Below the pieces are notes generated by a model. That model was not told the origin of the DNA and made no database searches. It was given only the letters and a program-made list of their open reading frames with translations. Shown here in pieces: positions 1 to 64,000 of a DNA stretch of 64,000 nucleotides; positions within the stretch are counted from its first letter, which is position 1; the number at the start of each line of letters is the position of its first letter. The translations under genes were made by a program, and so were the position numbers. This DNA comes from Calditrichia bacterium (GTDB lineage: Bacteria > Calditrichota > Calditrichia > RBG-13-44-9 > J075), in assembly GCA_028284905.1 (NCBI GenBank), contig JANQQU010000012.1:186001-250000 (forward strand). The letters run 5' to 3'.

Positions 1-2768
1 GCGTAGCTACTGGCTTCTGCCAAATCATCCTGCACAATATTATCCGCGACGGCAACTACTTCATCAATCGCGCCATCGGCATCTGCGCCGTCTTCCACTG
101 CTTTTAAGAGGTCTTCGACCGCGTCTTCCAGGTCCTTATACGCTTCCTGGTAATCGTTATGGGTAAAGTCATCAACCGCCTCCTGTAAATCTTCACAGGC
201 ATCTTCAACATGATCAACGGCACCGGCAGGCAGGTTGGGGTCGCTAAGCAGCGTTGTCAGATTGTCGATAATATCATCCAGCACATGCCAGGGCAGGGTC
301 TCGCCACCGATCTCCAATTTCCAGAGTTCGCCTCCGGAAAAGCCGTCATCGGCAGAAAAATATAAATCATTATTAAAATTAACCAGGCTGAGCGGATCGG
401 CGCCAATAGCACCCGGGTAGAGATCCGTTAACCGCGTGGTGCCGCCTGCCGTACCATCGCTTTGCCAGATTTCATAACCGCTAATGCCGTCATTGGCGGA
501 AAAATAGAGCATATTGTCAATAATCGTAAAGCCACTCGGGGAAGCATGGTTAAAATCACCGGGATATATTTCCAGCACTTGCTCTACCTGACCACCAGCG
601 CTTAATTTCCATAATTCCCCACCACTCAGGTACGAACCGGTTGCCCGGAAAAATAATTCACCATCATACGCGATTAAGCTTCCCGGGGAAGAAGAGCCGC
701 TGCCTTGCAGAATATCTGCTACCTGCTGGAAATTACCTACCTCTCCATTGGTTTTCCATAGCTCACGGCCATCGTTGCCATCGTTTGCCTGGAAATAAAG
801 TTCCCCATTAAAAACGGCAAACTCCGCAGGATGGGCACCACGGTTGCCGGGGCGAATTTCCCCAATTTGCATCGTATTAGCCGCTGTACCATCGCTTTTC
901 CATAATTCCCGGCCCGTGCTTGTGGTGAAGGCCGAAAAAACCAGGGTATTGTTAAAAACCATTAAATCCTGGGGTGTTGAGCCGCCACTGCCGCTGACAA
1001 TCTCCACAGCCAATACAGCCTGGCCGCTCACCTTGTCTATTTTCCACAATTCTCGGCCGTTCTGCCCGTCATCTGCGCTAAAAAAGAGGGTGTTATTAAA
1101 AACGGCCAGGTCAATCGGCGAAGCGCTTGCACTGCCGTTGCGTATATTGGCAACCAATGTTACGCTGCCATCCGCACCGCTTAATTTGTACAGCTCTTCA
1201 CCATTTACCGGTTCATACGCCTTGAAATAAAGATCATTACCACAAACCGTTAAATGTTGCGGATAAGCATTTCCACTACCCGGAAAAATATCCGCCACCC
1301 GCGATACACTACCGCTTGCATTATCGTAACGCCATAACTCTGACCCGCTAATGCCATCATTCGCGGCAAAAACCAGACCATCCTGAAATACAGTCATTGT
1401 TTCATTGATGCTGGCGGATAGCGTTGCCGTGTTCAAATCTTTCAGCTGCGCTGTGCCGCCGGTTGTGCCATCGCTTTTCCAGAGTTCGGTATTCTCCCCG
1501 CCATCCTTTGCCCCAAAAAAGAATGCGTTCCCCATTGTGGTCATGTTAAAGAGTTCGCTATTCCCGCTGCCGGGCAGAATATCTTTCACAAGCACCGCCT
1601 GGCCACTATTATTGTCCAGTTTCCACAATTCCGGGCCTTTACTGCCGTCATCCGCTGCAAAAAAGAGTTCGCCATTCAAAACTGTAAAATAAAAGGGAAA
1701 TGATCCTTCATTACCATCGTTGATATCTGCAACTTGTTCGGCGTTACCAACAGTGCCGTTTGTTTTCCACAATTCGGAACCCGTAAAACCGTTATTCGCC
1801 TGGAAATAAAGCGCGCCGTTAAATGGAATCATCCCTACCGGATAACTGTCACCGCCGTCCGGATAAATATCGGTAACCCTGAGGGCATTGCCTGCTGAGC
1901 CATTCGTTTTCCATAACTCCTGTCCGTTCGTATTATCCCGCGCGGAAAAAAACAATTCACCGTTGAAGACCGTTAAGTATTCCGGGGAAGCCGAACGCGA
2001 ATCCGGGAAGATATCTGCAATCATAACTGTTTCTCCGCTGGTATTAAGCTTCCATAGCTCACTCCCATGCGCATCGTCTCTGGCGCGGAAAAAAAGTTCA
2101 TTATTAAAAACGGTTAATTCCCCGGGGGATGCGTTCGCCGAGCCGGGATTTATGTCTGTTACCCGAACTGCATTGCCGGGTTGTCCGCTGCTTTTCCATA
2201 TTTCGATGCCAAATCCATCATTCTTTGCACCACCGCCCCCTTGGTCATCTCCTTCTTGAGCGATAAAATAGATTTCACCGTTAAACGCAGTCAGCCAGCC
2301 GAAAATGACAATACCGGTATTGGCACCCGAAACGGTAAGGATAAGCTCTCCGGCGTTATCTATTTTCCATATTTCGTTGTTCAGAGTAAAAAAGAATTCA
2401 TTGTTCAGAATAGCGGGCCGTTTTTCAAAAAACACTGTGTTTTCTGTTGATGAGAGCAGGTTGCCTTTTCCCGCGCCCGCAAGCGTATTTTTGTTCGCAA
2501 TAGAAACCTGGCCGCCTTTTAAAAAAATTGTGCCCTCGGGGGTGCCGTCGCTTTTCCATAAGCCGGTTTGTCTGCCCTCTTCAGTAAAGAAATAAATCTC
2601 ATTATTAAAAACAGCGAATGTTCCCGGGTAGGAGCCTGCGCCGAGGGTGTTGATGTCTGCAATCAATTCCGGCGTTTGAGCAAAAATGGCCGTCGTTGCC
2701 AACCATAAAAATAGCAGGATCATTCTTATATATGGATTTACTGGTTTATTGTATTTATTTTTTTTCAT
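1..2768 (-). CDS. Secreted ELWxxDGT-repeat propeller protein, partial (paralog A)
   Basis: The reading frame runs open from an ATG at 2768 (GAGGAG ribosome site about 8 nt upstream) to the window edge, so the C-terminus is missing; about 922 codons are visible. Residues 1-31 are a signal peptide (basic start, then hydrophobic MILLFLWLATTAIFAQ). Residues ~32-820 are many ~50-residue units built on LWKSDGT / LWKxNG motifs followed by VxDIxPG and FNNELYF, the ELWxxDGT repeat pattern expected to fold as beta-propellers. From about residue 825 (position ~290 downward) the acidic helical stalk found in the three neighbouring paralogs begins (LLSDPNLP, then DLEDAVEDL). By analogy it should end in the same type IX sorting tail outside the window. 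It is probably exported to the cell surface; the ligand is unknown. It is the last gene of the tandem array, 96 nt after paralog B. Confidence 0.85.
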   Translation of the reverse strand, partial: MKKNKYNKPVNPYIRMILLFLWLATTAIFAQTPELIADINTLGAGSYPGTFAVFNNEIYFFTEEGRQTGLWKSDGTPEGTIFLKGGQVSIANKNTLAGAGKGNLLSSTENTVFFEKRPAILNNEFFFTLNNEIWKIDNAGELILTVSGANTGIVIFGWLTAFNGEIYFIAQEGDDQGGGGAKNDGFGIEIWKSSGQPGNAVRVTDINPGSANASPGELTVFNNELFFRARDDAHGSELWKLNTSGETVMIADIFPDSRSASPEYLTVFNGELFFSARDNTNGQELWKTNGSAGNALRVTDIYPDGGDSYPVGMIPFNGALYFQANNGFTGSELWKTNGTVGNAEQVADINDGNEGSFPFYFTVLNGELFFAADDGSKGPELWKLDNNSGQAVLVKDILPGSGNSELFNMTTMGNAFFFGAKDGGENTELWKSDGTTGGTAQLKDLNTATLSASINETMTVFQDGLVFAANDGISGSELWRYDNASGSVSRVADIFPGSGNAYPQHLTVCGNDLYFKAYEPVNGEELYKLSGADGSVTLVANIRNGSASASPIDLAVFNNTLFFSADDGQNGRELWKIDKVSGQAVLAVEIVSGSGGSTPQDLMVFNNTLVFSAFTTSTGRELWKSDGTAANTMQIGEIRPGNRGAHPAEFAVFNGELYFQANDGNDGRELWKTNGEVGNFQQVADILQGSGSSSPGSLIAYDGELFFRATGSYLSGGELWKLSAGGQVEQVLEIYPGDFNHASPSGFTIIDNMLYFSANDGISGYEIWQSDGTAGGTTRLTDLYPGAIGADPLSLVNFNNDLYFSADDGFSGGELWKLEIGGETLPWHVLDDIIDNLTTLLSDPNLPAGAVDHVEDACEDLQEAVDDFTHNDYQEAYKDLEDAVEDLLKAVEDGADADGAIDEVVAVADNIVQDDLAEASSY

Positions 2769-2789
2769 GATCATTCTCCTCAATGTATC

Positions 2790-2864
2790 ATTTGTTGATT
2801 GAGTGATAGGCTGATTTGTTCTCTTTTCAATCAACCAATCACCAATTCATCAAATCACCTAATA
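2790..2864. repeat. Intergenic heptameric hairpin repeat between paralogs B and A
   Basis: The 96-nt spacer holds GATTGAGTGAT-type units, a TTCTCTTTTC loop, then AATCAACC/AATCACC units up to the stop codon of paralog B. Layout and loop match the element in the D-C spacer, with mismatches in the arms. It lies upstream of paralog A and downstream of paralog B on the minus strand. Confidence 0.6.
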
Positions 2865-5219
2865 TCATTTAATCAGCATCATCTTGCGTACTTGCTCAAA
2901 TTGGTTTCCGGCTTTCAGGTGGTAGAAATACAGTCCGCTCGCTACCGGGTTGCCGCTGGTGGTTTTGCCGTTCCAGCGCAGATTGTGGTAGCCTGCCGCC
3001 ATATTTTCATTCACCAGGGTATTCACCAATTGCCCGGTGATGTTGTAGATTTTCAGGGTAACATTCGCCGCCTCCGGGAGGGCAAACTTAATCGTTGTGG
3101 CCGGATTAAACGGGTTGGGGTAATTTTGTTCTAACGCAAAACGGGTAGGCAGGGCAGTGCCGTTTTCGTCGTCCTTCCGCAAACCGCGTCCGTGCTCCAG
3201 GGCGATACGCGCATCTTCCCAGGCATCGCGGTATTCCTTGACGGCTGCATCATGGTCGCCGGCAGCAATTTCCGTGTCAGCGTCGGCCATATCCGCTTCC
3301 GCATCGGCGATTTTATCATCCACGGCCGGGTTGCCGGCGTATGCCTGTGCTTCGGTGAGTTTCACTTCCGCCATCATTTTCGCTAGATCGACGATTTCGT
3401 TAATCGCGTTCGCAGCATCGGCGCCATCTGCTTCCGCGTCCTGGAGTTGTTCCACGGCATCCTGCAAGTCATTATAGCCGTTTTTGATCTCCCCATCATT
3501 GAAATCGGCGATAGCGTCTTCCAACTGTTCGATGGCATCTTCCAGGTCGGCATTCGCGGCGCCGGAGAAGCCGCCGGTATCAATTAATTCCTGAATGTTA
3601 GTAATAGAAGTGTTGAGATCATCTTCCGCATCCATGCCCTGGGCGATGGCGCTGCCCAAATGGATGGCGCGCTGCAGTTCCTTGTGGGCGTTGGCAAGGC
3701 GGCGGATGGCGAGATTGTAGTCTCCGGCGGCTAATTCATCTAAATAATCCTGGTAAAAATCATTGGCGTCATCGATGTAGCCATCCACCTGCGGGTTGCC
3801 GGCAAAGGCGGCGGCGCTGTTTTGCGCATCGCTGACAATATCATCTGCCAGCCCGATAATCGCATCGATGATTGCCTGCACATCCGCGCCGTCGTCTGCC
3901 GCGTCCATCAAGTCGTTCATCGCATCTTCCAGGTCGTCGTAGGCTTCCTGCACGTCGTTGCCGTTCAGGTCGTCGATGGCGTCTTGCAAATCATCATTGG
4001 CGTTTTGCAGGTCCGGGCCTGCTGCCGGCGGCAGGTTGGGATCGTTGAGCAGGCCGGTGATGTCGTCGATGGCGGCGCCAAGCTCGCCGGCGGGCGTGGC
4101 GTCATCTGCCGGTATGGAGAAGAGGTAAGCTGCACCGGCGCTGCTGGCGCCATCATCTTCCAGGTAAGCGCCAACGATGGCGGTTGCGCCGCTTACGGAC
4201 ACGGAAATACCGAATCGGTCACCGGCTTCGGCATCGTCTGCCAGCAGTTTTTCGCTTTGCTGCCACACACCATTTTCATCCTGCTCAAATACATAAGCCG
4301 CCCCGGCGCTGCTGCCGCCATCATCTTCCCAATGAGCGCCAACGATGGCGGTTGCGCCGCTTACGGACACGGAAACACCGAAGTGGTCACTGGCCTGGGC
4401 ATCGTCTGCCAGCAGTTTTTCGGTTTGCTGCCACACCCCGTTTTCATCCTGCTCAAATACGTAAGCCGCGCCGGCGCTGCTGCCGCCCTCATCTTCCTGG
4501 TAAGCGCCAACGATGGCGGTTGCGCCGCTTACGGACACGGAATAACCGAAGCGGTCACTGGCCTGGGCATCGTCTGCCAGCAGTTTTTGGCTTTGCTGCC
4601 ACACCCCGTTTTCATCCTGCTCAAATACATAAGCCGCGCCGGCGTTGTCGCCGCCCTCATCTTCCCAATTAGCGCCAACGATGGCGGTTGCGCCACTTAC
4701 GGACACAGAAACACCGAATTGGTCACCGGCTTGGGCATCGTCTGCCAGCAGTTTTTGACTTTGCTGCCACACCCCGTTTTCATCCTGCTCAAATACGTAA
4801 GCCGCACCGGCGTTGTCGCCGCCCTCATTTTCCCGAAAAGCGCCAACGATGGCGGTTGCGCCACTTACGGACACGGAAACACCGAATTGGTCACCGGCTT
4901 CGGCATCGTCTGCCAGCAGTTTTTGGCTTTGCTGCCACACCCCGTTTTCATCCTGCTCAAATATATAAACCGCCCCGGCGTTGCTGTCGCCCTCATCTTC
5001 GGAAGCAGCGCTAACGATGGCGGTTGCGCCGCTTACGGACACGGAATAACCGAAGACGTCATTGGCTTCGGCATCGCCGGCCAGTAGTTTTTGGATTTGG
5101 GTAATCTCATCCTGGGCAGAAAGGAGACCGCTGAAGATGAGTAACACACAGGCCAGCAGCCAAAAACTGCTGATCTGTAATGCTTGAGATAACGAATCTT
5201 TTGTTGAGAACTTTTTCAT
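2865..5219 (-). CDS. Secreted FG-GAP propeller / helical stalk / sorting-tail protein (paralog B)
   Basis: 784 residues, ATG preceded by GAGGAG. Residues 1-36 form a signal peptide (WLLACVLLIFSGLLSAQ). Residues ~42-375 are six 56-residue FG-GAP-like units (FGxSVSVSGATAIVGA ... YVFEQDENGVWQQ), nearly identical apart from a few positions, as in integrin-alpha-like propellers. Residues ~385-688 are a very acidic helical stalk made of two tandem copies of one ~147-residue unit (each with AGNPxVDxxI and AAGD). Residues ~689-784 are the type IX C-terminal sorting domain (NYPNPFNPATTIKFALPE, ending VRKMMLIK). Function is unknown; an exported surface or extracellular binding protein is the likely class. 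The stalk and tail are almost the same as in paralogs C and D, whereas the head is unrelated to theirs. Confidence 0.88.
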   Translation of the reverse strand: MKKFSTKDSLSQALQISSFWLLACVLLIFSGLLSAQDEITQIQKLLAGDAEANDVFGYSVSVSGATAIVSAASEDEGDSNAGAVYIFEQDENGVWQQSQKLLADDAEAGDQFGVSVSVSGATAIVGAFRENEGGDNAGAAYVFEQDENGVWQQSQKLLADDAQAGDQFGVSVSVSGATAIVGANWEDEGGDNAGAAYVFEQDENGVWQQSQKLLADDAQASDRFGYSVSVSGATAIVGAYQEDEGGSSAGAAYVFEQDENGVWQQTEKLLADDAQASDHFGVSVSVSGATAIVGAHWEDDGGSSAGAAYVFEQDENGVWQQSEKLLADDAEAGDRFGISVSVSGATAIVGAYLEDDGASSAGAAYLFSIPADDATPAGELGAAIDDITGLLNDPNLPPAAGPDLQNANDDLQDAIDDLNGNDVQEAYDDLEDAMNDLMDAADDGADVQAIIDAIIGLADDIVSDAQNSAAAFAGNPQVDGYIDDANDFYQDYLDELAAGDYNLAIRRLANAHKELQRAIHLGSAIAQGMDAEDDLNTSITNIQELIDTGGFSGAANADLEDAIEQLEDAIADFNDGEIKNGYNDLQDAVEQLQDAEADGADAANAINEIVDLAKMMAEVKLTEAQAYAGNPAVDDKIADAEADMADADTEIAAGDHDAAVKEYRDAWEDARIALEHGRGLRKDDENGTALPTRFALEQNYPNPFNPATTIKFALPEAANVTLKIYNITGQLVNTLVNENMAAGYHNLRWNGKTTSGNPVASGLYFYHLKAGNQFEQVRKMMLIK
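4090..5095 (-). repeat. Six-copy 168-bp tandem coding repeat (FG-GAP blades)
   Basis: The conserved segment gcgccaacg or its close variant recurs at 4168, 4336, 4504, 4672, 4840 and 5008, an exact 168-bp spacing (56 codons). The copies are nearly identical in DNA, which points to recent duplication or gene conversion. Differences concentrate in two codons after the VGA motif and in two codons around FG. Confidence 0.92.
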
Positions 5220-5475
5220 GGTATTTCTCCTCGGGTTATTGATTTGATGATTGATTTTTTGATTCTACTTTTATCTCTTGGGAAATTGTTGTTTTACTAA
5301 AATTCGGCAACTTGTCCCGGAAGGTCGGGATTTCGGATTTCGGATTTTCCCGAAGGTGAAACCGATTAGACTAAATTTGCATAATCGGTCTCTACCTACG
5401 GGGCGTTCCGGTAAAAATTTTGCTCGTTTGCAATTTTGCAGTTTTTCTACAGCCTAAAGACCTATAGCCTACAGC
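5220..5475. repeat. C-B spacer with palindromic elements
   Basis: 256 nt without a gene. It holds a half-set of TGATT-type units near 5237-5265, a 21-bp element at 5310-5330 starting ACTTGTCCCG and ending GTCGGGA (an inverted relative of 9158-9178), a perfect 8-bp inverted repeat ACCGATTA (5361-5368) / TAATCGGT (5382-5389), and tandem CCTA-rich units at ~5450-5480. It serves as leader of paralog B and trailer of paralog C. Confidence 0.6.
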
Positions 5476-8400
5476 CTATTTAATCAATATCATCTTCCGC
5501 ACCTGTTCGAACTTTAGCCCGGCACTTAGGTGGTAGAAATACAACCCGCTGGCCACCGGCTGCCCGCTACTGTTTCGGCCATGCCATGTGAGATTATGGT
5601 AACCGGCGGTCATGCTTTCGCTGACCAGGGTATTCACCAACTGCCCGGAAATGTTGTAAATTTTCAGGGTGACATTGGCCGCTTCCGGCAGGGCGAACTT
5701 GATCGTTGTTGCCGGGTTGAACGGATTGGGATAATTTTGTTCCAGCACGAAGCTGCTGGGCAAGGCATTGCCATTTTCACCGTCTTTTCGCAAGCCGCGC
5801 CCATGCTCCAGGGCGATGCGGGCATCTTCCCAGGCATCGCGGTATTCTTTTACCGCCAAGTCGTGGTCGCCGGCAGCGATTTCCTCCTCAGCATCGGCCA
5901 TGTCCGCTTCCGCCTCGGCGATACGGTCATCGACTTCCGGATTGCCGGCATACTCCTGCGCTTCGGACAGCTTCACTTCCGCAAGCATTTTCGCCAGATC
6001 GACGATTTCGTTAATCTCGTCCGTGGCGTTTGCGCCGTCTGCTTCCGCATCCTGCAACTGCTCCACCGCGTCTTGCAAATCATCGAAACCGGGTTTGATA
6101 TCCCCTTCGTTGAAATCATCAATCGCATCGTCTAATTGCTCAATCGCATCTTCGAAATCGGCATTGGCTGCGCCGGAATAGCCACCGTTATCGATCAAAT
6201 CCTGGATATTGGCGATGGCAGCGTTAACATCATCTTCCGCATCCATGCCCTGGGCGATGGCGCTGCCGAGATGGATGGCACGCTGTAATTCCTTGCGGGC
6301 ACTGGCCAGGCGGCGGATGGCGAGGTTGTAGTTGCCGCCGGCCAGTCCATCGAGGTAATCCTGGTAAAAATCATTGGCGTCATCGATATAACCGTCCACT
6401 TGCGGATTACCGGCATAGGCAGCGGCGTTGTTTTGTTCATCGTTGACAATGTTATCCGCTAACTCGACAATCGCATCAATTATTGCCTGCACATCTGCGC
6501 CCTCGTCTGCCGCATCCATCAGGTCGTTCATGGCGTCTTCCAGGTCGTCGTAGGCTTCCTGTGCATCGTTGCCGTTCAGATCGTCGATGGCCTCCTGCAA
6601 ATCATCCTGGGCATTTTCCAGATCGTTGCTGGCCGCCGGGGGCAGGCCGGGATCGTTGAGCAGGTCGCTGATATCGCCGATCACATCATCCACCGGATCG
6701 CCGGGCTGGCTGCTGCCATCCAGTTTCCAAAGCTCAATGCCATATAAATTATGTTCTGCGCCAAAATATAGGGCATTATCAAACACGATCATGCCTTTTA
6801 TACCCGCTCCTCCCGGGCCGGGAATAAGGTCTGCTACCAGCACGGTGCCGCCGGCTGTGCCGTCGCTTTTCCACAGTTCTTCTCCGCTATTACCGTCATT
6901 CGCACGAAAATAAAGTTCATTGTTAAAAACAATTAGCCCGCTTGGCGACCCATCTCCGCCTGAATTAATATCCGCGACCCGCATGGTGCCGCCGGCTGTG
7001 CCGTCGCTTTTCCACAGCTCAATCCCACTGCTGCCATCATCAGCGCTAAAATAGAGTGCATCGTTAAAGACGACGAGGTCGGTCGGGTTGCTGCTGCCAC
7101 CGGAATTGATATCTGCTACCATCATAGTGCCACCGGCTGTGCCGTCGCTTTTCCACAGCTCAATCCCGCTGCTGCCATCATCAGCGCTAAAGTAAAGGGT
7201 ATCTTTGAATATCGTTAAAAAGGAGGGACTGGCCGACCCGCTGCCAGAATTGATATCTAACGCCATCATGGTACCGCCTTCCGTGCCGTCACTCTTCCAT
7301 AGTTCTTTGCCGTTTATCCTATCATTGGCGCTAAAATAGAGGCTATCATTAAATACGATTAAATTGTCCGCAAAAGAATTGCCGCGGTAACCGCTTCCGG
7401 TAGCAATGTCCTTTAACATGGAAGTACCATTTTCCGTGCCATCGCTCTTCCAAATCTCTGTTCCGTTTGTCCCGTCATTGGCGCTAAAGTAGAGGCTATC
7501 ATTAAATACGGTTAGATTCTCAGGAAAAGAAGCATTGATACCGGGCCTAAGATCAATCACCAGTTCCGTGCCGGCAGCCGTGCCGTCACTTTTGCGAAGC
7601 TCCAGGCCGGCGGCTTCATCCGATGCGCGAAAGTATAGCATATTATTAAATACGGTTAAAAAAGACGGGGAAGAACCAAAAGCGTCGCTGGGAGAAGGGT
7701 CCGGTACAATCGTCAAAATGTCTGCTACCAGTGCTGTGCCTCCGGCCGTGCCGTCTGTTTTCCAGAGTTCGTTGCCGTCGATACCGTCATTGGCTGCGAA
7801 ATAGAGTTCGTTATTAAAAATCGCAAAATTGCCTGGCGAAGCATCATTGGTTTCGGTATTAATATCCGCTACCAGCATGGTGCCGCCGGCTGTGCCGTCG
7901 CTTTTCCAAAGCTCTTTCCCGCTAGTACCGCTGGTTGCGCTAAGGAAGAGCTGGCTATTAAAAACGGTTAATTCCCGGGGGCGAGAGCTCGAAAAGCTGG
8001 TATTAATATCGACTGTCAGGATGGTACCACTCTCCGTGCCGTCGCTTTTCCAGAGTTCTTCTCCACCAGTGCCACCACTTGCGCTAAAGTAGAGGGCATT
8101 ATTGAAAACGGTAAGTGCAACCGGATTGGAGCCGCTGGAGCCAGGTCTAATATCTTTTACCAGCTCCGCATTGCCGCTGTCGCCATTTGTTTTCCAAAGC
8201 TCAGCACCTGTTGTGCCATCACTTGCACGGAAGTAGAGCGCATTGTTGAAAATCGTGAAACTGGCCGGGTTCGATCCTCTTGAACCGGGACGGATATCTT
8301 TTACTAACACTGCATTGCCGCTGGTGCCGTCGCTTTTCCATAGTTCGTTGCCGCCGGAGCCTCCTCTGGCATTAAAATACAATGCGTTGTTAAAGACGGT

Positions 8401-9123
8401 TAAATTATTTGGAGAAGAACTGCGATAACGTTGGGGATCAATATCCACCAGCAGCATGGTGTTGGCAAGCGTGCCGTCGCTTACCCACAATTCGGTGCCA
8501 ATTTCGCTATCGCTACCGCGGGCGCTAAAGTAGAGCTTGTTATTGTACACAACCAAATATCTGGGAGAAGAACTGCTGCCGCCGGAGCGAATATCTACTG
8601 CCAATTCTGTGCCGCCGGTCGTGCCGTCGCTTTTCCATAATTCTTCGCCGTGGGTATCATCATCTGCCTGAAAGTAGAGCGTATCATTGAGGATCGCAAA
8701 ATCTTGCGGATTACTACCCTCGCTACCGGAATTAATATCTTTTAACAAGATCGTGCCGGCAGCCGTGCCGTCGCTTTTCCAGAGCTCCCTTCCATTGATC
8801 CCGTCATTTGCCCGAAAGTAGAGCGCGCCATTAAAAGCAAATAACTCATCGACTTCTGATTCACCGGACTTTTCCCTGTCATTACCAGGAAAAATGTCCG
8901 TGACACGCATTGTGCCGCTCTCCGTGCCGTCGCTTTTCCAGAGCTCACTTCCATAAATGCTGTCCGTCGCGAAAAAATAGAGGGTTCCGTTTAGCTCGAC
9001 AAGATCACGCGGTTCGGAATCCAGCGTCGTGGTATTAATATCGAGCAGCAATTGCGGGGCTTGGCTGTAGGCCGCTGTAAAAGCGAATAATAAGAATAGG
9101 GTAATCCGTAAAAAGTTATCCAT
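5476..9123 (-). CDS. Secreted ELWxxDGT propeller / helical stalk / sorting-tail protein (paralog C)
   Basis: 1215 residues, ATG with AAAGGAGAGG just upstream. Residues 1-21 are a signal peptide (ITLFLLFAFTAAYSQ). Residues ~22-805 carry a long series of ELWKSDGT units (each ELWKSDGTxxGTxLVxDI ... FNNxLYFxAxDG), likely one or more beta-propellers. Residues ~816-1119 are the duplicated acidic helical stalk and ~1120-1215 the type IX sorting tail (NYPNPFNPATTIKF, VASGLYFYHL, VRKMILIK). The head type matches paralog A, so A and C are the closest pair in head architecture, while B lies between them with a different head. The protein is predicted to be exported across the outer membrane and anchored or released there. 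No catalytic motif is visible. Confidence 0.88.
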   Translation of the reverse strand: MDNFLRITLFLLFAFTAAYSQAPQLLLDINTTTLDSEPRDLVELNGTLYFFATDSIYGSELWKSDGTESGTMRVTDIFPGNDREKSGESEVDELFAFNGALYFRANDGINGRELWKSDGTAAGTILLKDINSGSEGSNPQDFAILNDTLYFQADDDTHGEELWKSDGTTGGTELAVDIRSGGSSSSPRYLVVYNNKLYFSARGSDSEIGTELWVSDGTLANTMLLVDIDPQRYRSSSPNNLTVFNNALYFNARGGSGGNELWKSDGTSGNAVLVKDIRPGSRGSNPASFTIFNNALYFRASDGTTGAELWKTNGDSGNAELVKDIRPGSSGSNPVALTVFNNALYFSASGGTGGEELWKSDGTESGTILTVDINTSFSSSRPRELTVFNSQLFLSATSGTSGKELWKSDGTAGGTMLVADINTETNDASPGNFAIFNNELYFAANDGIDGNELWKTDGTAGGTALVADILTIVPDPSPSDAFGSSPSFLTVFNNMLYFRASDEAAGLELRKSDGTAAGTELVIDLRPGINASFPENLTVFNDSLYFSANDGTNGTEIWKSDGTENGTSMLKDIATGSGYRGNSFADNLIVFNDSLYFSANDRINGKELWKSDGTEGGTMMALDINSGSGSASPSFLTIFKDTLYFSADDGSSGIELWKSDGTAGGTMMVADINSGGSSNPTDLVVFNDALYFSADDGSSGIELWKSDGTAGGTMRVADINSGGDGSPSGLIVFNNELYFRANDGNSGEELWKSDGTAGGTVLVADLIPGPGGAGIKGMIVFDNALYFGAEHNLYGIELWKLDGSSQPGDPVDDVIGDISDLLNDPGLPPAASNDLENAQDDLQEAIDDLNGNDAQEAYDDLEDAMNDLMDAADEGADVQAIIDAIVELADNIVNDEQNNAAAYAGNPQVDGYIDDANDFYQDYLDGLAGGNYNLAIRRLASARKELQRAIHLGSAIAQGMDAEDDVNAAIANIQDLIDNGGYSGAANADFEDAIEQLDDAIDDFNEGDIKPGFDDLQDAVEQLQDAEADGANATDEINEIVDLAKMLAEVKLSEAQEYAGNPEVDDRIAEAEADMADAEEEIAAGDHDLAVKEYRDAWEDARIALEHGRGLRKDGENGNALPSSFVLEQNYPNPFNPATTIKFALPEAANVTLKIYNISGQLVNTLVSESMTAGYHNLTWHGRNSSGQPVASGLYFYHLSAGLKFEQVRKMILIK

Positions 9124-9157
9124 TTTCCTCTCCTTTGGATATTGGGTGATTTCGTGA

Positions 9158-9227
9158 TCCCGACGTCTCGGGACAAGTTCCGGTGATTGGTTGATTGGGT
9201 GATTTTTATCTTTTCAATCACCCAATC
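9158..9227. repeat. Intergenic inverted repeats between paralogs D and C
   Basis: Perfect 12-bp arms GATTGGGTGATT (9193-9204) and AATCACCCAATC (9216-9227) flank an 11-nt loop ending in CTTTTC. The arms belong to a run of drifting 7-8 bp units (GGTGATT type on one side, AATCACC type on the other). A second motif, TCCCGA...TCGGGACAAGT at 9158-9178, lies just before. No U-run follows on the minus strand, so a simple intrinsic terminator for paralog D is not well supported. Confidence 0.7.
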
Positions 9228-9250
9228 ACTCAATTTTCAATCCCCAAATA

Positions 9251-12200
9251 TTATTTCATGAGTATCATCTTCCGCACTCGCTCAAATCCTTGTGCTGAGC
9301 TTGCCGAAGGGCTGGCTTTGAGGTGGTAGAAATACAGGCCGCTGGCAACGAATTGCCCACTGCTGTTTTTGCCATTCCAAACCACATTGTGGTAGCCGGC
9401 CGCTATATTTTCGTTTACCAGCGTATTTACCAGCTGCCCGGCTACGTTGTAGATTTTCAGGGTTACCCGGCCCGCTTCCGGCAGGGCGAATTTGATAGTT
9501 GTATTTGGGTTGAATGGATTCGGGTAGTTCTGTGCCAGCGTATAGGTTTTGGGCAGAGCAACGGTATTGCCGTTTTCAGCTTTCCGCAGGCCGCGCCCAT
9601 GTTCTAGGGCGATGCGGGCATCTTCCCAGGCATCGCGGTATTCTTTCACCGCCACATCATGATCGCCGGCAGCAATTTCCACGTCGGCATCGGCCATGTC
9701 TGCCTGGGCATCGGCGACTTTATCATCTACTGCCGCATTGCCTGCGTATTCTTGCGCTTCCGCCAGCTTTACCTCGGCGAGCATTTTTGCCAGATCGACA
9801 ATTTCGTTGATCTCATCCGTGGTAACTGCACCGTCTGCTTCAGCATCCTGCAACTGCTCCACTGCGTCCTGCAAATCATCGAAACCGGGTTTGATATCAC
9901 CTTCGTTGAAATCTTCGATGGCGTCGTTTAATTGCTCAATCGCATCTTCCAAATCGGCGTTGGCATTGCTGGAATATCCTCCGGTGTCGATAATGTTCTG
10001 GATATTTGCAGCAGCAGCGTTGATATCATCTTCCGCATCCATACCCTGGGCGATGGCGCTTCCGAGGTGGATGGCGCGCTGCAATTCCTTGCGAGCACTG
10101 GCCAGACGGCGGATGGCGAGATCAAAATTGCCATCTGCTAATTCATCGAGATAATCCTGGTAAAATTTATCAGCATCGTCAATGTAATCATCCACTTGCG
10201 GATCACCGGCAAAAACAACGGCGTTGGTCTGTTCTTCAGCGACAAGCACTTCCGCCAGATCGACGATGGCGTCGATGATCTCCTGCACATCAGCGCCATC
10301 ACTGAGGGCATCCATCAGCTCGTCTACCGCTTCTTCCAGGCCTTTATAAGCTTCCTGCGCATCGTTGTCCTGGAAATCTTCCACGGCACTGTTCAATTCC
10401 TCGCAAGCATCTTCCAGGTCCGCAATCGCCCCGGTGGGAAGGTTCGGATCGTTGAGGATTTCCAGCACGTCGGACATCACATTATTGACAATATCGTCCG
10501 GTTCCGCTTCTTCACTCGGCGGAATGTATAAATCCATACCGCTGACCGATTCAACCCCGAAATCACCAATAACGGTACCGACGCCGCTGGTTTTATCGAT
10601 CGCGATCAGTTCCTCGCGTTTGGAGCCAAAAAGGTTGCCCTCGGCGTCAAAATGAATATCCTGGGTGTTGCTGCCCAGTCCGGTGGTGCCAAGCAGGGTG
10701 GGCGCGCCATTGGTTTTGTCGATTTTGTAGATTTTATCCCCGGTGCCGGATGCATAGAGGGTGCCGTCCGTCGGATCAAAATCCATTCCGACAATTACTT
10801 CGCCTATAGAACCGACCACCGTTACATCACCGGTTGCCGGATCGATCGTTACCAGCTCTTCACTATCTCTGCCGATAGCATAGAGAACATCATTTTCATC
10901 GAAAGCCATCGCCGCGTAAACATCACCCAGATAGCCGATGTACTGGAAATCCCCATCGGCGGCACTGATGACGAAAAAATCATACTCCGTATTGGCCGCA
11001 TAAATAATTCCCTGGGAGTTAATGGCGATTGCCGGATAACCGGCATCCTCTCCCTCCAGGATGTCGCCGACCAGAGTGGCGTAGGGGGTGTTCGTTGTGT
11101 CGATAGTATATAATTTGCCATAATCATCATAGCCGGTTGAAGCATAGCATACGCCGGGAAGTGCCGGCGCCAGTGCAAAGGCGCTGAGGAAAACTTCCCG
11201 GTTACCGGGATAAATTTCATCGCTCTCTATGATCACCAACATGGTGTCTCTACCGGCATCCAACGGGGTATAGACGACATCGAATGACAGTGTTGCCCCC
11301 GGGGAAAGCTGTGCTGGCAGGGTTGGCAGATTGCTGAGCGTGAATTCACCAGCGGGGATTGAGATCGTATTAACCGTCACTGGCGCATCCCCCAAATTCA
11401 TAACGGTAGTGGACTGTGTTTGAGGGGTATTTGCCACTGTCAAGTAAGACAAACCCGGTTGAAGGATACGAAGATACCCGCCGGATGGATTGGAGATATC
11501 CAACTCTAATCCTTCAATACCATTCTCCGCAAACAGCAGTGTGTCTGTGCTACTGCCATCAAATTTTGTCTGAACGATTAAGTAATCCAGCGGCCAATCA
11601 GCACTTTCAGCCCAATAAATGTTTTCATTGAGCGCATCTATCGCAAGCTTGCGCGGATGGTTCGGGCCATCAGCAATTGTTTCCAACTGGCTACCGTCCA
11701 GATTGATACGATAGACCTTGTCTTCCCGGCCACCAATTAAATATATTTTTCCGGAAATTCTTTCAATGATCATGTCCTCTACGAAAGGAATGTTGATAAG
11801 GCTTTCCTCGTTAGTGCCATCCAGCGCCATGCGAGAGATAGATGATCTGGAATACCAGTATAATTTTTCTGAAACAGGATCGATTTCGATTAGTTGCGGT
11901 CGAATGCTAAGAATGCTGCCGATATCGCGCAGCGTCACGGTGTTGCTACCATCCAGGTTGGTACGTTTAAATTGTCCGAGTACAACCCAGTACAATTGAT
12001 TGGCAACAGTATCGATGACCATATCAGTGTTGGACTGATTTGCAATTTCAAAAACAATGGTTTCTAACCCGCTCCCATCAGGATTTGCAGATTGAATGAC
12101 ATCATATTTTTGTCTGTTGAGCCAATAAATTTTGCCACTTCTTTGGTCAACTTCAATGGCATGCGCTTCCCCGCTGCCGATAATTCCTTTCCGATTACCT

Positions 12201-13114
12201 CCATCAAGGTCCATCTCTTCGATTTTTTCTGAATAAGACCTTTCATTACCGACATATGCCTTGCCGGTAGTGAAATTTATTGCCAGTCCTGTTGGCCTGA
12301 AAGTGACTGCATCATACGCGATGACTTCGGCATTATGCCCATCGAGATCTGCCCGGCGGACTCGCTTTTTATTAGGCTCAGTCCAATATATTTTATTCGC
12401 CCCCGGGTGAACCGTAATAATCGATATGGTACTTGAAATATCGGCAATCGGCAGGTTTTCCAGGTTGCCGCCGTCAAAATCGAAGCGTTGGAGGACTGAG
12501 CTTGCAATGTGATACCAATACATTTTTTCATTAATGAAATCTACCGCAAATCCCCTGGTGGTAGATTGGGTAAAACTGATTAAATCTTCCATGTTATCGC
12601 CATTGAGGTCCGCCCGCCGGATTTTATCTATTTCCCGCCAATAGATCTTCCCATTGTCCGGATCGATTGTGAGGTATCCGGTGCTGAATAAATTATTTAT
12701 TATTTCCTCCGGATTGCTGCCATCAAGGTTGCAACGGAATATTTGGCCAGCGGTTGACCAGTATATTTTTTCGCCGGTCGGATCAACCGCCAGGCCGCTT
12801 ACTCTGCTATCTGTTGGTAAGTTGATGATATCAATGCCACTACCATCCAGGTTAGAGCGCCAAAGAAGCTCTTGGTTTCTATGATCATGCCAATAAATTT
12901 TCTGATTAACAGAATCGATGGCAATATGCCCGGGCTGGTCCACTTGCACCTGCACTATCTTGGCATCGGAGCCGTCTGTATTGGCGGACATAATAAGATC
13001 ATTTTCGTGAATATTTTCCGACCAGTAAATTTTGTTTTGCCCGAATAGCGGTATCATTAAAATCAAAAAAATCAGCATGGTTAATGGTTTGCTGTATAAT
13101 TCCTTGTTCATCAT
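9251..13114 (-). CDS. Secreted YWTD propeller / Ig-like / helical stalk / sorting-tail protein (paralog D)
   Basis: 1287 residues; start ATG at 13114 (or the next codon) behind GAGGAGAAGG. A signal peptide covers ~1-26 (MLIFLILMIPLFGQ). Residues ~27-545 hold LDL-receptor class B-like units (KIYWxE, RRADLDG, LAIDxxxGKIYW), i.e. YWTD propellers. Residues ~555-650 look like an ASPM-SPD-2-Hydin type Ig domain (VTVNTISIPAGEFTL, LSPGATLSFDVVYTP). Residues ~655-870 are a second propeller-like segment (LYTIDTTNTPYATLVG, GTLYASGTGDKIYKI). Then follow the duplicated stalk (~882-1185) and the type IX tail. The tail has a net six-residue insertion (SPSASSAQG) just before FERVRKM that the paralogs lack, encoded by a repeat-like DNA segment. 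It is the first gene of the array, 456 nt after the LuxR-type gene. Confidence 0.87.
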   Translation of the reverse strand: MMNKELYSKPLTMLIFLILMIPLFGQNKIYWSENIHENDLIMSANTDGSDAKIVQVQVDQPGHIAIDSVNQKIYWHDHRNQELLWRSNLDGSGIDIINLPTDSRVSGLAVDPTGEKIYWSTAGQIFRCNLDGSNPEEIINNLFSTGYLTIDPDNGKIYWREIDKIRRADLNGDNMEDLISFTQSTTRGFAVDFINEKMYWYHIASSVLQRFDFDGGNLENLPIADISSTISIITVHPGANKIYWTEPNKKRVRRADLDGHNAEVIAYDAVTFRPTGLAINFTTGKAYVGNERSYSEKIEEMDLDGGNRKGIIGSGEAHAIEVDQRSGKIYWLNRQKYDVIQSANPDGSGLETIVFEIANQSNTDMVIDTVANQLYWVVLGQFKRTNLDGSNTVTLRDIGSILSIRPQLIEIDPVSEKLYWYSRSSISRMALDGTNEESLINIPFVEDMIIERISGKIYLIGGREDKVYRINLDGSQLETIADGPNHPRKLAIDALNENIYWAESADWPLDYLIVQTKFDGSSTDTLLFAENGIEGLELDISNPSGGYLRILQPGLSYLTVANTPQTQSTTVMNLGDAPVTVNTISIPAGEFTLSNLPTLPAQLSPGATLSFDVVYTPLDAGRDTMLVIIESDEIYPGNREVFLSAFALAPALPGVCYASTGYDDYGKLYTIDTTNTPYATLVGDILEGEDAGYPAIAINSQGIIYAANTEYDFFVISAADGDFQYIGYLGDVYAAMAFDENDVLYAIGRDSEELVTIDPATGDVTVVGSIGEVIVGMDFDPTDGTLYASGTGDKIYKIDKTNGAPTLLGTTGLGSNTQDIHFDAEGNLFGSKREELIAIDKTSGVGTVIGDFGVESVSGMDLYIPPSEEAEPDDIVNNVMSDVLEILNDPNLPTGAIADLEDACEELNSAVEDFQDNDAQEAYKGLEEAVDELMDALSDGADVQEIIDAIVDLAEVLVAEEQTNAVVFAGDPQVDDYIDDADKFYQDYLDELADGNFDLAIRRLASARKELQRAIHLGSAIAQGMDAEDDINAAAANIQNIIDTGGYSSNANADLEDAIEQLNDAIEDFNEGDIKPGFDDLQDAVEQLQDAEADGAVTTDEINEIVDLAKMLAEVKLAEAQEYAGNAAVDDKVADAQADMADADVEIAAGDHDVAVKEYRDAWEDARIALEHGRGLRKAENGNTVALPKTYTLAQNYPNPFNPNTTIKFALPEAGRVTLKIYNVAGQLVNTLVNENIAAGYHNVVWNGKNSSGQFVASGLYFYHLKASPSASSAQGFERVRKMILMK
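9288..9311. repeat. Short palindrome-like element inside the paralog D tail
   Basis: The segment has CCTT/AAGG ends around a GAGCTT core and resembles short dispersed repeats with a CTTCGACAAGCTCAG-like core known from many bacterial genomes. It lies in frame and explains the SPSASSAQG insertion that paralogs B and C do not have. The identification as a dispersed element is inference from pattern only. Confidence 0.45.
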
Positions 13115-13216
13115 CCTTCTCCTCGTATGATTATGCTGGTTTTGGGTCTTTAATACCCTGAATTTTTATTGCCGCTACCACTACCAATCACTATTTTGAA
13201 ATAGCCTTATTGCCAG

Positions 13217-13232
13217 TTTATCAATTGATAAA
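13217..13232. promoter_or_regulatory. 16-bp perfect palindrome upstream of paralog D, possible operator
   Basis: The sequence TTTATCAATTGATAAA reads identically on both strands. Its position about 100 nt before the first gene of the array suits a dimeric regulator, and the neighbouring LuxR-type protein is an obvious but untested candidate. Confidence 0.4.
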
Positions 13233-13383
13233 AAGTGAAAAGGGCCTGTGACAACCGGTGATTGACCAAAAAAAATGATCAATGGTTACAGATGGTTATC
13301 TGCAGAAATGATTACAATTCACCTGTTTTCAGATGTGAAAGCAGCTTCTCATAGAAATGGTTATTGCCCGATGTCAGAGATAT

Positions 13384-13416
13384 AAAAAATAGGAAGCCCG
13401 GAAGTCGGTTTCCGGG
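13384..13416 (-). terminator. Probable intrinsic terminator of the LuxR-type gene
   Basis: On the minus strand a CCCGGAA/TTCCGGG stem (13397-13403 with 13410-13416) is followed by CTTCCTATTTTTTATA, i.e. a U-run, about 155 nt after the stop codon of the LuxR-type gene. Confidence 0.5.
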
Positions 13417-13570
13417 GTGGAATACAAAAAAAGGATTTTTGCAGTCACCTGAAATTTAAAAAGTTAAGCCGCTCCAAACAAGTGGTACAAATACCCATTT
13501 TTTGATTTCAACAACCCGCTAACTGCCTGTTAAACAAAAGATTGCAGCTTAACCGACAATCAACGAATTG

Positions 13571-13810
13571 TTATCTCTCCTCATCCTCAACAGCATCGTC
13601 TTCCAGGGGAATTAACCCTTCCCGGATCGCGTAACGGGTTAGGCCGGCAATGGTAAAAATACCCAGCCGGCGACGAATGCTAGCCCGGTGTTTATCTACC
13701 GTCTTTTTGGAAATGCACAATTGATCAGCAATCTCCCGGCTATTCCGGCCATTGGCGATCATGATCAATACTTCCATTTCCCGGGCAGATAATCCCTTTT
13801 GCATATCCAT
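13571..13810 (-). CDS. Stand-alone LuxR/GerE-type HTH protein
   Basis: 79 residues. Residues ~5-66 match the LuxR-type helix-turn-helix (LSAREMEVLIMIANG, SREIADQL, ISKKTVDKHRASIRRRLG), with the expected ExEVL start and the KTVDKH recognition-helix region. There is no receiver or ligand domain; an in-frame stop lies directly before the ATG, so this is not an N-terminal truncation of the call. The size compares with the known stand-alone regulator GerE (about 74 residues). The tail is acidic (EDDAVEDEER). No strong ribosome site is visible. It lies between the hybrid sensor gene and the secreted-protein array on the same strand, so it may regulate the array. Decay of a longer response regulator remains possible. 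Confidence 0.75.
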   Translation of the reverse strand: MDMQKGLSAREMEVLIMIANGRNSREIADQLCISKKTVDKHRASIRRRLGIFTIAGLTRYAIREGLIPLEDDAVEDEER

Positions 13811-13936
13811 TTACCATTCGTCGATAGTTCCATAGTGCTGTTAGGGAAAAGATAGGAAAATTGCAAGGGAGGGACCTAGTACTGAGGTTGCAAAAAGTAG
13901 CAAAATTGTTGCACAAGTAGCTCTCAGGCCACACAA

Positions 13937-13956
13937 CCCCGGACTTCAGTCCGGGG
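13937..13956. repeat. 8-bp stem palindrome with TTCA loop
   Basis: CCCCGGAC, TTCA, GTCCGGGG forms a perfect hairpin 36 nt after the stop codon of the hybrid sensor gene. No U-run follows, so it may be a REP-like element or an mRNA 3' stabiliser rather than an intrinsic terminator. Confidence 0.6.
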
Positions 13957-13991
13957 AGGAGCCGCGGCGATACAGAAGACACCCAAAGTAC

Positions 13992-16900
13992 TCAAACACC
14001 AGAACGCGCTTTCCGATAAGCAGACGGCGACATCCCATGCTTTTTCCGAAAAACTTTCGTAAAGTAATTCGGGGAATTGAAACCGGACATGTAAGCGATT
14101 TCCGAAATTGTGGCAGCATCTTTCCGGATTAATTCCTCCGCGCGTTGCAGGCGAATGGAAAGAATAAACTCGCCGGCGTTTAGGCCGGTAATCGCACTGA
14201 TTTTCCGGTGGAACTGACTGCGGCTCATTCCGGCGGCATCGGCCAGTTGAGGTACGCTGAAGTTTTCGTTCTCAAGATTGTCGTTGACAATCTTCAGGGC
14301 TTTTTCCAGAAAAACTTTGTCCATTGAACTGATCTCAATAGCATCCGGTTTAAGTTCTGGCATCTCCCTGATCTTCGCCAGTAATTTTTGGCGCTGGTTA
14401 ATCAGATTGTGCACCCGGGCGAGCAGCTCTTTGGGGTCAAAAGGTTTGCTGAGATAATCATCGGCGCCGGTTTCCAGTCCATGAATTTTATCCGCTTGTG
14501 AAGCTTTGGCTGTGAGTAGAATCAGGGGAATATGGCTGGTGCGTTCATCGGTTTTCAAGGCATCGCAGAGCTGATAACCGTTCATTTTCGGCATCATCAC
14601 ATCGCTGATAATGATATCGGGAATCACCTCCCGGGCAGTTTCCAGGCCCGCCTGCCCATTCGCAGCTTCGATAATGTTAAACGTACCGGAAAGATCTGCG
14701 AGGCAGCTGCGCAGGTAAAACCGAAAGTCGCTATGATCTTCAACCAGCAAAATGATTTTAGCTTTTTGCGGATCCTGCCCATTATCTAATTCTGCATTTT
14801 TTCGCACTCCGCTTTTAGAAGGGGAGGAAAGCGGCATATCAGTTACATTCGCTTCATAAATATTTTCCGAGACTGGATGGACTCGCTGGGCAATGGTAAC
14901 TGATCCGGCGATATCCTCCGAGGGGAGATGCGCCTTCCCCAGGGGGAAATGAATTGTAAATGAGCTCCCTTTCCCGATTGTGCTGTTCACTTCGATTTCC
15001 CCATAGTGCCGTTCTACCAGATCTTTACAGAGTGCCAGACCAACGCCAGTGCCTTCATATTCCCTGGTCGATGAGGCATCTGCCTGGTAGAATCGGTCGA
15101 ATATGTGCGGCAGACGCTCGGGAGAAATACCAATACCGTTATCTGAGACGCGAATTTGCAGAAATTGGGGCTTTGCATTTAGGATTCCCTGAAGGGGCAA
15201 GTCGGAAGTGGGGCGAACTATTTCAACTTCTACAGTGATTTTTCCATTTTTCGAGGTGAACTTCATCGCGTTGGAGAGCAGATTATTAACGATCTTTTCC
15301 ATGAAATCCCGGTCAAAATAAAATGGTGTCGGGGATTGATGGATCGTTTCCACAGTTTCGGAAATAATGATTTGTAATGTTATCTCTTTCCGTTCCGCCC
15401 AGGAAGAAAATCCCATGGTCAGTCCTTTCAGGAAGGCGGCGATATCTCCCGGGGCTGCGTGGAGGGGGAGGCGATTGGCTTCCAGGCGGGATAGATCCAG
15501 CAATTGATTGATTAGATGAAACAGTCGCTGCGCATTCCGTTGAATAATGCTGAGCTTTTGCCGGGATTTTGCCGGTGTAATTTCTTCGAATAATTGTTCT
15601 ACCGGCCCCATAATCAGCGTGAGTGGTGTGCGAAATTCGTGAGAGATATTGGTAAAAAAACGTGTCTTCAAACGGTCGAGCTCTTTCAGTTTATCCGCTT
15701 CCCGCCGGTCCTGTTCACTTTTCAAGTGCTCCAGTTCCAGATCATGCTTGAGCTGTTGCCGGTTTCTTTCATAGCGGCGAATACCGAAAAATGCGCCCAG
15801 CAGAAAAAGCCCGTAGAGGAGATATGCCCACCAGGTTTTCCACCAGGGCGGGGTAATGATAATTTGTAATGCGGCACCGCTTTCGTTCCAGACGCCATTG
15901 CTGTTCGCCGCTTTTGCCCGAAAAGTGTAATTGCCAGGAGGCAAACCGGTATAATGGGCGCTACGACGATTTCCATTCTGAACCCAGTCTTTATCATACC
16001 CATCCATCTTATAAGCATACTGATTTTTTGCCGGAGCGCGAAAATGCAACGCTATCATTTCAAATGTCAGGGTATTTTGGTCATGCGCCAGGGTGAGTTT
16101 TTTGGTTAAAGAAATTGGCTGGGTCAAGGGAGAATCTGCTGAACCCGGCAGAAGTGGCCGATAATGGACCTGGAGCTCGTTAATCATTATCTGCGGGGCA
16201 TCTGTTTCTACAGTCAGGCCATCCGGGCGAATAATGTCAAACCCTTTGGGGCTGGTAAAAATTAATTCTCCCTGATTACTCTTGAAGGCATTCTGCCCGT
16301 AAAAAAAGCTGTAATCCTCTCCATGTAAGCCATCACCCGCAGTATAAGTTTGAATCTTCACCGGAGTTCGCTGATCGGTAGATAAAGAAATTTTTACCAC
16401 GCCACGATTACTGGCCAGCCACAAATTGCCGGCATCGTCATCTAAAATTGAAGAGACCACGTTACCGGGTAATCCTTCCCGGCTGGTATAGTGGCTGAAA
16501 GTGTCCGCCTCGGTATCGAGGCGATTAAGTCCCCCGCCATTGGTGCCAATCCAAATATAGCGTTCGGGCAATGCCGGATCGGCCAAAACGGCAAGCACCT
16601 GCCCATTATTCAAACTATTGCCGTTGGATGATGTTTGATAGTTTTTTATTTCCCGGCTAATACGGTTATAGCGGATCAAACCAAAATTCGTCCCCACCCA
16701 AAGCAACTCATCACTACCTTCATCGATCGCATAAATGTAATGTTGTTCACTATTCCGCGGGAAGGTGGCGATTGGATGTTCCTGAAACGTGTTGTTGCCG
16801 GGGGTGAATTCATATAAAATGCTTTGACGGCCAATCACATGCGAAATTTTTGGTTCAACCATTGAGCGCTCGGAACCCGCCCAGATATGACCGCGACGAT

Positions 16901-18434
16901 CTTTGCTGAGAACGGTAATATTATCCTGGGCGACAAGGGTATCTGCATCTGTTTGGGGGAGAAAATGAGATTTTATAACCTCTTTGACCGGATCATAATA
17001 AATAATACCCTGAAATTCACTGCCGAACCAAAGATCACCATTACGGTCTTCCAGCATGGTATTAATAAATGCCCAGTTTGGTTGACCATAAGCCGGTAAT
17101 AAATTTACTTGTTTCACCGTTCCGTTATTACGGTTGCCCCGGAAGATATTTTCGGTAACCAACCATAAATTCCCTCGAGAATCCGGGTATGTAAAGCGTT
17201 GGTTGAATGCGGAAGCATTGGCAATAGCGGATAAATCCGGATGATAAGCAGAGAAACGTTCTTTTAAAGGATCATAGAGATGTAAGCCGGTGCCGCTGCC
17301 CAGCCAGATCAGGCCGCTGCGGTCCTGATAAACTGCCCACATAGCAGCATCGAAGAGAGATCTCGGGGGGGCTTGTGGTCCTCCCGCGTAGATCTCGCGA
17401 TAATTTCGATATTTTCCGGTTTGCGGATTAAACATCAATAATTCAACAGCGCCATTGAAGCTGGCAATCCAGATTTCCGATCCAATATCGGTCGATATTT
17501 CCGCAATACCCTGTTCCGCTGATAAACCAATGCCTTCTGCATCCGGAAAAGGAAATTGCACCATCTGCCATTGGTCGCCAGTTTTTTCCAGACGAGTGAG
17601 AGCGTTGTGTTCCAATACCCAAAACGTCCCATCGGTTGCCGTCAAGAATCCGTGAATTACTGAAGTGCTGAAGTCAAACTGTTGATTGTTGGGGCCGGAT
17701 AAAGATCCAAAAGACAATTGAAGTTGCGTTTTTGAGGTGAGGCTGGAATAATCGCTAACCAAACCAAGGCCAAGGCCGGTGCCTATCCAGAAATTGTCCT
17801 GCGCATCGAAGTGTAACGCGGTGACGGCATTGCGGCGATGGAGAGAATCTTCCGGCATCATTGTAAAACGATTCTGCCGGAAAGATCGAAAATGACCGCT
17901 CGCTGCTTGTTGGGTTTCGTTGCTCGCGATGGTAATTTGATAAAGGCCGTTTTTACTGCCTACCCAGATGTTGCCGGCGTTGTCTTCACTAATCGCCAAT
18001 ATCCAATTTCGGAGGGAGGAGGCAGAATTTTTTCCGTCTAAATAAATGCGTTGGAAAAGGCCATTCTCGGGATAATAACAATTTAACCCTTCAATGGTGC
18101 CGACCCATATCCATCCACGGGAATCTTCAAAAAGGCAACGGACATTGTTCGCAGATAATGAGGTTGAATCATAGGATAAATGCTCGAAAGTATGGAAAGA
18201 ATAACCGTCATAACGAACCAGTCCGCCAGTTTCACTGCCCAACCACAGGAAACCCTGGCGATCCTGAAGAATGGTGCGAATCGATTTTTGGCGAAGGCCT
18301 TCTGCCGGACCAAATTTTTCCAATCGGAAATGATTGGTTAACACCGTGGTGTTATCCTCATTCCAGGTTAAATTTTGAGATGCACCCGGTAAAATGAGGA
18401 TACAGCAAAGAATGAATATTCTGAGGTAATTCAT
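13992..18434 (-). CDS. Hybrid two-component system sensor (propeller-kinase-receiver-AraC)
   Basis: 1480 residues with the complete Bacteroidota-type hybrid layout. A signal peptide covers ~1-19 and two-component regulator propeller repeats ~20-760 (LWLGSETGGLVRYDG, WIGTNGGGLNRLD). A Y_Y_Y domain follows at ~780-860, then a transmembrane segment at ~866-884. The HisKA domain has phospho-accepting His932 in SHEFRTPL, and the ATPase domain shows an N box near 1050 and DNGIG near 1098. The receiver (~1225-1345) has Asp1278 and Lys1330, and the AraC-type DNA-binding domain is ~1377-1480. It should sense an extracytoplasmic ligand and act directly as a transcription factor. In Bacteroidota such proteins usually control glycan-use loci; no SusC/SusD or glycoside hydrolase is present here, so the target is open. 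It lies head-to-head with the DUF3303-type gene. Confidence 0.92.
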   Translation of the reverse strand: MNYLRIFILCCILILPGASQNLTWNEDNTTVLTNHFRLEKFGPAEGLRQKSIRTILQDRQGFLWLGSETGGLVRYDGYSFHTFEHLSYDSTSLSANNVRCLFEDSRGWIWVGTIEGLNCYYPENGLFQRIYLDGKNSASSLRNWILAISEDNAGNIWVGSKNGLYQITIASNETQQAASGHFRSFRQNRFTMMPEDSLHRRNAVTALHFDAQDNFWIGTGLGLGLVSDYSSLTSKTQLQLSFGSLSGPNNQQFDFSTSVIHGFLTATDGTFWVLEHNALTRLEKTGDQWQMVQFPFPDAEGIGLSAEQGIAEISTDIGSEIWIASFNGAVELLMFNPQTGKYRNYREIYAGGPQAPPRSLFDAAMWAVYQDRSGLIWLGSGTGLHLYDPLKERFSAYHPDLSAIANASAFNQRFTYPDSRGNLWLVTENIFRGNRNNGTVKQVNLLPAYGQPNWAFINTMLEDRNGDLWFGSEFQGIIYYDPVKEVIKSHFLPQTDADTLVAQDNITVLSKDRRGHIWAGSERSMVEPKISHVIGRQSILYEFTPGNNTFQEHPIATFPRNSEQHYIYAIDEGSDELLWVGTNFGLIRYNRISREIKNYQTSSNGNSLNNGQVLAVLADPALPERYIWIGTNGGGLNRLDTEADTFSHYTSREGLPGNVVSSILDDDAGNLWLASNRGVVKISLSTDQRTPVKIQTYTAGDGLHGEDYSFFYGQNAFKSNQGELIFTSPKGFDIIRPDGLTVETDAPQIMINELQVHYRPLLPGSADSPLTQPISLTKKLTLAHDQNTLTFEMIALHFRAPAKNQYAYKMDGYDKDWVQNGNRRSAHYTGLPPGNYTFRAKAANSNGVWNESGAALQIIITPPWWKTWWAYLLYGLFLLGAFFGIRRYERNRQQLKHDLELEHLKSEQDRREADKLKELDRLKTRFFTNISHEFRTPLTLIMGPVEQLFEEITPAKSRQKLSIIQRNAQRLFHLINQLLDLSRLEANRLPLHAAPGDIAAFLKGLTMGFSSWAERKEITLQIIISETVETIHQSPTPFYFDRDFMEKIVNNLLSNAMKFTSKNGKITVEVEIVRPTSDLPLQGILNAKPQFLQIRVSDNGIGISPERLPHIFDRFYQADASSTREYEGTGVGLALCKDLVERHYGEIEVNSTIGKGSSFTIHFPLGKAHLPSEDIAGSVTIAQRVHPVSENIYEANVTDMPLSSPSKSGVRKNAELDNGQDPQKAKIILLVEDHSDFRFYLRSCLADLSGTFNIIEAANGQAGLETAREVIPDIIISDVMMPKMNGYQLCDALKTDERTSHIPLILLTAKASQADKIHGLETGADDYLSKPFDPKELLARVHNLINQRQKLLAKIREMPELKPDAIEISSMDKVFLEKALKIVNDNLENENFSVPQLADAAGMSRSQFHRKISAITGLNAGEFILSIRLQRAEELIRKDAATISEIAYMSGFNSPNYFTKVFRKKHGMSPSAYRKARSGV

Positions 18435-18507
18435 GATATCGCCAGATAAATCCGATTGTTTTATATTGCCTGGGTAGATCGCCCCTTGAGGAATGATAAA
18501 TTACACA

Positions 18508-18544
18508 TCGGCGGTTGCTGTGAGTAAACACGATTTACCGCCGA
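18508..18544. promoter_or_regulatory. Inverted repeat in the divergent sensor/DUF3303 intergenic region
   Basis: Perfect 8-bp arms TCGGCGGT (18508-18515) and ACCGCCGA (18537-18544) with a 21-nt spacer lie between the two divergent start codons, a plausible binding site. A TATAAT-like hexamer follows at about 18552 on the plus strand. Confidence 0.4.
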
Positions 18545-18594
18545 ATAAAAATATAATCGATTAAGAGAACCTAAACAAACCAACGAGGGCACTA

Positions 18595-18837
18595 TTGATA
18601 AAATACATGGTTATCGAATATTTTAAACCGGGGAAGAAAGCCGCGGTGTACGAGCGATTTCATCGAGAAGGGCGATTTTTACCGAAGGGTTTACACTACA
18701 TCAATAGCTGGATAGAATTGGACGGCAATCGTTGTTTTCAATTGATGGAAACGGATAATGCCGCGCTCTTCGAAGAGTGGATTGCTCATTGGGCGGATTT
18801 AGTCGACTTCGAAGTTGTGCCGTTGGAAAAAAGGTGA
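18595..18837 (+). CDS. DUF3303-type small protein
   Basis: 80 residues. The pattern YMVIEYFKPG, AVYERFHREGR, LPKGLHYINSW, CFQLMETD and WADLVDFEVVPL matches the DUF3303 family (alpha/beta-barrel-like small proteins with no known function). The chosen start is TTG at 18595: GAGGG sits 5 nt upstream, whereas the first ATG at 18607 would have a spacing of 17 nt. It is monocistronic on the plus strand, divergent from the hybrid sensor gene and convergent with the 555-residue membrane-protein gene. Confidence 0.75.
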   Translation: MIKYMVIEYFKPGKKAAVYERFHREGRFLPKGLHYINSWIELDGNRCFQLMETDNAALFEEWIAHWADLVDFEVVPLEKR

Positions 18838-18997
18838 GTTCGTTGATCGTTGATCGTTGGCCGTTCTAATTGACCATCCGGAAAAACTCGTTGGCGCAAC
18901 ATCCTTGGACCGAAGAAGTTTGAATCCAATGCCTGATCCTATTGCGGCATTCGGGATTGTATCGGACTAACGAGCAACGAACAACGATCAACGATTA
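18838..18997. repeat. Heptamer-built inverted repeat in a convergent spacer
   Basis: CGTTGATCGTTG at 18841-18852 is mirrored perfectly by CAACGATCAACG at 18982-18993, 129 nt away. Both arms are made of drifting 7-bp units (CGTTGAT on the left; ACGAxxA on the right). The right arm overlaps the stop codon of the 555-residue protein gene (18988-18990). It may serve as a transcript end or a mobile palindromic element. Confidence 0.6.
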
Positions 18998-20655
18998 ACG
19001 GATAAAAACGTCTTATCCTCCCCAAGCAGAAGTCGAAGCAGCCCCTGCACCGATGCATCAAAATTAGGTTCAGAAGAGATTAAGCGAACCGTTGCATCCA
19101 CTACCTGCCGGTTTGGAGAATTTGAGGGCGTCTGTGCCCAAAGCTGCTGAAAGGTTTGATTGAGAAAGTGGCGATCCGTTGTTTTATCCACAAGAAATAC
19201 AATTTGCGATAGGGGAACGAGGTGTAATAATTGTTCGATCTCATATATGCAGCCGCGTTTCCGTGGAGAAAATCCCCGTAGGTCCATCAAAACGGCATCG
19301 CTCTCTGCGGCCAGTTTACGCATGGTCATCCGCCAGGTGTCGTTGTAGCAAAAAAATTCGTTAACCCGGTAAAGGCCATCAGGGTCTGAGCGGCGATCCA
19401 GTGTTGCCAGTCGATGCTGCAAATCTGCCTCATCCTTAACGAACTGCCGGGATAATCTTCCGCTGATATAATCCAAAAATTCATGAGGCTCAATTGCGGT
19501 TGTTACCAGATCCGGCCCGGAAATCATATTAATATTCCCAATTCGCCGCCACCATTTCGAGAAGATATCAAAAAACTGTGCGCTGCGGTTGCCAAGTGCA
19601 AATACTCGTAATAGAAGCAATTGTTTACCATCATCTTTAATGGCACGGGATCGTAAATACTTAAATCCGGTATTGGCGATTATTTTGTAAGCGGCAAAAG
19701 CGACCGGCCCGCTAAAGATCCAGTACCAGCCTTCAAATGTAAAATTAATGGGTTGCACAACTGCGAATAACAGCCAAATCGCATCGATGCTAATCGCCTG
19801 ATCACTGAACTGTTTGAGATGATATTTTTTCCCAAGGACACTCAATAAGCGATATCCGAAAAAGCTAAAAATCAGAAAACCGCTAAATAAAATCAGGAAG
19901 AAAATGACATATGCATTTAAACCAACCGGTGCTGCCAGTTGAACGATCAACTCTAGCAGGGAACTATTACTGGCAACAACTTCCACGGCGATAAATGAAC
20001 CAATAATTGCCACTATCAAAAAAGCGAGTACCAGAGGACCAACCGCACGAACTTTCCGCCTGAGGAATGCCAAGAGCAGAAGCGTGCCGGGACCATTCAC
20101 ATAGAACCAAAGGAAAAGCAATTGAAAAATGGTTGTTTGGCCGGGGTTTCGGAACAATGCGAAAATTGCAGCCAGCATAAAAACAAGCGCATACCCCCCG
20201 AAGAGGATCTTTAGTTGCGGTTTTGAAAAACCGGTCGACAGCCAAAGTGTGAGTATTACCGGCCAAATATAACAGGCGAGCAAAAAGAAAAAACGCCCCT
20301 GTGAATATCCGGCGATTAATTGCCAAACGATGGTTAATAAAATCGCATAAACCGACCCGGCAAAGAGATATACCAGCGCTGCGGAGCGATTCGCCTGCTT
20401 TGTTCTTTTATAAATCGTGCTATTATTAGCGTTCAGTGTTGATGGTGATAATTCCATCACGATTAGGGGATCAGTGGGGCGGCTTGAATCTATAAGTTGC
20501 TTTTTAGGCCGGGCGGAACTCTGGCCGATATTTTTTCGCATGCCTTTACGAACTGCCAGGCTGTAACGTTTTAATATCCAGCGGGAAACAATTGCTGTTG
20601 CAATTGCAGCAAATATAATGATAAGCGGCAAAACGCCGGTTAATGTAACGGACAT
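18988..20655 (-). CDS. Multi-pass membrane protein with C-terminal Rossmann-like domain (Y)
   Basis: 555 residues, ATG with AAAGGAATG upstream. Residues ~5-27 and ~90-340 contain about eight hydrophobic segments (e.g. ALVYLFAGSVYAILLTIVW, LVLAFLIVAIIGSFIAVEVV). Residues ~345-545 form a soluble part with conserved blocks: LLLLRVFALGNRSAQFFD, NINMISGPDLVTTAIEPHEFL, YRVNEFFCYNDTWRMTMRKL, AVLMDLRGFSPRKRGCIYEIEQLL, VFLVDKTTDRHFL. The strand-helix pattern suggests a Rossmann-like or TIR-like fold, but I cannot assign it. It is paralogous along its whole length to residues 1-~560 of the next protein upstream. It is the last of three minus-strand genes, 46 nt after the fusion gene. Function unknown. 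Confidence 0.85.
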   Translation of the reverse strand: MSVTLTGVLPLIIIFAAIATAIVSRWILKRYSLAVRKGMRKNIGQSSARPKKQLIDSSRPTDPLIVMELSPSTLNANNSTIYKRTKQANRSAALVYLFAGSVYAILLTIVWQLIAGYSQGRFFFLLACYIWPVILTLWLSTGFSKPQLKILFGGYALVFMLAAIFALFRNPGQTTIFQLLFLWFYVNGPGTLLLLAFLRRKVRAVGPLVLAFLIVAIIGSFIAVEVVASNSSLLELIVQLAAPVGLNAYVIFFLILFSGFLIFSFFGYRLLSVLGKKYHLKQFSDQAISIDAIWLLFAVVQPINFTFEGWYWIFSGPVAFAAYKIIANTGFKYLRSRAIKDDGKQLLLLRVFALGNRSAQFFDIFSKWWRRIGNINMISGPDLVTTAIEPHEFLDYISGRLSRQFVKDEADLQHRLATLDRRSDPDGLYRVNEFFCYNDTWRMTMRKLAAESDAVLMDLRGFSPRKRGCIYEIEQLLHLVPLSQIVFLVDKTTDRHFLNQTFQQLWAQTPSNSPNRQVVDATVRLISSEPNFDASVQGLLRLLLGEDKTFLSVNR

Positions 20656-20701
20656 TTCATTCCTTTCTGGTTATCAGCTAAGGATATTGGCGACGATAGT
20701 G

Positions 20702-22978
20702 TCAATCAACCAGTATGTCAGCATATAATACTATTTGCGCTTCCAGTTGCGGGGCAAATAGTTGCATCGCTTGTTCTATTACAATGGCCATGGCAGGATC
20801 CTGCCGGGACATTTGACGGTAGAATGGCAACATCTGGCGCACTTGTTGGCGCATTGCCGTACCAGTGCTATTGAATGGCTGCCAATCCCCGCTTTGCGCA
20901 GCTGGGAGTACTTCCGCCAGCCAACGTATTTCCTGACCCAGGAGGTAAACATCCGGGAGGCCATTTTCCATATTTCGGGCAATATTGTAGATCTTTTTTT
21001 GATCTATATCGATTTTCTCTGCTCGTGCCCTGATATTAGAATAGTTTATGCCTGGCAGGGCATTTACACCCTGCCTGATAAGAGCGCTTCCAAGTGCATT
21101 GGCACAGCGAATAGCATCGCCATCAACAGAAAAAGCTGAACCATGCTCCTGAAGCAGCTTTTCCAGTTCACGGTTGGGGTTCATCGGGTTTGAGAGTAAA
21201 TAAGCCCGACCCAATAAGCGGGCCGCTTGTATGGTGAAAATTTTAGTCCTCTCTTCTGAACGATAAAAAACTTGTGAGGATTGACTATCGGAATATGCCG
21301 GCACAAGAAGAAGCTGCAATAATGCCTGAACAGAGACATCAACTCGCGATTGGATAGAAATAAAACGTATTGTCGGCTGTTTCGAATGTTTGTTCGGTGA
21401 GTTCGGTGACATATTTGCCCAAAGCCGCTGAAAAGTTTCGTAGATAAAACTGTGCCGGAATGTTTCATCAGTGATAAAAACCAGCTTGCGCAGTGGAACC
21501 AGATTCAGCAATTGTTCAATTTCATAAATACAGCCGCGCCGAAGCGGAGAAAATCCTCGTAAATCCATTAAAATATCATCACTCTCGGCGGCCAGTTTGC
21601 GCATAGTCATTCGCCAGGTATTATTGTGGCAAAAAAACTCGTTTACCCGGTAAAGCCCATCAGGGTCGGGCTGCCGGTCGAGCGCCGACATACGAAGGTT
21701 CAGGTCATTTTCGTCTTTCACAAATTGCCGGGAAAGTTTACCACTGATGAAGTCGAGAAATTCATGGGGCTCAATAGCGGTGGTTACCAGATCCGGCCCG
21801 GAAATCATGTTTATATTGCCGATATGGCGCCACCATTTTGAAAATTGATCAAAGAAGCGGGCACTGCGTGAATTCTGTGCAAATACCCGTAATAATAGAA
21901 GTTGCCGGCTTTCACCTTTCGTTGCTAGCAAATGTTTAAATCCGATATATACAACAAGCTTATATGCTGCAAAAGCAATCAAGCCTGCAAACACCCAATA
22001 CCATCCGGCAATAACCAGGTTAACCGAGTGAATCATTGAAAATAGTAGCCAGATAGCGTCAACTGTAACCCCTCGATCGCTAAATTGTTTCTGACGATAC
22101 TTTTCACCAATAATATTCAACAAGCGATAGCCGAAAAAACCGAAGATCAGGAAACTGCTGATTAGAATAAAGATAAAAATTAAATTCTCTTCCAATCCTA
22201 TAGCTGCGGCAGAAGGAACTTTAATTGTTAATAGATCGGTATTCTCCCCAATAACTTTTAATGATGTAAAGGTCCCTAAAATTGCAACAAACATGAATGT
22301 GAGTACCAATGGACCGACAGCCCGGATCTTCCGGCGCAGAAAAGCCAATATTAGCAGCGTAAATATGCCATTACCAAAAAAAAGTGCTATAAAAATTAAC
22401 CAAAAATAATCGCCCTTCCTGGTAGGATCTTGGGACAATGAAAGAAAACTGTCATTTCCGCTTTGTTGTGTAAAAATATATATCATTGTCAATATTAAGA
22501 GAACAGCATAACTACCAAACAGCAGCTTACCTCTGGCGTTAAAGTAAGCAGTTGCTAACCAAAGTGTTAAGACAGCTGGCCAAATAAGGTATGCAAGCAT
22601 AAAGAAAAACCGCCCCGGAGAATACCCTGTTGCAACCTGCCATACCAGGTTTAATATTAGAACGTAGACCAATCCACCGAGAAAATATATCAACCCTGTT
22701 GAACGATCGGATTTGCGTATTAAATTATAAACCTCGTTTTCTTCTGTTCCGGAAGCGATAGAAGAGAACATTTTTAAAGTTAATGGCGATTCGGGATCGT
22801 GGGTTGATTTATCAGGGAGGACGGGAGCCGTTGGTATTGTGGCTCCCTCAATATTGTGACGCATTTTTTTGCGAACAGTCCGCCTGTACCATTTTAACAA
22901 CCAACCGGATACAATTGCAGTTGATATTGCACTCAAGAAGATTGTTAATAATAACACGTCGGTTGCAGGCATGGTCAT
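20702..22978 (-). CDS. Membrane protein Y fused to the lipoprotein-type domain X
   Basis: 758 residues; ATG at 22978 with AAAAGG 6 nt upstream. Residues ~1-560 repeat the whole plan of the 555-residue neighbour: about eight membrane segments, then MISGPDLVTTAIEPHEFLDFISG, YRVNEFFCHNNTWRMTMRKL and ILMDLRGFSPLRRGCIYEIEQLL. Residues ~582-758 are an extra domain homologous to the mature part of the 218-residue lipoprotein encoded just upstream (AARLLGRAYLLSNPMNPNRELEKLL, AIRCANALGSALIRQGVNAL, VYLLGQEI, WQPFN, LPFYRQMS). It is therefore a Y-X fusion. No recognised family name. It is second in the three-gene cassette, 29 nt after the lipoprotein gene. The two versions of X appear to be placed on opposite sides of a membrane. 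Confidence 0.85.
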   Translation of the reverse strand: MTMPATDVLLLTIFLSAISTAIVSGWLLKWYRRTVRKKMRHNIEGATIPTAPVLPDKSTHDPESPLTLKMFSSIASGTEENEVYNLIRKSDRSTGLIYFLGGLVYVLILNLVWQVATGYSPGRFFFMLAYLIWPAVLTLWLATAYFNARGKLLFGSYAVLLILTMIYIFTQQSGNDSFLSLSQDPTRKGDYFWLIFIALFFGNGIFTLLILAFLRRKIRAVGPLVLTFMFVAILGTFTSLKVIGENTDLLTIKVPSAAAIGLEENLIFIFILISSFLIFGFFGYRLLNIIGEKYRQKQFSDRGVTVDAIWLLFSMIHSVNLVIAGWYWVFAGLIAFAAYKLVVYIGFKHLLATKGESRQLLLLRVFAQNSRSARFFDQFSKWWRHIGNINMISGPDLVTTAIEPHEFLDFISGKLSRQFVKDENDLNLRMSALDRQPDPDGLYRVNEFFCHNNTWRMTMRKLAAESDDILMDLRGFSPLRRGCIYEIEQLLNLVPLRKLVFITDETFRHSFIYETFQRLWANMSPNSPNKHSKQPTIRFISIQSRVDVSVQALLQLLLVPAYSDSQSSQVFYRSEERTKIFTIQAARLLGRAYLLSNPMNPNRELEKLLQEHGSAFSVDGDAIRCANALGSALIRQGVNALPGINYSNIRARAEKIDIDQKKIYNIARNMENGLPDVYLLGQEIRWLAEVLPAAQSGDWQPFNSTGTAMRQQVRQMLPFYRQMSRQDPAMAIVIEQAMQLFAPQLEAQIVLYADILVD

Positions 22979-23007
22979 GCGTTACCTTTTCTTTGATTTC
23001 GACTTTT

Positions 23008-23664
23008 TTACTTCACAAGCATGTTTGCATAAACCACTACTTGTTCCTCGATTAAGGGGCCAAACTGTTCCATTGTTTGTTCGAAAATTGCGGATATTGT
23101 GGGATCCATTTGGCTCATTTGGCGATAGAATGGCAGATATTGCCTCGCTTGTTGGCGTTGCATGGTTCCGGTTGTATTAAATGGCTGCCAGTTGCCTTGT
23201 TCTGCGGCTGGTAATACCTTGGAGAGCCAAATCAATTCTTCACCCATGATATAAACATCTACGGCACCGCTGGTCATGCTATTCGCTATCTGCCGGGCTT
23301 GATCGCCATTCGCACCCATTTGTAATGCACCGCCATAAGCATCATTGTAGCTCATTTCAGAAAAAGCATTTACCCCTTGCCGCATCATAGCTGTCCCCAG
23401 GGCTTTCGCACAGCGAATGGCGCTACCATTTTCCTTGAAAGCAGACCGGTTCTGCTGGAGAAAATCTGCCAGCTCCCGAGGGTCATTCATCGGATTTGCC
23501 AATCTGAAGGCCCGGCCAAGCAGGCGAGCGCTTTCCGGGGAGCAGGTTTGAACCTTTTTTGAAGCACTGAAATAGTTTTGCGAAGCACTGTTATTATCTC
23601 CCCCGCAGCTTGTAAAAAACAATATTAGAAGCAAGCATATGAATTGAGTAAATTTTGAAGCCAT
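23008..23664 (-). CDS. Lipoprotein with domain X
   Basis: 218 residues; ATG with GGAGGG about 8 nt upstream. Residues 1-20 are a lipoprotein signal (LLLILFFTSC, lipid-modified Cys20 expected, then GGDNN). The mature part from ~43 onward (SARLLGRAFRLANPMNDPRELADFLQ, AIRCAKALGTAMMRQGVNAF, DVYIMGEELIWLSKVLPAAEQ, NWQPFN, YLPFYRQMS) is helical and homologous to the C-terminal domain of the next gene's product. It is the first gene of the cassette; 29 nt separate it from the fusion gene. The family is not recognised. It is predicted to be anchored at the outer or inner membrane facing the periplasm. Confidence 0.82.
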   Translation of the reverse strand: MASKFTQFICLLLILFFTSCGGDNNSASQNYFSASKKVQTCSPESARLLGRAFRLANPMNDPRELADFLQQNRSAFKENGSAIRCAKALGTAMMRQGVNAFSEMSYNDAYGGALQMGANGDQARQIANSMTSGAVDVYIMGEELIWLSKVLPAAEQGNWQPFNTTGTMQRQQARQYLPFYRQMSQMDPTISAIFEQTMEQFGPLIEEQVVVYANMLVK

Positions 23665-23800
23665 TGCTAAATCCCTCCAAACTTTTAATTAATTGTAATG
23701 ATTTTTGAGTAATTCTTGAACTGCTTAAAGGAAAAGAGGGAAAAAATAGATGTGTTTTCTCAGAATAGAAAAATCAGGCTGGTGGTATTTCAAAAGGGGA

Positions 23801-23853
23801 TATATAAAAAAGGCCCTCAACTGCCAGTATAGAGTTACTGATAATTGAGGGCC
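23801..23853 (-). terminator. Intrinsic terminator of the lamin-tail/bactofilin-like gene
   Basis: GGCCCTCAA (23812-23820) pairs with TTGAGGGCC (23845-23853), with an inner CAGTA/TACTG stem. On the minus strand the stem is followed by TTTTTTTATA. It lies 20 nt after the stop codon. Confidence 0.85.
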
Positions 23854-23872
23854 AGGTGGGGTAATTTAAATA

Positions 23873-26800
23873 TTACTTCATCATGATCATTTTTCGGGAC
23901 TGTTGGAAGTCACCAGCAGATATATGGTAAATATAGATACCACTGGCAACACGATTCCGACGGTCATCCAGGCCATCCCAGGAGAAGGTATGGCGGCCGG
24001 CATCGTAACTGTCGTTGATCAGTATGCGAATCAATTGTCCCTGCACATTATAGATTTTCAGGGAAACGAATCGATGTTCCGCAACAGTAAATGCGATAGT
24101 TGTGCTGGGATTAAAAGGATTCGGATAATTCTGTTCCAGCTCAAATCTATCTATCGTAACAGCTGCTACTTCATCATCACCTTTTACGATTGTCTTGTTG
24201 AAAGACATTTCTGATAAATGGCCAACGATGGTTGCACCCGTCGCGAAACGAATGTTCTTCGCACTAAGTGCACCGCGGAAATTAGTATAGCTGTTTGCCT
24301 TGAAATCTGCATTCGGTGCATTGATGGTGCCGAGAATCGTTGCTTCCCGCTTGGATTCTATCGTTTTGCTCTGTTCACAATTGAAGATCAATTGATCACT
24401 GAAGCCGCCGGCCATACTGATAACCATCCGCTGACCGAATTCGAGATCATCAACGATGTTGATAATAACCTTTCCGGCGGTTGCATCGACGATTAAGCGT
24501 GTATCGGTTCCGAACTCCAGCTCTTCCAGGAAGTATTCGCCGGTGCTGAGACGAAGCGTTCCGCTTCTTTCGACTTCAACATCCTTATAAGAACCGGGCG
24601 CCAGGGTTTCATCTTCCCGTTTCTCTACAGTAAAGTCATCGGTGCCGGCAGTAAAAGGACCAACGGCCGGAATATCTTCCGCATCAACCACACCATTTGC
24701 AGTAGCGACGCCGTTAATAGTGCCATTGTTGTCTAATTCGCCACCAGCCGTAACATCACCTTCGATGGTGTTTTTGCTGCGAATCTCAATTTCGTCTACG
24801 GCTGTTAATGTGCCGTAAAGAACACTCGGTGCACCACGATATACCTTGATATCGTCATTCGCGTGCATATTGCCATCGGTGCTATTCACTGCACTTACCA
24901 TAATGTCACCTAAAGCCAGCAAGACAAATCCATGCGGCAGTTCCACCGGCGGACGGTTGACCGCACCCGGTGTTGGCGGAATTTGGGTATAAGTAGACGT
25001 GTTTAAAGCGCCACCGGAACCATTTGGTAATCTCTGGTTGGAATGGCCGTCTTTATCACCATTGCCGCCTTCGTTGATCTGGTCCTGACCCGGGGTGAGT
25101 GCATTTAGTAATTCCTCATCATCGATGTCATTTGTATCATACACTAATGCATCAATAAGGAAATTGGATGCTACCGGCGTGCCATTGGGAAAATCGCTGT
25201 CATCGGCAAAATAAAGTGCAACTGCGTCCGGTCCATTCTGCAAGGTGTTGTCGCTAAAAACAAGATTTACGTTAGGAACATTGCTGTTTCCGATAACGAA
25301 GAATCCATCGGCGTTGGTCATCTTACCATCGAGGTCAAATGCTGCATAGGAAGCATCAGAACTACCGCCATTGTAAAGAACGAGGACTAAGCCACTCAGA
25401 TCTGTACTACCAACACCACCATCATATAATTCGACAAATTCCATATCATCGAGGCTCGCATCATCAGCATCCACTTCGTTAATTACGACATTCGGTGCAT
25501 CGAAACAAGCTTCCGGTGCGGTGAACATTGCCGGAATGTTAAAATTGCAATTGTCTTCGGAGAAAGCGATGTTGATGTCTACTTCATTACCATTCGCTGG
25601 TAAATCGGTTAATGTAACAGTTTGCGGATTACCAGTGATGGTAAATGCCTGGTCGTTGACGATTAGATCGCCACTCGTCGGGCCATTTTCCCAGGTAACA
25701 GTAACATCCTGGGTATAAGTGTTATCGTCGGGATTACAGGGAGATTGATCGCCAACGGTAACGTCGGTAATAGTACAAGTAACCGGTGGATGGCAAATTT
25801 CCAGGCTGTTGAAGAATACATCACTGGGGGAGTCAGTACCGGCGTTATTATTAAACAACTGAATAGCAGTTGGGGTTGAACCATTCGACGGCATTAATAA
25901 GTCGCCGCTGATATTAGTTGTGGTTCCTGTCGCTTTGTCGGTAATAGACAAATAATAACTTGTCGAAGAAAGCAGGGTTACGCGAATATCCAATCCCTGG
26001 TCTGTAAAACTTGGTCCGGCGCTTATAAATACCAAGCCGGAAGCATCAATTACACTATAGAAATCGAAGCCACCTAAGAAAGAAAAGAAAAGAACCGTTT
26101 GACCATCTGCATTTCGCAGATTAAATCCAACTGAACCGCTTGATTGTACGTTACCATTATCCATAGATATAGCCAGGGAAGAAAATGTGCGCATGGCCGC
26201 GGTAAAGCTGCGAGTTGCTGTTGCAGAAAATCCGTTATTCGCATATAATCCCCAGGCGCGATCGCCAGTTGTGTTTATATCGCCATCATTATTGGGATCG
26301 GTGCCGGAACCATTCAGGGTAGAGTTGCCAATAAATAAGCCGGAATTGGCATCATTACCACCGACCAATGTCCAGGGACCAAAGCCACTGCCATCGGTAT
26401 CTCCGGTCTGCCAGCCATCGTCATAATCGGTGCCGGTGCTGGCATCGCTGTTGTTGCAGTTAAGTCCAAAGATGATGTCAAAAGTTTGCCCGGGATTAAT
26501 CGAACCAAATGATGCAGCGGCCGGGGAATTCCAGGTGAAATCTTCATAACATTTTCCAGTGCTGCCAAGCTGTAAAGATTGACCGACCGGTGTATCACCA
26601 GGTTCGGAAACCCCGATGTCGGTACTGGTCATCCCGTTGGCTGCGCCATTCGTAGCAGCGAAAGAACCTTCGTAGCTGAGGAATTGGACAACATTACCGT
26701 CATCATCAATTAAGGCCAGTCCATCCGGTGAACCGTTTTGAATACCGGCACGATCGAATGACAATGCACCAAAGCCATCACCTTCGTCATCAATAATGCC

Positions 26801-27052
26801 TGATAAGCTGGTGCTGGGGGAATATGTCTGGCCGTTCGCTCCGTTATAATAAACTACCGACCATCCGGTGAGATCGGTCCCGGCCGGACCGGCAATTTCA
26901 ACACCTTCACCAGTATCTGCGCCGTCGTTGTCATAGTGAATCTCGTTAATAAAAACCGCAGTTTCATTGGCAAAGGCCTGGCTGCAGAAAAAACTTATCA
27001 TAAATGCTAATAGATAGTATAACACTCTTGGATTGTGTTTTAATGTTGTCAT
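23873..27052 (-). CDS. Secreted lamin-tail-like / polymer-forming-like protein with sorting tail
   Basis: 1059 residues from the ATG at 27052, chosen because AGAGGAG stands 6 nt upstream; an ATG 48 nt earlier lacks such a site and would put 16 polar residues before the signal peptide (LLAFMISFFCSQAFA). Residues ~30-200 and ~520-700 look like lamin-tail domains (VFINEIHYDNDGADTGEGVEI; VVINEVDADDASLDDMEFVELYD). The segment between includes a LamG-like or beta-sandwich stretch. Residues ~710-960 are strand-rich, with bactofilin or choice-of-anchor-like pattern (IKVYRGAPSVLYG, IEGDVTAGGELDNNGTING, GTINAPNADFKA). The last ~95 residues are the type IX sorting tail (NYPNPFNPSTTIAF ... RKMIMMK). Single gene with its own terminator; surface or extracellular, precise role unknown. 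Confidence 0.82.
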   Translation of the reverse strand: MTTLKHNPRVLYYLLAFMISFFCSQAFANETAVFINEIHYDNDGADTGEGVEIAGPAGTDLTGWSVVYYNGANGQTYSPSTSLSGIIDDEGDGFGALSFDRAGIQNGSPDGLALIDDDGNVVQFLSYEGSFAATNGAANGMTSTDIGVSEPGDTPVGQSLQLGSTGKCYEDFTWNSPAAASFGSINPGQTFDIIFGLNCNNSDASTGTDYDDGWQTGDTDGSGFGPWTLVGGNDANSGLFIGNSTLNGSGTDPNNDGDINTTGDRAWGLYANNGFSATATRSFTAAMRTFSSLAISMDNGNVQSSGSVGFNLRNADGQTVLFFSFLGGFDFYSVIDASGLVFISAGPSFTDQGLDIRVTLLSSTSYYLSITDKATGTTTNISGDLLMPSNGSTPTAIQLFNNNAGTDSPSDVFFNSLEICHPPVTCTITDVTVGDQSPCNPDDNTYTQDVTVTWENGPTSGDLIVNDQAFTITGNPQTVTLTDLPANGNEVDINIAFSEDNCNFNIPAMFTAPEACFDAPNVVINEVDADDASLDDMEFVELYDGGVGSTDLSGLVLVLYNGGSSDASYAAFDLDGKMTNADGFFVIGNSNVPNVNLVFSDNTLQNGPDAVALYFADDSDFPNGTPVASNFLIDALVYDTNDIDDEELLNALTPGQDQINEGGNGDKDGHSNQRLPNGSGGALNTSTYTQIPPTPGAVNRPPVELPHGFVLLALGDIMVSAVNSTDGNMHANDDIKVYRGAPSVLYGTLTAVDEIEIRSKNTIEGDVTAGGELDNNGTINGVATANGVVDAEDIPAVGPFTAGTDDFTVEKREDETLAPGSYKDVEVERSGTLRLSTGEYFLEELEFGTDTRLIVDATAGKVIINIVDDLEFGQRMVISMAGGFSDQLIFNCEQSKTIESKREATILGTINAPNADFKANSYTNFRGALSAKNIRFATGATIVGHLSEMSFNKTIVKGDDEVAAVTIDRFELEQNYPNPFNPSTTIAFTVAEHRFVSLKIYNVQGQLIRILINDSYDAGRHTFSWDGLDDRRNRVASGIYIYHISAGDFQQSRKMIMMK

Positions 27053-27696
27053 AAGCACTCCTCTTGACTTGGAAGATGTTGGTGTATTCTGTGATTTCAT
27101 ATATGTCTCAAACCATTTAACCGGACTGCCTGCATTGTCAGGCTCCGGTAATTAGTATTTTATTTGAAAGGCAGGGAATTAGACATCATTCTTCAAAAAA
27201 TTAATGAAGAATGAAGCAAAAAACGGTTTTTACCGTAATCTCTGCCCTTGACGTTTAACCAGTATTTTTATATAAGGCAATAGGCTGCCGGCTTATATAA
27301 AAATTACATAAGTAGAAATAAATGATTGCGTAATAGAACAAAAGACGGGGAGAAAATCCTGTCCGGACTCTCCGAATTTCCATAGGAGGTTCAATTAGTC
27401 AAATCTGTTACAGACAAGTATAATTCAGTCGATAACGATTTTACTCAACAAATCGTGTGATAATTATCACAAATTTAGTGTGAGGATTCTATTTTTGAGG
27501 TTTGGCAACTATCAGGAGATAGGATTCGCTTTAGTGCTGCCGCAAACCCAAAGAACAAGATTCAATATCATTTTACGATAATAAAGCGATGTAAATGTGC
27601 GATTGCGCATAAATTGATCGAAATTTTTTAGAATAAATAATTGATTGTATTTGAATTGTAGAATAATTTGAACGAGTAGAATAGCGACAGGAGTGA
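27053..27696. other. Divergent intergenic region, 644 nt
   Basis: There is no gene I can support. It separates the lamin-tail gene (minus) from the small 27.7-kb gene (plus) and carries a promoter-like palindrome at 27248-27303. An AGGAGG-like stretch at ~27384 is followed by stop codons only. The remainder is AT-rich. Confidence 0.6.
27248..27303 (+). promoter_or_regulatory. Sigma-70-like promoter overlapped by a 12-bp inverted repeat
   Basis: TTGACG (27248-27253), 17 nt, TATAAG (27271-27276) fits a sigma-70 promoter on the plus strand. Its -10 lies within the left arm of a perfect inverted repeat, TTTTTATATAAG (27265-27276) and CTTATATAAAAA (27292-27303). The stem could be an operator or a transcript hairpin. 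The nearest plus-strand gene starts about 400 nt downstream. Confidence 0.45.
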
Positions 27697-28068
27697 TTGT
27701 TGAAGAAGTTATTATTTTGGGCGACCCGGCACGAGCGAAAGAATATTGCCTTTACAGGAGATCTGTCTAAATATGCCCCCGGCGATTCTTTATGGCAGGC
27801 GATTCTGAATCTTTGTGAGATTCATGGTTTACCTGAAGCAGTGGCGGATAACCAGGAAAGCGATATGGATTTGCGGTTGAAGATGTTTCGGGAAACCGGT
27901 ATTCTGAAAGTAGAAGTGTTTATCGAAGAACGCGGTGGGAAATTCGCCATCCGCTACAGTAATACAGCCAGTATTATCGATGAGAAAGACGAAAAATTGG
28001 CAATCTTTAAATATCTTGATATTATGGCACGCAACTCTTTGGAAAATAAACATGGCCGAATGGCCTAG
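27697..28068 (+). CDS. Conserved-looking small protein of unknown function
   Basis: About 123 residues, beginning with TTG at 27697 or more likely the next TTG at 27700; AGGAG at 27689-27693 gives a 6-nt spacing to the second. The chain is alpha/beta (KNIAFTGDLSKYAPGDSLWQAIL, ILKVEVFIEERGGKFAIRYSNTA, IFKYLDIMARNSL) without signal peptide, membrane segment or recognised domain. It stands alone on the plus strand and ends just before a strong bidirectional terminator shared with groEL. Coding is supported by the ribosome site and terminator; function unknown. Confidence 0.6.
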   Translation: MLKKLLFWATRHERKNIAFTGDLSKYAPGDSLWQAILNLCEIHGLPEAVADNQESDMDLRLKMFRETGILKVEVFIEERGGKFAIRYSNTASIIDEKDEKLAIFKYLDIMARNSLENKHGRMA

Positions 28069-28138
28069 GGAAATGCTTCGTTTTCAAGTAAGATGTTGTA
28101 AATTTTTAAAATGAATCAGTACTGCTTTTCGTACAAAA

Positions 28139-28175
28139 GAAAGGCGAATATCGGATGATATTCGCCTTTCTTTTT
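28139..28175. terminator. Bidirectional intrinsic terminator
   Basis: GAAAGGCGAATATC (28139-28152), loop GGAT, GATATTCGCCTTTC (28157-28170), then TTTTT. It serves the plus-strand small gene and, from the other side, the groES-groEL operon ending at 28197. Confidence 0.92.
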
Positions 28176-28196
28176 AAATATATATGGAGCGGTTGA

Positions 28197-29870
<1,674 letters not shown>

Positions 29871-29874
29871 TCAA

Positions 29875-30162
29875 TTATTCAACGATTGCTAAAATATCAC
29901 TTTCACGCATAATCAGGTAATCATCGCCGTCTACCTTGATTTCCGTGCCGGAGTATTTTCCGTAAAGAACAACATCTTTAACTTTTACTTCCATGGCTAC
30001 ATGCTTGCCATTGTCGTCCAATTTGCCTTTGCCGGCTGCTACAATCTGGCCACGCATGGGCTTTTCTTTTGCTGTATCAGGCAAAATGATGCCACCCGGT
30101 GAGGTGTCTTCATTGTCCAGCGGCTTAACCAAAACACGATCAGCTAAGGGCCTAACATTCAT
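29875..30162 (-). CDS. groES: Co-chaperonin GroES (Cpn10)
   Basis: 95 residues, full length. MNVRPLADRVLVKPLDNEDTSPGGIILPDTAKEKP is typical of the family, including the mobile-loop region TSPGGIILP, and the end VKDVVLYGKYSGTEIKVDGDDYLIMRESDILAIVE is canonical. It caps GroEL rings. AAAGGAG precedes the ATG by about 6 nt. First gene of the groESL operon. Confidence 0.99.
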   Translation of the reverse strand: MNVRPLADRVLVKPLDNEDTSPGGIILPDTAKEKPMRGQIVAAGKGKLDDNGKHVAMEVKVKDVVLYGKYSGTEIKVDGDDYLIMRESDILAIVE

Positions 30163-30508
30163 GTCTTACTCCTTTTATTATTTGTTTTTTATGGGTTTGT
30201 GTTTGATTTTTAGCAGTCTCATTTTCTGAGCGCCAATAATATAAATTTTCTTTTCTGCCAAACAAACAGAAAAATGAAAAAATTGGAGAATGGATTAAGG
30301 TTTGAGGGTTGCAACTGGCAGTGCTTTTCTCTAAATTGTTTTTTTGCATATTAATTGCATAAAATAAGATCCGTTTGTAGCCAAATAATTGTCGTAAAAC
30401 ACCGCTTCAAGAAAAACGAATTTAGGTTCTGTGACTTTGGTCTGGCGAAATGGTTAAACAATTGGATAATAATAATGAATGGGCCAACCGAAAAAAGGAG
30501 TTAAGCTA
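30163..30508. other. groES/crotonase divergent intergenic region
   Basis: 346 nt between divergent genes. It holds the CIRCE-like operator at 30210-30236 and AT-rich promoter-like sequence on both sides. I see no gene here. Confidence 0.6.
30210..30236 (-). promoter_or_regulatory. CIRCE heat-shock operator (HrcA site)
   Basis: TTAGCAGTC, 9-nt spacer, GAGCGCCAA: 15 of 18 arm positions match the CIRCE consensus TTAGCACTC-N9-GAGTGCTAA. It lies 47 nt before the groES start codon, in the leader position expected for HrcA control. HrcA itself is not in the window. Confidence 0.8.
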
Positions 30509-31291
30509 ATGGAAACTCAGAACGTACTATTGGAAATTAAGGATCGAGTGGCAATCGTAACTGTAAACCGGCCCGAAAAACTGAATGCATTAAACGGAGA
30601 TACTATTACGGCCCTGGCAGATGCGATGTCATCAGCGAATGACAATCCAGAGGTGCGCTGTGTAATTCTTACCGGCGCCGGTCCGAAGTCCTTTGTTGCC
30701 GGTGCAGATATCTCTGAAATTCAGACATTGAATATCGAAGAAGGTGCAAAATTTTCCAGAATAGGTCAGCAGGCATTTCGCTATATTGAAAATATGCGGA
30801 AGCCGGTGCTGGCTGCGGTTAACGGTTTTGCACTCGGTGGGGGATGTGAGCTGGCGATGGCCTGTCACCTGAGAATTGCTGCTGAAAATGCGAAATTTGG
30901 CTTACCGGAAATAAACCTGGGCATTATTCCCGGATATGGTGGCACCCAACGATTGCCGCGCCTGGTTGGCCTAAGCAATGCCCTCCATTTAGCATTAACC
31001 GGCGATATGATTGATGCCGAAAATGCCCATCGATTGGGGCTGGTTAGTGAAGTTGTTCCTGCGGCTGAATTAATGGAACGAGCGGAAAAATTGGCTGGGA
31101 TATTGGCATCCAAAGCACCTTTGGCAGCCGGTTTCATATTGGATGCAGTCTATGAAGGTGTTCAGACAGATATCGATAGCGCTTTGGATATTGAAGCAGG
31201 CTATTTCGGTAAAGTTTGTGAGACCGAAGATATGAAAGAAGGAACTGCCGCATTCCTGGAAAAAAGAAAACCAAATTTCGAAGGAAAGTAA
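30509..31291 (+). CDS. Enoyl-CoA hydratase / crotonase
   Basis: 260 residues from the ATG at 30509, chosen because AAGGAG is 8 nt upstream; the ATG 30 nt earlier has no such site. The oxyanion-hole block SFVAGADISE and GGGCELAMACHLRIA are present, and both catalytic glutamates of true hydratases are in place: Glu114 (GGGCELA) and Glu134 (GLPEINLGIIPGYGGTQRL). It should hydrate trans-2-enoyl-CoA, e.g. crotonyl-CoA, in fatty-acid or butanoate metabolism. The C-terminal FLEKRKPNF is typical. It lies 11 nt before a histidine kinase gene, an unusual partner. Confidence 0.93.
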   Translation: METQNVLLEIKDRVAIVTVNRPEKLNALNGDTITALADAMSSANDNPEVRCVILTGAGPKSFVAGADISEIQTLNIEEGAKFSRIGQQAFRYIENMRKPVLAAVNGFALGGGCELAMACHLRIAAENAKFGLPEINLGIIPGYGGTQRLPRLVGLSNALHLALTGDMIDAENAHRLGLVSEVVPAAELMERAEKLAGILASKAPLAAGFILDAVYEGVQTDIDSALDIEAGYFGKVCETEDMKEGTAAFLEKRKPNFEGK

Positions 31292-31302
31292 CCGGCGCCT
31301 GT

Positions 31303-32355
31303 ATGAAAGCGAAAAACACAGCACTGATAATTTCCGAGTCCCGGGATTTCCTGAATCAATATGCCAGGGTTTTTAAAGAGAATAATTTTGAGATTGTAAA
31401 ATCCCGCGGATTAGCAGACTGGAATGATAAGCGCCATTTATTCAAATTTGATGTTTGTCTGCTCGACAATAGTAAGGAAAATATCGATTTTAAGCCGTTG
31501 CTGGATTATGTGAATCGCTACAATCCGAAAGCGATTATTATCAGCATGGGCAGTGATAATATTGCAAAATTGGAAGGAACCAATTATCTTTACAGTGGCT
31601 TCGGTAATAGTATCCATTTCGAATCTTTTGTCGGAAATCTCGGCGAGTTCTTTAAGCGATCGAAAGCGCGGACGGATCTGGCGGCCATGCTAATTCACGA
31701 TGTGCGCTCTCCACTGACCAGCATGCTTTCGTATACGGAATTGCTTTTGAACAAGACTTTTGGTGAACTAAATGACGGCCAACGTAATTTTCTAGAAAAG
31801 ATAATGATTCTGGGGGATCAAACCCTGGACATGCTTGAAGATATCAATCAGGTTTACCGAAGCGAGCAGTATACTTTTTCTATCGATAAAGAAGTTTTTC
31901 CGGTAACCAAGGCTATTGATCAGGCGTTGTTAAATATTTGGATCCGTGCGGATCAGAAAAATATCAAGATCCGGAAAGAAATCGATGAGAGTATGCCACA
32001 AATTTACGGTGATTTCTTTCAGGTTCAGCGGATATTGATTAACCTGGTCGGTAATGCCATCAAATATTGTGAGGAAAACAGCACTGTATTGATACGGGCA
32101 AACATGCGTACGGAAAGAATGGCCGAACTGGCCGTGGAAGATAACGGGGGCGGAATTCCGGAAGATGATCTTGAAAATATCTTTAAAAAATCATTTCGCT
32201 TACAACAACATGAAGAAAATTATAAAGGCCATGGTTTGGGGCTTTACATCAGCAAGCTAATCGTGAAAGCGCATGGTGGAGGAATAAAAGCTGAAAATAA
32301 CGACATTGGAGGCGTTACTTTTAGCTTTACATTGCCGGTTTACAATAGCCGATAG
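31303..32355 (+). CDS. Histidine kinase with receiver-like N-terminus
   Basis: 350 residues. Residues ~1-118 have an alternating strand-helix pattern like a receiver domain (TALIISESRDFLNQYARVF, KFDVCLLDNSKEN with Asp55, KAIIISMGSDN), but the acidic pair at the start is replaced by SES, so it may be a degenerate receiver. HisKA carries His132 in MLIHDVRSPLTSML. The ATPase domain has NLVGNAIKYC (N box), VEDNGGGIP (G1) and GHGLGLYISKLIV (G2). There is no membrane segment, so it is cytosolic. It follows the crotonase gene by 11 nt and precedes the PTS IIB-like gene. The cognate regulator is not adjacent. Confidence 0.88.
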   Translation: MKAKNTALIISESRDFLNQYARVFKENNFEIVKSRGLADWNDKRHLFKFDVCLLDNSKENIDFKPLLDYVNRYNPKAIIISMGSDNIAKLEGTNYLYSGFGNSIHFESFVGNLGEFFKRSKARTDLAAMLIHDVRSPLTSMLSYTELLLNKTFGELNDGQRNFLEKIMILGDQTLDMLEDINQVYRSEQYTFSIDKEVFPVTKAIDQALLNIWIRADQKNIKIRKEIDESMPQIYGDFFQVQRILINLVGNAIKYCEENSTVLIRANMRTERMAELAVEDNGGGIPEDDLENIFKKSFRLQQHEENYKGHGLGLYISKLIVKAHGGGIKAENNDIGGVTFSFTLPVYNSR

Positions 32356-32419
32356 TGATTATTCCTTTACCTTTTCGAGTGATATATCGAAACGGTCGTG
32401 AAGCAAAAAGGAGAGGCAC

Positions 32420-32905
32420 TTGGAGAATAGGTCTGTAATTATCCGTATTGATGATCGTTTAATTCATGGTCAGGTTTTGGTTGGTTGGGGGAGTCATTAT
32501 CCATTAAAACGGTTAATTGTCGGAAATGATGAAATTGCAGAAAATGAGTGGGAAAGAAACTTGCTTCTTATGGCTGTTCCCCAGGATATCGACGGTCGTA
32601 TCTTGAGTCTGAAAGATACTGTAGCTTTATTAAATGAAGACAACGACGTCGATGGGCTTACTATGGTGCTTCTCGATTCTCCGGGAGATCTGCAAAAAAT
32701 GTTGTCATTAGGACTGAAGCCCTCTTCAGCCATCAATGTCGGAGGTATTCATTTTCAGGAAGGACGCCGCGAATATCTACCGTATATTTTCCTGGATGAT
32801 GCCGAAGTAGAGTCTTTTCGAAAAATGATCGATCATGATCTGATTTTTGAATGCCAGGATGTGCCAACCGGAACCAAATACGATCTTCAGAAACTAATAG
32901 GGTGA
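32420..32905 (+). CDS. Mannose/sorbose-type PTS IIB protein, orphan
   Basis: 161 residues. IIRIDDRLIHGQVLVGWG is the signature of mannose-family IIB domains, with the phosphorylatable His16; INVGGIHFQEGR and IFLDDAEVESFRKM also fit. The start is TTG at 32420 with AAGGAG 6 nt upstream; no alternative ATG is close. IIB normally passes phosphate from IIA to a sugar via IIC/IID, but none of those, nor EI or HPr, is nearby. Such solitary IIB proteins may act in regulation rather than transport; here that is inference. It is 64 nt after the kinase gene and 4 nt before the YjbQ gene. Confidence 0.88.
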   Translation: MENRSVIIRIDDRLIHGQVLVGWGSHYPLKRLIVGNDEIAENEWERNLLLMAVPQDIDGRILSLKDTVALLNEDNDVDGLTMVLLDSPGDLQKMLSLGLKPSSAINVGGIHFQEGRREYLPYIFLDDAEVESFRKMIDHDLIFECQDVPTGTKYDLQKLIG

Positions 32906-32909
32906 ATTA

Positions 32910-33335
32910 ATGGAACTCGAGACACAAACATTAACCTTTGATACCAAGGGTTTTAATGACATTATAGACATTACAGCCCGACTGCAACGGTTGCTTAATG
33001 ATGGTAATTATGACGAAGGCAGGATGTTGGTGTTTGTCCCTGGTGCGACGGCGGGCTTGACAACAATAGAATATGAGGGTGGATTAATTCAGGACATGAA
33101 AGATTTTTTTGATCGGATTAGTCCGATGGAAAGTCATTATCACCATAACGATCGCTGGCATGATGGTAACGGATACGCCCATGTGCGTGCAGCGATGCTT
33201 AAACCGGATCTAACAATCCCGTTTGTTCATCAGCGATTATGTTTGGGAACCTGGCAGCAAGTAGTATTAATCGACTTTGACAACCGCCCCCGGAAAAGGG
33301 AGCTGGTTGTGCAAATATGTGGCAAAAAACACTAA
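32910..33335 (+). CDS. YjbQ/UPF0047 family protein
   Basis: 141 residues, full length for the family. GFNDIIDITARLQRLL, VFVPGATAGLTTIEYEGGLIQDM and the conserved HHNDRWHDGNGYAHVRAA block followed by LGTWQQVVLIDFDNRPRKREL are diagnostic of UPF0047 (TIGR00149). E. coli YjbQ has been reported to have weak thiamine-phosphate synthase activity; the native role is uncertain. AGGGTG precedes the ATG by about 4 nt and the gene is 4 nt after the IIB gene, so they are co-transcribed. Confidence 0.93.
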   Translation: MELETQTLTFDTKGFNDIIDITARLQRLLNDGNYDEGRMLVFVPGATAGLTTIEYEGGLIQDMKDFFDRISPMESHYHHNDRWHDGNGYAHVRAAMLKPDLTIPFVHQRLCLGTWQQVVLIDFDNRPRKRELVVQICGKKH

Positions 33336-33343
33336 ACCGTGGC

Positions 33344-33553
33344 CTAGTGTGCTCCTTCTGTAGCTCTTTCCGAATCAGTTACTTCATTTTCACTTAGGAA
33401 ATCTTCCCGAAATTTTTCGGCATGACCATCTACAAACCAATTGATAATCGCTTCCTCTAAAGTAAGTTCTTCCTGATCATAGTCGGAAATAGTTTGATAG
33501 TAATCTTCAATTGCTTCCAGTTGAGCGTCGTTATAATCTTTATTTAAGTTCAT
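33344..33553 (-). CDS. Small acidic protein with EAIxxWF motif
   Basis: 69 residues; ATG with AAAGGAG 7 nt upstream, a strong site. Residues ~33-52 (LEEAIINWFVDGHAEKFRED) form an amphipathic helix with an EAIxxWF core that also appears in the product of the neighbouring tiny gene (EAVALWF). No domain recognised. It is 34 nt after that gene on the same strand and ends 8 nt from the convergent yjbQ-type gene. Confidence 0.65.
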   Translation of the reverse strand: MNLNKDYNDAQLEAIEDYYQTISDYDQEELTLEEAIINWFVDGHAEKFREDFLSENEVTDSERATEGAH

Positions 33554-33587
33554 TGTTAACTCCTTTGTATCATCAGACTTACCTGAG

Positions 33588-33749
33588 TTAGGTAAGTAGA
33601 TTCTTCAGGTTTCTGCGAGGCTTGACGGTAATATTTTCGGAGAACCATAGTGCAACTGCCTCGGAGTAGGAAATCAGTCGCTTCAATTCTTTCGACTTCA
33701 ATTCCCGGTATTCTAAAATTTTTTCCATCTGTTTCTTCGAACGATTCAT
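33588..33749 (-). CDS. 53-residue basic protein with EAVxxWF motif
   Basis: The frame begins at the ATG at 33749 with TAAGGAGAGCTG just upstream and ends at TAA 33588-33590. The start MNRSKKQMEKILEYRELKSK is basic and helical, followed by LISYSEAVALWFSENITVKPRR. The EAxxxWF core is shared with the 69-residue neighbour. A 7-bp inverted repeat CTTACCT/AGGTAAG (33578-33596) overlaps the stop codon and could tune expression of the second gene. Function unknown; too small for confident family assignment. Confidence 0.6.
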   Translation of the reverse strand: MNRSKKQMEKILEYRELKSKELKRLISYSEAVALWFSENITVKPRRNLKNLLT

Positions 33750-34028
33750 CAGCTCTCCTTACCGATATCCGCTACAATAATAGTGCCATACTTTTAATAC
33801 TTTTGAATCTAATTTAAGTTGCGGAATTTTTAAATTCTTTTCAATATTCGTCACGCTTTTGTCTACTTCTTAATAGAGCGATCTATCGTCCGTTGTTTCT
33901 CATATTAAAATTATCAATTCCGGACATTTTTTTGAATTCAATTATTTGACAGTTAAAGATAATCAAATATCAGCAAAAGGTATCACCCTTTAAAATTTAT
34001 GTAATTGATAATTATCAACAAATTTGAA

Positions 34029-34493
34029 TCAAACTTTTCGCTTTTCTATCAAACTGGTATCCTGCCGGAGCAGTTTTAAGAGACCTTCGGCATGTTGAAA
34101 GTCTGCTATCTGAAATCCTTCGGGGTCATTCAGCAATATTGGTTCCCCGTTTATCAGCTGTTCAAGGCTCACCCAGCAATAATCGCTGTGTTCCTCAGAG
34201 AGGCGAAAATCGCCTCCGGTTATTTCGACCAGAAAATCTATCGACATCAGGTAGCTATTTTCCAGCCATTCACCAAACCAGACATCTGCAGTGTGTAATA
34301 TCCGAATATCGAATCCGGTTTCCTCTTTAACTTCCCGAATGATTCCTTGTCGTGGATCCTCATCAGGAAGCAGCCTGCCGCCCGGTGGTGCCCATAAGCG
34401 GGGTGGGTGATTTCTTTTCAGTAAGAGAAACTTACCATCCCGGTAAACATAGGCAATGACCGCCACCTGATGTGTATGCTTCGAAGGATTCAT
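34029..34493 (-). CDS. Nudix hydrolase
   Basis: 154 residues. The Nudix box is complete: GRLLPDE, 7 residues, REVKEETGF, matching GX5EX7REUXEEXGU, for metal-dependent cleavage of nucleoside diphosphate-linked substrates. The substrate cannot be told. ATGA overlap of 4 nt with the upstream thioesterase-like gene shows translational coupling. No membrane segment. Confidence 0.93.
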   Translation of the reverse strand: MNPSKHTHQVAVIAYVYRDGKFLLLKRNHPPRLWAPPGGRLLPDEDPRQGIIREVKEETGFDIRILHTADVWFGEWLENSYLMSIDFLVEITGGDFRLSEEHSDYCWVSLEQLINGEPILLNDPEGFQIADFQHAEGLLKLLRQDTSLIEKRKV

Positions 34494-34915
34494 CGCTTCT
34501 TTCGCCGTAAAGGAATATCAAAGGGCTCGCGGATAAAATCCGGAATCGGCACCGGTCTCCCCTTGAGATTGGTAACCACCCAGGTAACATCTGCTTCGGC
34601 GACAATTGCCTGATCCTCGACCCGGCTGATTTTTTGGTGAAAGGTGCCGCTGACCTGGGAATGAGATTTCATATAAGTCTTGATAGATATTTGATCTTCT
34701 ACAACGGCCGGCGCCCGATAAGTAATGTCGACGCGTCGAATGACAATCGTATATCCGTTGTTCTTCAGGGCAGAAAGAGAAATGCCTTTAGTATCGAGTG
34801 TCTCCATCCGGGCAAATTCCAGGTAATTCAAATAGATGGCGTTATTAACATGGCCGTAATAATCACATTCGTATGCCCGTACTGTGTGAAATGATTCGCT
34901 GAGTGCTGCTGTCAT
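34490..34915 (-). CDS. Acyl-CoA thioesterase, 4HBT/YbgC type
   Basis: 141 residues, hot-dog fold. The motif YECDYYGHVNNAIYLNYLEFAR carries the catalytic Asp and GHVNN loop of 4-hydroxybenzoyl-CoA thioesterases, followed by VDITYRAPAVVEDQISI and AEADVTWVVTNLKGRPVPIPD. It should hydrolyse an acyl-CoA thioester; chain length preference is unknown. It overlaps the Nudix gene by 4 nt and is first in that pair. Confidence 0.9.
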   Translation of the reverse strand: MTAALSESFHTVRAYECDYYGHVNNAIYLNYLEFARMETLDTKGISLSALKNNGYTIVIRRVDITYRAPAVVEDQISIKTYMKSHSQVSGTFHQKISRVEDQAIVAEADVTWVVTNLKGRPVPIPDFIREPFDIPLRRKKR

Positions 34916-35321
34916 TTTTACCTTTTCCGTTCCTAATATTTAAGAATATTTCAAAATCTGTTTTGCATAAATATGTGTCTTTTAATGTATGGAATCTTCA
35001 GCGATAAAAAAATATGTCCTGAAAATTATGCCTTCGTTTTTTCTGCATTTATTTCCAGGAAAATTTTTGGCAGGGAAGTGATACTGCTGGTCGATTCTCA
35101 GACGCGAATGATCACGTACTATCTACATTTTGATACTTAAATTCGGTAAGTTGTTCTACCCGATTATTTCCGAAAAACTTCCGGACAAAGCTATTAAACT
35201 AGCATTTTGTTTTATGTGAATTTGTTCATAAGTTCTTTGCCGGATATTTCGGACAGGCTATGGGGCCTCAAGTAATTTTGGAGTAGCTTGTTTTTTGAAA
35301 ATGTTTCTGATGGAGGATGAT
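34916..35321. other. Divergent intergenic region, 406 nt
   Basis: It lies between the thioesterase gene (minus) and the saccharopine dehydrogenase-like gene (plus). AT-rich; I see no gene, RNA or convincing repeat in it. Confidence 0.5.
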
Positions 35322-36677
35322 ATGAAAGAAATTCTGATTTTAGGCGCTGGACAAAGCACACCTTATTTAATCAAATACCTTTTAAATGAAGCACAGAAAA
35401 ACGACTGGTTTGTTACTGTTGGTGATTTAAGCCTGGAAAATGCTCAAAAGGCAGTGAACAATCATCCCAATGGTAATGCGATTCATTTTGATATTAACGA
35501 TGCCGCTTTGCGGGGCACCTATTTTGAGAAAGCGGACCTGGTCGTCAATATGCTTTCGCCGGTGTTTCAGCACCTGGTTGCGCTGGATTGCCTCAATCAC
35601 AATACGCACATGATAACCGCTTCCTATGAAAATCCAAAAGTCCGGGATCTGGATGCAGACCTGAATCGCAAAGGATTAATCGTGCTAAATGAGATGGGGC
35701 TGGATCCCGGAATAGATCATATGTCTGCAATGAAAATGATTCATCAGGTGCAGAATAGCGGTGGGGTCATTAAGGCTTTTTTGTCTTACGGCAGCGGTGT
35801 GCCGGCGCCGGAAGTGGAAAGTAATCCATTAAAATATTGTATCACCTGGAACCCACGCAATGTTGTCCGGGCCGGAGAGGTTGGCGCCCAGTATATGGAG
35901 CGGGGCAGTATTAAAGTGCTTTCCTATCATCACGTTTTTAACCGCACCTGGGCAGTGGAGGTTGATGGTGTCGGCACAATGGAAGCCTACCCGAATCGGA
36001 ATTCGTTAATCTACCAGGAGATCTTCGGGCTTAAAAATGTGGATACGATGATTCGCGGCACCCTGCGTTATCCCGGATGGAGTGAAACCTGGCAGCAGAT
36101 TGTTCGGCTCGGTCTTAGCAACGATACCATGCCGATTCCTAATTTGAATGAGTATACTTATCGACAGTTTTTAGGTATGTTCTTACCTTTGCATGCACCG
36201 GGTGCTCGGCTGGAACAACGGGTTGCCAATTTATTGCGTATCAATCCTACCGGAAAAATTATGGAAAACCTGAAATATTTGGGATTGTTCTCGGAAGAGA
36301 AAATTAGTGACGCTCCGTCTACCGCATCTGAAGTTATGATTCAGCTGTTGGTGAAAAAACTGCCATTGCCGGAAAATGGGCGCGATATGGTTATCCTGCA
36401 GCATGAAATGGATGTTGAATTCCCGGATGCCAAAGATGGTATTCAGCGTCTGAAAAGCACCCTGATCGAATATGGTGAACCGGGAGGATATACGGCGATG
36501 TCGAAAACGGTTGGATTACCCGCTGCTATTGCTGCAAAATTGATACTAACGGAACAATTACCGCTAACGGGTTGCCAATTACCCACACATCCGGTGATTT
36601 ATGAACCTGTTCTGGAGGAATTGGAGAAGTTAGGAATTCGCTTTAAAGAAGAAGCACAAGTGAAATCCAGTGAATAA
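35322..36677 (+). CDS. Saccharopine dehydrogenase-like oxidoreductase
   Basis: 451 residues from the ATG at 35322, chosen because TGGAGG stands 5 nt upstream; an upstream in-frame TTG has none. An N-terminal Rossmann fold (EILILGAGQSTPYLIKYLL) binds NAD(P). VVNMLSPVFQHLVALDCLNHNTHMITASYE, MGLDPGIDHMSAMKMI and SYGSGVPAPEVESNPLKYCITWNP match saccharopine dehydrogenase (glutamate-forming) and lysine-ketoglutarate reductase/SDH family enzymes. It likely acts in lysine degradation through saccharopine, or a related amino-acid step. It is monocistronic, ending at a hairpin shared with a convergent small gene. Confidence 0.85.
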   Translation: MKEILILGAGQSTPYLIKYLLNEAQKNDWFVTVGDLSLENAQKAVNNHPNGNAIHFDINDAALRGTYFEKADLVVNMLSPVFQHLVALDCLNHNTHMITASYENPKVRDLDADLNRKGLIVLNEMGLDPGIDHMSAMKMIHQVQNSGGVIKAFLSYGSGVPAPEVESNPLKYCITWNPRNVVRAGEVGAQYMERGSIKVLSYHHVFNRTWAVEVDGVGTMEAYPNRNSLIYQEIFGLKNVDTMIRGTLRYPGWSETWQQIVRLGLSNDTMPIPNLNEYTYRQFLGMFLPLHAPGARLEQRVANLLRINPTGKIMENLKYLGLFSEEKISDAPSTASEVMIQLLVKKLPLPENGRDMVILQHEMDVEFPDAKDGIQRLKSTLIEYGEPGGYTAMSKTVGLPAAIAAKLILTEQLPLTGCQLPTHPVIYEPVLEELEKLGIRFKEEAQVKSSE

Positions 36678-36684
36678 TTGGCAG

Positions 36685-36720
36685 GGGGCAGTGGTTTGAA
36701 CACCGGCACTGCCCCTGTTC
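36685..36720. terminator. Hairpin between convergent genes
   Basis: GGGGCAGTG (36685-36693) pairs with CACTGCCCC (36707-36715), followed by TGTTCT on the plus strand. The U-run is poor, but position 8 nt after the stop codon supports a terminator role. Confidence 0.6.
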
Positions 36721-36721
36721 T

Positions 36722-36904
36722 CTAATCTTCTGCTAACTGATTCTCAATTCTTTCAATCCTGTCTAAAATTTCTTCCAAATACCTTAAGATGACAGCATGG
36801 GTGTGTTTTGCATCTATGCCTACTGGAGATGTATCCGAATGAATTTGCTTTAGAATTTCCTGATAATCATTTCCATTTTTGTCAAATAGACCCTTATCTG
36901 CCAT
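36722..36904 (-). CDS. Small protein with C-terminal coiled coil
   Basis: 60 residues from the ATG at 36904, chosen because AGAGGAG is about 6 nt upstream; an in-frame ATG 33 nt earlier has no good site. Residues ~30-58 (AKHTHAVILRYLEEILDRIERIENQLAED) form an amphipathic helix likely to be a coiled coil. No recognised domain; function unknown. It is convergent with the saccharopine dehydrogenase-like gene. Confidence 0.6.
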   Translation of the reverse strand: MADKGLFDKNGNDYQEILKQIHSDTSPVGIDAKHTHAVILRYLEEILDRIERIENQLAED

Positions 36905-37036
36905 TTCTGTCTCCTCTGTGTCTTTATCACTGATCATTTAATGGTTTAGTCCTGATGGCATTAACCAGGATGCCCGGGGTTAATATCGTGTATACTTGTT
37001 TAGTGAACAAAAATATATCTTTTTTAGAATATTTAC

Positions 37037-37065
37037 TTGACAAGTGAATATCTGTTTACTATAAT
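37037..37065 (+). promoter_or_regulatory. Consensus sigma-70 promoter TTGACA-17-TATAAT with palindromic sites
   Basis: TTGACA (37037-37042), 17 nt, TATAAT (37060-37065): a perfect consensus, 75 nt before the 104-residue gene. ACTTGACAAGT (37035-37045) is palindromic and covers the -35. Downstream, GTAAGTATA (37076-37084) and TATACTTAC (37098-37106) are perfect inverted arms in the leader. TATACTTG also recurs at ~36990. The arrangement suggests a strong promoter held by a repressor. Confidence 0.8.
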
Positions 37066-37139
37066 AGTGGTGAACGTAAGTATACTTGGTTTGTTTTTAT
37101 ACTTACTGAAAAAAAGTCTAATGACTAAAGGAGTTTACA

Positions 37140-37454
37140 ATGGAAGCTTTAGCGGTTCAAACAAATTCTCCGAATTATGTGCATAATCCGAATTTGACTT
37201 TAAAATCCGGTAATCAGTTTGACGCGCAAATGATGGTTGCGTTGCATGAATTGTTGCAAGGGGAGCGAGCCTCAGTGAACATTTTCAGCAAAGCGCTGGA
37301 CGGTGAAATCTGTTTTTTTAATCCGGCACTGGTAGATCCTCTTGAGCTTGATGATACACTACCGGCCTATTCTACCCGGGAACTGGCTTTTGTTCTGTCG
37401 CTTTCCGCGGAAGAGTTGCAGCGTTATCATCACCTAAAAACGTGTCTGGTTTAA
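37140..37454 (+). CDS. Orphan 104-residue protein behind a consensus promoter
   Basis: ATG with AAAGGAG 6 nt upstream. There is no signal peptide or membrane segment. The C-terminal part (YSTRELAFVLSLSAEELQRYHHLKTCLV) is helical; the middle has VNIFSKALDGEICFFNPALVDPLE. I recognise no family. It is monocistronic: its own strong promoter with palindromic sites upstream, and a hairpin terminator ~95 nt downstream. Such wiring suggests a highly expressed, tightly controlled protein, for instance a stress or growth-phase factor; this is inference. Confidence 0.7.
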   Translation: MEALAVQTNSPNYVHNPNLTLKSGNQFDAQMMVALHELLQGERASVNIFSKALDGEICFFNPALVDPLELDDTLPAYSTRELAFVLSLSAEELQRYHHLKTCLV

Positions 37455-37545
37455 TTTAGAATATAAATCGGGTGAGGCTATGAATGCCTGAAACCTGAAC
37501 ATCCGTTGCATATAATCTTCTCAATAACACCTTGTCCTACATGCC

Positions 37546-37602
37546 AAAACGCGCTGTAGCGGTTATCGAAATAACGGTAGCTCTCAGCGCGTTTTTATAT
37601 TT
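37546..37602 (+). terminator. Hairpin downstream of the 104-residue gene
   Basis: AAAACGCGCTG (37546-37556) pairs with CAGCGCGTTTT (37585-37595), with an inner GTTAT/ATAAC stem around CGAA, then TATATTTATT. Confidence 0.7.
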
Positions 37603-37809
37603 ATTCCACTCGAAATTATTCGAAAGTGTGTATCTTCTTTCGCCACTCATATCAATTTCGACCGATTTCCCTTCAATTATATTGTTCAAACAAAGGCTTA
37701 TTGAAGTGAATTTGCAATGCTTTGCAGCCTTAAGAATACAATAATCGCTACACACTGCTAAGTGAAAATTATTTCATCCGCTATGGTTGCTATAAAAAAG
37801 GAATTTCCC

Positions 37810-37838
37810 TTGCGTTGCCTGTAAACGCAATTTATATT
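37810..37838 (+). promoter_or_regulatory. Putative rimP operon promoter with inverted repeat
   Basis: TTGCGT (37810-37815), 17 nt, TATATT (37833-37838). TTGCGTT (37810-37816) and AACGCAA (37824-37830) are perfect inverted arms over the -35 and spacer, a possible operator. Confidence 0.6.
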
Positions 37839-37851
37839 GTGTCGCTTTAGC

Positions 37852-37878
37852 AAAGTGGGTCAAAAAACCCACTTTTTT
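37852..37878 (+). terminator. Leader hairpin/attenuator before rimP
   Basis: AAAGTGGGT (37852-37860), CAAAAA loop, ACCCACTTT (37867-37875), running into TTTTTT. It sits between the predicted start of transcription (~37845) and the rimP ATG at 37903, so it can act as an attenuator. Confidence 0.75.
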
Positions 37879-37902
37879 GTTATATGGGACACGCAAAAAA
37901 TT

Positions 37903-38364
37903 ATGAACGTAACTCAGGAAAAAATTCGCGAACTGATTGAATCACTCTTAATGGATGATGATGTCCGTTTGGTTGATGTTGAGTTGCGAGGGCAAAAGGG
38001 GAGCCAGGTATTAAGAGTTTTTGCGGATACCATGGAAGGCATTACCATGGCGCAGGTAACCCGACTGACCCGTGAAATTAGCGATGCTCTGGATATGCAA
38101 GATATTATTCAGGGAAAATATCGGCTGGAAGTGTCATCTCCCGGTGCAACGCGCCCTTTGAAACAGTTGTGGGAGTTTGAAAAAAATGTCGGTCGTAATT
38201 TAAAAGTTGTATACGAAATCGACAGTGAAATTGATCAGTTTATCGGAGAACTGCGCGAAGTAGACGAAGAAAATATTCTGTTAAGGGATATTAAGAATAA
38301 AAAAAATGAAATGCAGATACCTTTAATTGCCATTAAAACTGCTCAGATCCAGTTAAAATGGTAG
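37903..38364 (+). CDS. rimP: Ribosome maturation factor RimP
   Basis: 153 residues from the ATG at 37903; longer frames upstream would run through the leader hairpin. The family pattern is clear: VDVELRGQKGSQVLRVFAD, VTRLTREISDALD, YRLEVSSPGATRPLK. It assists 30S subunit maturation in the cytosol. First gene of the nusA-infB operon, 27 nt before nusA. Confidence 0.93.
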   Translation: MNVTQEKIRELIESLLMDDDVRLVDVELRGQKGSQVLRVFADTMEGITMAQVTRLTREISDALDMQDIIQGKYRLEVSSPGATRPLKQLWEFEKNVGRNLKVVYEIDSEIDQFIGELREVDEENILLRDIKNKKNEMQIPLIAIKTAQIQLKW

Positions 38365-38391
38365 ATTATACATTGGAGGATCTATAACTCT

Positions 38392-39675
38392 ATGAAAAGT
38401 CAAATTGTTGCCGCAGCGGCTGAAATTGCAAGAGAAAAGCGTATTGATAAGGAAGATTTACGAGACATCCTTGAAGATATTTTTATGACCTTAATGAAAC
38501 GCAAATACGGTGAAGAAGCCGAATTTGATGTCATCGTAAATATCGACCGCGGCGATATGGAAATTTATGTTGAAAAAGAAGTTGTTGGTACTGTAGAAGA
38601 TTCCGGTTACCAAATTTCCCTGGAAGAAGCTATGAAAATCGACCCGGAAGTAGAAGAGGGCGAGCTATTTGCGGAGGTTGTCAATCCGGAAAACTTTGGG
38701 CGACGCCTGATCAATATTGCCAAGCAAACGCTGATGCAGCGCCTCCGGGAATATGAAAAAGAGAAAGTTTATCAGGAATATAAATCCCGTGTTGGGGAGA
38801 TCGTTATCGGCGATGTGCATCAGGAAACCCGTGGCGGGTATTTTATCGTTGTGGATCGCACGGAAATGTTTATGCCAAAATCCGAATCGATTCCCAATGA
38901 AAAATTACGGCGTGGCGATAGTGTTCGCGCCCTGATCAAGGAAGTTATCAAGCCGGATATGCTGGTTGATGCAACTGAAGAACCGGAACCACGGCAGCGT
39001 CGCCGCCGCGGTCATCGTCCGGAAATCATTGTTTCTCGTGCTGATAACCGTTTCCTCATTCGTTTGTTTGAAATCGAAGTGCCGGAAATATTTGACGGTA
39101 TTGTGGAAATTAAAAAAGTGGCGAGAAAGCCGGGCGAGCGTTCAAAAATTGCCGTTGAATCGATTGATAAGCGTATCGATCCGGTGGGCGCTTGCGTGGG
39201 GATGCGCGGTGTAAGAATTCAGTCTGTTGTGCGGGAATTGAACGGTGAAAAAATTGACGTCATCGCATTTGTTAGTGAGCCGGAAATTTTCGTGAATCGC
39301 GTATTGACCCCGGCGAAGCCCATTCGGGTAATTATCAATCGCGAAGATGACCTGGCCGTTGCGATTATCCCTGATAAGGAAATGGGATTGGCAATGGGCA
39401 GAGGTGAAGTGAATCGTGAACTCGCCCAGGAATTATCCGGAATTAGTATCGAATTAATTAAGGAATCAGAATATTACGACCAAACTATGGAGCCGGAAGA
39501 AACAATCGAACTGGATGAAATCCCCGGCCTTAGTGCGGCAATGATTGAGCGTTTGGAAGAGGCTGGGGTAAAAGATGCCGGCGAACTGAAAGCACTCGGT
39601 TTGCAGGGATTGTTAGAAATTCCGGGCATCGGCCAGAAGACGGCTCAAAAGATTTTAAGTTATTTGAATATTTAA
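38392..39675 (+). CDS. nusA: Transcription termination/antitermination factor NusA
   Basis: 427 residues. An N-terminal RNA polymerase-binding domain spans ~1-125 (MKSQIVAAAAEIAREKRIDKEDL). An S1 domain follows at ~133-200 (GEIVIGDVHQETRGGYFIVV). KH domains span ~230-345 (RIDPVGACVGMRGVRIQSVVRELNGEKIDV), and there is a C-terminal helix-hairpin-helix pair at ~375-427 (IPGLSAAMIERLEEAG ... IPGIGQKTAQKIL). GGAGG precedes the ATG by about 11 nt. It modulates pausing and termination by RNA polymerase. The stop codon abuts the next ATG. Confidence 0.97.
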   Translation: MKSQIVAAAAEIAREKRIDKEDLRDILEDIFMTLMKRKYGEEAEFDVIVNIDRGDMEIYVEKEVVGTVEDSGYQISLEEAMKIDPEVEEGELFAEVVNPENFGRRLINIAKQTLMQRLREYEKEKVYQEYKSRVGEIVIGDVHQETRGGYFIVVDRTEMFMPKSESIPNEKLRRGDSVRALIKEVIKPDMLVDATEEPEPRQRRRRGHRPEIIVSRADNRFLIRLFEIEVPEIFDGIVEIKKVARKPGERSKIAVESIDKRIDPVGACVGMRGVRIQSVVRELNGEKIDVIAFVSEPEIFVNRVLTPAKPIRVIINREDDLAVAIIPDKEMGLAMGRGEVNRELAQELSGISIELIKESEYYDQTMEPEETIELDEIPGLSAAMIERLEEAGVKDAGELKALGLQGLLEIPGIGQKTAQKILSYLNI

Positions 39676-40017
39676 ATGAATGAATTATTAACAATATCAC
39701 TTGATCGTCAGCTGACGGGTTTACTCGGCCTGGCATTAAGGTCTTCGACAGCAGCTTGTGGTTTTGAAGCCAGTAAGCGGGCAATCACTAAAGGTAAAGG
39801 CGCTTTTATCTTGGTTGATCAAGCGTTGGGAATTAATTCATTGAAAAAGATTTTAGCCCTTGCAAATCGGCAACAAAAACCGGTTTTTGCTGTAGAGAAA
39901 AATGAAAATTCTGACGACCTGTTAAGTGTCTCAGGATATAAAATTGTCACAATTTTTCAAGGCGGCGTAGCAAAAGGTTTTATCGATAAGTTAAAACAGG
40001 AGCGTAAATGGCTGTAA
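39676..40017 (+). CDS. L7Ae/L30e-type RNA-binding protein (YlxQ-like)
   Basis: 113 residues. LTGLLGLALRSSTAACGFEASKRAITKGKGAFILVDQALG, then ILALANRQQKPVF, is the L7Ae/L30e/Gadd45 fold seen in YlxQ-type proteins between nusA and infB in many bacteria. It is a probable kink-turn RNA binder. The ATG directly follows the nusA stop, and the end overlaps infB by 10 nt, indicating coupling. Confidence 0.85.
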   Translation: MNELLTISLDRQLTGLLGLALRSSTAACGFEASKRAITKGKGAFILVDQALGINSLKKILALANRQQKPVFAVEKNENSDDLLSVSGYKIVTIFQGGVAKGFIDKLKQERKWL

Positions 40018-42878
40018 CGGCAAAGAAAAGAAAAAAATTATTCCATATTGCCAAGGAATTAAATCTGGCAATTGAGACTATTAAGGAATTTCTCGAGAAA
40101 AAAGGGATCGCCGTTACGAACCCGAATATGCGGGTCTCCGAGGATATCTACGAGCTTATCCTGCAGCGCTTTTCTCACGAGAAAAAAGTCGCCGATAAAA
40201 TTCATAAGCGACGTGAGCTTCGTAATATCGAAGACCAGGAAGATGGTGCGGATGAAGCGGTAGTCGCTGAAAGTGAAGGCGCGGAAGAAGAATTTGCGGA
40301 AGCAGCCCCTGAGGAAACGCCTGAAGAAGATGCACCGGAAATGGTTGAGGAAGAAAGTAGCGAAGAAGAGCCGGTTGAAGAAGAGGTTGTTGCTGCTGAA
40401 GAGGAGCCAGAAGTTTTAGAAGTTGACGAGCCGGAAGAGACTCCTGAAGAGGAAGCTGTTGCTCCTGAAGAAGAAACACCAGAGTCAGTTGAAGAAGAGG
40501 TAGAAGAAACAGCTGAACTAGAAGCAGAAGCGGTTGCTGAGCCGGAAGTTGAAGCACCTGAAGAAGAAACTGCGGCGATAGAAATAAAGCCACAAGTTGG
40601 TGATATTATTACAGATCACCCGATGGCGAAAAAATATCGCGAGCAGATGGAAAGGGAAGCTGAAGCTAAAAAAGAGCGGAAGAAGAAAGCCCAGGAAGCC
40701 AAGAAAAATGGTGAAGCTGATGGGCGGAAAGCCGGAAAAGATGCCGCTAGTCAGGAGACTCGTGATGCATCCGCTGACGATAATCAAAGACGTAAGAAAA
40801 AAGACAAGAAAAAAGACCGCAAATCCGAGCAGGAAGAGCGGGATGCCCGCCGCAAAAAGGCTTTCGAAATGCTGAAGAAGGAAGGCCGGAAAATTCGTCC
40901 GCAATCCATTCCACTAGATGGGGAGGAAGGTGGCGAGGTTCCGAAAGCGAAGGAAGGGCGCAAGAAGCGTAACAAGCGCAAAAAGGAAGTTGACCAGAAA
41001 GAGGTTGAAGGCGCTCTGAAAGAAACACTGCGCAAAATGCAGGATACCACGGTCGGTAAGAAGAAACGTAAAAAAGTTAAGACCGAACAGGGCGAAGAAA
41101 CTTTCGAAGAAGTTAATGTTATCAAGGTTACCGAGTTTATTACAACTCAGGACCTGGCCAACTTGCTGGATGAAAATGTTGTCGAGATTATTCGGAAATG
41201 TCTGGAGCTGGGACTTGTTGTAACGATTAATCAGCGCCTAGATATGGATACCATTAAGTTACTCGCTGAAGAATTCGGTTACGAAGTTGAAGAAGAAAAA
41301 GAATTCGGCTCAGAATATCTCGAGGAAGAAGATGAAGAGATTGATGATCCGGATAAGCTGCAGCCGCGTCCGCCGGTCGTAACGATCATGGGTCACGTTG
41401 ACCATGGAAAAACATCGCTGCTGGACTATATTCGCGATGCCAACGTTGTTGGCGGGGAATCTGGTGGTATCACCCAGCATATCGGCGCTTATGAAGTAGA
41501 ATTGAAGAATAAAAAGACAATTACTTTTCTCGATACGCCCGGTCACGAAGCTTTTACGGCGATGCGTGCACGTGGTGCGCAGGTAACCGATATTGTCGTG
41601 CTGGTTATTGCTGCGGACGATCGCGTGATGCCGCAGACTGAGGAAGCCCTGGATCACGCCAAGGCGGCAGGGGTATCCATCGTAATTGCAATCAATAAAG
41701 TCGATAAGCCAAATGCGAATGCAGATGCGATTCGGAAACAATTGGCAGATCGCAACGTGCTGGTCGAAGACTGGGGTGGTACTTACCAATCTGTGGAAGT
41801 TTCGGCAAAAACCGGTCATAACGTAGATGAACTGCTCGAAAAAATCTTGCTGGAAGCTGAGTTACTGGAACTGAAAGCAAATCCTGACAAACGAGCGCGC
41901 GGTGTCGTTCTGGAAGCCCTGCTCGACAAAGGAAAAGGCCCGGTAGCGACAGCCATGGTCGAGAGCGGTACATTGAATGTCGGTGATTGCTTTGTTGTCG
42001 GGCAGCATTGGGGACGTGTCCGTGCAATGCTGAATGAGCGTGGCAAGCGAGTGAAAGTCGCTGGACCATCAACCCCGGTGCAAATTCTTGGTATCAATGG
42101 CGTACCGGAAGCAGGTGACCGGATGATTATCATGGAAGACGAAAAGTCCGTTCGTGATATCGCCCATCGCCGCCAGCAATTGAAGCGGGAACAGGATTTC
42201 CGCCAGATCAAGCTGATGACTCTTGATGAGCTGTCCAAGCAGATCAAGTCCGGTAATCTGAAAGAATTGAAGTTGATTGTGAAGGCGGACGTAGATGGTT
42301 CTGCACAGGCCTTGACAGATTCACTTCAGAAGATCGATAATGATGAAATCGATATTCAGGTTATTCGCCGTGCTGTCGGCCCGATCGCTGAGTCCGACGT
42401 TATTCTCGCGGCTGCATCTCAGGCAATTATCATTGGTTTCCATGTACGGCCAACCGTAAAAGCAAAAGAGCTGGCTGATAAAGAAAATGTCGATATTCGC
42501 CAATATAAAGTTATCTACGATGTTATCGAAGATATTCAGAAGGCCCTGGAAGGTATGCTGGAACCGATCGAACGTGAAGTCGTTCTTGGCACCGCGGAAA
42601 TACGCCAGGTGTTTAAAGTATCGAAGATTGGCTCGATTGCCGGCTGTTACGTTCAAACTGGCAAAATTGCCAGAAATGCCAAAGTGCGTCTCATCAGAAA
42701 TGATGTTGAAATTTACGAAGGTAAACTGGCATCCCTGAAACGCTTTAAAGAAGACGTGCGGGAAGTGCAGTCCGGTTACGAATGCGGCTTGAGCATTGAA
42801 GGCTACAATGACATTAAAGAAGGTGACATTGTAGAGGCTTATGAAGTTGTAATGGAAGCGCAAACATTAAAGAAATAG
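40008..42878 (+). CDS. infB: Translation initiation factor IF-2
   Basis: 956 residues. An IF2_N domain spans ~1-60, followed by a long Glu-rich stretch (~75-190) and a Lys/Arg-rich stretch (~205-345). A second IF2_N motif is at ~375-425 and the GTPase domain starts near 455, with GHVDHGKTS (~463), DTPGHE (~510) and NKVD (~564). Elongation-factor-like domains II-IV run to the C-terminus ([21 protein letters not shown]). It recruits initiator tRNA to the 30S subunit. The extended acidic linker makes it longer than E. coli IF-2 (890). It overlaps the preceding gene by 10 nt and ends at a terminator. Confidence 0.98.
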
Positions 42879-42887
42879 AATATAAGT

Positions 42888-42927
42888 CCGGTGCTGCGAT
42901 TGTTAAAAGACAATCGCACCCGGTTTT
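42888..42927 (+). terminator. Intrinsic terminator after infB
   Basis: TGCGATTGT (42895-42903) pairs with ACAATCGCA (42910-42918), with outer CCGG/CCGG pairing, then TTTT. It splits the operon into an upstream and a downstream part, allowing partial read-through to the DUF503 gene. Confidence 0.8.
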
Positions 42928-43037
42928 ACAACGCCATTTCTAAATGACGTATGCCAGATAATCAACCTGCAAAGCTGAAACCAGCCTTCTTATCTAAAAT
43001 TAAAATATAATATTATCTAGTTTAGGCTAGTGTAAGA

Positions 43038-43319
43038 ATGATCGTTGCTGTTTTAACTGTAGATTTATATTTGCCTGGTTCGCTTTCTTTAAAAGACAAG
43101 CGAATGATTATCCGCAGATTGAAAGACCGTTTATCAAATAAATTTAATATTTCAATCGCGGAAACCGATTATCAGGAGAAATGGCAGCGAGCGCAATTTG
43201 GTATCGCTCAGGTCGGCAGCGATTACGTCTTCCTGGAAAAAAATATTACCAAGATTTTTGATATTCTTGATAATCAAACTGATGCTGAAGTGGTTGAACA
43301 TACGATTGAGTATCTTTGA
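43038..43319 (+). CDS. DUF503 protein (YlxP-like)
   Basis: 93 residues. VAVLTVDLYLPGSLSLKDKRMIIRRLKDRLSNKFNISIAE and QFGIAQVGSDYVFLEKNITKIFDIL match DUF503, regularly encoded between infB and rbfA. The role is unknown; location suggests ribosome or RNA metabolism. No strong ribosome site is visible before the ATG. Confidence 0.9.
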   Translation: MIVAVLTVDLYLPGSLSLKDKRMIIRRLKDRLSNKFNISIAETDYQEKWQRAQFGIAQVGSDYVFLEKNITKIFDILDNQTDAEVVEHTIEYL

Positions 43320-43343
43320 TCAAATTGAATTAACAACGAAAGA

Positions 43344-43718
43344 ATGAGTGATATTATGGCGGGTGAATCCGTTAGACAAAAGAAAGTTGCTGATAAGGTT
43401 CAACAATTGGTCAGCCTTGTTATCGACCGAAAAATAAAAGATCCTGATAAAGGATTTGTTACGATTACCCATGTAAAAATGAGCCCGGATTTACGAATTG
43501 CTTCGGTATACTTCACTGTTCTTGGTGATGAAGATGAAACCGAACGGTCGTTAGCCGCGCTGAATCGCGCTAAAAATTATATCCGAAATGAAATTGCCCC
43601 GGAGTTGAAAATGCGTTTCGTTCCGGATTTACGATTTTTCGTAGACGATACGATGGCTTATGCCAAAAAAATCGAGCGATTGCTGGAGAACATTAAAAAA
43701 GAAGATGATGAGAAGTGA
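43344..43718 (+). CDS. rbfA: Ribosome-binding factor A
   Basis: 124 residues. VRQKKVADKVQQLVSLVIDRKIKDP, FVTITHVKMSPDLRIASVYFTVLG and AKNYIRNEIAPELKMRFVPDLRFFVDDTM are the KH-like RbfA pattern. It is needed for 16S rRNA processing and cold growth. The ATG at 43344 or the in-frame ATG at 43356 may be used. It overlaps truB by 11 nt. Confidence 0.95.
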   Translation: MSDIMAGESVRQKKVADKVQQLVSLVIDRKIKDPDKGFVTITHVKMSPDLRIASVYFTVLGDEDETERSLAALNRAKNYIRNEIAPELKMRFVPDLRFFVDDTMAYAKKIERLLENIKKEDDEK

Positions 43719-44400
43719 TTTTTATTCGCCAACGGAAGGGAAAATTCTCGCTATAGACAAGCCTTCCGATTGGACCTCTTTTGATGTAGTAAACAAAATA
43801 CGCCGGCTGACCGGAATCAAAAAAGTCGGTCATGCCGGTACTTTGGATCCATTCGCTACTGGTGTTCTGGTTATTTGCATGGGCCCGGCAACGAAAAAGT
43901 CCTCCGAAATAATGACGTTGGCCAAGGAATACGTTGCAGAAATTACCTTTGGCAAAGAAACGGACACTATGGATCTGACCGGCAAGTTTATAACCGAGGC
44001 AGCACTTCCTACCTTAACTGAAGATAAAATAAACGAGACGCTAACTTCTTTTCTTGGTTTAATAGAACAGGAAATTCCTGCCTATTCCGCAGCGAAACAT
44101 AAAGGCAAACGGCTCTACAAATTGGCCCGGGCCGGCAAAGAAGTGCCACAATTGTTTAAAAAAGTCGAAGTTTATGAGCTGGAGCTGCTTTCTTTTTCTT
44201 CGGAAAAAATGTCCATTCGTGTATTGTGCGGCAAAGGTACCTACATACGAACATTGGCCAGGGATATTGCCCGAAAGTTAGACAGCGCAGGTTATGTTAA
44301 CAAGTTACGCAGAACCAGGGTTGGGGATTACCGGATCGAAGATGCGTATACTATTGAGTCTTTTCAAAGAGAAATTCAAGTTGTGGAAGCAGATAAATAA
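43708..44400 (+). CDS. truB: tRNA pseudouridine(55) synthase TruB
   Basis: 230 residues from ATG 43708 (43705 is an adjacent alternative); a longer frame upstream lies wholly within rbfA. GILAIDKPSDWTSFDVV-type start and KKVGHAGTLDPFATGVLVI with the catalytic Asp identify it; GKGTYIRTLARDIARKL follows. It makes pseudouridine-55 in the tRNA T-loop. The stop TAA shares a base with the ribF start (TAATG). Confidence 0.96.
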   Translation: MRSDFYSPTEGKILAIDKPSDWTSFDVVNKIRRLTGIKKVGHAGTLDPFATGVLVICMGPATKKSSEIMTLAKEYVAEITFGKETDTMDLTGKFITEAALPTLTEDKINETLTSFLGLIEQEIPAYSAAKHKGKRLYKLARAGKEVPQLFKKVEVYELELLSFSSEKMSIRVLCGKGTYIRTLARDIARKLDSAGYVNKLRRTRVGDYRIEDAYTIESFQREIQVVEADK

Positions 44401-45323
44401 TGACGGTAATCCGGGATCTCTCAAATATTCGCCAGATGCACAATAGTGCCCTTACCGTTGGTACTTTCGATGGTGTTCATTTGGGGCATCAGACGATCCT
44501 GGATCTTGTTAAGAGAAATGCCCGGGAACGGGATTTGTTGAGCACCGTGGTCACTTTCGACCCTCATCCCAAAAAAGTTGTTGGTAAAGATAAAGGATGG
44601 GACGTTCGCATTTTAACCACAACGGATGAGAAAATTGCTGTTCTGAAAACACTGGGCATTGATCAGGTCGTAGTGATTCCCTTTTCCCTGGAGTTTGCCC
44701 GCCTCTCTTCCCGGGAATTTGTAGAGACCATCCTATTGGATAAGCTGCAGGTAAAAGCAATGGTCGTCGGTTATGACCATCAGTTCGGGAGAAACCGCGA
44801 GGGAGGTTTCGACGAGTTACAAATGCTGGGTGAAGAGCTGGGATTTAGCGTTGAGCAGGTCGCGCAATTCGTAAAGGATAAAACGCCTATCAGTAGCACG
44901 ATTATTCGCCAATTTCTTTCCGAAGGTAAAATTAGTGAAGCGAATAATCTTATGGGGCGCCAGTATGAGATAACTGGTACAGTCGTGCACGGTGAAAAAC
45001 GAGGAGGACAAATTGGTTTTCCGACAGCAAATGTGCAGCCGCTGGATACCGATAAGGTGCTGCCTGCTAAGGGAGTTTATGCGATCGATGCGACGGTCGG
45101 AACCCAACAATACAAAGGGATGATGAACATTGGCGTGCGTCCTACCTTTGATATTGATTCCTTGACATTGGAAGCTCACCTGTTTAACTTCAACGATTCT
45201 CTTTATGAGAAGCAAGTTACGATTCATTTTAAAGCATTCGTGCGTGCAGAACAGAAATTCTCCGGAATCGAGGCATTGCGCGAACAATTGGAAAAAGATA
45301 AAAATTTCTGTGAAAAGTTATAA
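44400..45323 (+). CDS. ribF: Bifunctional riboflavin kinase / FAD synthetase
   Basis: 307 residues. The N-terminal nucleotidyltransferase has TVGTFDGVHLGHQTIL and VVTFDPHPKKVV; ISSTIIRQFLSEGKI follows. The C-terminal flavokinase has VVHGEKRGGQIGFPTANV and the GVYAIDA, NIGVRPTF blocks. It converts riboflavin to FMN and then FAD. It is translationally coupled to truB and 18 nt before rpsO. Confidence 0.96.
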   Translation: MTVIRDLSNIRQMHNSALTVGTFDGVHLGHQTILDLVKRNARERDLLSTVVTFDPHPKKVVGKDKGWDVRILTTTDEKIAVLKTLGIDQVVVIPFSLEFARLSSREFVETILLDKLQVKAMVVGYDHQFGRNREGGFDELQMLGEELGFSVEQVAQFVKDKTPISSTIIRQFLSEGKISEANNLMGRQYEITGTVVHGEKRGGQIGFPTANVQPLDTDKVLPAKGVYAIDATVGTQQYKGMMNIGVRPTFDIDSLTLEAHLFNFNDSLYEKQVTIHFKAFVRAEQKFSGIEALREQLEKDKNFCEKL

Positions 45324-45341
45324 TTAATTTTTGGAGGAAAG

Positions 45342-45611
45342 ATGTCCATTACTCAAAACGAAAAGCTTGAACTGGTAAAAAAGTTTGGCAAAGATGAAAA
45401 AGATACTGGCCGTACCGAAGTTCAGGTTGCATTGATTACCAGCCGTATTATGCATTTGACAGATCATCTAAAAGCAAATAAAGATGATCATCATTCTCGC
45501 CGCGGCTTGTTGAAACTGGTTGGTCAGCGCAGAAGACTGTTGAACTATCTGGCGAAAAAAGACATTACCAGATATCGTTCTTTGATTAAGGAATTGGGAT
45601 TAAGAAGATAA
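45342..45611 (+). CDS. rpsO: 30S ribosomal protein S15
   Basis: 89 residues, exact family length. [56 protein letters not shown] is canonical S15, binding 16S rRNA early in 30S assembly. GGAGG is 5 nt before the ATG. It pairs with pnp downstream, as in most bacteria. Confidence 0.99.
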
Positions 45612-45629
45612 TAGAAGCTAGAGGCGATA

Positions 45630-47738
45630 ATGATTATAAGAAAAGAAAAGGAAATTGGCGGCCGTTTGCTGTCAATCGAGACCGGACGGGTAGCAAGACA
45701 GGCCAATGGGGCTGTTTTAGTTCAATATGGCGACACAATGGTGCTCGCTGTTGCTACCGCCGCCAAGAGTGCCAGGGAAGATATTGACTTTTTTCCACTG
45801 TCTGTGGAATATCAAGAAAAGGCATATGCCGCTGGAAAAATACCCGGAGGCTTTTTTAAGCGTGAAGGACGCCCCGGCGCCTGGGAGATACTCAGTGCCC
45901 GTTTAATCGACCGTCCTATCCGCCCCCTCTTTCCAAAAACATTCCGTAATGAAACCCAAATTGCAGTATTTGTTATTTCCAGCGACAAGGAAAACCCGGC
46001 AGATGTTCTCGGTGGCGTAGGTGCCTCTGCGGCGTTGAGCGTGTCGGATATTCCTTTCGAGGGACCGATTGCTTCCGTTCGCGTTGGCCGTATCGATGAT
46101 GAGTTTGTTCTCAATCCGACTATTGCCCAGCTCGAGGAAACAGATATCAACCTGATTGTTGCGGGTACCTACGACTCGATTTTAATGGTCGAAGGTGAGT
46201 CTCACGAGATCAGCGAAGAAGAGATGTTGGAAGCGCTGAAGTTTGGTCATGAGGCGATTCGGCAGCTTATCGAACTGCAGAATGAAATCGTTGCAGAATT
46301 AAGCATCGAAAAGATGGAAGTTGTTGAACCGGAACTCCCGGAAGGATTGGCCGAAAAAGTCGAATCCATTGCGCGGGACCGGGTACTGGAAAGTATTAAA
46401 ATTCAGGAAAAGAAAGCGCGTAACGAAGCGCTAGGCGAAATTCGCACCGAGTTGATGGAAACGCTTGGTGAGGACGAAGCATATGAAGACCATCTCAAAC
46501 TTGCCAAGGAGTTATTTCAGAAGATTGAGAAGAAAGAAGTTCGTAGCATGATTCTCAACGATGGTGTTCGTCTGGATGGCCGTGGTATGGATGATATTCG
46601 CGATATTAGTTGTGAAGTATCCTTCCTGCCGCGTACTCACGGATCTTCGCTGTTTACCCGTGGACAAACCCAAAGTTTGGGAACCACAACCCTCGGTACA
46701 AAAAATGATGAGCAGATTATCGATTCGTTGGAATCTGATTCGAAAAAGAGCTACATGCTCCATTACAACTTTCCAGGATTCAGTGTTGGTGAAGCCAAGC
46801 CGTTCCGCGGCACCAGCCGCCGGGAAATTGGGCATGGCGATCTTGCCGAGCGCGCATTGATTCCGGTATTACCTTCGGAAGAAAACTTCCCTTATACTAT
46901 TCGGATCGTTTCTGAAATTCTCGAATCCAATGGTTCTTCTTCAATGGCAACGGTTTGCTCCGGTTCGCTTAGTTTGATGGACGCTGGCGTGCCGATTAAA
47001 TCCCACGTTGCCGGTATAGCCATGGGATTGATTATGGAAGAAAATGATGTTCGCGTGCTTACCGATATCCTCGGTGATGAAGACTTTCTTGGCGATATGG
47101 ACTTTAAAGTTGCCGGCACCCGTGATGGTATCACCGCTTTTCAGATGGACATTAAGATCGGCGGTTTGACTTTCGAAATTATGGAAGAAGCGCTGGAGAA
47201 AGCCCGCAATGCACGACTGAAAATCCTCGATGTTATGGAAGAGAGCATTGATCGTCCGCGTGCGGAAATTTCCCAGTATGCACCGCGTATTCTTACGCTG
47301 ATGATTCCGGTCGAAAAAATTGGCGCGGTGATTGGCCCCAGTGGTAAAAACATCCGCGGTATTATCGAACAAACCGGCGCCAAGATCGATATCGACGATT
47401 CCGGTCTGGTTGTTATCTCCGCAGTTGATGTCACTGCTGCCGAGAGCGCGCTGGACATGGTTCGTTCCATGGTTGTTGAGCCGGAAGTTGGTAAAGTATA
47501 CAAGAGTACCGTTAAGAAGATTATGGATTTTGGTGCTTTTGTTGAATTCCTGCCCGGTAAGGAAGGCCTAGTGCATATCTCGCAATTAAGCGACAAGCGC
47601 ACGGAGAAAGTCTCTGATGTGGTTAGTGCTGGCGATACGATGTATGTCGTTTTAAGTAAGATCGACAAAGAAGGTCGCTATAACCTGAGCCACAAGGAAT
47701 ACCTCTTCCTGGAACGTAAGAAAAATAACGACGCTTAA
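45630..47738 (+). CDS. pnp: Polynucleotide phosphorylase
   Basis: 702 residues, full length. Two RNase PH domains (~5-140 and ~310-545) flank the alpha-helical linker. The active-site block GHGDLAERAL and the catalytic region GDEDFLGDMDFKVAGT are present. A KH domain (~555-615; KIGAVIGPSGKNIRGII) and an S1 domain (~620-695; DFGAFVEFLPGKEGLVHISQL) follow. It degrades RNA 3' to 5' with phosphate and can add tails. Last gene of the operon before a strong terminator. Confidence 0.98.
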   Translation: MIIRKEKEIGGRLLSIETGRVARQANGAVLVQYGDTMVLAVATAAKSAREDIDFFPLSVEYQEKAYAAGKIPGGFFKREGRPGAWEILSARLIDRPIRPLFPKTFRNETQIAVFVISSDKENPADVLGGVGASAALSVSDIPFEGPIASVRVGRIDDEFVLNPTIAQLEETDINLIVAGTYDSILMVEGESHEISEEEMLEALKFGHEAIRQLIELQNEIVAELSIEKMEVVEPELPEGLAEKVESIARDRVLESIKIQEKKARNEALGEIRTELMETLGEDEAYEDHLKLAKELFQKIEKKEVRSMILNDGVRLDGRGMDDIRDISCEVSFLPRTHGSSLFTRGQTQSLGTTTLGTKNDEQIIDSLESDSKKSYMLHYNFPGFSVGEAKPFRGTSRREIGHGDLAERALIPVLPSEENFPYTIRIVSEILESNGSSSMATVCSGSLSLMDAGVPIKSHVAGIAMGLIMEENDVRVLTDILGDEDFLGDMDFKVAGTRDGITAFQMDIKIGGLTFEIMEEALEKARNARLKILDVMEESIDRPRAEISQYAPRILTLMIPVEKIGAVIGPSGKNIRGIIEQTGAKIDIDDSGLVVISAVDVTAAESALDMVRSMVVEPEVGKVYKSTVKKIMDFGAFVEFLPGKEGLVHISQLSDKRTEKVSDVVSAGDTMYVVLSKIDKEGRYNLSHKEYLFLERKKNNDA

Positions 47739-47762
47739 GTCTTTGTTTAACATGATTTGATT

Positions 47763-47795
47763 AAAAACGGGAATCCCTTCGGATATCCCGTTTTT
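47763..47795 (+). terminator. Intrinsic terminator of the pnp operon
   Basis: AAAAACGGGA (47763-47772) pairs perfectly with TCCCGTTTTT (47786-47795), with CTTCGG-type loop sequence between. It lies 25 nt after the pnp stop and before the bioY start. Confidence 0.92.
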
Positions 47796-47810
47796 AGTTT
47801 AAGGATAACA

Positions 47811-48401
47811 ATGGAAAAGAAAACCTCCCTTCTTACCGCAAATTATGATTCCCATTTGGATAGTTTACGTAACGGTCGACTTCGTTGGACAGTGCAATTG
47901 AGAACAATTTTATTCTTTGCAGTATTAACAATTGCCGGGGCAAAAATCCAATTTCCAATTTGGGAAATCCCCTTTACCTTACAAACCCTGGCCGTTTATG
48001 GCAGTGGCCTCTTTCTTGGCGCAGCCCGTGGGTTTCTCGCTCAAATTTGTTATCTGGCAATCGGGTTATTTTTTCCTGTAACCGCCGGTGATGGCAGCGG
48101 CTGGGAGTTCATGACTTCCCGGGTATCCAGCGGCTATTTATTAGCTTTTCCATCCGTTGCAGCACTTGTCGGTTTTTGCTCCGAGCGCTGGAATTCCTTT
48201 CCGGGGAGTATGCTGGCAGCACAGATGGGCTCCTTTTTGTTGTTTTTCTGTGGCGTTGGCTGGTTATATGCCGCATTGGATAATTACTTTATTTCCCAGG
48301 CTGTCTATGATGGTTGGATAAAATTTATTCCCTTTGACTTGATTAAAATCGTACTAATTTCCGGCATCTATTATTCACTCCGGAAATACTATCGCAAATA
48401 G
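47811..48401 (+). CDS. bioY: BioY family biotin transporter component
   Basis: 196 residues from the ATG at 47811 (AAGGAT just upstream); an upstream TTG frame would read through the pnp terminator. Six membrane segments; IQFPIWEIPFTLQTLAVYGSGLFLGAARGFLAQICYLAIGLFFPV is the BioY signature region, and FDLIKIVLISGIYYSLRKYY ends it. As the substrate-binding S component of an energy-coupling factor transporter it imports biotin; no bioMN genes are adjacent. It may work alone or with a shared module. Confidence 0.88.
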   Translation: MEKKTSLLTANYDSHLDSLRNGRLRWTVQLRTILFFAVLTIAGAKIQFPIWEIPFTLQTLAVYGSGLFLGAARGFLAQICYLAIGLFFPVTAGDGSGWEFMTSRVSSGYLLAFPSVAALVGFCSERWNSFPGSMLAAQMGSFLLFFCGVGWLYAALDNYFISQAVYDGWIKFIPFDLIKIVLISGIYYSLRKYYRK

Positions 48402-48425
48402 CCGGCATATGAAGGTCTGAGAAAT

Positions 48426-49208
48426 ATGGTATCTTCCCGAATTATCGGTGACCCATCTTTGCCATCAATTCTTTTCCTTCATGGATTTATGGGCAGTGGT
48501 GAAGATTGGATGCAAATTGCATTGCGCTTGCAGTCTTCATTTTGCAGCATATTAATTGATTTGCCTGGCCATGGGAATGCGAGTTCTGCAGCATATGATC
48601 AATCTTGGGGAATGCAGGAAACCTCTCAGGCAATAATAGCCGAATTACAGCGTATTAATGTGAAACATTGTTACCTGGTCGGTTATTCGATGGGGGGGCG
48701 AATTGCACTCCATCTAACTTTAAATTACCCGGAATTTTTTAAACAAACGATACTGGAATCTGCTTCCCCGGGCTTAGCGACTGCGGAGGAACAAAAAGCA
48801 CGCATCAAAAAGGATGCAACGCTTGCCCGGCGCCTGCTAAAGGAAGATTACAGCGAATTCCTGGAATGGTGGTATCAAATACCGTTGTTTCAGGGAATCT
48901 CCGAACATTCCGATTATCCAGCGATGATGGAACGAAGATTGAAGAACAATCCGGCGAATTTGGCTAAATCACTAGCCGATATCGGTACCGGCAGTCAGCC
49001 CTCTCTGTGGGAAAAACTTAGGGATAATTCCACTCCAATTCTGCTGATAAGCGGTGAAAAAGATATGAAATTTCAAGTGATTGCTGAACGCATGGTTCAT
49101 TCCGGGAGACGGATTTCCCGAACAGTGATACCGGGCTGTGGGCACAACTGTCACTTTGAGCAACCTAAGGCATTTTGCAGGATTCTGATGGATTCTTTCA
49201 CGGAATAG
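48426..49208 (+). CDS. menH: Alpha/beta hydrolase, MenH-like
   Basis: 260 residues. PSILFLHGFMGSGEDWMQIA, IDLPGHGNAS, LVGYSMGGRIALHL (nucleophile Ser88), LLISGEKDMKF (acid) and GCGHNCHFEQP (His) form the triad pattern of SHCHC synthase MenH. MenH eliminates pyruvate from SEPHCHC in menaquinone synthesis. The neighbouring menB supports the assignment; other alpha/beta hydrolases of this size cannot be excluded. It is 24 nt after bioY. Confidence 0.8.
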   Translation: MVSSRIIGDPSLPSILFLHGFMGSGEDWMQIALRLQSSFCSILIDLPGHGNASSAAYDQSWGMQETSQAIIAELQRINVKHCYLVGYSMGGRIALHLTLNYPEFFKQTILESASPGLATAEEQKARIKKDATLARRLLKEDYSEFLEWWYQIPLFQGISEHSDYPAMMERRLKNNPANLAKSLADIGTGSQPSLWEKLRDNSTPILLISGEKDMKFQVIAERMVHSGRRISRTVIPGCGHNCHFEQPKAFCRILMDSFTE

Positions 49209-49416
49209 AGAAAAATATAAAAATTCTTCGATCTGCAAAAAAACTTGATATATTTTCAACTTCACCGGTAAAGTTCATTTCGGTGAAGCTGCTTCGAAAA
49301 TGGCCCGGGAATAACCGAGGATAAAATAAAGAAGCTGAAAATTTGTCTTTAAATAAATACCGGGGCTCAAAAAAGCCTGCCGGTTAGCGATAAATTAGTA
49401 TACGGAGGAAGAACCT

Positions 49417-50241
49417 ATGAGTGTTGTAGAATGGCATGCCGCAGACGGATATACCGATATTCGCTATGAAAAATGTGAAGAGGGTATTGCAAAGATAACG
49501 ATTAATCGTCCGGAAGTGCGAAATGCATTTCGTCCATTAACGGTAAAAGAAATGATTCATGCCCTGTCGGATGCGCGCGATGATGCCAATGTTGGTGTCA
49601 TTATTCTCACCGGTGAAGGTGAAAAAGCTTTCTGTTCCGGCGGAGATCAGCGTGTGCGTGGTGATGCCGGTTATGTGGATGACGGCGGCGTTCATCGCCT
49701 GAATGTTCTCGATTTTCAGCGCCAGATCCGCACCTGTCCTAAGCCGATCATCGCGATGGTTGCTGGTTACGCAATCGGCGGTGGTCATGTATTGCACATG
49801 ATGTGCGATCTGACAATCGCAGCAGATAACGCTATCTTTGGCCAGACTGGCCCGAAGGTTGGCTCTTTTGATGGTGGCTATGGCGCCGCTTATATGGCCC
49901 GTATGGTTGGCCAGAAAAAAGCGCGGGAAATCTGGTTCCTGTGCCGGCAGTATAATGCTCAGCAGGCAATGGATATGGGCATGGTAAATACTGTCGTGCC
50001 TTATGCCGATCTGGAAGCAGAAACAGTTCAGTGGTGCCGGGAAATTCTGGCAAACTCCCCGATTGCGATTCGTTGCCTGAAGGCAGCTTTAAATGCGGAT
50101 TGCGATGGACAGGCAGGATTACAGGAACTGGCCGGAAATGCCACGATGTTATTTTACATGACTGAAGAAGGACAGGAAGGGAAGAAAGCTTTTCTGGAAA
50201 AGCGTAAACCGAATTTCCGGAAGTTTACCCGTCGTCCATAA
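49417..50241 (+). CDS. menB: 1,4-dihydroxy-2-naphthoyl-CoA synthase
   Basis: 274 residues. Begins with the MenB-type [57 protein letters not shown] and the diagnostic [16 protein letters not shown] with a C-terminal FLEKRKPNF are MenB hallmarks that separate it from enoyl-CoA hydratases. It closes the naphthoate ring in menaquinone synthesis, implying a menaquinone-based respiratory chain. GGAGGA lies 7 nt upstream. It is 208 nt after menH and followed by a strong terminator. Confidence 0.95.
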
Positions 50242-50270
50242 GTTCAGTCTTCCTGCTGAATTAAAATATT

Positions 50271-50308
50271 ATTGCCGGTATGTCATTAGGAATACCGGCA
50301 ATTTTTTT
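50271..50308. terminator. Intrinsic terminator after menB, shared with a convergent gene
   Basis: ATTGCCGGTAT (50271-50281) pairs with ATACCGGCAAT (50292-50302), then a run of T. The stop codon of the convergent barrel gene lies at its right edge. Confidence 0.9.
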
Positions 50309-51179
50309 ACCAACGGTAATAAACACCAAGCGTATTCGCCGGAGATTTTGCTACCAGGTTTCCGGAAGACGCACCAAATCCGGAGATATTTATCCCCACC
50401 TGTTCCGTGATACTCAAAATGAACTTAATGCCAAAAGCAAAATATTCCTGATTATCCGGGTAGAGTCCGGTCTGCTCACTGTTTTCATTATCCGCAGTGC
50501 CATCATTCAACGATTGACGAACGTCCAAGACACCAATGACCCAGAGGCGATCAAAGAATGAGCGGCCAGCTTCGCCCTGTAAAAGGAGTTCATTGCTGTA
50601 ATTGTTTGTGCGAAAACGGACCCCGGCATCGGCGAAAATATAGGATTTTTCAAAGCTTTTACCGAGGATAACTGCCGGATAAAATCCCCAGGCATCAATA
50701 CCGCTGCGCAGACCTGTTGCGACATCGCTATCATGCACATTCGTTTCCAGTTTGAAACGGCCGGACAGCTTAAGGTTGCCGCTCATCAGTGGACGTAAAA
50801 TTCCCAGACTTATGTTACCGAGCCCGTTTAAAGTACCGGCTGCCAATACATTATCGCCAAAATCCCGGGTATTAAATACTTCCGGATGGGTTTCGGTGAC
50901 TTTGTAAGGTAATTCGCCGATCAGGGTTAATTCATCAGTGAGTCCGTACTCCAGGTAGCCGGAGAGGGTAACATCAGAGACTTCCCGTTTCAGGTTTAGC
51001 GTGTTGTCGGTAGCAGTATTGCTGTAAAGTGAGCGGTATTTGGGAATAAACGTATAAGCCGCCTGAAAATAACCGCTCCCTTTCTTTTGCGTCCATGGCC
51101 CACCGGCGAAAACCGGTATTGAAATAATTGCAATGCCGATGATCGCCAAAACGGATGTAAATATTTTTGTATGCTTCAT
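50307..51179 (-). CDS. Outer-membrane beta-barrel protein
   Basis: 290 residues. A signal peptide (~1-25, VLAIIGIAIISIPVFAG) precedes GPWTQKKGSGYFQAAYTFIPKYRSLY and many alternating amphipathic strands (LSGYLEYGLTDELTLIGELPY, NISLGILRPLM, FKLETNV, YIFADAGVRFRT). The chain ends in VYYRW, an aromatic C-terminus typical of barrels. About 10-12 strands can be estimated. Function unknown; it could be a porin-like or transport-associated barrel. It is transcribed toward menB and follows the DoxX-like gene by 50 nt. Confidence 0.78.
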   Translation of the reverse strand: MKHTKIFTSVLAIIGIAIISIPVFAGGPWTQKKGSGYFQAAYTFIPKYRSLYSNTATDNTLNLKREVSDVTLSGYLEYGLTDELTLIGELPYKVTETHPEVFNTRDFGDNVLAAGTLNGLGNISLGILRPLMSGNLKLSGRFKLETNVHDSDVATGLRSGIDAWGFYPAVILGKSFEKSYIFADAGVRFRTNNYSNELLLQGEAGRSFFDRLWVIGVLDVRQSLNDGTADNENSEQTGLYPDNQEYFAFGIKFILSITEQVGINISGFGASSGNLVAKSPANTLGVYYRW

Positions 51180-51229
51180 AACTACAATTTGCCTTTTTTC
51201 TGAATGAAATTGTGCTTGTTTAAGATTAC

Positions 51230-51637
51230 TTATCTATTGCCAATAATCGGTAGTTTATCCCGATGCATGTATATCAGGGTTACTGCGCAAAGGAAGGTAA
51301 CAACCGCCAGGGCGAAGAGCGCTCCACCATCGTGAACGCCAGCAGCACCGAGATCGATGCCGAGCACTGTTAAATGGCTAAATATTGCACCTGCCATCGT
51401 GCCGACAGTTAATACCGCGCCATAAGCAACAGTGTTTGGTGCGATAAGTAATGCCGCAGCAATCAGCTCGATAATACCGGAGCCGATCCGTCCCCAGGGT
51501 TCTGCGCCCAGTGTCGAGAAAATTTTAATCGACTCTTCTGCGCCGGAAAATTTGAAGAACAGCGTTTGCAACATAATAATTGCTGCAACCACTTGCAGAA
51601 TTCTGCTAATCCATATTTGCTTGCCGGATAATGCCAT
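51230..51637 (-). CDS. DoxX-like membrane protein
   Basis: 135 residues, four membrane segments (ILQVVAAIIMLQTLFFKFSG; IIELIAAALLIAPNTVAYGAVL; GTMAGAIFSHLTVLGI; GGALFALAVVTFLCAVTLIYM). The FKFSGAEES and GIIELIAAALLI patterns fit the DoxX-like family. The role is not known; some relatives act in quinone or sulfur metabolism. GGAGG 8 nt upstream of the ATG. Confidence 0.82.
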   Translation of the reverse strand: MALSGKQIWISRILQVVAAIIMLQTLFFKFSGAEESIKIFSTLGAEPWGRIGSGIIELIAAALLIAPNTVAYGAVLTVGTMAGAIFSHLTVLGIDLGAAGVHDGGALFALAVVTFLCAVTLIYMHRDKLPIIGNR

Positions 51638-51702
51638 TTTTATGCCTCCATTTTTTATATGTGCCTGTTTGAGTTTACTAAGTGTTTATAAATTCTGAAA
51701 GT

Positions 51703-54315
51703 TTAAACTGGTTCGCGTTGAATAATGGTCTTCAATAAAGTAATCACCGGGGTGGTGGAATGGCCTTGCAGACTGTTCTGCTGCCCGATCTCAAATGCAA
51801 TTTCCCACTGCCGCCATAGAACCTTATAGGCTTCCCATAAACTGTTTTTCGGGTCGTAAATGTGCGTCGCTTCCGAAGTGACACCATTTAACTCAACAAT
51901 CTTGAAATTCTTGCCGTTACGAAAATCTTCCAAAGAGGAGGTGCGAATGTCAAAACGGCCGAAATAAAATCCTGGATATTTTTTGGCAATTTTTTCGATG
52001 GCTACGGTTAGTGCCGGGGTTCGGATCTCCATGCCATCCAAAAAGATTGCACCTCGGCTATGGGTGCCGATATTTACCAATGGAATATCTTCTCCGTCCG
52101 CCGGTATGTCAAAAAGATGGTCAGCATGCTTTTGCAGATGGAAGCGCGCCATACAAACCGCCCGAGGATGATCGAGGATTAATTGCTCCAGAGTATCTTT
52201 ACCATTCCCGGTCAGGTGCAGAAACTGTTTGTCAGTAATCGAGTAAATACTGCCGGTCTTCTGGTTAGGGTAACGATAGTAAAATATACCATACTCCACG
52301 CCGGGTACATAAGCCTGGACAATCACCGGTAAAGTAGCATTTGCCAGATAGGTTTTTACATCCGCTTCAGAGCTCGCGAAAGAAACGCCGCTACCACGTT
52401 CTCCCTGGTCCGGTTTGAGAACGATGGGAAAATTTAGTTGGGCTTCAGTCATAAAGTTCTGCACTCCCCGGCACTTTTCATCCAAAGGTAAATTCGGTGG
52501 AATCAGATGAAATGCAGCGACAAAATCCGGACTACTTTGCAACCCTCGCAGTATCGCCGATTTGGATTCCCCAACGACGCCGCCATCCGGTATCGCCGGA
52601 TTTGCTGCAGTGAATAAGGTGAAAGCACGATGGCGTAAGCCTAGAAATAAAACATATATCACTACCGGAATGTAAAATATCTGCAACGGCCAGAATTCCC
52701 AATGTCGCAGCCGTAAATAACTAGAGTAAAGTAATCGCCGTCCCCGATAGGTAAAGAGCGGGACGATCAGCTTTAATATCAACCAAATAAAGAGTATCAG
52801 GGACAACAACACCCAAAGCGCGTATTGTTGAAAAGCCTCATAGTAGTCGAGCAGTTGTTGCCCAATGAGCATTGCCAGGCCGACCAACAACGGCGTCCAA
52901 AGGGCGGCAGCGAGAACGAAATAGAAGGTAAACATCCAGAAGCCTGCCTCCAAGGCACCGGCAGCGAAATAAGTCGGCAAGCGACTGCCAGGTAAAAAGC
53001 GACTGGCCAGAATAATCGCCGGTCCTTTGGACTGAAACCAGCGACGGGAGCGGAGGACATCTTCTCCCTTGATCATCCATTTTAACGGCGGATATTTCAG
53101 GGCGGATTTTCCAAAAGCTTTCCCTACCAGATATAGCAGCATATCCCCGACAAATATCCCCAGAAAGGAGGCAAAAACGGCTGGCCAAAAACCAATAATG
53201 CCCCGGGCCGCCATTAATCCGGCGCCAATGCAGGCAAGATCTTCGCTAATAAAAGTGGCGAGTGCGATAAGGATAATGAAAACGAACAGCGTGATGCCTT
53301 CAGCCTTTTTCACTTCTCGTGCGGTGAGCGGCCTGGCAGCGTCAGCAATGCGCTCGGCTGCTGCATTGATCCTGGTGATCGCTATTCCCGAATCTGCTCT
53401 AGCAACAAAGCTATGAATCAATGGGGAAATTATGCGGGTTTTTCCCATAACAAGGCCATGCCCGCCACTCGGATGGATATAAATTTCACTCTGGGGAACA
53501 ATCCGATGATGCTCCCGGGCGGCGGCGATTGGTACCAGCGCATCATCTATTCCGTGGATGATCAGCATCGGTTTTTTATATCTTTTCAGTATGTCCCGAA
53601 TGGGGCGTTGATCGGTATCGTAAAAGCTGCGAGCGTAAGGAATATTTAGCGGGAAATGGTCGAATAGCCCAAAGTGGGGTGTCGCCTCATGGAATAACCA
53701 GATGAGGGCCAGCTGCCCTCCATGAACGGCATGGTTGAGATGGTAATCGCCCAGTAATTCAAATTCTTGTACGCCAATTGCCGATACCATCGATATGGAT
53801 TGAATGCGATCCGGCGCTATTTCTGCCATGTAGGGCGCAACGCCTCCACCCAGGCTGTATGCAACAAGATGCACCTTCTCAATCTGCAAAGCATCCATAA
53901 ACTGCAACATGTATTTTGCGACTGTTTTTACAGAATAATCTCCCTCAGGTTTGCCTGAGGCACGATAGCCGGGATAATCCGGCGCCAATACCCGGGCTTC
54001 GCCGGAGAGGGAATTGATGAACCGTCCGAGCATTTCCGTACCGACCGGGCTGCCATGGAGTATTAGCAAAGTTGGCGGAGTAGGATCATCACCCTGGTAT
54101 TCATCATAATAGGAAATTGAATTTGTTTTTTCCGGAGCTGCGCCCGCATCAGATTGCGCAAGGGAGACAACTTTTTGCCCTTCGCCGGGGAGATATTCCA
54201 TCGGTTGAATATATCGGTAAAGGTGAGAGAGGAATAGCAAGCCGATATAAAGGAAAAAAATATTCCGCCAGGTTAATATGCCTTTTTTAGGTCTGCCGGA
54301 TTTATTGCTCATCAA
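51703..54315 (-). CDS. Three-part fusion: alpha/beta hydrolase, DedA membrane domain, ATP-grasp
   Basis: 870 residues with three recognisable parts. A membrane anchor lies at ~18-34. The alpha/beta hydrolase spans ~65-305: LLILHGSP, Ser154 in VAYSLGGG, Asp257/258 in IIHGIDDALV, His286 in SGGHGL. The DedA/VTT domain at ~340-515 has SEDLACIGAGLMAARGIIG, FLGIFVGDMLLYLVGKAFG and SRFLPGSRLPTYFAAGA. The ATP-grasp ligase part at ~530-850 has RLRHWEFWPLQIFYIPVVIYVLF, FTAANPAIPDGGVVGESKS, the loop KPDQGERGSGVSFA and KIVELNGVTSEATHIYD. The parts suggest making or processing a lipid-linked or membrane-delivered acyl/peptide compound, but the substrate is unknown. It overlaps the NRDE gene by 14 nt. Confidence 0.85.
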   Translation of the reverse strand: MMSNKSGRPKKGILTWRNIFFLYIGLLFLSHLYRYIQPMEYLPGEGQKVVSLAQSDAGAAPEKTNSISYYDEYQGDDPTPPTLLILHGSPVGTEMLGRFINSLSGEARVLAPDYPGYRASGKPEGDYSVKTVAKYMLQFMDALQIEKVHLVAYSLGGGVAPYMAEIAPDRIQSISMVSAIGVQEFELLGDYHLNHAVHGGQLALIWLFHEATPHFGLFDHFPLNIPYARSFYDTDQRPIRDILKRYKKPMLIIHGIDDALVPIAAAREHHRIVPQSEIYIHPSGGHGLVMGKTRIISPLIHSFVARADSGIAITRINAAAERIADAARPLTAREVKKAEGITLFVFIILIALATFISEDLACIGAGLMAARGIIGFWPAVFASFLGIFVGDMLLYLVGKAFGKSALKYPPLKWMIKGEDVLRSRRWFQSKGPAIILASRFLPGSRLPTYFAAGALEAGFWMFTFYFVLAAALWTPLLVGLAMLIGQQLLDYYEAFQQYALWVLLSLILFIWLILKLIVPLFTYRGRRLLYSSYLRLRHWEFWPLQIFYIPVVIYVLFLGLRHRAFTLFTAANPAIPDGGVVGESKSAILRGLQSSPDFVAAFHLIPPNLPLDEKCRGVQNFMTEAQLNFPIVLKPDQGERGSGVSFASSEADVKTYLANATLPVIVQAYVPGVEYGIFYYRYPNQKTGSIYSITDKQFLHLTGNGKDTLEQLILDHPRAVCMARFHLQKHADHLFDIPADGEDIPLVNIGTHSRGAIFLDGMEIRTPALTVAIEKIAKKYPGFYFGRFDIRTSSLEDFRNGKNFKIVELNGVTSEATHIYDPKNSLWEAYKVLWRQWEIAFEIGQQNSLQGHSTTPVITLLKTIIQREPV

Positions 54316-55048
54316 CCAGAGATCCTATGTATTGGCGAATAAGGGTGACCGGAGGATCCGCCGAAGTTGTGCAGGGCGATCCGGGAGTATAATGAAAAGC
54401 GACTTCATTCTCCCGGACAGCTATATGACTAAAGCTGACGGTTTGGGCATCGGAGCGATGCATACAAACTGAATATGCGCCCCTCTCAGGATTATGACTG
54501 GCATGAAAAGCGCGATATATTCCGGCTGAATCGAAGGGGGTAGCAGTAAGAAACTGCTGACGTCTACCATTAATAACTGTCTTTGGTTGGAAAGAAGATG
54601 ACGCCAGCGGTGGCCTGACATCGGCCGTTTGCAGATGTTCCGACTCACCATTCCAGGTCAGCGTTTTTAACGCTTCATCGGGCGCGAAAATTACCAGAAT
54701 AAACGGACGGAATTGTTGCCAGTTAAACATTTCAGTCCGTTGAATAACTTCCAGAGAAGATTGGCAGGACAGGAGAGATTTAACCAGCTGGCCACGGCTA
54801 ATGTAATCCTTACCATTGCTGTTGCTAAGGGGCGAACCCTGATAATAATTCAATAAACAAAGCGACATGCCATACTGGTTAACGCCAATCCAGGTGCCCC
54901 CGGCATCTTTGTCAATCGGGGCAATAAAGTGTGTGCCTTCGGCCTGGTGTATCGTCGGAGGGAGGGCAATTTGCCTTGTGCGTGATTCATCCCGATTAAA
55001 AAAAAGTTCGTAACCGTTTTCGTTATAAAACCAACTAACAGTACACAT
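54302..55048 (-). CDS. NRDE/TANGO2-family protein
   Basis: 248 residues. MCTVSWFYNENGYELFFNRDESRTR carries the family-naming NRDE motif; Cys2 and TWIGVNQYGMSLCLLNYY also fit the N-terminal-nucleophile hydrolase-like pattern of the family. Human TANGO2 affects lipid and haem metabolism; bacterial roles are unclear. The 14-nt overlap with the fusion gene downstream implies co-translation. Confidence 0.9.
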   Translation of the reverse strand: MCTVSWFYNENGYELFFNRDESRTRQIALPPTIHQAEGTHFIAPIDKDAGGTWIGVNQYGMSLCLLNYYQGSPLSNSNGKDYISRGQLVKSLLSCQSSLEVIQRTEMFNWQQFRPFILVIFAPDEALKTLTWNGESEHLQTADVRPPLASSSFQPKTVINGRRQQFLTATPFDSAGIYRAFHASHNPERGAYSVCMHRSDAQTVSFSHIAVRENEVAFHYTPGSPCTTSADPPVTLIRQYIGSLVDEQ

Positions 55049-55149
55049 TTTATTTGTATTGCTGCAGCATCGGCTAAAAACATATTGTTCGCCGCAGCTT
55101 AATCCTTTCTACATGCTCATTCATTTGGCATTTGAAATATCCGGAAAGA

Positions 55150-55683
55150 CTAGCGATCGAGGGTCATCTCCTGATGCTTTAATGTTGAGGGTGCAATGCC
55201 GAAGTCGGCGGGAGGATTGGATCCCTGAATTCTGAGAATAAGGGCGATCATCGCATAGTGATGGACGGTATGGCTAATTAAAAATGAGAGTTCTCTTTTC
55301 AGATTAGATTCGCTCCAGAGATTTTCAGCGCAATTATCGATACCTTCATTACATTTGATGGATATCGGTTTTTCAAATAAATCGAGTCTGTTCTCCAGAT
55401 GCGTTAGCGCGTTAATATTTTCCTGAGATTTTTCAATAGCAAATGCCCGATCCGATTCCAGGCGGGGATCGCGTTCCCGGGCATCGTAATCGATGCCGGT
55501 GATAATGCCATCGAAAAAATTGCCGTAATGATCGAGCACATGGCGAAAATGTTTACCGACGCCATTCTGAAAATAGGTATGATGATCGTTTTGATAGATA
55601 TGATCTTCAATGTTTTCCAATAAGGCAATCCCTTGATGTAAAAACGCAATATTATCGCGTATTAATTCCATATATTGCTGCAT
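55150..55683 (-). CDS. DinB-superfamily metal-binding protein
   Basis: 177 residues, four-helix bundle pattern. Histidines in KHFRHVLDHY and SHTVHHYAMIALIL are placed as the metal triad of DinB-fold enzymes, which include thiol transferases. Its start overlaps the plsC stop (TAATG), so it is coupled to lipid genes. The reaction is unknown. Confidence 0.78.
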   Translation of the reverse strand: MQQYMELIRDNIAFLHQGIALLENIEDHIYQNDHHTYFQNGVGKHFRHVLDHYGNFFDGIITGIDYDARERDPRLESDRAFAIEKSQENINALTHLENRLDLFEKPISIKCNEGIDNCAENLWSESNLKRELSFLISHTVHHYAMIALILRIQGSNPPADFGIAPSTLKHQEMTLDR

Positions 55684-56456
55684 TATTCCTCCAAAGATAC
55701 TACCGGTGTAAATATTTTATTCGCTTCGCCCCAGAGTTTTTTCGCAAGTTCTTTACGATCATTTAAATGGATTGGCGCTGCGCCGAAAGTGATCGTCGCT
55801 TCGATGCTGGGCACCTTAACCAGCCCGAGCAAGTGGGGGAAGAAACCCATGTCTCCCCACCAACAGACGTGAAGATAGGCCGGAAATTTCTCATTCCCAG
55901 TAAGGTAACTTACCGTCGCATAATAGACCGGCATATTTTCGCTGGCCGGAAACTGAAGTAGTGATGGACGAAAGGGGAGAATACCGTCCCCCTTGCTACT
56001 GGTGCCTTCCGGAAACAATACAACGCCATGATGATTGGTAATGTGCTCGGCAATCAATTTGTTTACGCGGGTGAGATCCCGATGGTTTTGCCGGTCTACA
56101 AAAATGGTATTGGCAACCCGGGCGCTATATCCCATCAACGGCCAGCCGCTGACTTCCTTCTTGGCGATAAACACACATTTTAGCTGAGTAAATAGTAATG
56201 GAATATCTATATAGCTTAAGTGATTGGAAACCAGCAAAAACGGCGGTTCCGGGGCAGTACCGCGCACTTTGATCTTAATATTGAGAATTCTGGTAATTGC
56301 CCTGCCCCACCAATGAACCATACACATCCGCCAACGGCTGCGCAGAGATTTCGAGAAAAAAAGGAAAAGCAGTCCGATAATTAGTATGAGTGTCGCCAGA
56401 ATTGTTGCTGCAGCAAATAGTAGCAGGCGCCTTATTAAACGTATATTCTCTCGCAA
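55683..56456 (-). CDS. plsC: 1-acyl-glycerol-3-phosphate acyltransferase (PlsC/OlsA type)
   Basis: 257 residues. An N-terminal membrane segment (~9-35) precedes LVSNHLSYIDIPLL (NHxxxxD catalytic motif) and VVLFPEGTSSKGDGILPFRPSL. It transfers an acyl group to a lyso-lipid at the inner membrane. Directly downstream of the OlsB-like gene (24 nt), it is likely OlsA, the second enzyme of ornithine-lipid synthesis, though a general PlsC role is possible. Confidence 0.88.
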   Translation of the reverse strand: MRENIRLIRRLLLFAAATILATLILIIGLLFLFFSKSLRSRWRMCMVHWWGRAITRILNIKIKVRGTAPEPPFLLVSNHLSYIDIPLLFTQLKCVFIAKKEVSGWPLMGYSARVANTIFVDRQNHRDLTRVNKLIAEHITNHHGVVLFPEGTSSKGDGILPFRPSLLQFPASENMPVYYATVSYLTGNEKFPAYLHVCWWGDMGFFPHLLGLVKVPSIEATITFGAAPIHLNDRKELAKKLWGEANKIFTPVVSLEE

Positions 56457-56480
56457 ATCTTTTATATTCCGTTACCTTTG

Positions 56481-57305
56481 TTAATCGAAAAACATATTGT
56501 ACGTACGCGAATCGAATTTTCCAACATCGAGTAACACAAGGTAGTCGATGGTCTTAAATGCCCGGTCAATAGCCGGGGGGCCACATACTTTCGCACCGTA
56601 ATTTAGATAGATCCTGAATAGTTTCGGCAACTTCACTTTCTCTATGCCGCTAAACGGCAGATCCGCCGGGTAACATTCGAATCCCGCCTGGGGAGAAATT
56701 TGAATGTGCTGATGAACCTGCCCGGATGCTTTCAGCTGTTCCATTAACTGTTTGCCTTCCAGTGGATCCTGACTGGTCAAAGAGCAGCAGCCGAAGAGGT
56801 AGCGTTTACGGGCGTAAAGCATGTATTTGGCAATGCCTTTCCAGAGGAGGAAAAGCACTTTTCCATTGCGATGTTCCCGGGCAATACAGGCACGCCCGAC
56901 TTCTACGGCATTCGTGATAACCGCTTGTGGAAACATAGAAAGTATAAATTCACCGTCTGAGTAAAATCCATTGGCATTCTTTGCCATTTCCAAAGTTTGC
57001 ATGCGATAGGTCGCGATGACGCTGTTATTACCTTTTTCGGTGACCAGGAGATGATGGCATTGATCATCAAACTCATCCTGATCGCGCATGGTATCAAAAG
57101 ATGCAGATAACCCTTCTCCCAATTCCAGGTTGAAAACTTCAAAACGTAGTTTTAAGGCAGCATCAAGTTCGGCGGCATTTGCGGCAAAATGAACCCGATA
57201 GCGGCTGTTTTCAATCTGAATGGCTGGATTTCCGGGGAAAAATGATGTTGCATGGGATTTTAGCAGTGATGACTTACTTGTCTTTGCCATGGGTTTCGTA
57301 CTCAT
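56481..57305 (-). CDS. olsB: GNAT-like N-acyltransferase (OlsB/hemolysin family)
   Basis: 274 residues. YRVHFAANAAELDAALKLRFEVFNLELGEG, DEFDDQCHHLLV, VIATYRMQ and VGRACIAREHRNGKVLFLLWKGIAKYML match the acyl-ACP-dependent acyltransferases that make lyso-ornithine lipid. An AAAGGA site precedes the ATG. Together with plsC it suggests ornithine or related amino-acid lipids in the envelope. Confidence 0.83.
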   Translation of the reverse strand: MSTKPMAKTSKSSLLKSHATSFFPGNPAIQIENSRYRVHFAANAAELDAALKLRFEVFNLELGEGLSASFDTMRDQDEFDDQCHHLLVTEKGNNSVIATYRMQTLEMAKNANGFYSDGEFILSMFPQAVITNAVEVGRACIAREHRNGKVLFLLWKGIAKYMLYARKRYLFGCCSLTSQDPLEGKQLMEQLKASGQVHQHIQISPQAGFECYPADLPFSGIEKVKLPKLFRIYLNYGAKVCGPPAIDRAFKTIDYLVLLDVGKFDSRTYNMFFD

Positions 57306-57492
57306 AATAAATCCTTTCCGAATATACTTGAACCTAACTAAATATCCAATTATTTGAGCAAAATTGAATAAGCAAGATTACGTTTTCTTAAGAGAAAGGT
57401 GAACCCTAAGCGAAATTAGTAACGCGCATTTGGTAATATGCACTTTGGTAAAATGTTATGAATGTAATGGATCGGTGATGTGAGGAGGGCTG

Positions 57493-58626
57493 CTATTCGG
57501 CGTTCTTTTCCAGAGACTTTTTCAGGTCTTTTAGTAAGTCGCGAATGTCATTGAAGCTTTCGAACTGGCTTTCCAGCTCCGCGTCTTTATCCCGTTGTTC
57601 GCTTTGGAGAAGCGCTTCCCGGGCTAGGGCTAAAGCTGCCTCGGAATTGCCAAAGGCCCGCTCCGCTTTGGCCATCCAGTATTTACATTCAACCTGGTAA
57701 CCAATAGAGGTATAAGGCGCATTATCCAGCCGGGTGAGTAACTCCCGGAAGATTGCATCTACCGTTGCCCAGTCTTCGGACTGAATCATTAAACGGCCTC
57801 GTAAATATAGAGAAGACATCGTTTTAACCCGGGCGGATTGCTCGAATGCATCCAGCACTGTAAGGGCTTCGTCATACTTTTTGTAGTCATATAATGCAGT
57901 AACATGCACCAGGCTGGCTTCTGCCGGGCAATATTGACCATGGCGCACTGAAAAATCGATTTGCTCCAGACCAAAGTCGCGTTTGTCGGACATCCAGAAG
58001 GCGACAATACGAATAAACTTTGAACGGGCGGTTCGCCAGTAATGGTAGGAACCGAGGCCAAGATAAACATCATAGAGCGACGGTTCTTTTTTCAGTGCTT
58101 TCTTAAAATTACCAATGCCTTTTTTGCCATCCATGTAGGCCCCGATCCAGTTAAAACTGCGAATCCGGAAAAAAGCCCGGTAGCCATAGGCGGCACCAAT
58201 GTAGAAATTCAGCCAGGGATCATCCTTGCGCAGTTTCAGCATGGCATTGCCTTTATCGATGGCAAGCTGGACGTTCTCCTCCAGTTCCTTTTGGTATTTA
58301 CTGAAGCGGTAACTGCTCATCCAGGTTTGATAGGTGGCTGCCTTGTAAAAGTAGGGCGCGGGGTGATCGGGATAGGCCATTTGCAGACTGTCGAAGAGAT
58401 CAATGCTTTCCTGAAAACGATCTTCATAAACCATTTGTAAACCCCGGGAGAGTGGTTCATGAAACAGGGAATCCTGCGGGGCAATCGCATCTGCAGCTAC
58501 TTCCGGCAATTTGTCTTTGCCCGGTAAGGGGAGGGCAAACAGCGTCAGGAGCATTGCTACTAAAAAATACGCCTGGATATTAAACTGCCGCCGGAGATTA
58601 GCAATTGCACGATTTGCCGTTTTCAA
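57493..58626 (-). CDS. Exported TPR-like protein
   Basis: 377 residues starting with TTG (AGGG 8 nt upstream; no ATG in frame nearby). A signal or anchor segment lies at ~20-36 (YFLVAMLLTLFALPLPG). The rest is helical repeats with TPR character (LFDSLQMAYPDHPAPYFYKAATYQ, FKKALKKEPSLYDVYLGLGSYHYWRT, EALTVLDAFEQSA). Protein-protein scaffold in the periplasm is the usual role; the partner is unknown. It follows the LytTR gene on the same strand by 146 nt. Confidence 0.75.
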   Translation of the reverse strand: MKTANRAIANLRRQFNIQAYFLVAMLLTLFALPLPGKDKLPEVAADAIAPQDSLFHEPLSRGLQMVYEDRFQESIDLFDSLQMAYPDHPAPYFYKAATYQTWMSSYRFSKYQKELEENVQLAIDKGNAMLKLRKDDPWLNFYIGAAYGYRAFFRIRSFNWIGAYMDGKKGIGNFKKALKKEPSLYDVYLGLGSYHYWRTARSKFIRIVAFWMSDKRDFGLEQIDFSVRHGQYCPAEASLVHVTALYDYKKYDEALTVLDAFEQSARVKTMSSLYLRGRLMIQSEDWATVDAIFRELLTRLDNAPYTSIGYQVECKYWMAKAERAFGNSEAALALAREALLQSEQRDKDAELESQFESFNDIRDLLKDLKKSLEKNAE

Positions 58627-58772
58627 AACATTTACCCTGTGTCTGGTATACGAAGTTTTGTTGAGAAGTAAATGAAATGATGCTTCAAAACAATAAGATG
58701 ACTTACATTTTCGGGATTATCCGGCGGCAATAAGGCGTAATTTCTAGCACAGTAAACTTTCGGGAAGGCAGG

Positions 58773-59531
58773 TTATTCCATTTCCTGATCGGCACGATAT
58801 TTATCGCGAAGACGCTTGAGAAAGTTTTTCTCAACTTTTAATTTCGTGCGCCCTTTGTCGGTTAGTCGCAAGGTGTATTTTCCGGATACCCGCCGGGTCA
58901 TGCGTTTCAATTTCGGATAGGCGATAATGTGAATCGGATTGATTTGGTAAAACACTTCCGGGTCCAGCGCATTTTCCAAATCATCGAATACGCCATCATA
59001 GCGGTAAACTTCTTCGTAGGTGTGTATCAGCACAGACCGATGACGCGCTTCAAAATAATAAATGTTTTCTGCGGGTACGATCAGGATTTGCCCGTTGGCT
59101 TTGATGGTAAAGCGGTCGGTGTAAATCCGTTTATCTATCTCCTGGCGAACCTTGCTTAATAATTCCCGGTTCATTTTCTGGCGCATCGCCGTTACCTGCT
59201 GAAAGGCTTTCTCCAACGGTTCCCGGGAATATGGCTTCAGGATATAACCGATACCGTATTTATCAAAAGCCTTGATAGCGTAGGGATTATAATCGGAAAT
59301 AAATACAACCATTGGCAGATAGGAGATATCATCCAGAACGTCGAAGCAGCTGAACTCCGGCAATTGCATATCCATCATTACCATGTCCGGCTTCAGGCTG
59401 TCGATAATGTTGACAGCGGTCTCGCGGTCCTGCGCCTCACCGATAACCTGTATTCCGGAGAAGGCGCGTAATTCCGACTTTAGACGCTGGAGGGATTGGG
59501 TTTTATGCTCAATAAGAATCGTGCGTATCAT
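58773..59531 (-). CDS. LytTR-family response regulator
   Basis: 252 residues. The receiver (~1-120) has phospho-Asp54 in MMDMQLPE, Ser79 and Lys99, but the usual acidic pair after strand 1 is reduced to Glu8-His9. The LytTR DNA-binding domain spans ~145-245 (FTIKANGQILIVPAENIYYFEARHRSVLIHT, FYQINPIHIIAYPKLKRM). It should bind direct repeats upstream of target genes. Its ATG overlaps the kinase stop by 4 nt (ATGA). Confidence 0.93.
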   Translation of the reverse strand: MIRTILIEHKTQSLQRLKSELRAFSGIQVIGEAQDRETAVNIIDSLKPDMVMMDMQLPEFSCFDVLDDISYLPMVVFISDYNPYAIKAFDKYGIGYILKPYSREPLEKAFQQVTAMRQKMNRELLSKVRQEIDKRIYTDRFTIKANGQILIVPAENIYYFEARHRSVLIHTYEEVYRYDGVFDDLENALDPEVFYQINPIHIIAYPKLKRMTRRVSGKYTLRLTDKGRTKLKVEKNFLKRLRDKYRADQEME

Positions 59532-60631
59532 GTCTTTTTGCCGGGGAGTGGATGGGATTCGTAATTCATTTCCTGATTAGGAACGATATAGGGTAAATTA
59601 ATCGTGGCCTTGGTGCCACCTTCCGCCAGGCGGGAAATGGTCAGCTTCGCTTCATCATGATAGAGCAGATTGAGACGCTGATGAACATTATAAATACCGA
59701 AACCGGACTGTTCGCGCTTCCGGCTGGTGCCACCGCCGGTATCGCGTACATTGACGATGACCCGTTCACCTTCCTTGTAAACAAGCACAAAAACTTGTCC
59801 GCCCCGGCGTTTGGCATCAATGCCATGTTGGACGGCATTCTCAACGAGAATGGTGATAACCAGGGGAGGAATCTCCAGATTAGCAAGGCGATCGTCGGCA
59901 GAGATTTGGAACTCAAGGCGATCGTCCATACGGATTTTTTCGATTTCCAGGTATTCCCGGACCAGCTTGAGCTCTTCTTCCAGGGTAATGAATTCATTAT
60001 CCGGTAAGGTCAGCAGTTTGCGGTAAATGCCGGAAAGATTGAGAATAATTGATTCTACCAGGTGGGGTTTTTGATAAATAAGATCCAGCATCGTGTTGAG
60101 GGTATTGAAAAGAAAATGCGGATTGATTTTCGCCTGGAGAATTTCCAGTTTGGATTCGGTTTGCATTCGCTTGAGGTTTTCCACCTCGCGCATTTTGCGT
60201 TTGATGTTCGCTTTTTGCTGCTCATACATAAAGGCAACAAAATATGCCCCGCCAATAATCATCGCGATGATGAGATTCGCAACCAGGAGGTAGGCGTGCC
60301 TCATATCCATTTCCTGGGGTTGGTTAATGTCGTAGACCGAACCAACGAGGGCGAGCGCGCCTTCGGTGCCAAGGTAGACCGATGCAACCACAAAAGCAAT
60401 GAGGATGACAGCGGCGATTTGTTTTTGCTTGATCCGCTTCGCCAAAAAACGTTCGTAGAATAGCCAGAAAATAGTGCCGATTATCGCAATTGCATTGGTA
60501 AAGGTGAGACAGAGTATCAGAAATGCGATAAATTCGTGCACAAAGTCCTGGACGAACGCACGGGATAATCCGATTAGTAAACCGGTAATTTGCCATAACA
60601 CTACGGCTGCCAGCCAACGTCTTCTTGTCAT
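59528..60631 (-). CDS. LytS-like sensor histidine kinase
   Basis: 367 residues from the ATG at 60631 (GAGG 6 nt upstream), preferred over a TTG 12 nt earlier. Four membrane segments (~7-25, ~33-60, ~70-100, ~112-135) precede a coiled coil and the His_kinase domain with His172 in INPHFLFNTLNTMLDL, then an ATPase domain (LVENAVQHGIDAK; DTGGGTS; SGFGIYNVHQRLNLLY). Cognate regulator is the overlapping LytTR gene. The signal is unknown. Confidence 0.93.
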   Translation of the reverse strand: MTRRRWLAAVVLWQITGLLIGLSRAFVQDFVHEFIAFLILCLTFTNAIAIIGTIFWLFYERFLAKRIKQKQIAAVILIAFVVASVYLGTEGALALVGSVYDINQPQEMDMRHAYLLVANLIIAMIIGGAYFVAFMYEQQKANIKRKMREVENLKRMQTESKLEILQAKINPHFLFNTLNTMLDLIYQKPHLVESIILNLSGIYRKLLTLPDNEFITLEEELKLVREYLEIEKIRMDDRLEFQISADDRLANLEIPPLVITILVENAVQHGIDAKRRGGQVFVLVYKEGERVIVNVRDTGGGTSRKREQSGFGIYNVHQRLNLLYHDEAKLTISRLAEGGTKATINLPYIVPNQEMNYESHPLPGKKT

Positions 60632-60759
60632 AGATCGCCTCAATCGTTTCGATTAAAATCTCTCTGACAGTTTACGCTTATTGCAAGAATTATTCAAGGC
60701 GCATTCTGAAATAATTTGTCTTGGAGTTTGACAAATTTTTATCGAAATATGTGAATCCA

Positions 60760-60854
60760 GGAGGAAATTCCCCAAAATGGAAAACTGTAAAGGTGATTAT
60801 GGAAAACAAGCATGCCCGGAAACGGGAAAAACTTGTCATTGGGCGAAAAGATAA
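60760..60854 (+). other. 25-codon ORF with a strong ribosome site, overlapping the next gene
   Basis: GGAGG at 60761-60765 stands about 11 nt before an ATG at 60777 that opens a short frame rich in Cys and Lys ([18 protein letters not shown]...), ending TAA at ~60854 inside the retropepsin-like gene in another frame. It may be a regulatory leader peptide or chance. Confidence 0.25.
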
Positions 60855-61290
60855 GCTGGATTTGCCGGCTCTAGCGCTATTCGATATTGATGCCAAAATA
60901 GATACCGGTGCTTATACTGGTGCGATTCACTGTCACAATATTGAGCTTATTCCCCATCCCGAGGGAGAAAAGGTGAAATTCAATCTGCTCGACCCATCTC
61001 ATGAAGATTATAATGAGCAACAATTTATTTTGCCGGTTCACCGGAAAAAACGGGTGAAAAGTTCATCCGGTAATGTTGAAAACAGGGTGTTTATTCAAAC
61101 CGAAATTAAAATTTTGGGCTCAACGTACATGGCAGAACTCTCTTTAACCGACCGGTCTGATATGCGGTATCCGGTGTTAATCGGGAGAAAATTGTTAAAA
61201 AAACGGTTCCTTGTCGATGTTGACCGTATAAATGTTTCTTACCGGAAAAAGAAAAAAAACGCTTCCCGAAAGGAGAATATTGGCGTATGA
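60799..61290 (+). CDS. Retropepsin-like protease partner of RimK (RimB/PF05618 type)
   Basis: 163 residues from the ATG at 60799 (AAAGGTGAT just upstream); a longer TTG frame lacks support. [37 protein letters not shown] contains the DTGA motif of retropepsin-like ATP-dependent zinc protease family proteins, and [18 protein letters not shown] is the conserved end. In relatives it is encoded with RimK and is thought to act on poly-glutamate-modified substrates. It overlaps rimK by 4 nt. Confidence 0.85.
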
Positions 61291-62195
61291 AAATTGCGAT
61301 TCTATCACGGAAGTCTTCACTATATTCGACCCGGCGTTTAAGAGAAGCCGCGGAAGAAAAAGGACACAATGTATTAATTGTCGACTATTTGCGTTGTTAT
61401 ATGAACATTACTTCTCATCGGCCGATGATTATCTATCAGGAAAATGCACTTAATGATATCGATGCGATCATTCCACGCATCGGTGCTTCAAAAACGTTTT
61501 ATGGCACCGCTGTCGTGCGTCAGTTTGAGATGATGGGGGTTTTTCCCACCAATGAGTCTCAGGCAATCTCCCGTTCGCGGGATAAGCTGCGCTCTCTGCA
61601 GTTATTGGCGCGTAACGGTATCGGGCTGCCGGTAACCGGTTTTGCGCACTCGACAAAGGATATCGATGGTTTGCTGGAAACTGTCGGAGGGGCCCCGGTG
61701 GTGATCAAGCTACTTGAGGGGACGCAAGGCATCGGGGTGGTATTGACAGAAACTTCCCAGGCAGCGAAATCGGTAATCGAAGCTTTTCGCGGATTGGATG
61801 CGAATATTCTTGTGCAGGAATTCATCAAGGAAGCAAAAGGGATGGACATCCGCTGCTTTGTAGTCGGGGGAAAGGTGATTGCCTCGATGAAGCGCCAGGG
61901 CGCGGAGGGAGAGTTCCGCTCGAATTTACATCGGGGTGGTTTTGCGGAAAACATTAAGCTCACCCCGGAGGAGCGTAGTACCGCGGTACGGGCGGCAAAA
62001 ACGATGGGATTGAATATTGCCGGGGTCGATTTGCTGCGCTCTAATCATGGACCGGTAGTAATGGAAGTTAATTCTTCCCCCGGGTTAGAGGGAATCGAGG
62101 AAAGCACCGGCGTTGATGTTGCCGCTAAAATTATTGAGTTTATTGAAAAAAATGCCCACAATAAAAATAAAATTAAAGATCGCATCAAAGGATAA
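61287..62195 (+). CDS. rimK: RimK-type alpha-L-glutamate ligase
   Basis: 302 residues, the size of E. coli Rim[50 protein letters not shown], then the ATP-grasp parts [38 protein letters not shown] and [25 protein letters not shown]. It adds glutamates to a protein C-terminus (S6 in E. coli) or makes poly-glutamate. It is coupled to the protease gene (4-nt overlap) and followed after 5 nt by the deacylase gene. Confidence 0.95.
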
Positions 62196-62200
62196 TCCCT

Positions 62201-63148
62201 ATGCCGGAGATCATTGAAATCTATAACAAGAAAATTGGTTTGGGGGAAAATGCGGTTGTTAAACTCAATATCGCCAGACTCCCAACCCATACCTTGATAG
62301 ATTTACCTGTGTATATTTATCGCGCCCCCCAGGATGGACCGGTGCTATTGTTGACGGCATGCTTGCATGGTGATGAAATCAACGGCCTGGAGATTATTCG
62401 ACGAATGATGATAGACAGCTCTCTAAAGCTGTTAAAGGGAACTATTATTGCGCTGCCGATTGTTAATGTGTTTGGTTTTATTCATTTGACCCGGGATTTG
62501 CCAGACGGAAAGGATTTAAATCGGAGTTTTCCGGGCAGGAAAGATGGGGGTTCCCTGGCGAGCCGTGTTGCCTATGTGATGATGAATGAAATAATTCCCC
62601 ATATCGACTACGGTATCGATTTCCATACCGGTGGCGCCAGCCGGACCAACTATCCGCAGATTCGCTGCGTTGCCGATGATCCGAAAAATATGGAACTTGC
62701 CCGGGCATTTGCCCCATCTTTTATTATTAATGCCAAGCTCATCGCGAAATCTTTTCGTAGAGCTGCTTATGAATCCGGTAAATACATTATTGTTTATGAA
62801 GGCGGTGAATCTTTGCGTTTCGACGACCTGGTAATACGGGAAGGTATTGAAGGCACGCAGCGCTTAATGCATTGGTTGGGTATGATCAATAGTAGTTCTG
62901 TTGCTGAAAGTTCTGTGTATATTAAAAGCTCGTCCTGGCTCCGCGCCCGCCGGTCGGGAATTTTCCGATCGCATATTAATTATGGCGATCAGGTAAAAAA
63001 GAATGAAATTATTGGCAGTATTACCGATCCTTATGGTGAAAGTGAATTCTTTATTAAATCACCGGTGACCGGTTATATAATTGGGCTAAATAATTTGCCG
63101 GTTGTCAATCGCGGAGATGCCCTCTTTCACATTGGCGTAGCAGAATGA
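62201..63148 (+). CDS. AstE/AspA-family deacylase (zinc carboxypeptidase-like)
   Basis: 315 residues. LTACLHGDEINGLEIIRRM (HxxE zinc ligands), KDLNRSFPG (NRxFPG) and DYGIDFHTGGASRTNYPQIR (third zinc His) identify the succinylglutamate desuccinylase/aspartoacylase family; a C-terminal beta domain (~225-315) closes it. Encoded with RimK and the retropepsin in many bacteria, it is thought to deacylate or cleave an amide in the same modification pathway. Third gene of the trio. Confidence 0.9.
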   Translation: MPEIIEIYNKKIGLGENAVVKLNIARLPTHTLIDLPVYIYRAPQDGPVLLLTACLHGDEINGLEIIRRMMIDSSLKLLKGTIIALPIVNVFGFIHLTRDLPDGKDLNRSFPGRKDGGSLASRVAYVMMNEIIPHIDYGIDFHTGGASRTNYPQIRCVADDPKNMELARAFAPSFIINAKLIAKSFRRAAYESGKYIIVYEGGESLRFDDLVIREGIEGTQRLMHWLGMINSSSVAESSVYIKSSSWLRARRSGIFRSHINYGDQVKKNEIIGSITDPYGESEFFIKSPVTGYIIGLNNLPVVNRGDALFHIGVAE

Positions 63149-63193
63149 GCACCTTTGCTACCCGACATTTTGCTCTGAAATAAACCGAGCAAA

Positions 63194-64000
63194 TTAAATT
63201 CTCGCCTGGTAAGTATAGAGGCGATGATATCTGCCTTCCCGGGCAATCAGTTCATCATGAGTGCCACGCTCGACGATTTCTCCTTCTTCGATGACGAGAA
63301 TCTGATGGGCTTTGCGAATAGTGCTTAAGCGGTGCGCAATAACGAAAGTAGTGCGGCCTTTCATTAGTTCTGCGAGACTTTTTTGAATATAAGCTTCACT
63401 TTCCGTGTCCAGGTTTGAGGTTGCTTCATCAAGAATAAGGATGGAAGGATTGGCTAACAAAGCACGGGCGATGGCGATTCGCTGTCTTTGTCCTCCGGAA
63501 AGCTTAACACCTCTTTCCCCAATCAGGGTTTCCAAACCTTCTTCGAAGCGATCGGTGAACTCGTTGACATAGGCAGCAGCAACGGCTTCCTGTAGTTCTG
63601 CTTCACTCGCATCGGGCCGGGCAAAAAGAATATTCTCGCGAATCGTCCCTTCGAAGAGAAAATCATCCTGTAAAACCACGCCAAGGCGGGAGCGGTAGCT
63701 GTTCAAATCGACCGTAGAAAGGTCGATGTCGTCGACGGTAATTTTACCATCTCCGGGGGTAAGAAAAGTAGCGGCTAGTCCTGCAATCGTAGTCTTTCCA
63801 GAACCGGAGCTACCGACCAGGGCGGTAACGCTACCGGCCGGGGCATCAAAAGTAATGTTGCGTAAAACGTTCTTGTCCGCCTCGTAGGCAAACGAAACAT
63901 CATTGAAGGATACGTTGCCGGTAATTTTGCTTAGCTCCCTGCTGCGCTTGGCATCATCCCGTTCGCGGGGAATATTTAGCAGTTCTTCCATGCGGTCCAG
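63194..64000 (-). CDS. ABC transporter ATP-binding domain, C-terminal part (exporter type)
   Basis: The frame is open to the window edge, so the N-terminal membrane domain lies outside; about 268 codons are visible. Walker A is GSSGSGKTT, the signature LSGGQRQRIAIARAL, Walker B ILILDEATSNLDTES, and the switch His is in IAHRLST. The Q-loop VVLQDDFLFEGTI and the linker RERDDAKRSRELSKITG point to an MsbA-like exporter of lipids or drugs. It is convergent with the RimK trio (45 nt). Confidence 0.93.
   Translation of the reverse strand: MDRMEELLNIPRERDDAKRSRELSKITGNVSFNDVSFAYEADKNVLRNITFDAPAGSVTALVGSSGSGKTTIAGLAATFLTPGDGKITVDDIDLSTVDLNSYRSRLGVVLQDDFLFEGTIRENILFARPDASEAELQEAVAAAYVNEFTDRFEEGLETLIGERGVKLSGGQRQRIAIARALLANPSILILDEATSNLDTESEAYIQKSLAELMKGRTTFVIAHRLSTIRKAHQILVIEEGEIVERGTHDELIAREGRYHRLYTYQARI

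Follow-up and report, generated by a model that had tools for sequence, protein, structure and literature searches.

A membrane protein family with a probable TIR-DrHyd-SLOG-like domain in a mosaic gene cassette of a Calditrichia bacterium

Introduction

TIR and nucleoside deoxyribosyltransferase (NDT) enzymes carry their catalytic Glu after strand 3, and the DrHyd superfamily takes in the nucleoside deoxyribosyltransferases as well as DNPH1. Within this superfamily, NDT (PF05014) and DNPH1/RCL carry the register N/D-x-G-[TC]-x-[FY]-E behind strand 3. The same place was reported as defining the TIR-DrHyd-SLOG clade (PMC9503650). DUF4062 (Swarozyc), for which the literature searched gave the only comparable description, is a distant TIR/NDT relative that was shown to act as an NADase in phage defence (PMC13174449).

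Here we describe three genes, designated X, Y-X and Y, in a 64,000-nucleotide stretch of DNA from a Calditrichia bacterium (the window). Y is a membrane protein whose soluble domain shares features with each of these groups. As with bacterial TIR domains (PF13676/PF01582), a gapless 51-column profile match aligns the catalytic Glu, and TIR genes frequently adjoin Y; in contrast to TIR, Y has the strand-1 motif LLLLRVF, lacks SPxxxxSxW and has a multi-pass membrane anchor. Y shares the register of NDT and DNPH1/RCL after strand 3. Compared with NDT, it has Cys for Thr and, six residues before the Glu, Asn (Lys or Arg in both window copies) for Asp, adds a helical insertion of ~50 residues between strands 2 and 3, is anchored by nine predicted transmembrane (TM) segments and occurs in conflict-gene neighbourhoods. 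The DUF4062 NADases resemble Y as distant TIR/NDT relatives, and a membrane part like that of Y was not found described for them in the available portion of the source (PMC13174449). Relatives of Y co-occur with LSDAT-SLOG, SLATT/DUF4231, patatin, TPR-S/MAP3K, nSTAND1 and caspase genes, as in the SLOG/SLATT/TPR-S conflict systems of the Burroughs and Aravind type, whereas the window copy stands alone; Y as a component of such systems was not found in the literature searched.

Results

Three consecutive genes form a mosaic cassette

An initial annotation of this DNA had described a lipoprotein gene, a gene for a membrane protein fused to the lipoprotein domain, and a gene for the membrane protein by itself. 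Open reading frames and cross-similarity confirm that layout. The three genes lie on the minus strand in the reading order X, Y-X, Y, all with intact open reading frames, separated by 29 and 46 bp and provided with Shine-Dalgarno-like sequences. The core motifs quoted in the annotation are present in Y, and so is the soluble part that it had placed at residues 345-545, the boundaries of which are better set at ~340-549. The features are as follows.

23008-23664, minus strand: X, lipoprotein of 218 residues (from the open reading frame and its translation)
23608-23664, minus strand: signal peptide of X with lipobox FTSC|G; the mature part is encoded by 23011-23607
20702-22978, minus strand: Y-X, fusion of 758 residues, a membrane enzyme-like Y with a C-terminal X domain
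21938-22957, minus strand: predicted TM region of Y-X (from hydropathy)
21302-21919, minus strand: putative TIR/NDT-like soluble domain of Y-X, residues 354-559
21521-21523, minus strand: invariant Glu of the Y-X soluble domain, residue 486
20705-21289, minus strand: X domain of Y-X, residues 564-758
18988-20655, minus strand: Y, membrane protein of 555 residues with the soluble domain at its C-terminus
19666-20643, minus strand: predicted TM region of Y, residues 5-330, with 9 TM segments (from family-wide hydropathy and positive-inside counts)
19009-19638, minus strand: putative TIR/NDT-like soluble domain of Y, residues about 340-549
19237-19284, minus strand: active site-like motif DLRGFSPxxRGCIYEI of Y, residues 458-473, conserved in 100% or nearly so of 69 sequences
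19240-19242, minus strand: invariant Glu 472 of Y, aligned with the TIR and NDT catalytic Glu

At 0.43-0.47, the G+C content of the cassette does not stand out from that of the window (0.46), and therefore gives no compositional sign of transfer. A promoter scan did no better than on shuffled sequences.

Duplication and fusion account best for the mosaic

Residues 24-217 of X match the C-terminus of Y-X with 47% identity over 194 residues (E 2e-65), and Y corresponds to the first ~560 residues of Y-X, with 55% identity overall and about 70% in the soluble part. The resemblance between X and Y-X sets in at X residue 24, just past the lipobox, and the Y part of Y-X stops in its last helix (LLRLLL / LLQLLL). 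Identities at first, second and third codon positions are 0.55/0.71/0.41 for the X copies and 0.65/0.78/0.40 for the Y copies. Because third positions agree at only ~40% and second positions at 71-78%, the duplication must be of old date, and purifying selection acts on each of the two copies of X and of Y. A tree built from 69 soluble domains places the window copies nearest to one another (path 0.51; next 1.09), in a region of the tree that is not well resolved. The order X, Y-X, Y is the one expected if an X-Y pair is duplicated in tandem and the two middle genes, Y and X, are then joined, and we infer that this history best accounts for the mosaic.

X is probably a local accessory

The signal peptide of X, ending in its lipobox, marks it as an exported lipoprotein. 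The X domain of Y-X has neither a signal peptide nor a TM segment and follows a Y part whose C-terminus is predicted to be inside, so it is predicted to be cytoplasmic. This arrangement would put the lipoprotein and the X domain of the fusion on opposite sides of the membrane. An AF2 model of X, modest in quality (pLDDT 78, pTM 0.77) and built from two sequences, is all-alpha, and a fold search with X against the PDB gave no significant match. Likewise, X matched nothing in Pfam, NCBIfam and PADLOC, tblastn against plasmids found nothing, and one scan of viral contigs gave no confirmed relative. X did not occur beside Y in any of 67 other Y loci, nor anywhere in the 28 Y-bearing genomes and 39 other genomes of the phylum that were searched. 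Together the results suggest that X is a helical lipoprotein, so far seen only here, and probably a local accessory.

The soluble domain of Y is predicted to be cytoplasmic

Hydropathy averaged over the Y family gives nine TM segments. Loops after TM1, 3, 5, 7 and 9 are rich in Lys and Arg and the other loops poor, and this enrichment predicts an N-out, C-in topology. The soluble domain of Y, an alpha/beta region of ~210 residues, and the X domain that trails it in Y-X are accordingly predicted to face the cytoplasm. One relative (L029:5991-8630) has a signal peptide-like N-terminus and TPR repeats ahead of TM1, which is consistent with the N-out orientation; the protein is a candidate for an external sensor joined to Y.

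Y belongs to an unannotated family in at least seven phyla

A single scan of genome contigs yielded 67 relatives of Y, with 28-59% identity in the soluble domain. The scan alignment carried two synthetic bait rows that steered its patterns to the MDLR and FFCxxDTW motifs; for confirmation of the relatives, the genuine window sequence served as the tblastn query, and later alignments contain real sequences only. They come mainly from Betaproteobacteria and are spread over at least seven phyla (Pseudomonadota, Chloroflexota, Armatimonadota, Acidobacteriota, Myxococcota, Thermodesulfobacteriota and Actinomycetota). Among 40 genomes of the window's own phylum, only that of the window (8.55 Mb) bears Y or X. 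Searches of plasmids and phages by tblastn with the Y domain found nothing, and five scans of viral contigs (four with peptide patterns, one with a DNA pattern) gave no confirmed relative, the three matches of the DNA pattern (L008-L010) being unconfirmed.

Conservation over the 69 sequences reaches 99-100% at LLxLRVF, W369, G373, I378, D382, D424, C436, W441, MDLR (457-460), G468 and E472. The MDLR, GC and E472 positions, sited after strand 3, are conserved in 96-100% of sequences. Neither Y nor Y-X of the window matched Pfam, NCBIfam or PADLOC at threshold, the PADLOC 2.0 models of known antiphage systems gave no match, and a PDB sequence search with the Y profile returned chance matches only. 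The literature searched does not name the family. We therefore regard Y provisionally, as the literature search was incomplete, as a member of a bacterial family that public family libraries have missed.

The soluble domain is probably of the TIR-DrHyd-SLOG kind

Domains of the TIR-DrHyd-SLOG clade have a three-layer Rossmann-like fold with a five-stranded sheet. In an AF2 model (pLDDT 87.5, pTM 0.85), strands and helices alternate in the Y soluble domain and E472 begins the helix after strand 3. Profile comparison by hhalign places E472 on the TIR Glu (score 29.4; 23 TIR sequences) and on the NDT Glu (score 28.8; 14 NDT-type sequences), with the TIR and NDT sequences drawn from the genomes studied. 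Both scores exceed all of 150 column shuffles, which reached at most 22.3 for TIR and 20.9 for NDT; TIR compared with NDT in this way gave 93% probability. PF05014 (NDT) matched 5 of 31 family members, always at the MDLR...GCxxE motif, with a best value of 9e-6; the best relative scored 26.3 bits, just under the curated cut-off of 28.8 bits, and the window Y gave no match. Pfam TIR (PF13676/PF01582) gave no match in the 31 members at E up to 1. A Foldseek search with the model retrieved DNPH1, an NDT relative, with probability 0.99 and TMt 0.58-0.62; all matches fell short of E 1e-3, and by E-value DNPH1 comes behind Ras-like and other Rossmann folds. At the position six residues before the Glu, an Asp in NDT, both window copies have Lys or Arg. 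From these profiles and the model, the domain is probably Rossmann-like and of the TIR-DrHyd-SLOG kind, which would make Y an inner-membrane protein of nine TM segments with such a domain on its cytoplasmic side.

Relatives of Y lie beside conflict genes

We scanned all open reading frames of the 67 loci, many of which are cut by contig ends, for family matches. Conflict genes lie within 5 kb of Y in 19 loci; the other 48 have none, many of these again being contig-cut. By class, the 19 loci hold TIR (13), TPR-S/MAP3K (7), patatin (6), caspase (4), SLATT/DUF4231 (3), nSTAND1 (2) and SLOG (1), and these neighbours are often on the same strand as Y at distances of 4-100 bp, some at 4-60 bp. In an Anaerolineales locus (L028), SLOG, SLATT, patatin, Y, TIR and TIR genes follow one another on one strand, closely spaced. 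Locus L059 reads patatin, TPR-S/MAP3K, Y, TIR, the family names there resting on similarity to Pfam-scanned seeds. L056 is a further relative in an operon, and Propionivibrio relatives show Y-TIR pairs.

Across 28 whole genomes with 172 TIR_2 matches, TIR_2 lies within 3 kb of Y in seven, where 0.25 were expected (P about 3e-9) on the assumption of uniform placement, so that general clustering in defence islands could supply some of the excess. Such clustering, if it lies behind part of the excess, would still put Y in these islands. Members of the Y family thus repeatedly sit close to known effectors or sensors, unlike the window locus, where there is no TIR or other conflict gene near the cassette.

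In four Burkholderiales loci (L063, L068, L071, L074), caspase-like (Peptidase_C14) genes lie 47-615 bp downstream of Y. A TMEM175-type potassium channel gene (L039:8631-9206) lies 13 bp downstream of another relative and is a possible membrane effector partner.

Proposed function of Y and alternatives

We estimate with a probability of about 0.6 that Y belongs to conflict systems, as a membrane-anchored effector or signalling enzyme of the N-glycosidase type, and that the X-Y pair was duplicated and fused in this genome. In such a scheme, the membrane part of Y, or a partner, would sense invasion, damage to the envelope or a similar cue, and sensing would bring cytoplasmic Y domains together. 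The Y domain may then, by means of its invariant Glu, cut the N-glycosidic bond of NAD+ or another nucleotide, and this cleavage would either deplete the nucleotide or make a signal. In many genomes, Y may serve as one module of a conflict system of the abortive-infection type, together with neighbouring TIR, patatin, caspase, SLATT or SLOG genes. The suggestion in the initial annotation of a TIR-like domain in signalling or defence draws real, though not conclusive, support from the position of the motif, the weak NDT and TIR profile matches, the AF2 model with its DNPH1 match and the strong association of the family with TIR and other conflict genes. In all probability the family represents a new branch of defence effectors. 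It is rather unlikely, on our estimate, that Y goes further and represents a distinct, membrane-embedded class among TIR/DrHyd-type immune proteins, in which membrane sensing is coupled directly to cytoplasmic nucleotide cleavage and which is tuned here by a new all-helical X domain, outside as the lipoprotein and inside in the fusion.

The roles of the two parts of Y could also be reversed, with the soluble domain an inactive TIR/DrHyd- or SLOG-like sensor of a nucleotide made by a neighbouring TIR or SLOG protein, and the membrane part the effector, acting by pore formation or disruption. Neighbouring TIRs could supply that signal, some TIR-DrHyd-SLOG domains are sensors (PMC9503650), and the loci also encode membrane effectors, among them SLATT, with a TMEM175-type channel by Y in L039. 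However, E472 and its motif do not vary even among very divergent members, a pattern more usual in enzymes, and at many Y loci no gene that could make a signal is visible; we hold this arrangement to be doubtful. Still less probable is a domain with no relation to TIR and NDT, receiver-like or Rossmann-like of some other sort, which would make Y a membrane regulator in ordinary envelope signalling. An hhalign comparison with 30 receiver domains from the window's genome scored 25.5, near to and slightly under the TIR and NDT scores; the invariant D458 ends strand 3, Foldseek retrieves many Rossmann folds, and a hybrid histidine kinase gene (13992-18434) lies near the cassette. Yet the acidic pair is missing after strand 1 (LLLLRVF), the invariant GCxxE in helix 3 is foreign to receivers, Response_reg matches none of the 31 members at E up to 1 whereas NDT matches recur, and a DUF3303 gene separates the kinase from Y.

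The stoichiometric X:Y envelope complex or sensor put forward in the initial annotation is very improbable. Operon-like spacing, the joining of X and Y in one product and the purifying selection on both copies of each would suit it, but the neighbourhood survey that the annotation called for found no X-Y linkage at the 67 loci or in the other genomes searched, exported X and the presumably cytoplasmic X domain would sit on opposite membrane sides, and duplication with fusion explains the mosaic.

Spread over at least seven phyla, the family appears to comprise membrane-bound relatives of TIR/NDT enzymes, which are central to bacterial immunity. That such a domain is held by a multi-pass anchor would point to activation at the envelope. 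The tight operons of Y with TIR, patatin, caspase and SLATT genes are concrete candidates for phage-challenge assays.

Surroundings of the cassette in the window

One flank of the cassette holds the small DUF3303 gene (PF11746, E 3.9e-25; 18595-18837, plus strand), convergent with Y, followed by the hybrid histidine kinase gene; on the other flank lies a gene for a large secreted protein. Near-inverted simple repeats, AACGATCAACGATCAACGA / TCGTTGATCGTTGTTCGTTG, lie between the DUF3303 gene and the stop codon of Y. The window's genome contains nine TIR_2 matches, all on contigs other than that of the window, and at least 150 response-regulator receiver matches. At 2865-13114 on the minus strand, three consecutive genes encode large secreted-type proteins with LEQNYPNPFNP sorting-tail-like ends, and their translations appear to share a C-terminal helical block.

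Follow-up and report, generated by a model that had tools for sequence, protein, structure and literature searches.

A conserved hydrolase–DedA–ATP-grasp membrane protein with contextual ties to ornithine-lipid-type aminolipid synthesis

What might a cell do with a single polypeptide in which an alpha/beta-hydrolase, a DedA membrane domain and an ATP-grasp ligase are joined, and is such a chain real? An open reading frame (ORF) of this kind lies in the window, the whole stretch of 64,000 nucleotides from a Calditrichia bacterium that was analysed here (contig JANQQU010000012.1, positions 186,001 to 250,000). The original prediction described one polypeptide with three parts, each complete by its motifs, an ATP-grasp part resembling a stand-alone family, and a rare fusion. 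It proposed synthesis, flipping and release of a lipid-linked amide or ester, with DedA moving a lipid carrier across the membrane. It suggested a comparison with separate genes in relatives, and named loss of catalytic residues, or an assembly join of separate genes, as what would count against it. The features of the locus are collected in Table 1.

Table 1. The fusion ORF, its three parts and the neighbouring genes; positions are those of the window.
Feature	Position	Strand	Residues or remarks	Evidence
Three-domain protein hydrolase–DedA–ATP-grasp	51703..54315	(-)	870 aa	One ORF; TTG start, likelier ATG at 54312
Alpha/beta-hydrolase part	53374..54138	(-)	About aa 60-314; S154, D258, H286	PF00561, triad, Foldseek to esterases
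DedA/VTT part	52729..53328	(-)	About aa 330-529; E358, D359, D391, R439, R445	PF09335, invariant residues
ATP-grasp part	51706..52728	(-)	aa 530-870; K634, K696, R787, D789, E808, N810	Alignment, residues, structure model
DoxX-like membrane protein	51230..51637	(-)	Directly downstream of the fusion	PF13564 1.3e-07
TANGO2/NRDE-family protein	54302..55048	(-)	Cys straight after initiator Met; overlaps the fusion start	PF05742 1.1e-14, 55.6 bits, cut-off 22.6
DinB-like protein	55150..55683	(-)	Four conserved His	PF05163 0.0018, below cut-off
OlsA-like O-acyltransferase	55683..56456	(-)		PF01553 1.2e-19; NF052553 5.5e-42, below cut-off
OlsB-like N-acyltransferase (GNAT)	56481..57305	(-)		PF13444 1.1e-27; NF052554 6.4e-36, below cut-off
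TPR-repeat protein	57493..58626	(-)	Upstream	Seen only with close relatives

Two of the three domains were recognized above their Pfam cut-offs, Abhydrolase_1 (PF00561) on residues 81–179 (1.2e-22; 81.3 bits, cut-off 25.8) and VTT/DedA (PF09335) on residues 366–480 (4.8e-17; 63 bits, cut-off 33.9). The RimK-type ATP-grasp match on residues 606–670 was weak (0.0031) and, at 17.6 bits, fell short of its cut-off of 21; the RimK-type score of a Balneola relative was 26.2 bits. The ATP-grasp domain was modelled with a mean pLDDT of 95.6, and its best structural match was cyanophycin synthetase (7wae_A; Z 17.3, rmsd 4.2 and 18% identity over 269 residues; Foldseek, 3.6e-11), with many further ATP-grasp structures, including RimK-, Ddl- and LysX-type, among the matches. 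A profile search with this part reached a RimK-domain chain at 2e-09, and its ATP-grasp residues are common to ten aligned relatives. Because so confident a model matches cyanophycin synthetase, we conclude that the ATP-grasp domain is real. In the full-chain model (mean pLDDT 87.4, pTM 0.64) the domain folds are reliable and their relative arrangement less so.

The fusion ORF opens with TTG-ATG. The ATG, which lies within the 3' end of the upstream NRDE gene, is likelier to be the start than the preceding TTG. Promoter and terminator scans gave results no better than chance level. Two other origins or identities were considered and rejected. The Salinivibrio relative is labelled D-Ala-D-Ala ligase in plasmid records, but Dala_Dala_lig_C matched only 2 of 10 members (best 0.0072, E limit 1); a search for a phage origin gave no match in phages.

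In a search of 60 genomes, full-length relatives without inner stops were found in G005 (56% identity) and G004 (55%), which belong to the same family as the window genome and to other genera. The parts do occur as separate genes elsewhere, as might be expected if the ORF were an assembly or annotation join, but relatives with an open, full-length frame in independent genomes and several phyla rule this out, and we attach practically no weight to it. The comparison with separate genes found counterparts in several genera. Vibrio and Photobacterium have DedA, ATP-grasp, DinB, NRDE, YHS, DoxX and OlsF-like genes; in Salinivibrio, DedA, ATP-grasp, DinB and NRDE are grouped with no Ols gene close by; and in Paracoccus, ATP-grasp, hydrolase and VTT genes adjoin. 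Azospirillum carries a DedA–ATP-grasp protein without the cluster partners. No Ols gene was found around the Azospirillum or Paracoccus genes.

Named genomes were then scanned with an alignment of the window's own ATP-grasp family, and the best 80 of at least 558 relatives were analysed. Contig edges truncated ten ORFs (4 DedA–ATP-grasp, 3 ATP-grasp and 3 three-part), and these were set aside. Among the 70 5'-untruncated relatives kept from these best 80, the hydrolase–DedA–ATP-grasp order was present in 35, DedA–ATP-grasp in 28 and ATP-grasp alone in 7. Stand-alone relatives thus exist, as had been suggested, and within this family and sample the fusion is not rare, contrary to the original prediction. 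As the 80 loci are best matches and mutually related, locus counts given here are not independent. Loci L050 and L053, taken to be the same as G005 and G004, were kept in the 80-locus counts and dropped from the tree and from the 38 fusions scored for the triad. Three-part proteins were found across several phyla and were scattered in the tree. A single clade was not supported, since well-supported branches force at least 10 changes; this indicates that fusion and loss have been recurrent.

The ATP-grasp residues listed in Table 1 showed no variation in 38 fusions, and their equivalents were invariant in a wider alignment of 77 sequences, which covered 76 of the 80 loci and left out L094, L107, L113 and L123 (three near-copies). 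In the 38-fusion residue alignment, L050 and L053 stand in for L041 and L013. The residues fit the ATP-grasp pattern, in which two Lys bind ATP and the motifs R-x-D and E-x-N serve metal and phosphate. DedA proteins typically share certain acidic residues and a pair of Arg. In the fusions E358, D359, D391, R439, P442 and R445 did not vary, and the two Arg, six apart, are presumably comparable to the essential Arg of E. coli DedA proteins. The hydrolase triad was intact in the window protein. It was complete in 29 of the 38 fusions and broken in 9: all three residues were lost in five Balneolaceae (L092, L097, L101, L106 and L107), Ser was replaced by Gly in L093, L118 and L123, and the Ser stretch was absent in L059. 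Since the triad is broken in these 9, we regard the hydrolase as the dispensable part, though it is intact in the window. The five Balneolaceae hold on to the fused hydrolase domain without its triad and so form a natural pseudo-enzyme series. The description of three motif-complete parts in one polypeptide therefore stands, and the window protein revealed neither a loss of catalytic residues nor an assembly join.

The distribution of charge allowed a topology to be predicted. Median counts of K+R and D+E in the 38 fusions were 5 and 0 at the N-terminus, 8.5 and 3 in the 403–449 loop, 7 and 1 in the stretch preceding ATP-grasp, and 0.5 and 2 in the 484–496 loop. With the three positive segments inside and the 484–496 loop outside, the hydrolase would lie outside and the ligase inside, with DedA between. 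A hydrophobic helix at residues 544–561 directly precedes the ATP-grasp fold, and if it spans the membrane, as it could, this predicted topology fails. The Paracoccus stand-alone hydrolase has no N-terminal membrane anchor, which makes an outside location doubtful for that protein.

In the window the fusion belongs to a run of genes, all on the (-) strand, in the order TPR, OlsB-like, OlsA-like, DinB-like, TANGO2/NRDE, fusion and DoxX. The OlsB-like gene is the only copy in its genome. Its product scored 124.4 bits of the 350 set for the NCBIfam equivalog, and the OlsA-like protein 143.7 bits of 300; because both are below their equivalog cut-offs, ornithine itself is not established as the lipid amino acid. 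The acyltransferase H-x4-D motif is well kept in OlsA-like proteins (H in 34 and D in 35 of 35), as are the four DinB His (each 53/53). In the cluster NRDE proteins Cys, Arg and Asp were each present in 39/39; within the NRDE motif, N was present in 36/39 and R, D and E in 39/39. Judged by their sequences, these are divergent TANGO2 relatives, and their Cys after Met, with Arg and Asp, makes up what we take to be the Ntn cysteine hydrolase pattern. The DoxX-like gene is present in the clusters of many relatives too. In the Acidobacteria locus L103, a canonical TANGO2 (1e-74; 11030–11761) stands right behind DedA–ATP-grasp; the picture is similar at L064 and L105. Nearby in the window (48426–50241, (+)) are two genes named, from ORF reading, as a MenH-like hydrolase and a MenB-like hydratase.

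The window order is kept in G005 from TPR through the fusion, and in G004 it is split across two contig ends. From the best 80 of at least 558 relatives, 42 two-sided loci, having 4 kb or more on each side, were available. Within 5 kb, OlsB/OlsF was present in 33 of these 42, DinB in 34 (all on the same strand), OlsA in 26, NRDE in 21, DoxX in 14 and YHS in 7, while 7 of the 42 were without any of DinB, NRDE, DoxX and YHS. Beyond 6 kb, each partner family was found in 0–2 of the same best 80 loci. The control consisted of Ols loci from 19 of 36 same-class genomes with OlsB/OlsF and without ATP-grasp; DinB, NRDE, DoxX, YHS, VTT and hydrolase genes were found at none of the 19. The near and far counts, together with this control, rule out a chance neighbourhood.

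The association with Ols genes extends to the level of the genome. Distant Ols genes were sought in 14 genomes chosen for having no Ols gene within 5 kb (9 with two-sided loci and 5 others without a near Ols match). Strong OlsB/OlsF matches were found elsewhere in 11 of the 14, and no OlsB/OlsF match in the other 3 (G068, G070 and G071). Among 113 genomes sampled from one class, ATP-grasp was present in 7 and OlsB/OlsF in 43, and all 7 ATP-grasp genomes had both (P = 0.002, chosen centre left out). OlsBA is unlinked in G122, G152 and G184, where all or some of DinB, NRDE, DoxX and YHS remain beside ATP-grasp; the seventh ATP-grasp genome in the class, G171, has a lone fusion distant from its OlsF-like gene. 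Among 40 genomes of the Calditrichota phylum, the full-length ATP-grasp family was found in 3 and a close OlsB in 4. G006 (88% complete; L135, C351) has TPR–OlsB–OlsA–DinB followed by transporter genes, with no NRDE or fusion, which means either that the module has been lost naturally or that the genome is incomplete. This locus fits a tailoring step, because OlsB–OlsA–DinB stands without the fusion; it also indicates that DinB can accompany OlsBA alone. Our reading is that the tailoring module depends on the lipid and the lipid does not depend on the module. Two further loci come from genomes with OlsB and without ATP-grasp, L159 (G161) with YHS–DoxX–NRDE and L158 (G077) with NRDE alone.

The cluster, the dependence on Ols genes, the 19-locus control, the separate-gene counterparts, the invariant residues, the cyanophycin synthetase-like fold and the charges together suggest that the fusion serves an aminolipid pathway of the ornithine-lipid type as a tailoring enzyme bound to the membrane, a reading to which we give about an even chance of being correct. 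From these data we infer a substrate, a bond, a direction of transport and a role for the hydrolase. In established pathway chemistry, the products of OlsB and OlsA have a free alpha-carboxyl. The OlsB-like and OlsA-like neighbours would accordingly build an acyloxyacyl N-acyl-amino-acid lipid with its alpha-carboxyl left free. The ATP-grasp domain, at the inner face, would turn a carboxyl into an acyl phosphate and couple it to an amine; the favoured candidate for the activated group is the aminolipid alpha-carboxyl, in the way that cyanophycin synthetase activates a chain end. The product would have a two-residue headgroup, like that of ornithine–taurine or glycine–serine lipids, and the DedA domain would carry it to the outer leaflet. 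The hydrolase, predicted to lie outside, may trim or re-acylate lipids as an optional extra. Amide-extended headgroups of the ornithine–taurine and glycine–serine kinds have been described (PMC12493201). The synthesis and movement parts of the proposed function gain support from the Ols context, the invariant residues and the charges. Release fares poorly, as the hydrolase domain was not in the same ORF in 35 of the 70 untruncated relatives (best 80 of at least 558), in addition to the 9 broken triads. Context also favours movement across the membrane, with an aminolipid as likelier cargo than a generic lipid carrier. More tentatively, there may be a widespread aminolipid-tailoring pathway in which OlsB/OlsA lipids are headgroup-extended by an ATP-grasp enzyme fused to its own DedA flippase, the TANGO2-family Cys proteins and metal-binding DinB proteins being dedicated steps; we hold this broader view with less than even confidence.

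The ATP-grasp domain might instead activate a soluble carboxylic acid, an amino or fatty acid, and join it to the side-chain amine of an ornithine-type lipid, which would then be the amine partner. The evidence from the cluster and from Ols dependence applies here too, and the RimK-, Ddl- and LysX-type structures among the matches use many substrate arrangements. The closest fold, however, is that of cyanophycin synthetase, whose chemistry is chain-end extension, and we regard this alternative as unlikely. We consider it rather improbable that the locus encodes a repair or remodelling module, in which the hydrolase and NRDE proteins strip acyl chains, ATP-grasp re-forms the amide and DedA returns the lysolipid inward. 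Such a module has parallels in OlsI, an O-acyltransferase of hydrolase fold, and OlsH, a GH3 ligase that forms an amide at the expense of ATP (PMC12493201), and human TANGO2 binds acyl-CoA via its NRDE motif (PMC11867700); Cys, Arg and Asp are kept in the NRDE proteins, and the window hydrolase matches the OlsI model weakly (2.5e-07). That match, however, is one among many hydrolase matches and reaches 30.5 bits against an NCBIfam equivalog cut-off of 385, so that OlsI membership was rejected. Many relatives, taken from the best 80 of at least 558, either lack the hydrolase or have it with a broken triad.

The fusion might also act on an unrelated envelope precursor, for example a polyprenyl-linked amino acid, and share the cluster through membrane-stress co-regulation only. 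UptA moves undecaprenyl phosphate, and UptA models (NF052604, 4.1e-13) pick up the DedA part; the surroundings of the Azospirillum and Paracoccus genes, described above, are also in keeping with this view. But the UptA score is 49.8 bits against an NCBIfam equivalog cut-off of 250, on which UptA membership was rejected, and the genome-level dependence on OlsB/OlsF persists when the genes are unlinked. We find an envelope precursor distinctly improbable and retain aminolipid tailoring as the preferred reading.

We conclude that this three-part membrane enzyme is real, conserved and widespread, that its gene context ties it strongly to the synthesis of aminolipids, and that it probably modifies and moves amino-acid-containing membrane lipids in a hitherto undescribed manner. 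Its role as a pathway component and its gene context are new; the domains themselves are of known kinds. If aminolipid tailoring is correct, the fusion would be, to our knowledge, the first known ligase for two-residue aminolipid headgroups, and the cluster would for the first time place a bacterial TANGO2 relative in a pathway. Many bacteria from the environment use aminolipids in place of phospholipids, and among the matches listed from open-licence papers we found no description of enzymes that extend the headgroup. A synthase and its own transporter in one chain offer a testable model of coupled lipid synthesis and flipping. The human member of the TANGO2 family causes disease; the cluster puts TANGO2-family proteins beside N-acyl lipid enzymes in genetically tractable bacteria.

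Among the matches listed in the search of open-licence papers, none linked ATP-grasp or DedA to aminolipids, and none joined TANGO2, NRDE, DinB or DoxX to them. In the same literature, ATP-grasp, DedA and ornithine lipid were not found together, and ornithine lipid with ATP-grasp gave nothing beyond a reference-list entry; the one match for a fusion of DedA with ATP-grasp was a paper on a cyanobacterial genome. The locus resembles the ornithine lipid pathway in the OlsB-like and OlsA-like neighbours of the fusion, and in OlsF-like genes in other phyla. It differs in that the available portions of the published pathway descriptions name no ATP-grasp, DedA, DinB or NRDE partner, and in that the window OlsA-like and OlsB-like proteins miss the equivalog cut-offs. 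A second OlsF of Vibrio cholerae, VCA0646, has been proven to be a synthase and is the last gene of a four-gene cluster (PMC12186959). The Vibrio and Photobacterium clusters found here (L042 and L043) end in an OlsF-like gene. The published VCA0649–VCA0646 cluster may be a shortened form of these.

The planctomycete OlsH/OlsI route likewise combines ATP-driven amide formation with an alpha/beta-hydrolase-fold protein in aminolipid synthesis. Unlike the fusion, OlsH is GH3-like rather than ATP-grasp and takes the place of OlsB, which the fusion accompanies, and no DedA protein is described for that route in the available extract (PMC12493201). Compared with the DedA/UptA transporters, the fusion has a VTT domain above its cut-off and keeps both the acidic residues and the Arg pair spaced by six, but its DedA part is joined to two enzymes and misses the UptA cut-off. 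Cyanophycin synthetase, although the closest fold to the ATP-grasp part, is a soluble, polymer-making enzyme, whereas the ATP-grasp of the fusion is short, membrane-attached and placed behind DedA. Gluconobacter produces an ornithine–taurine lipid (cerilipin), for which we know of no ligase. The amide-extended headgroup of this lipid (PMC12493201) is of the product type proposed for the fusion.
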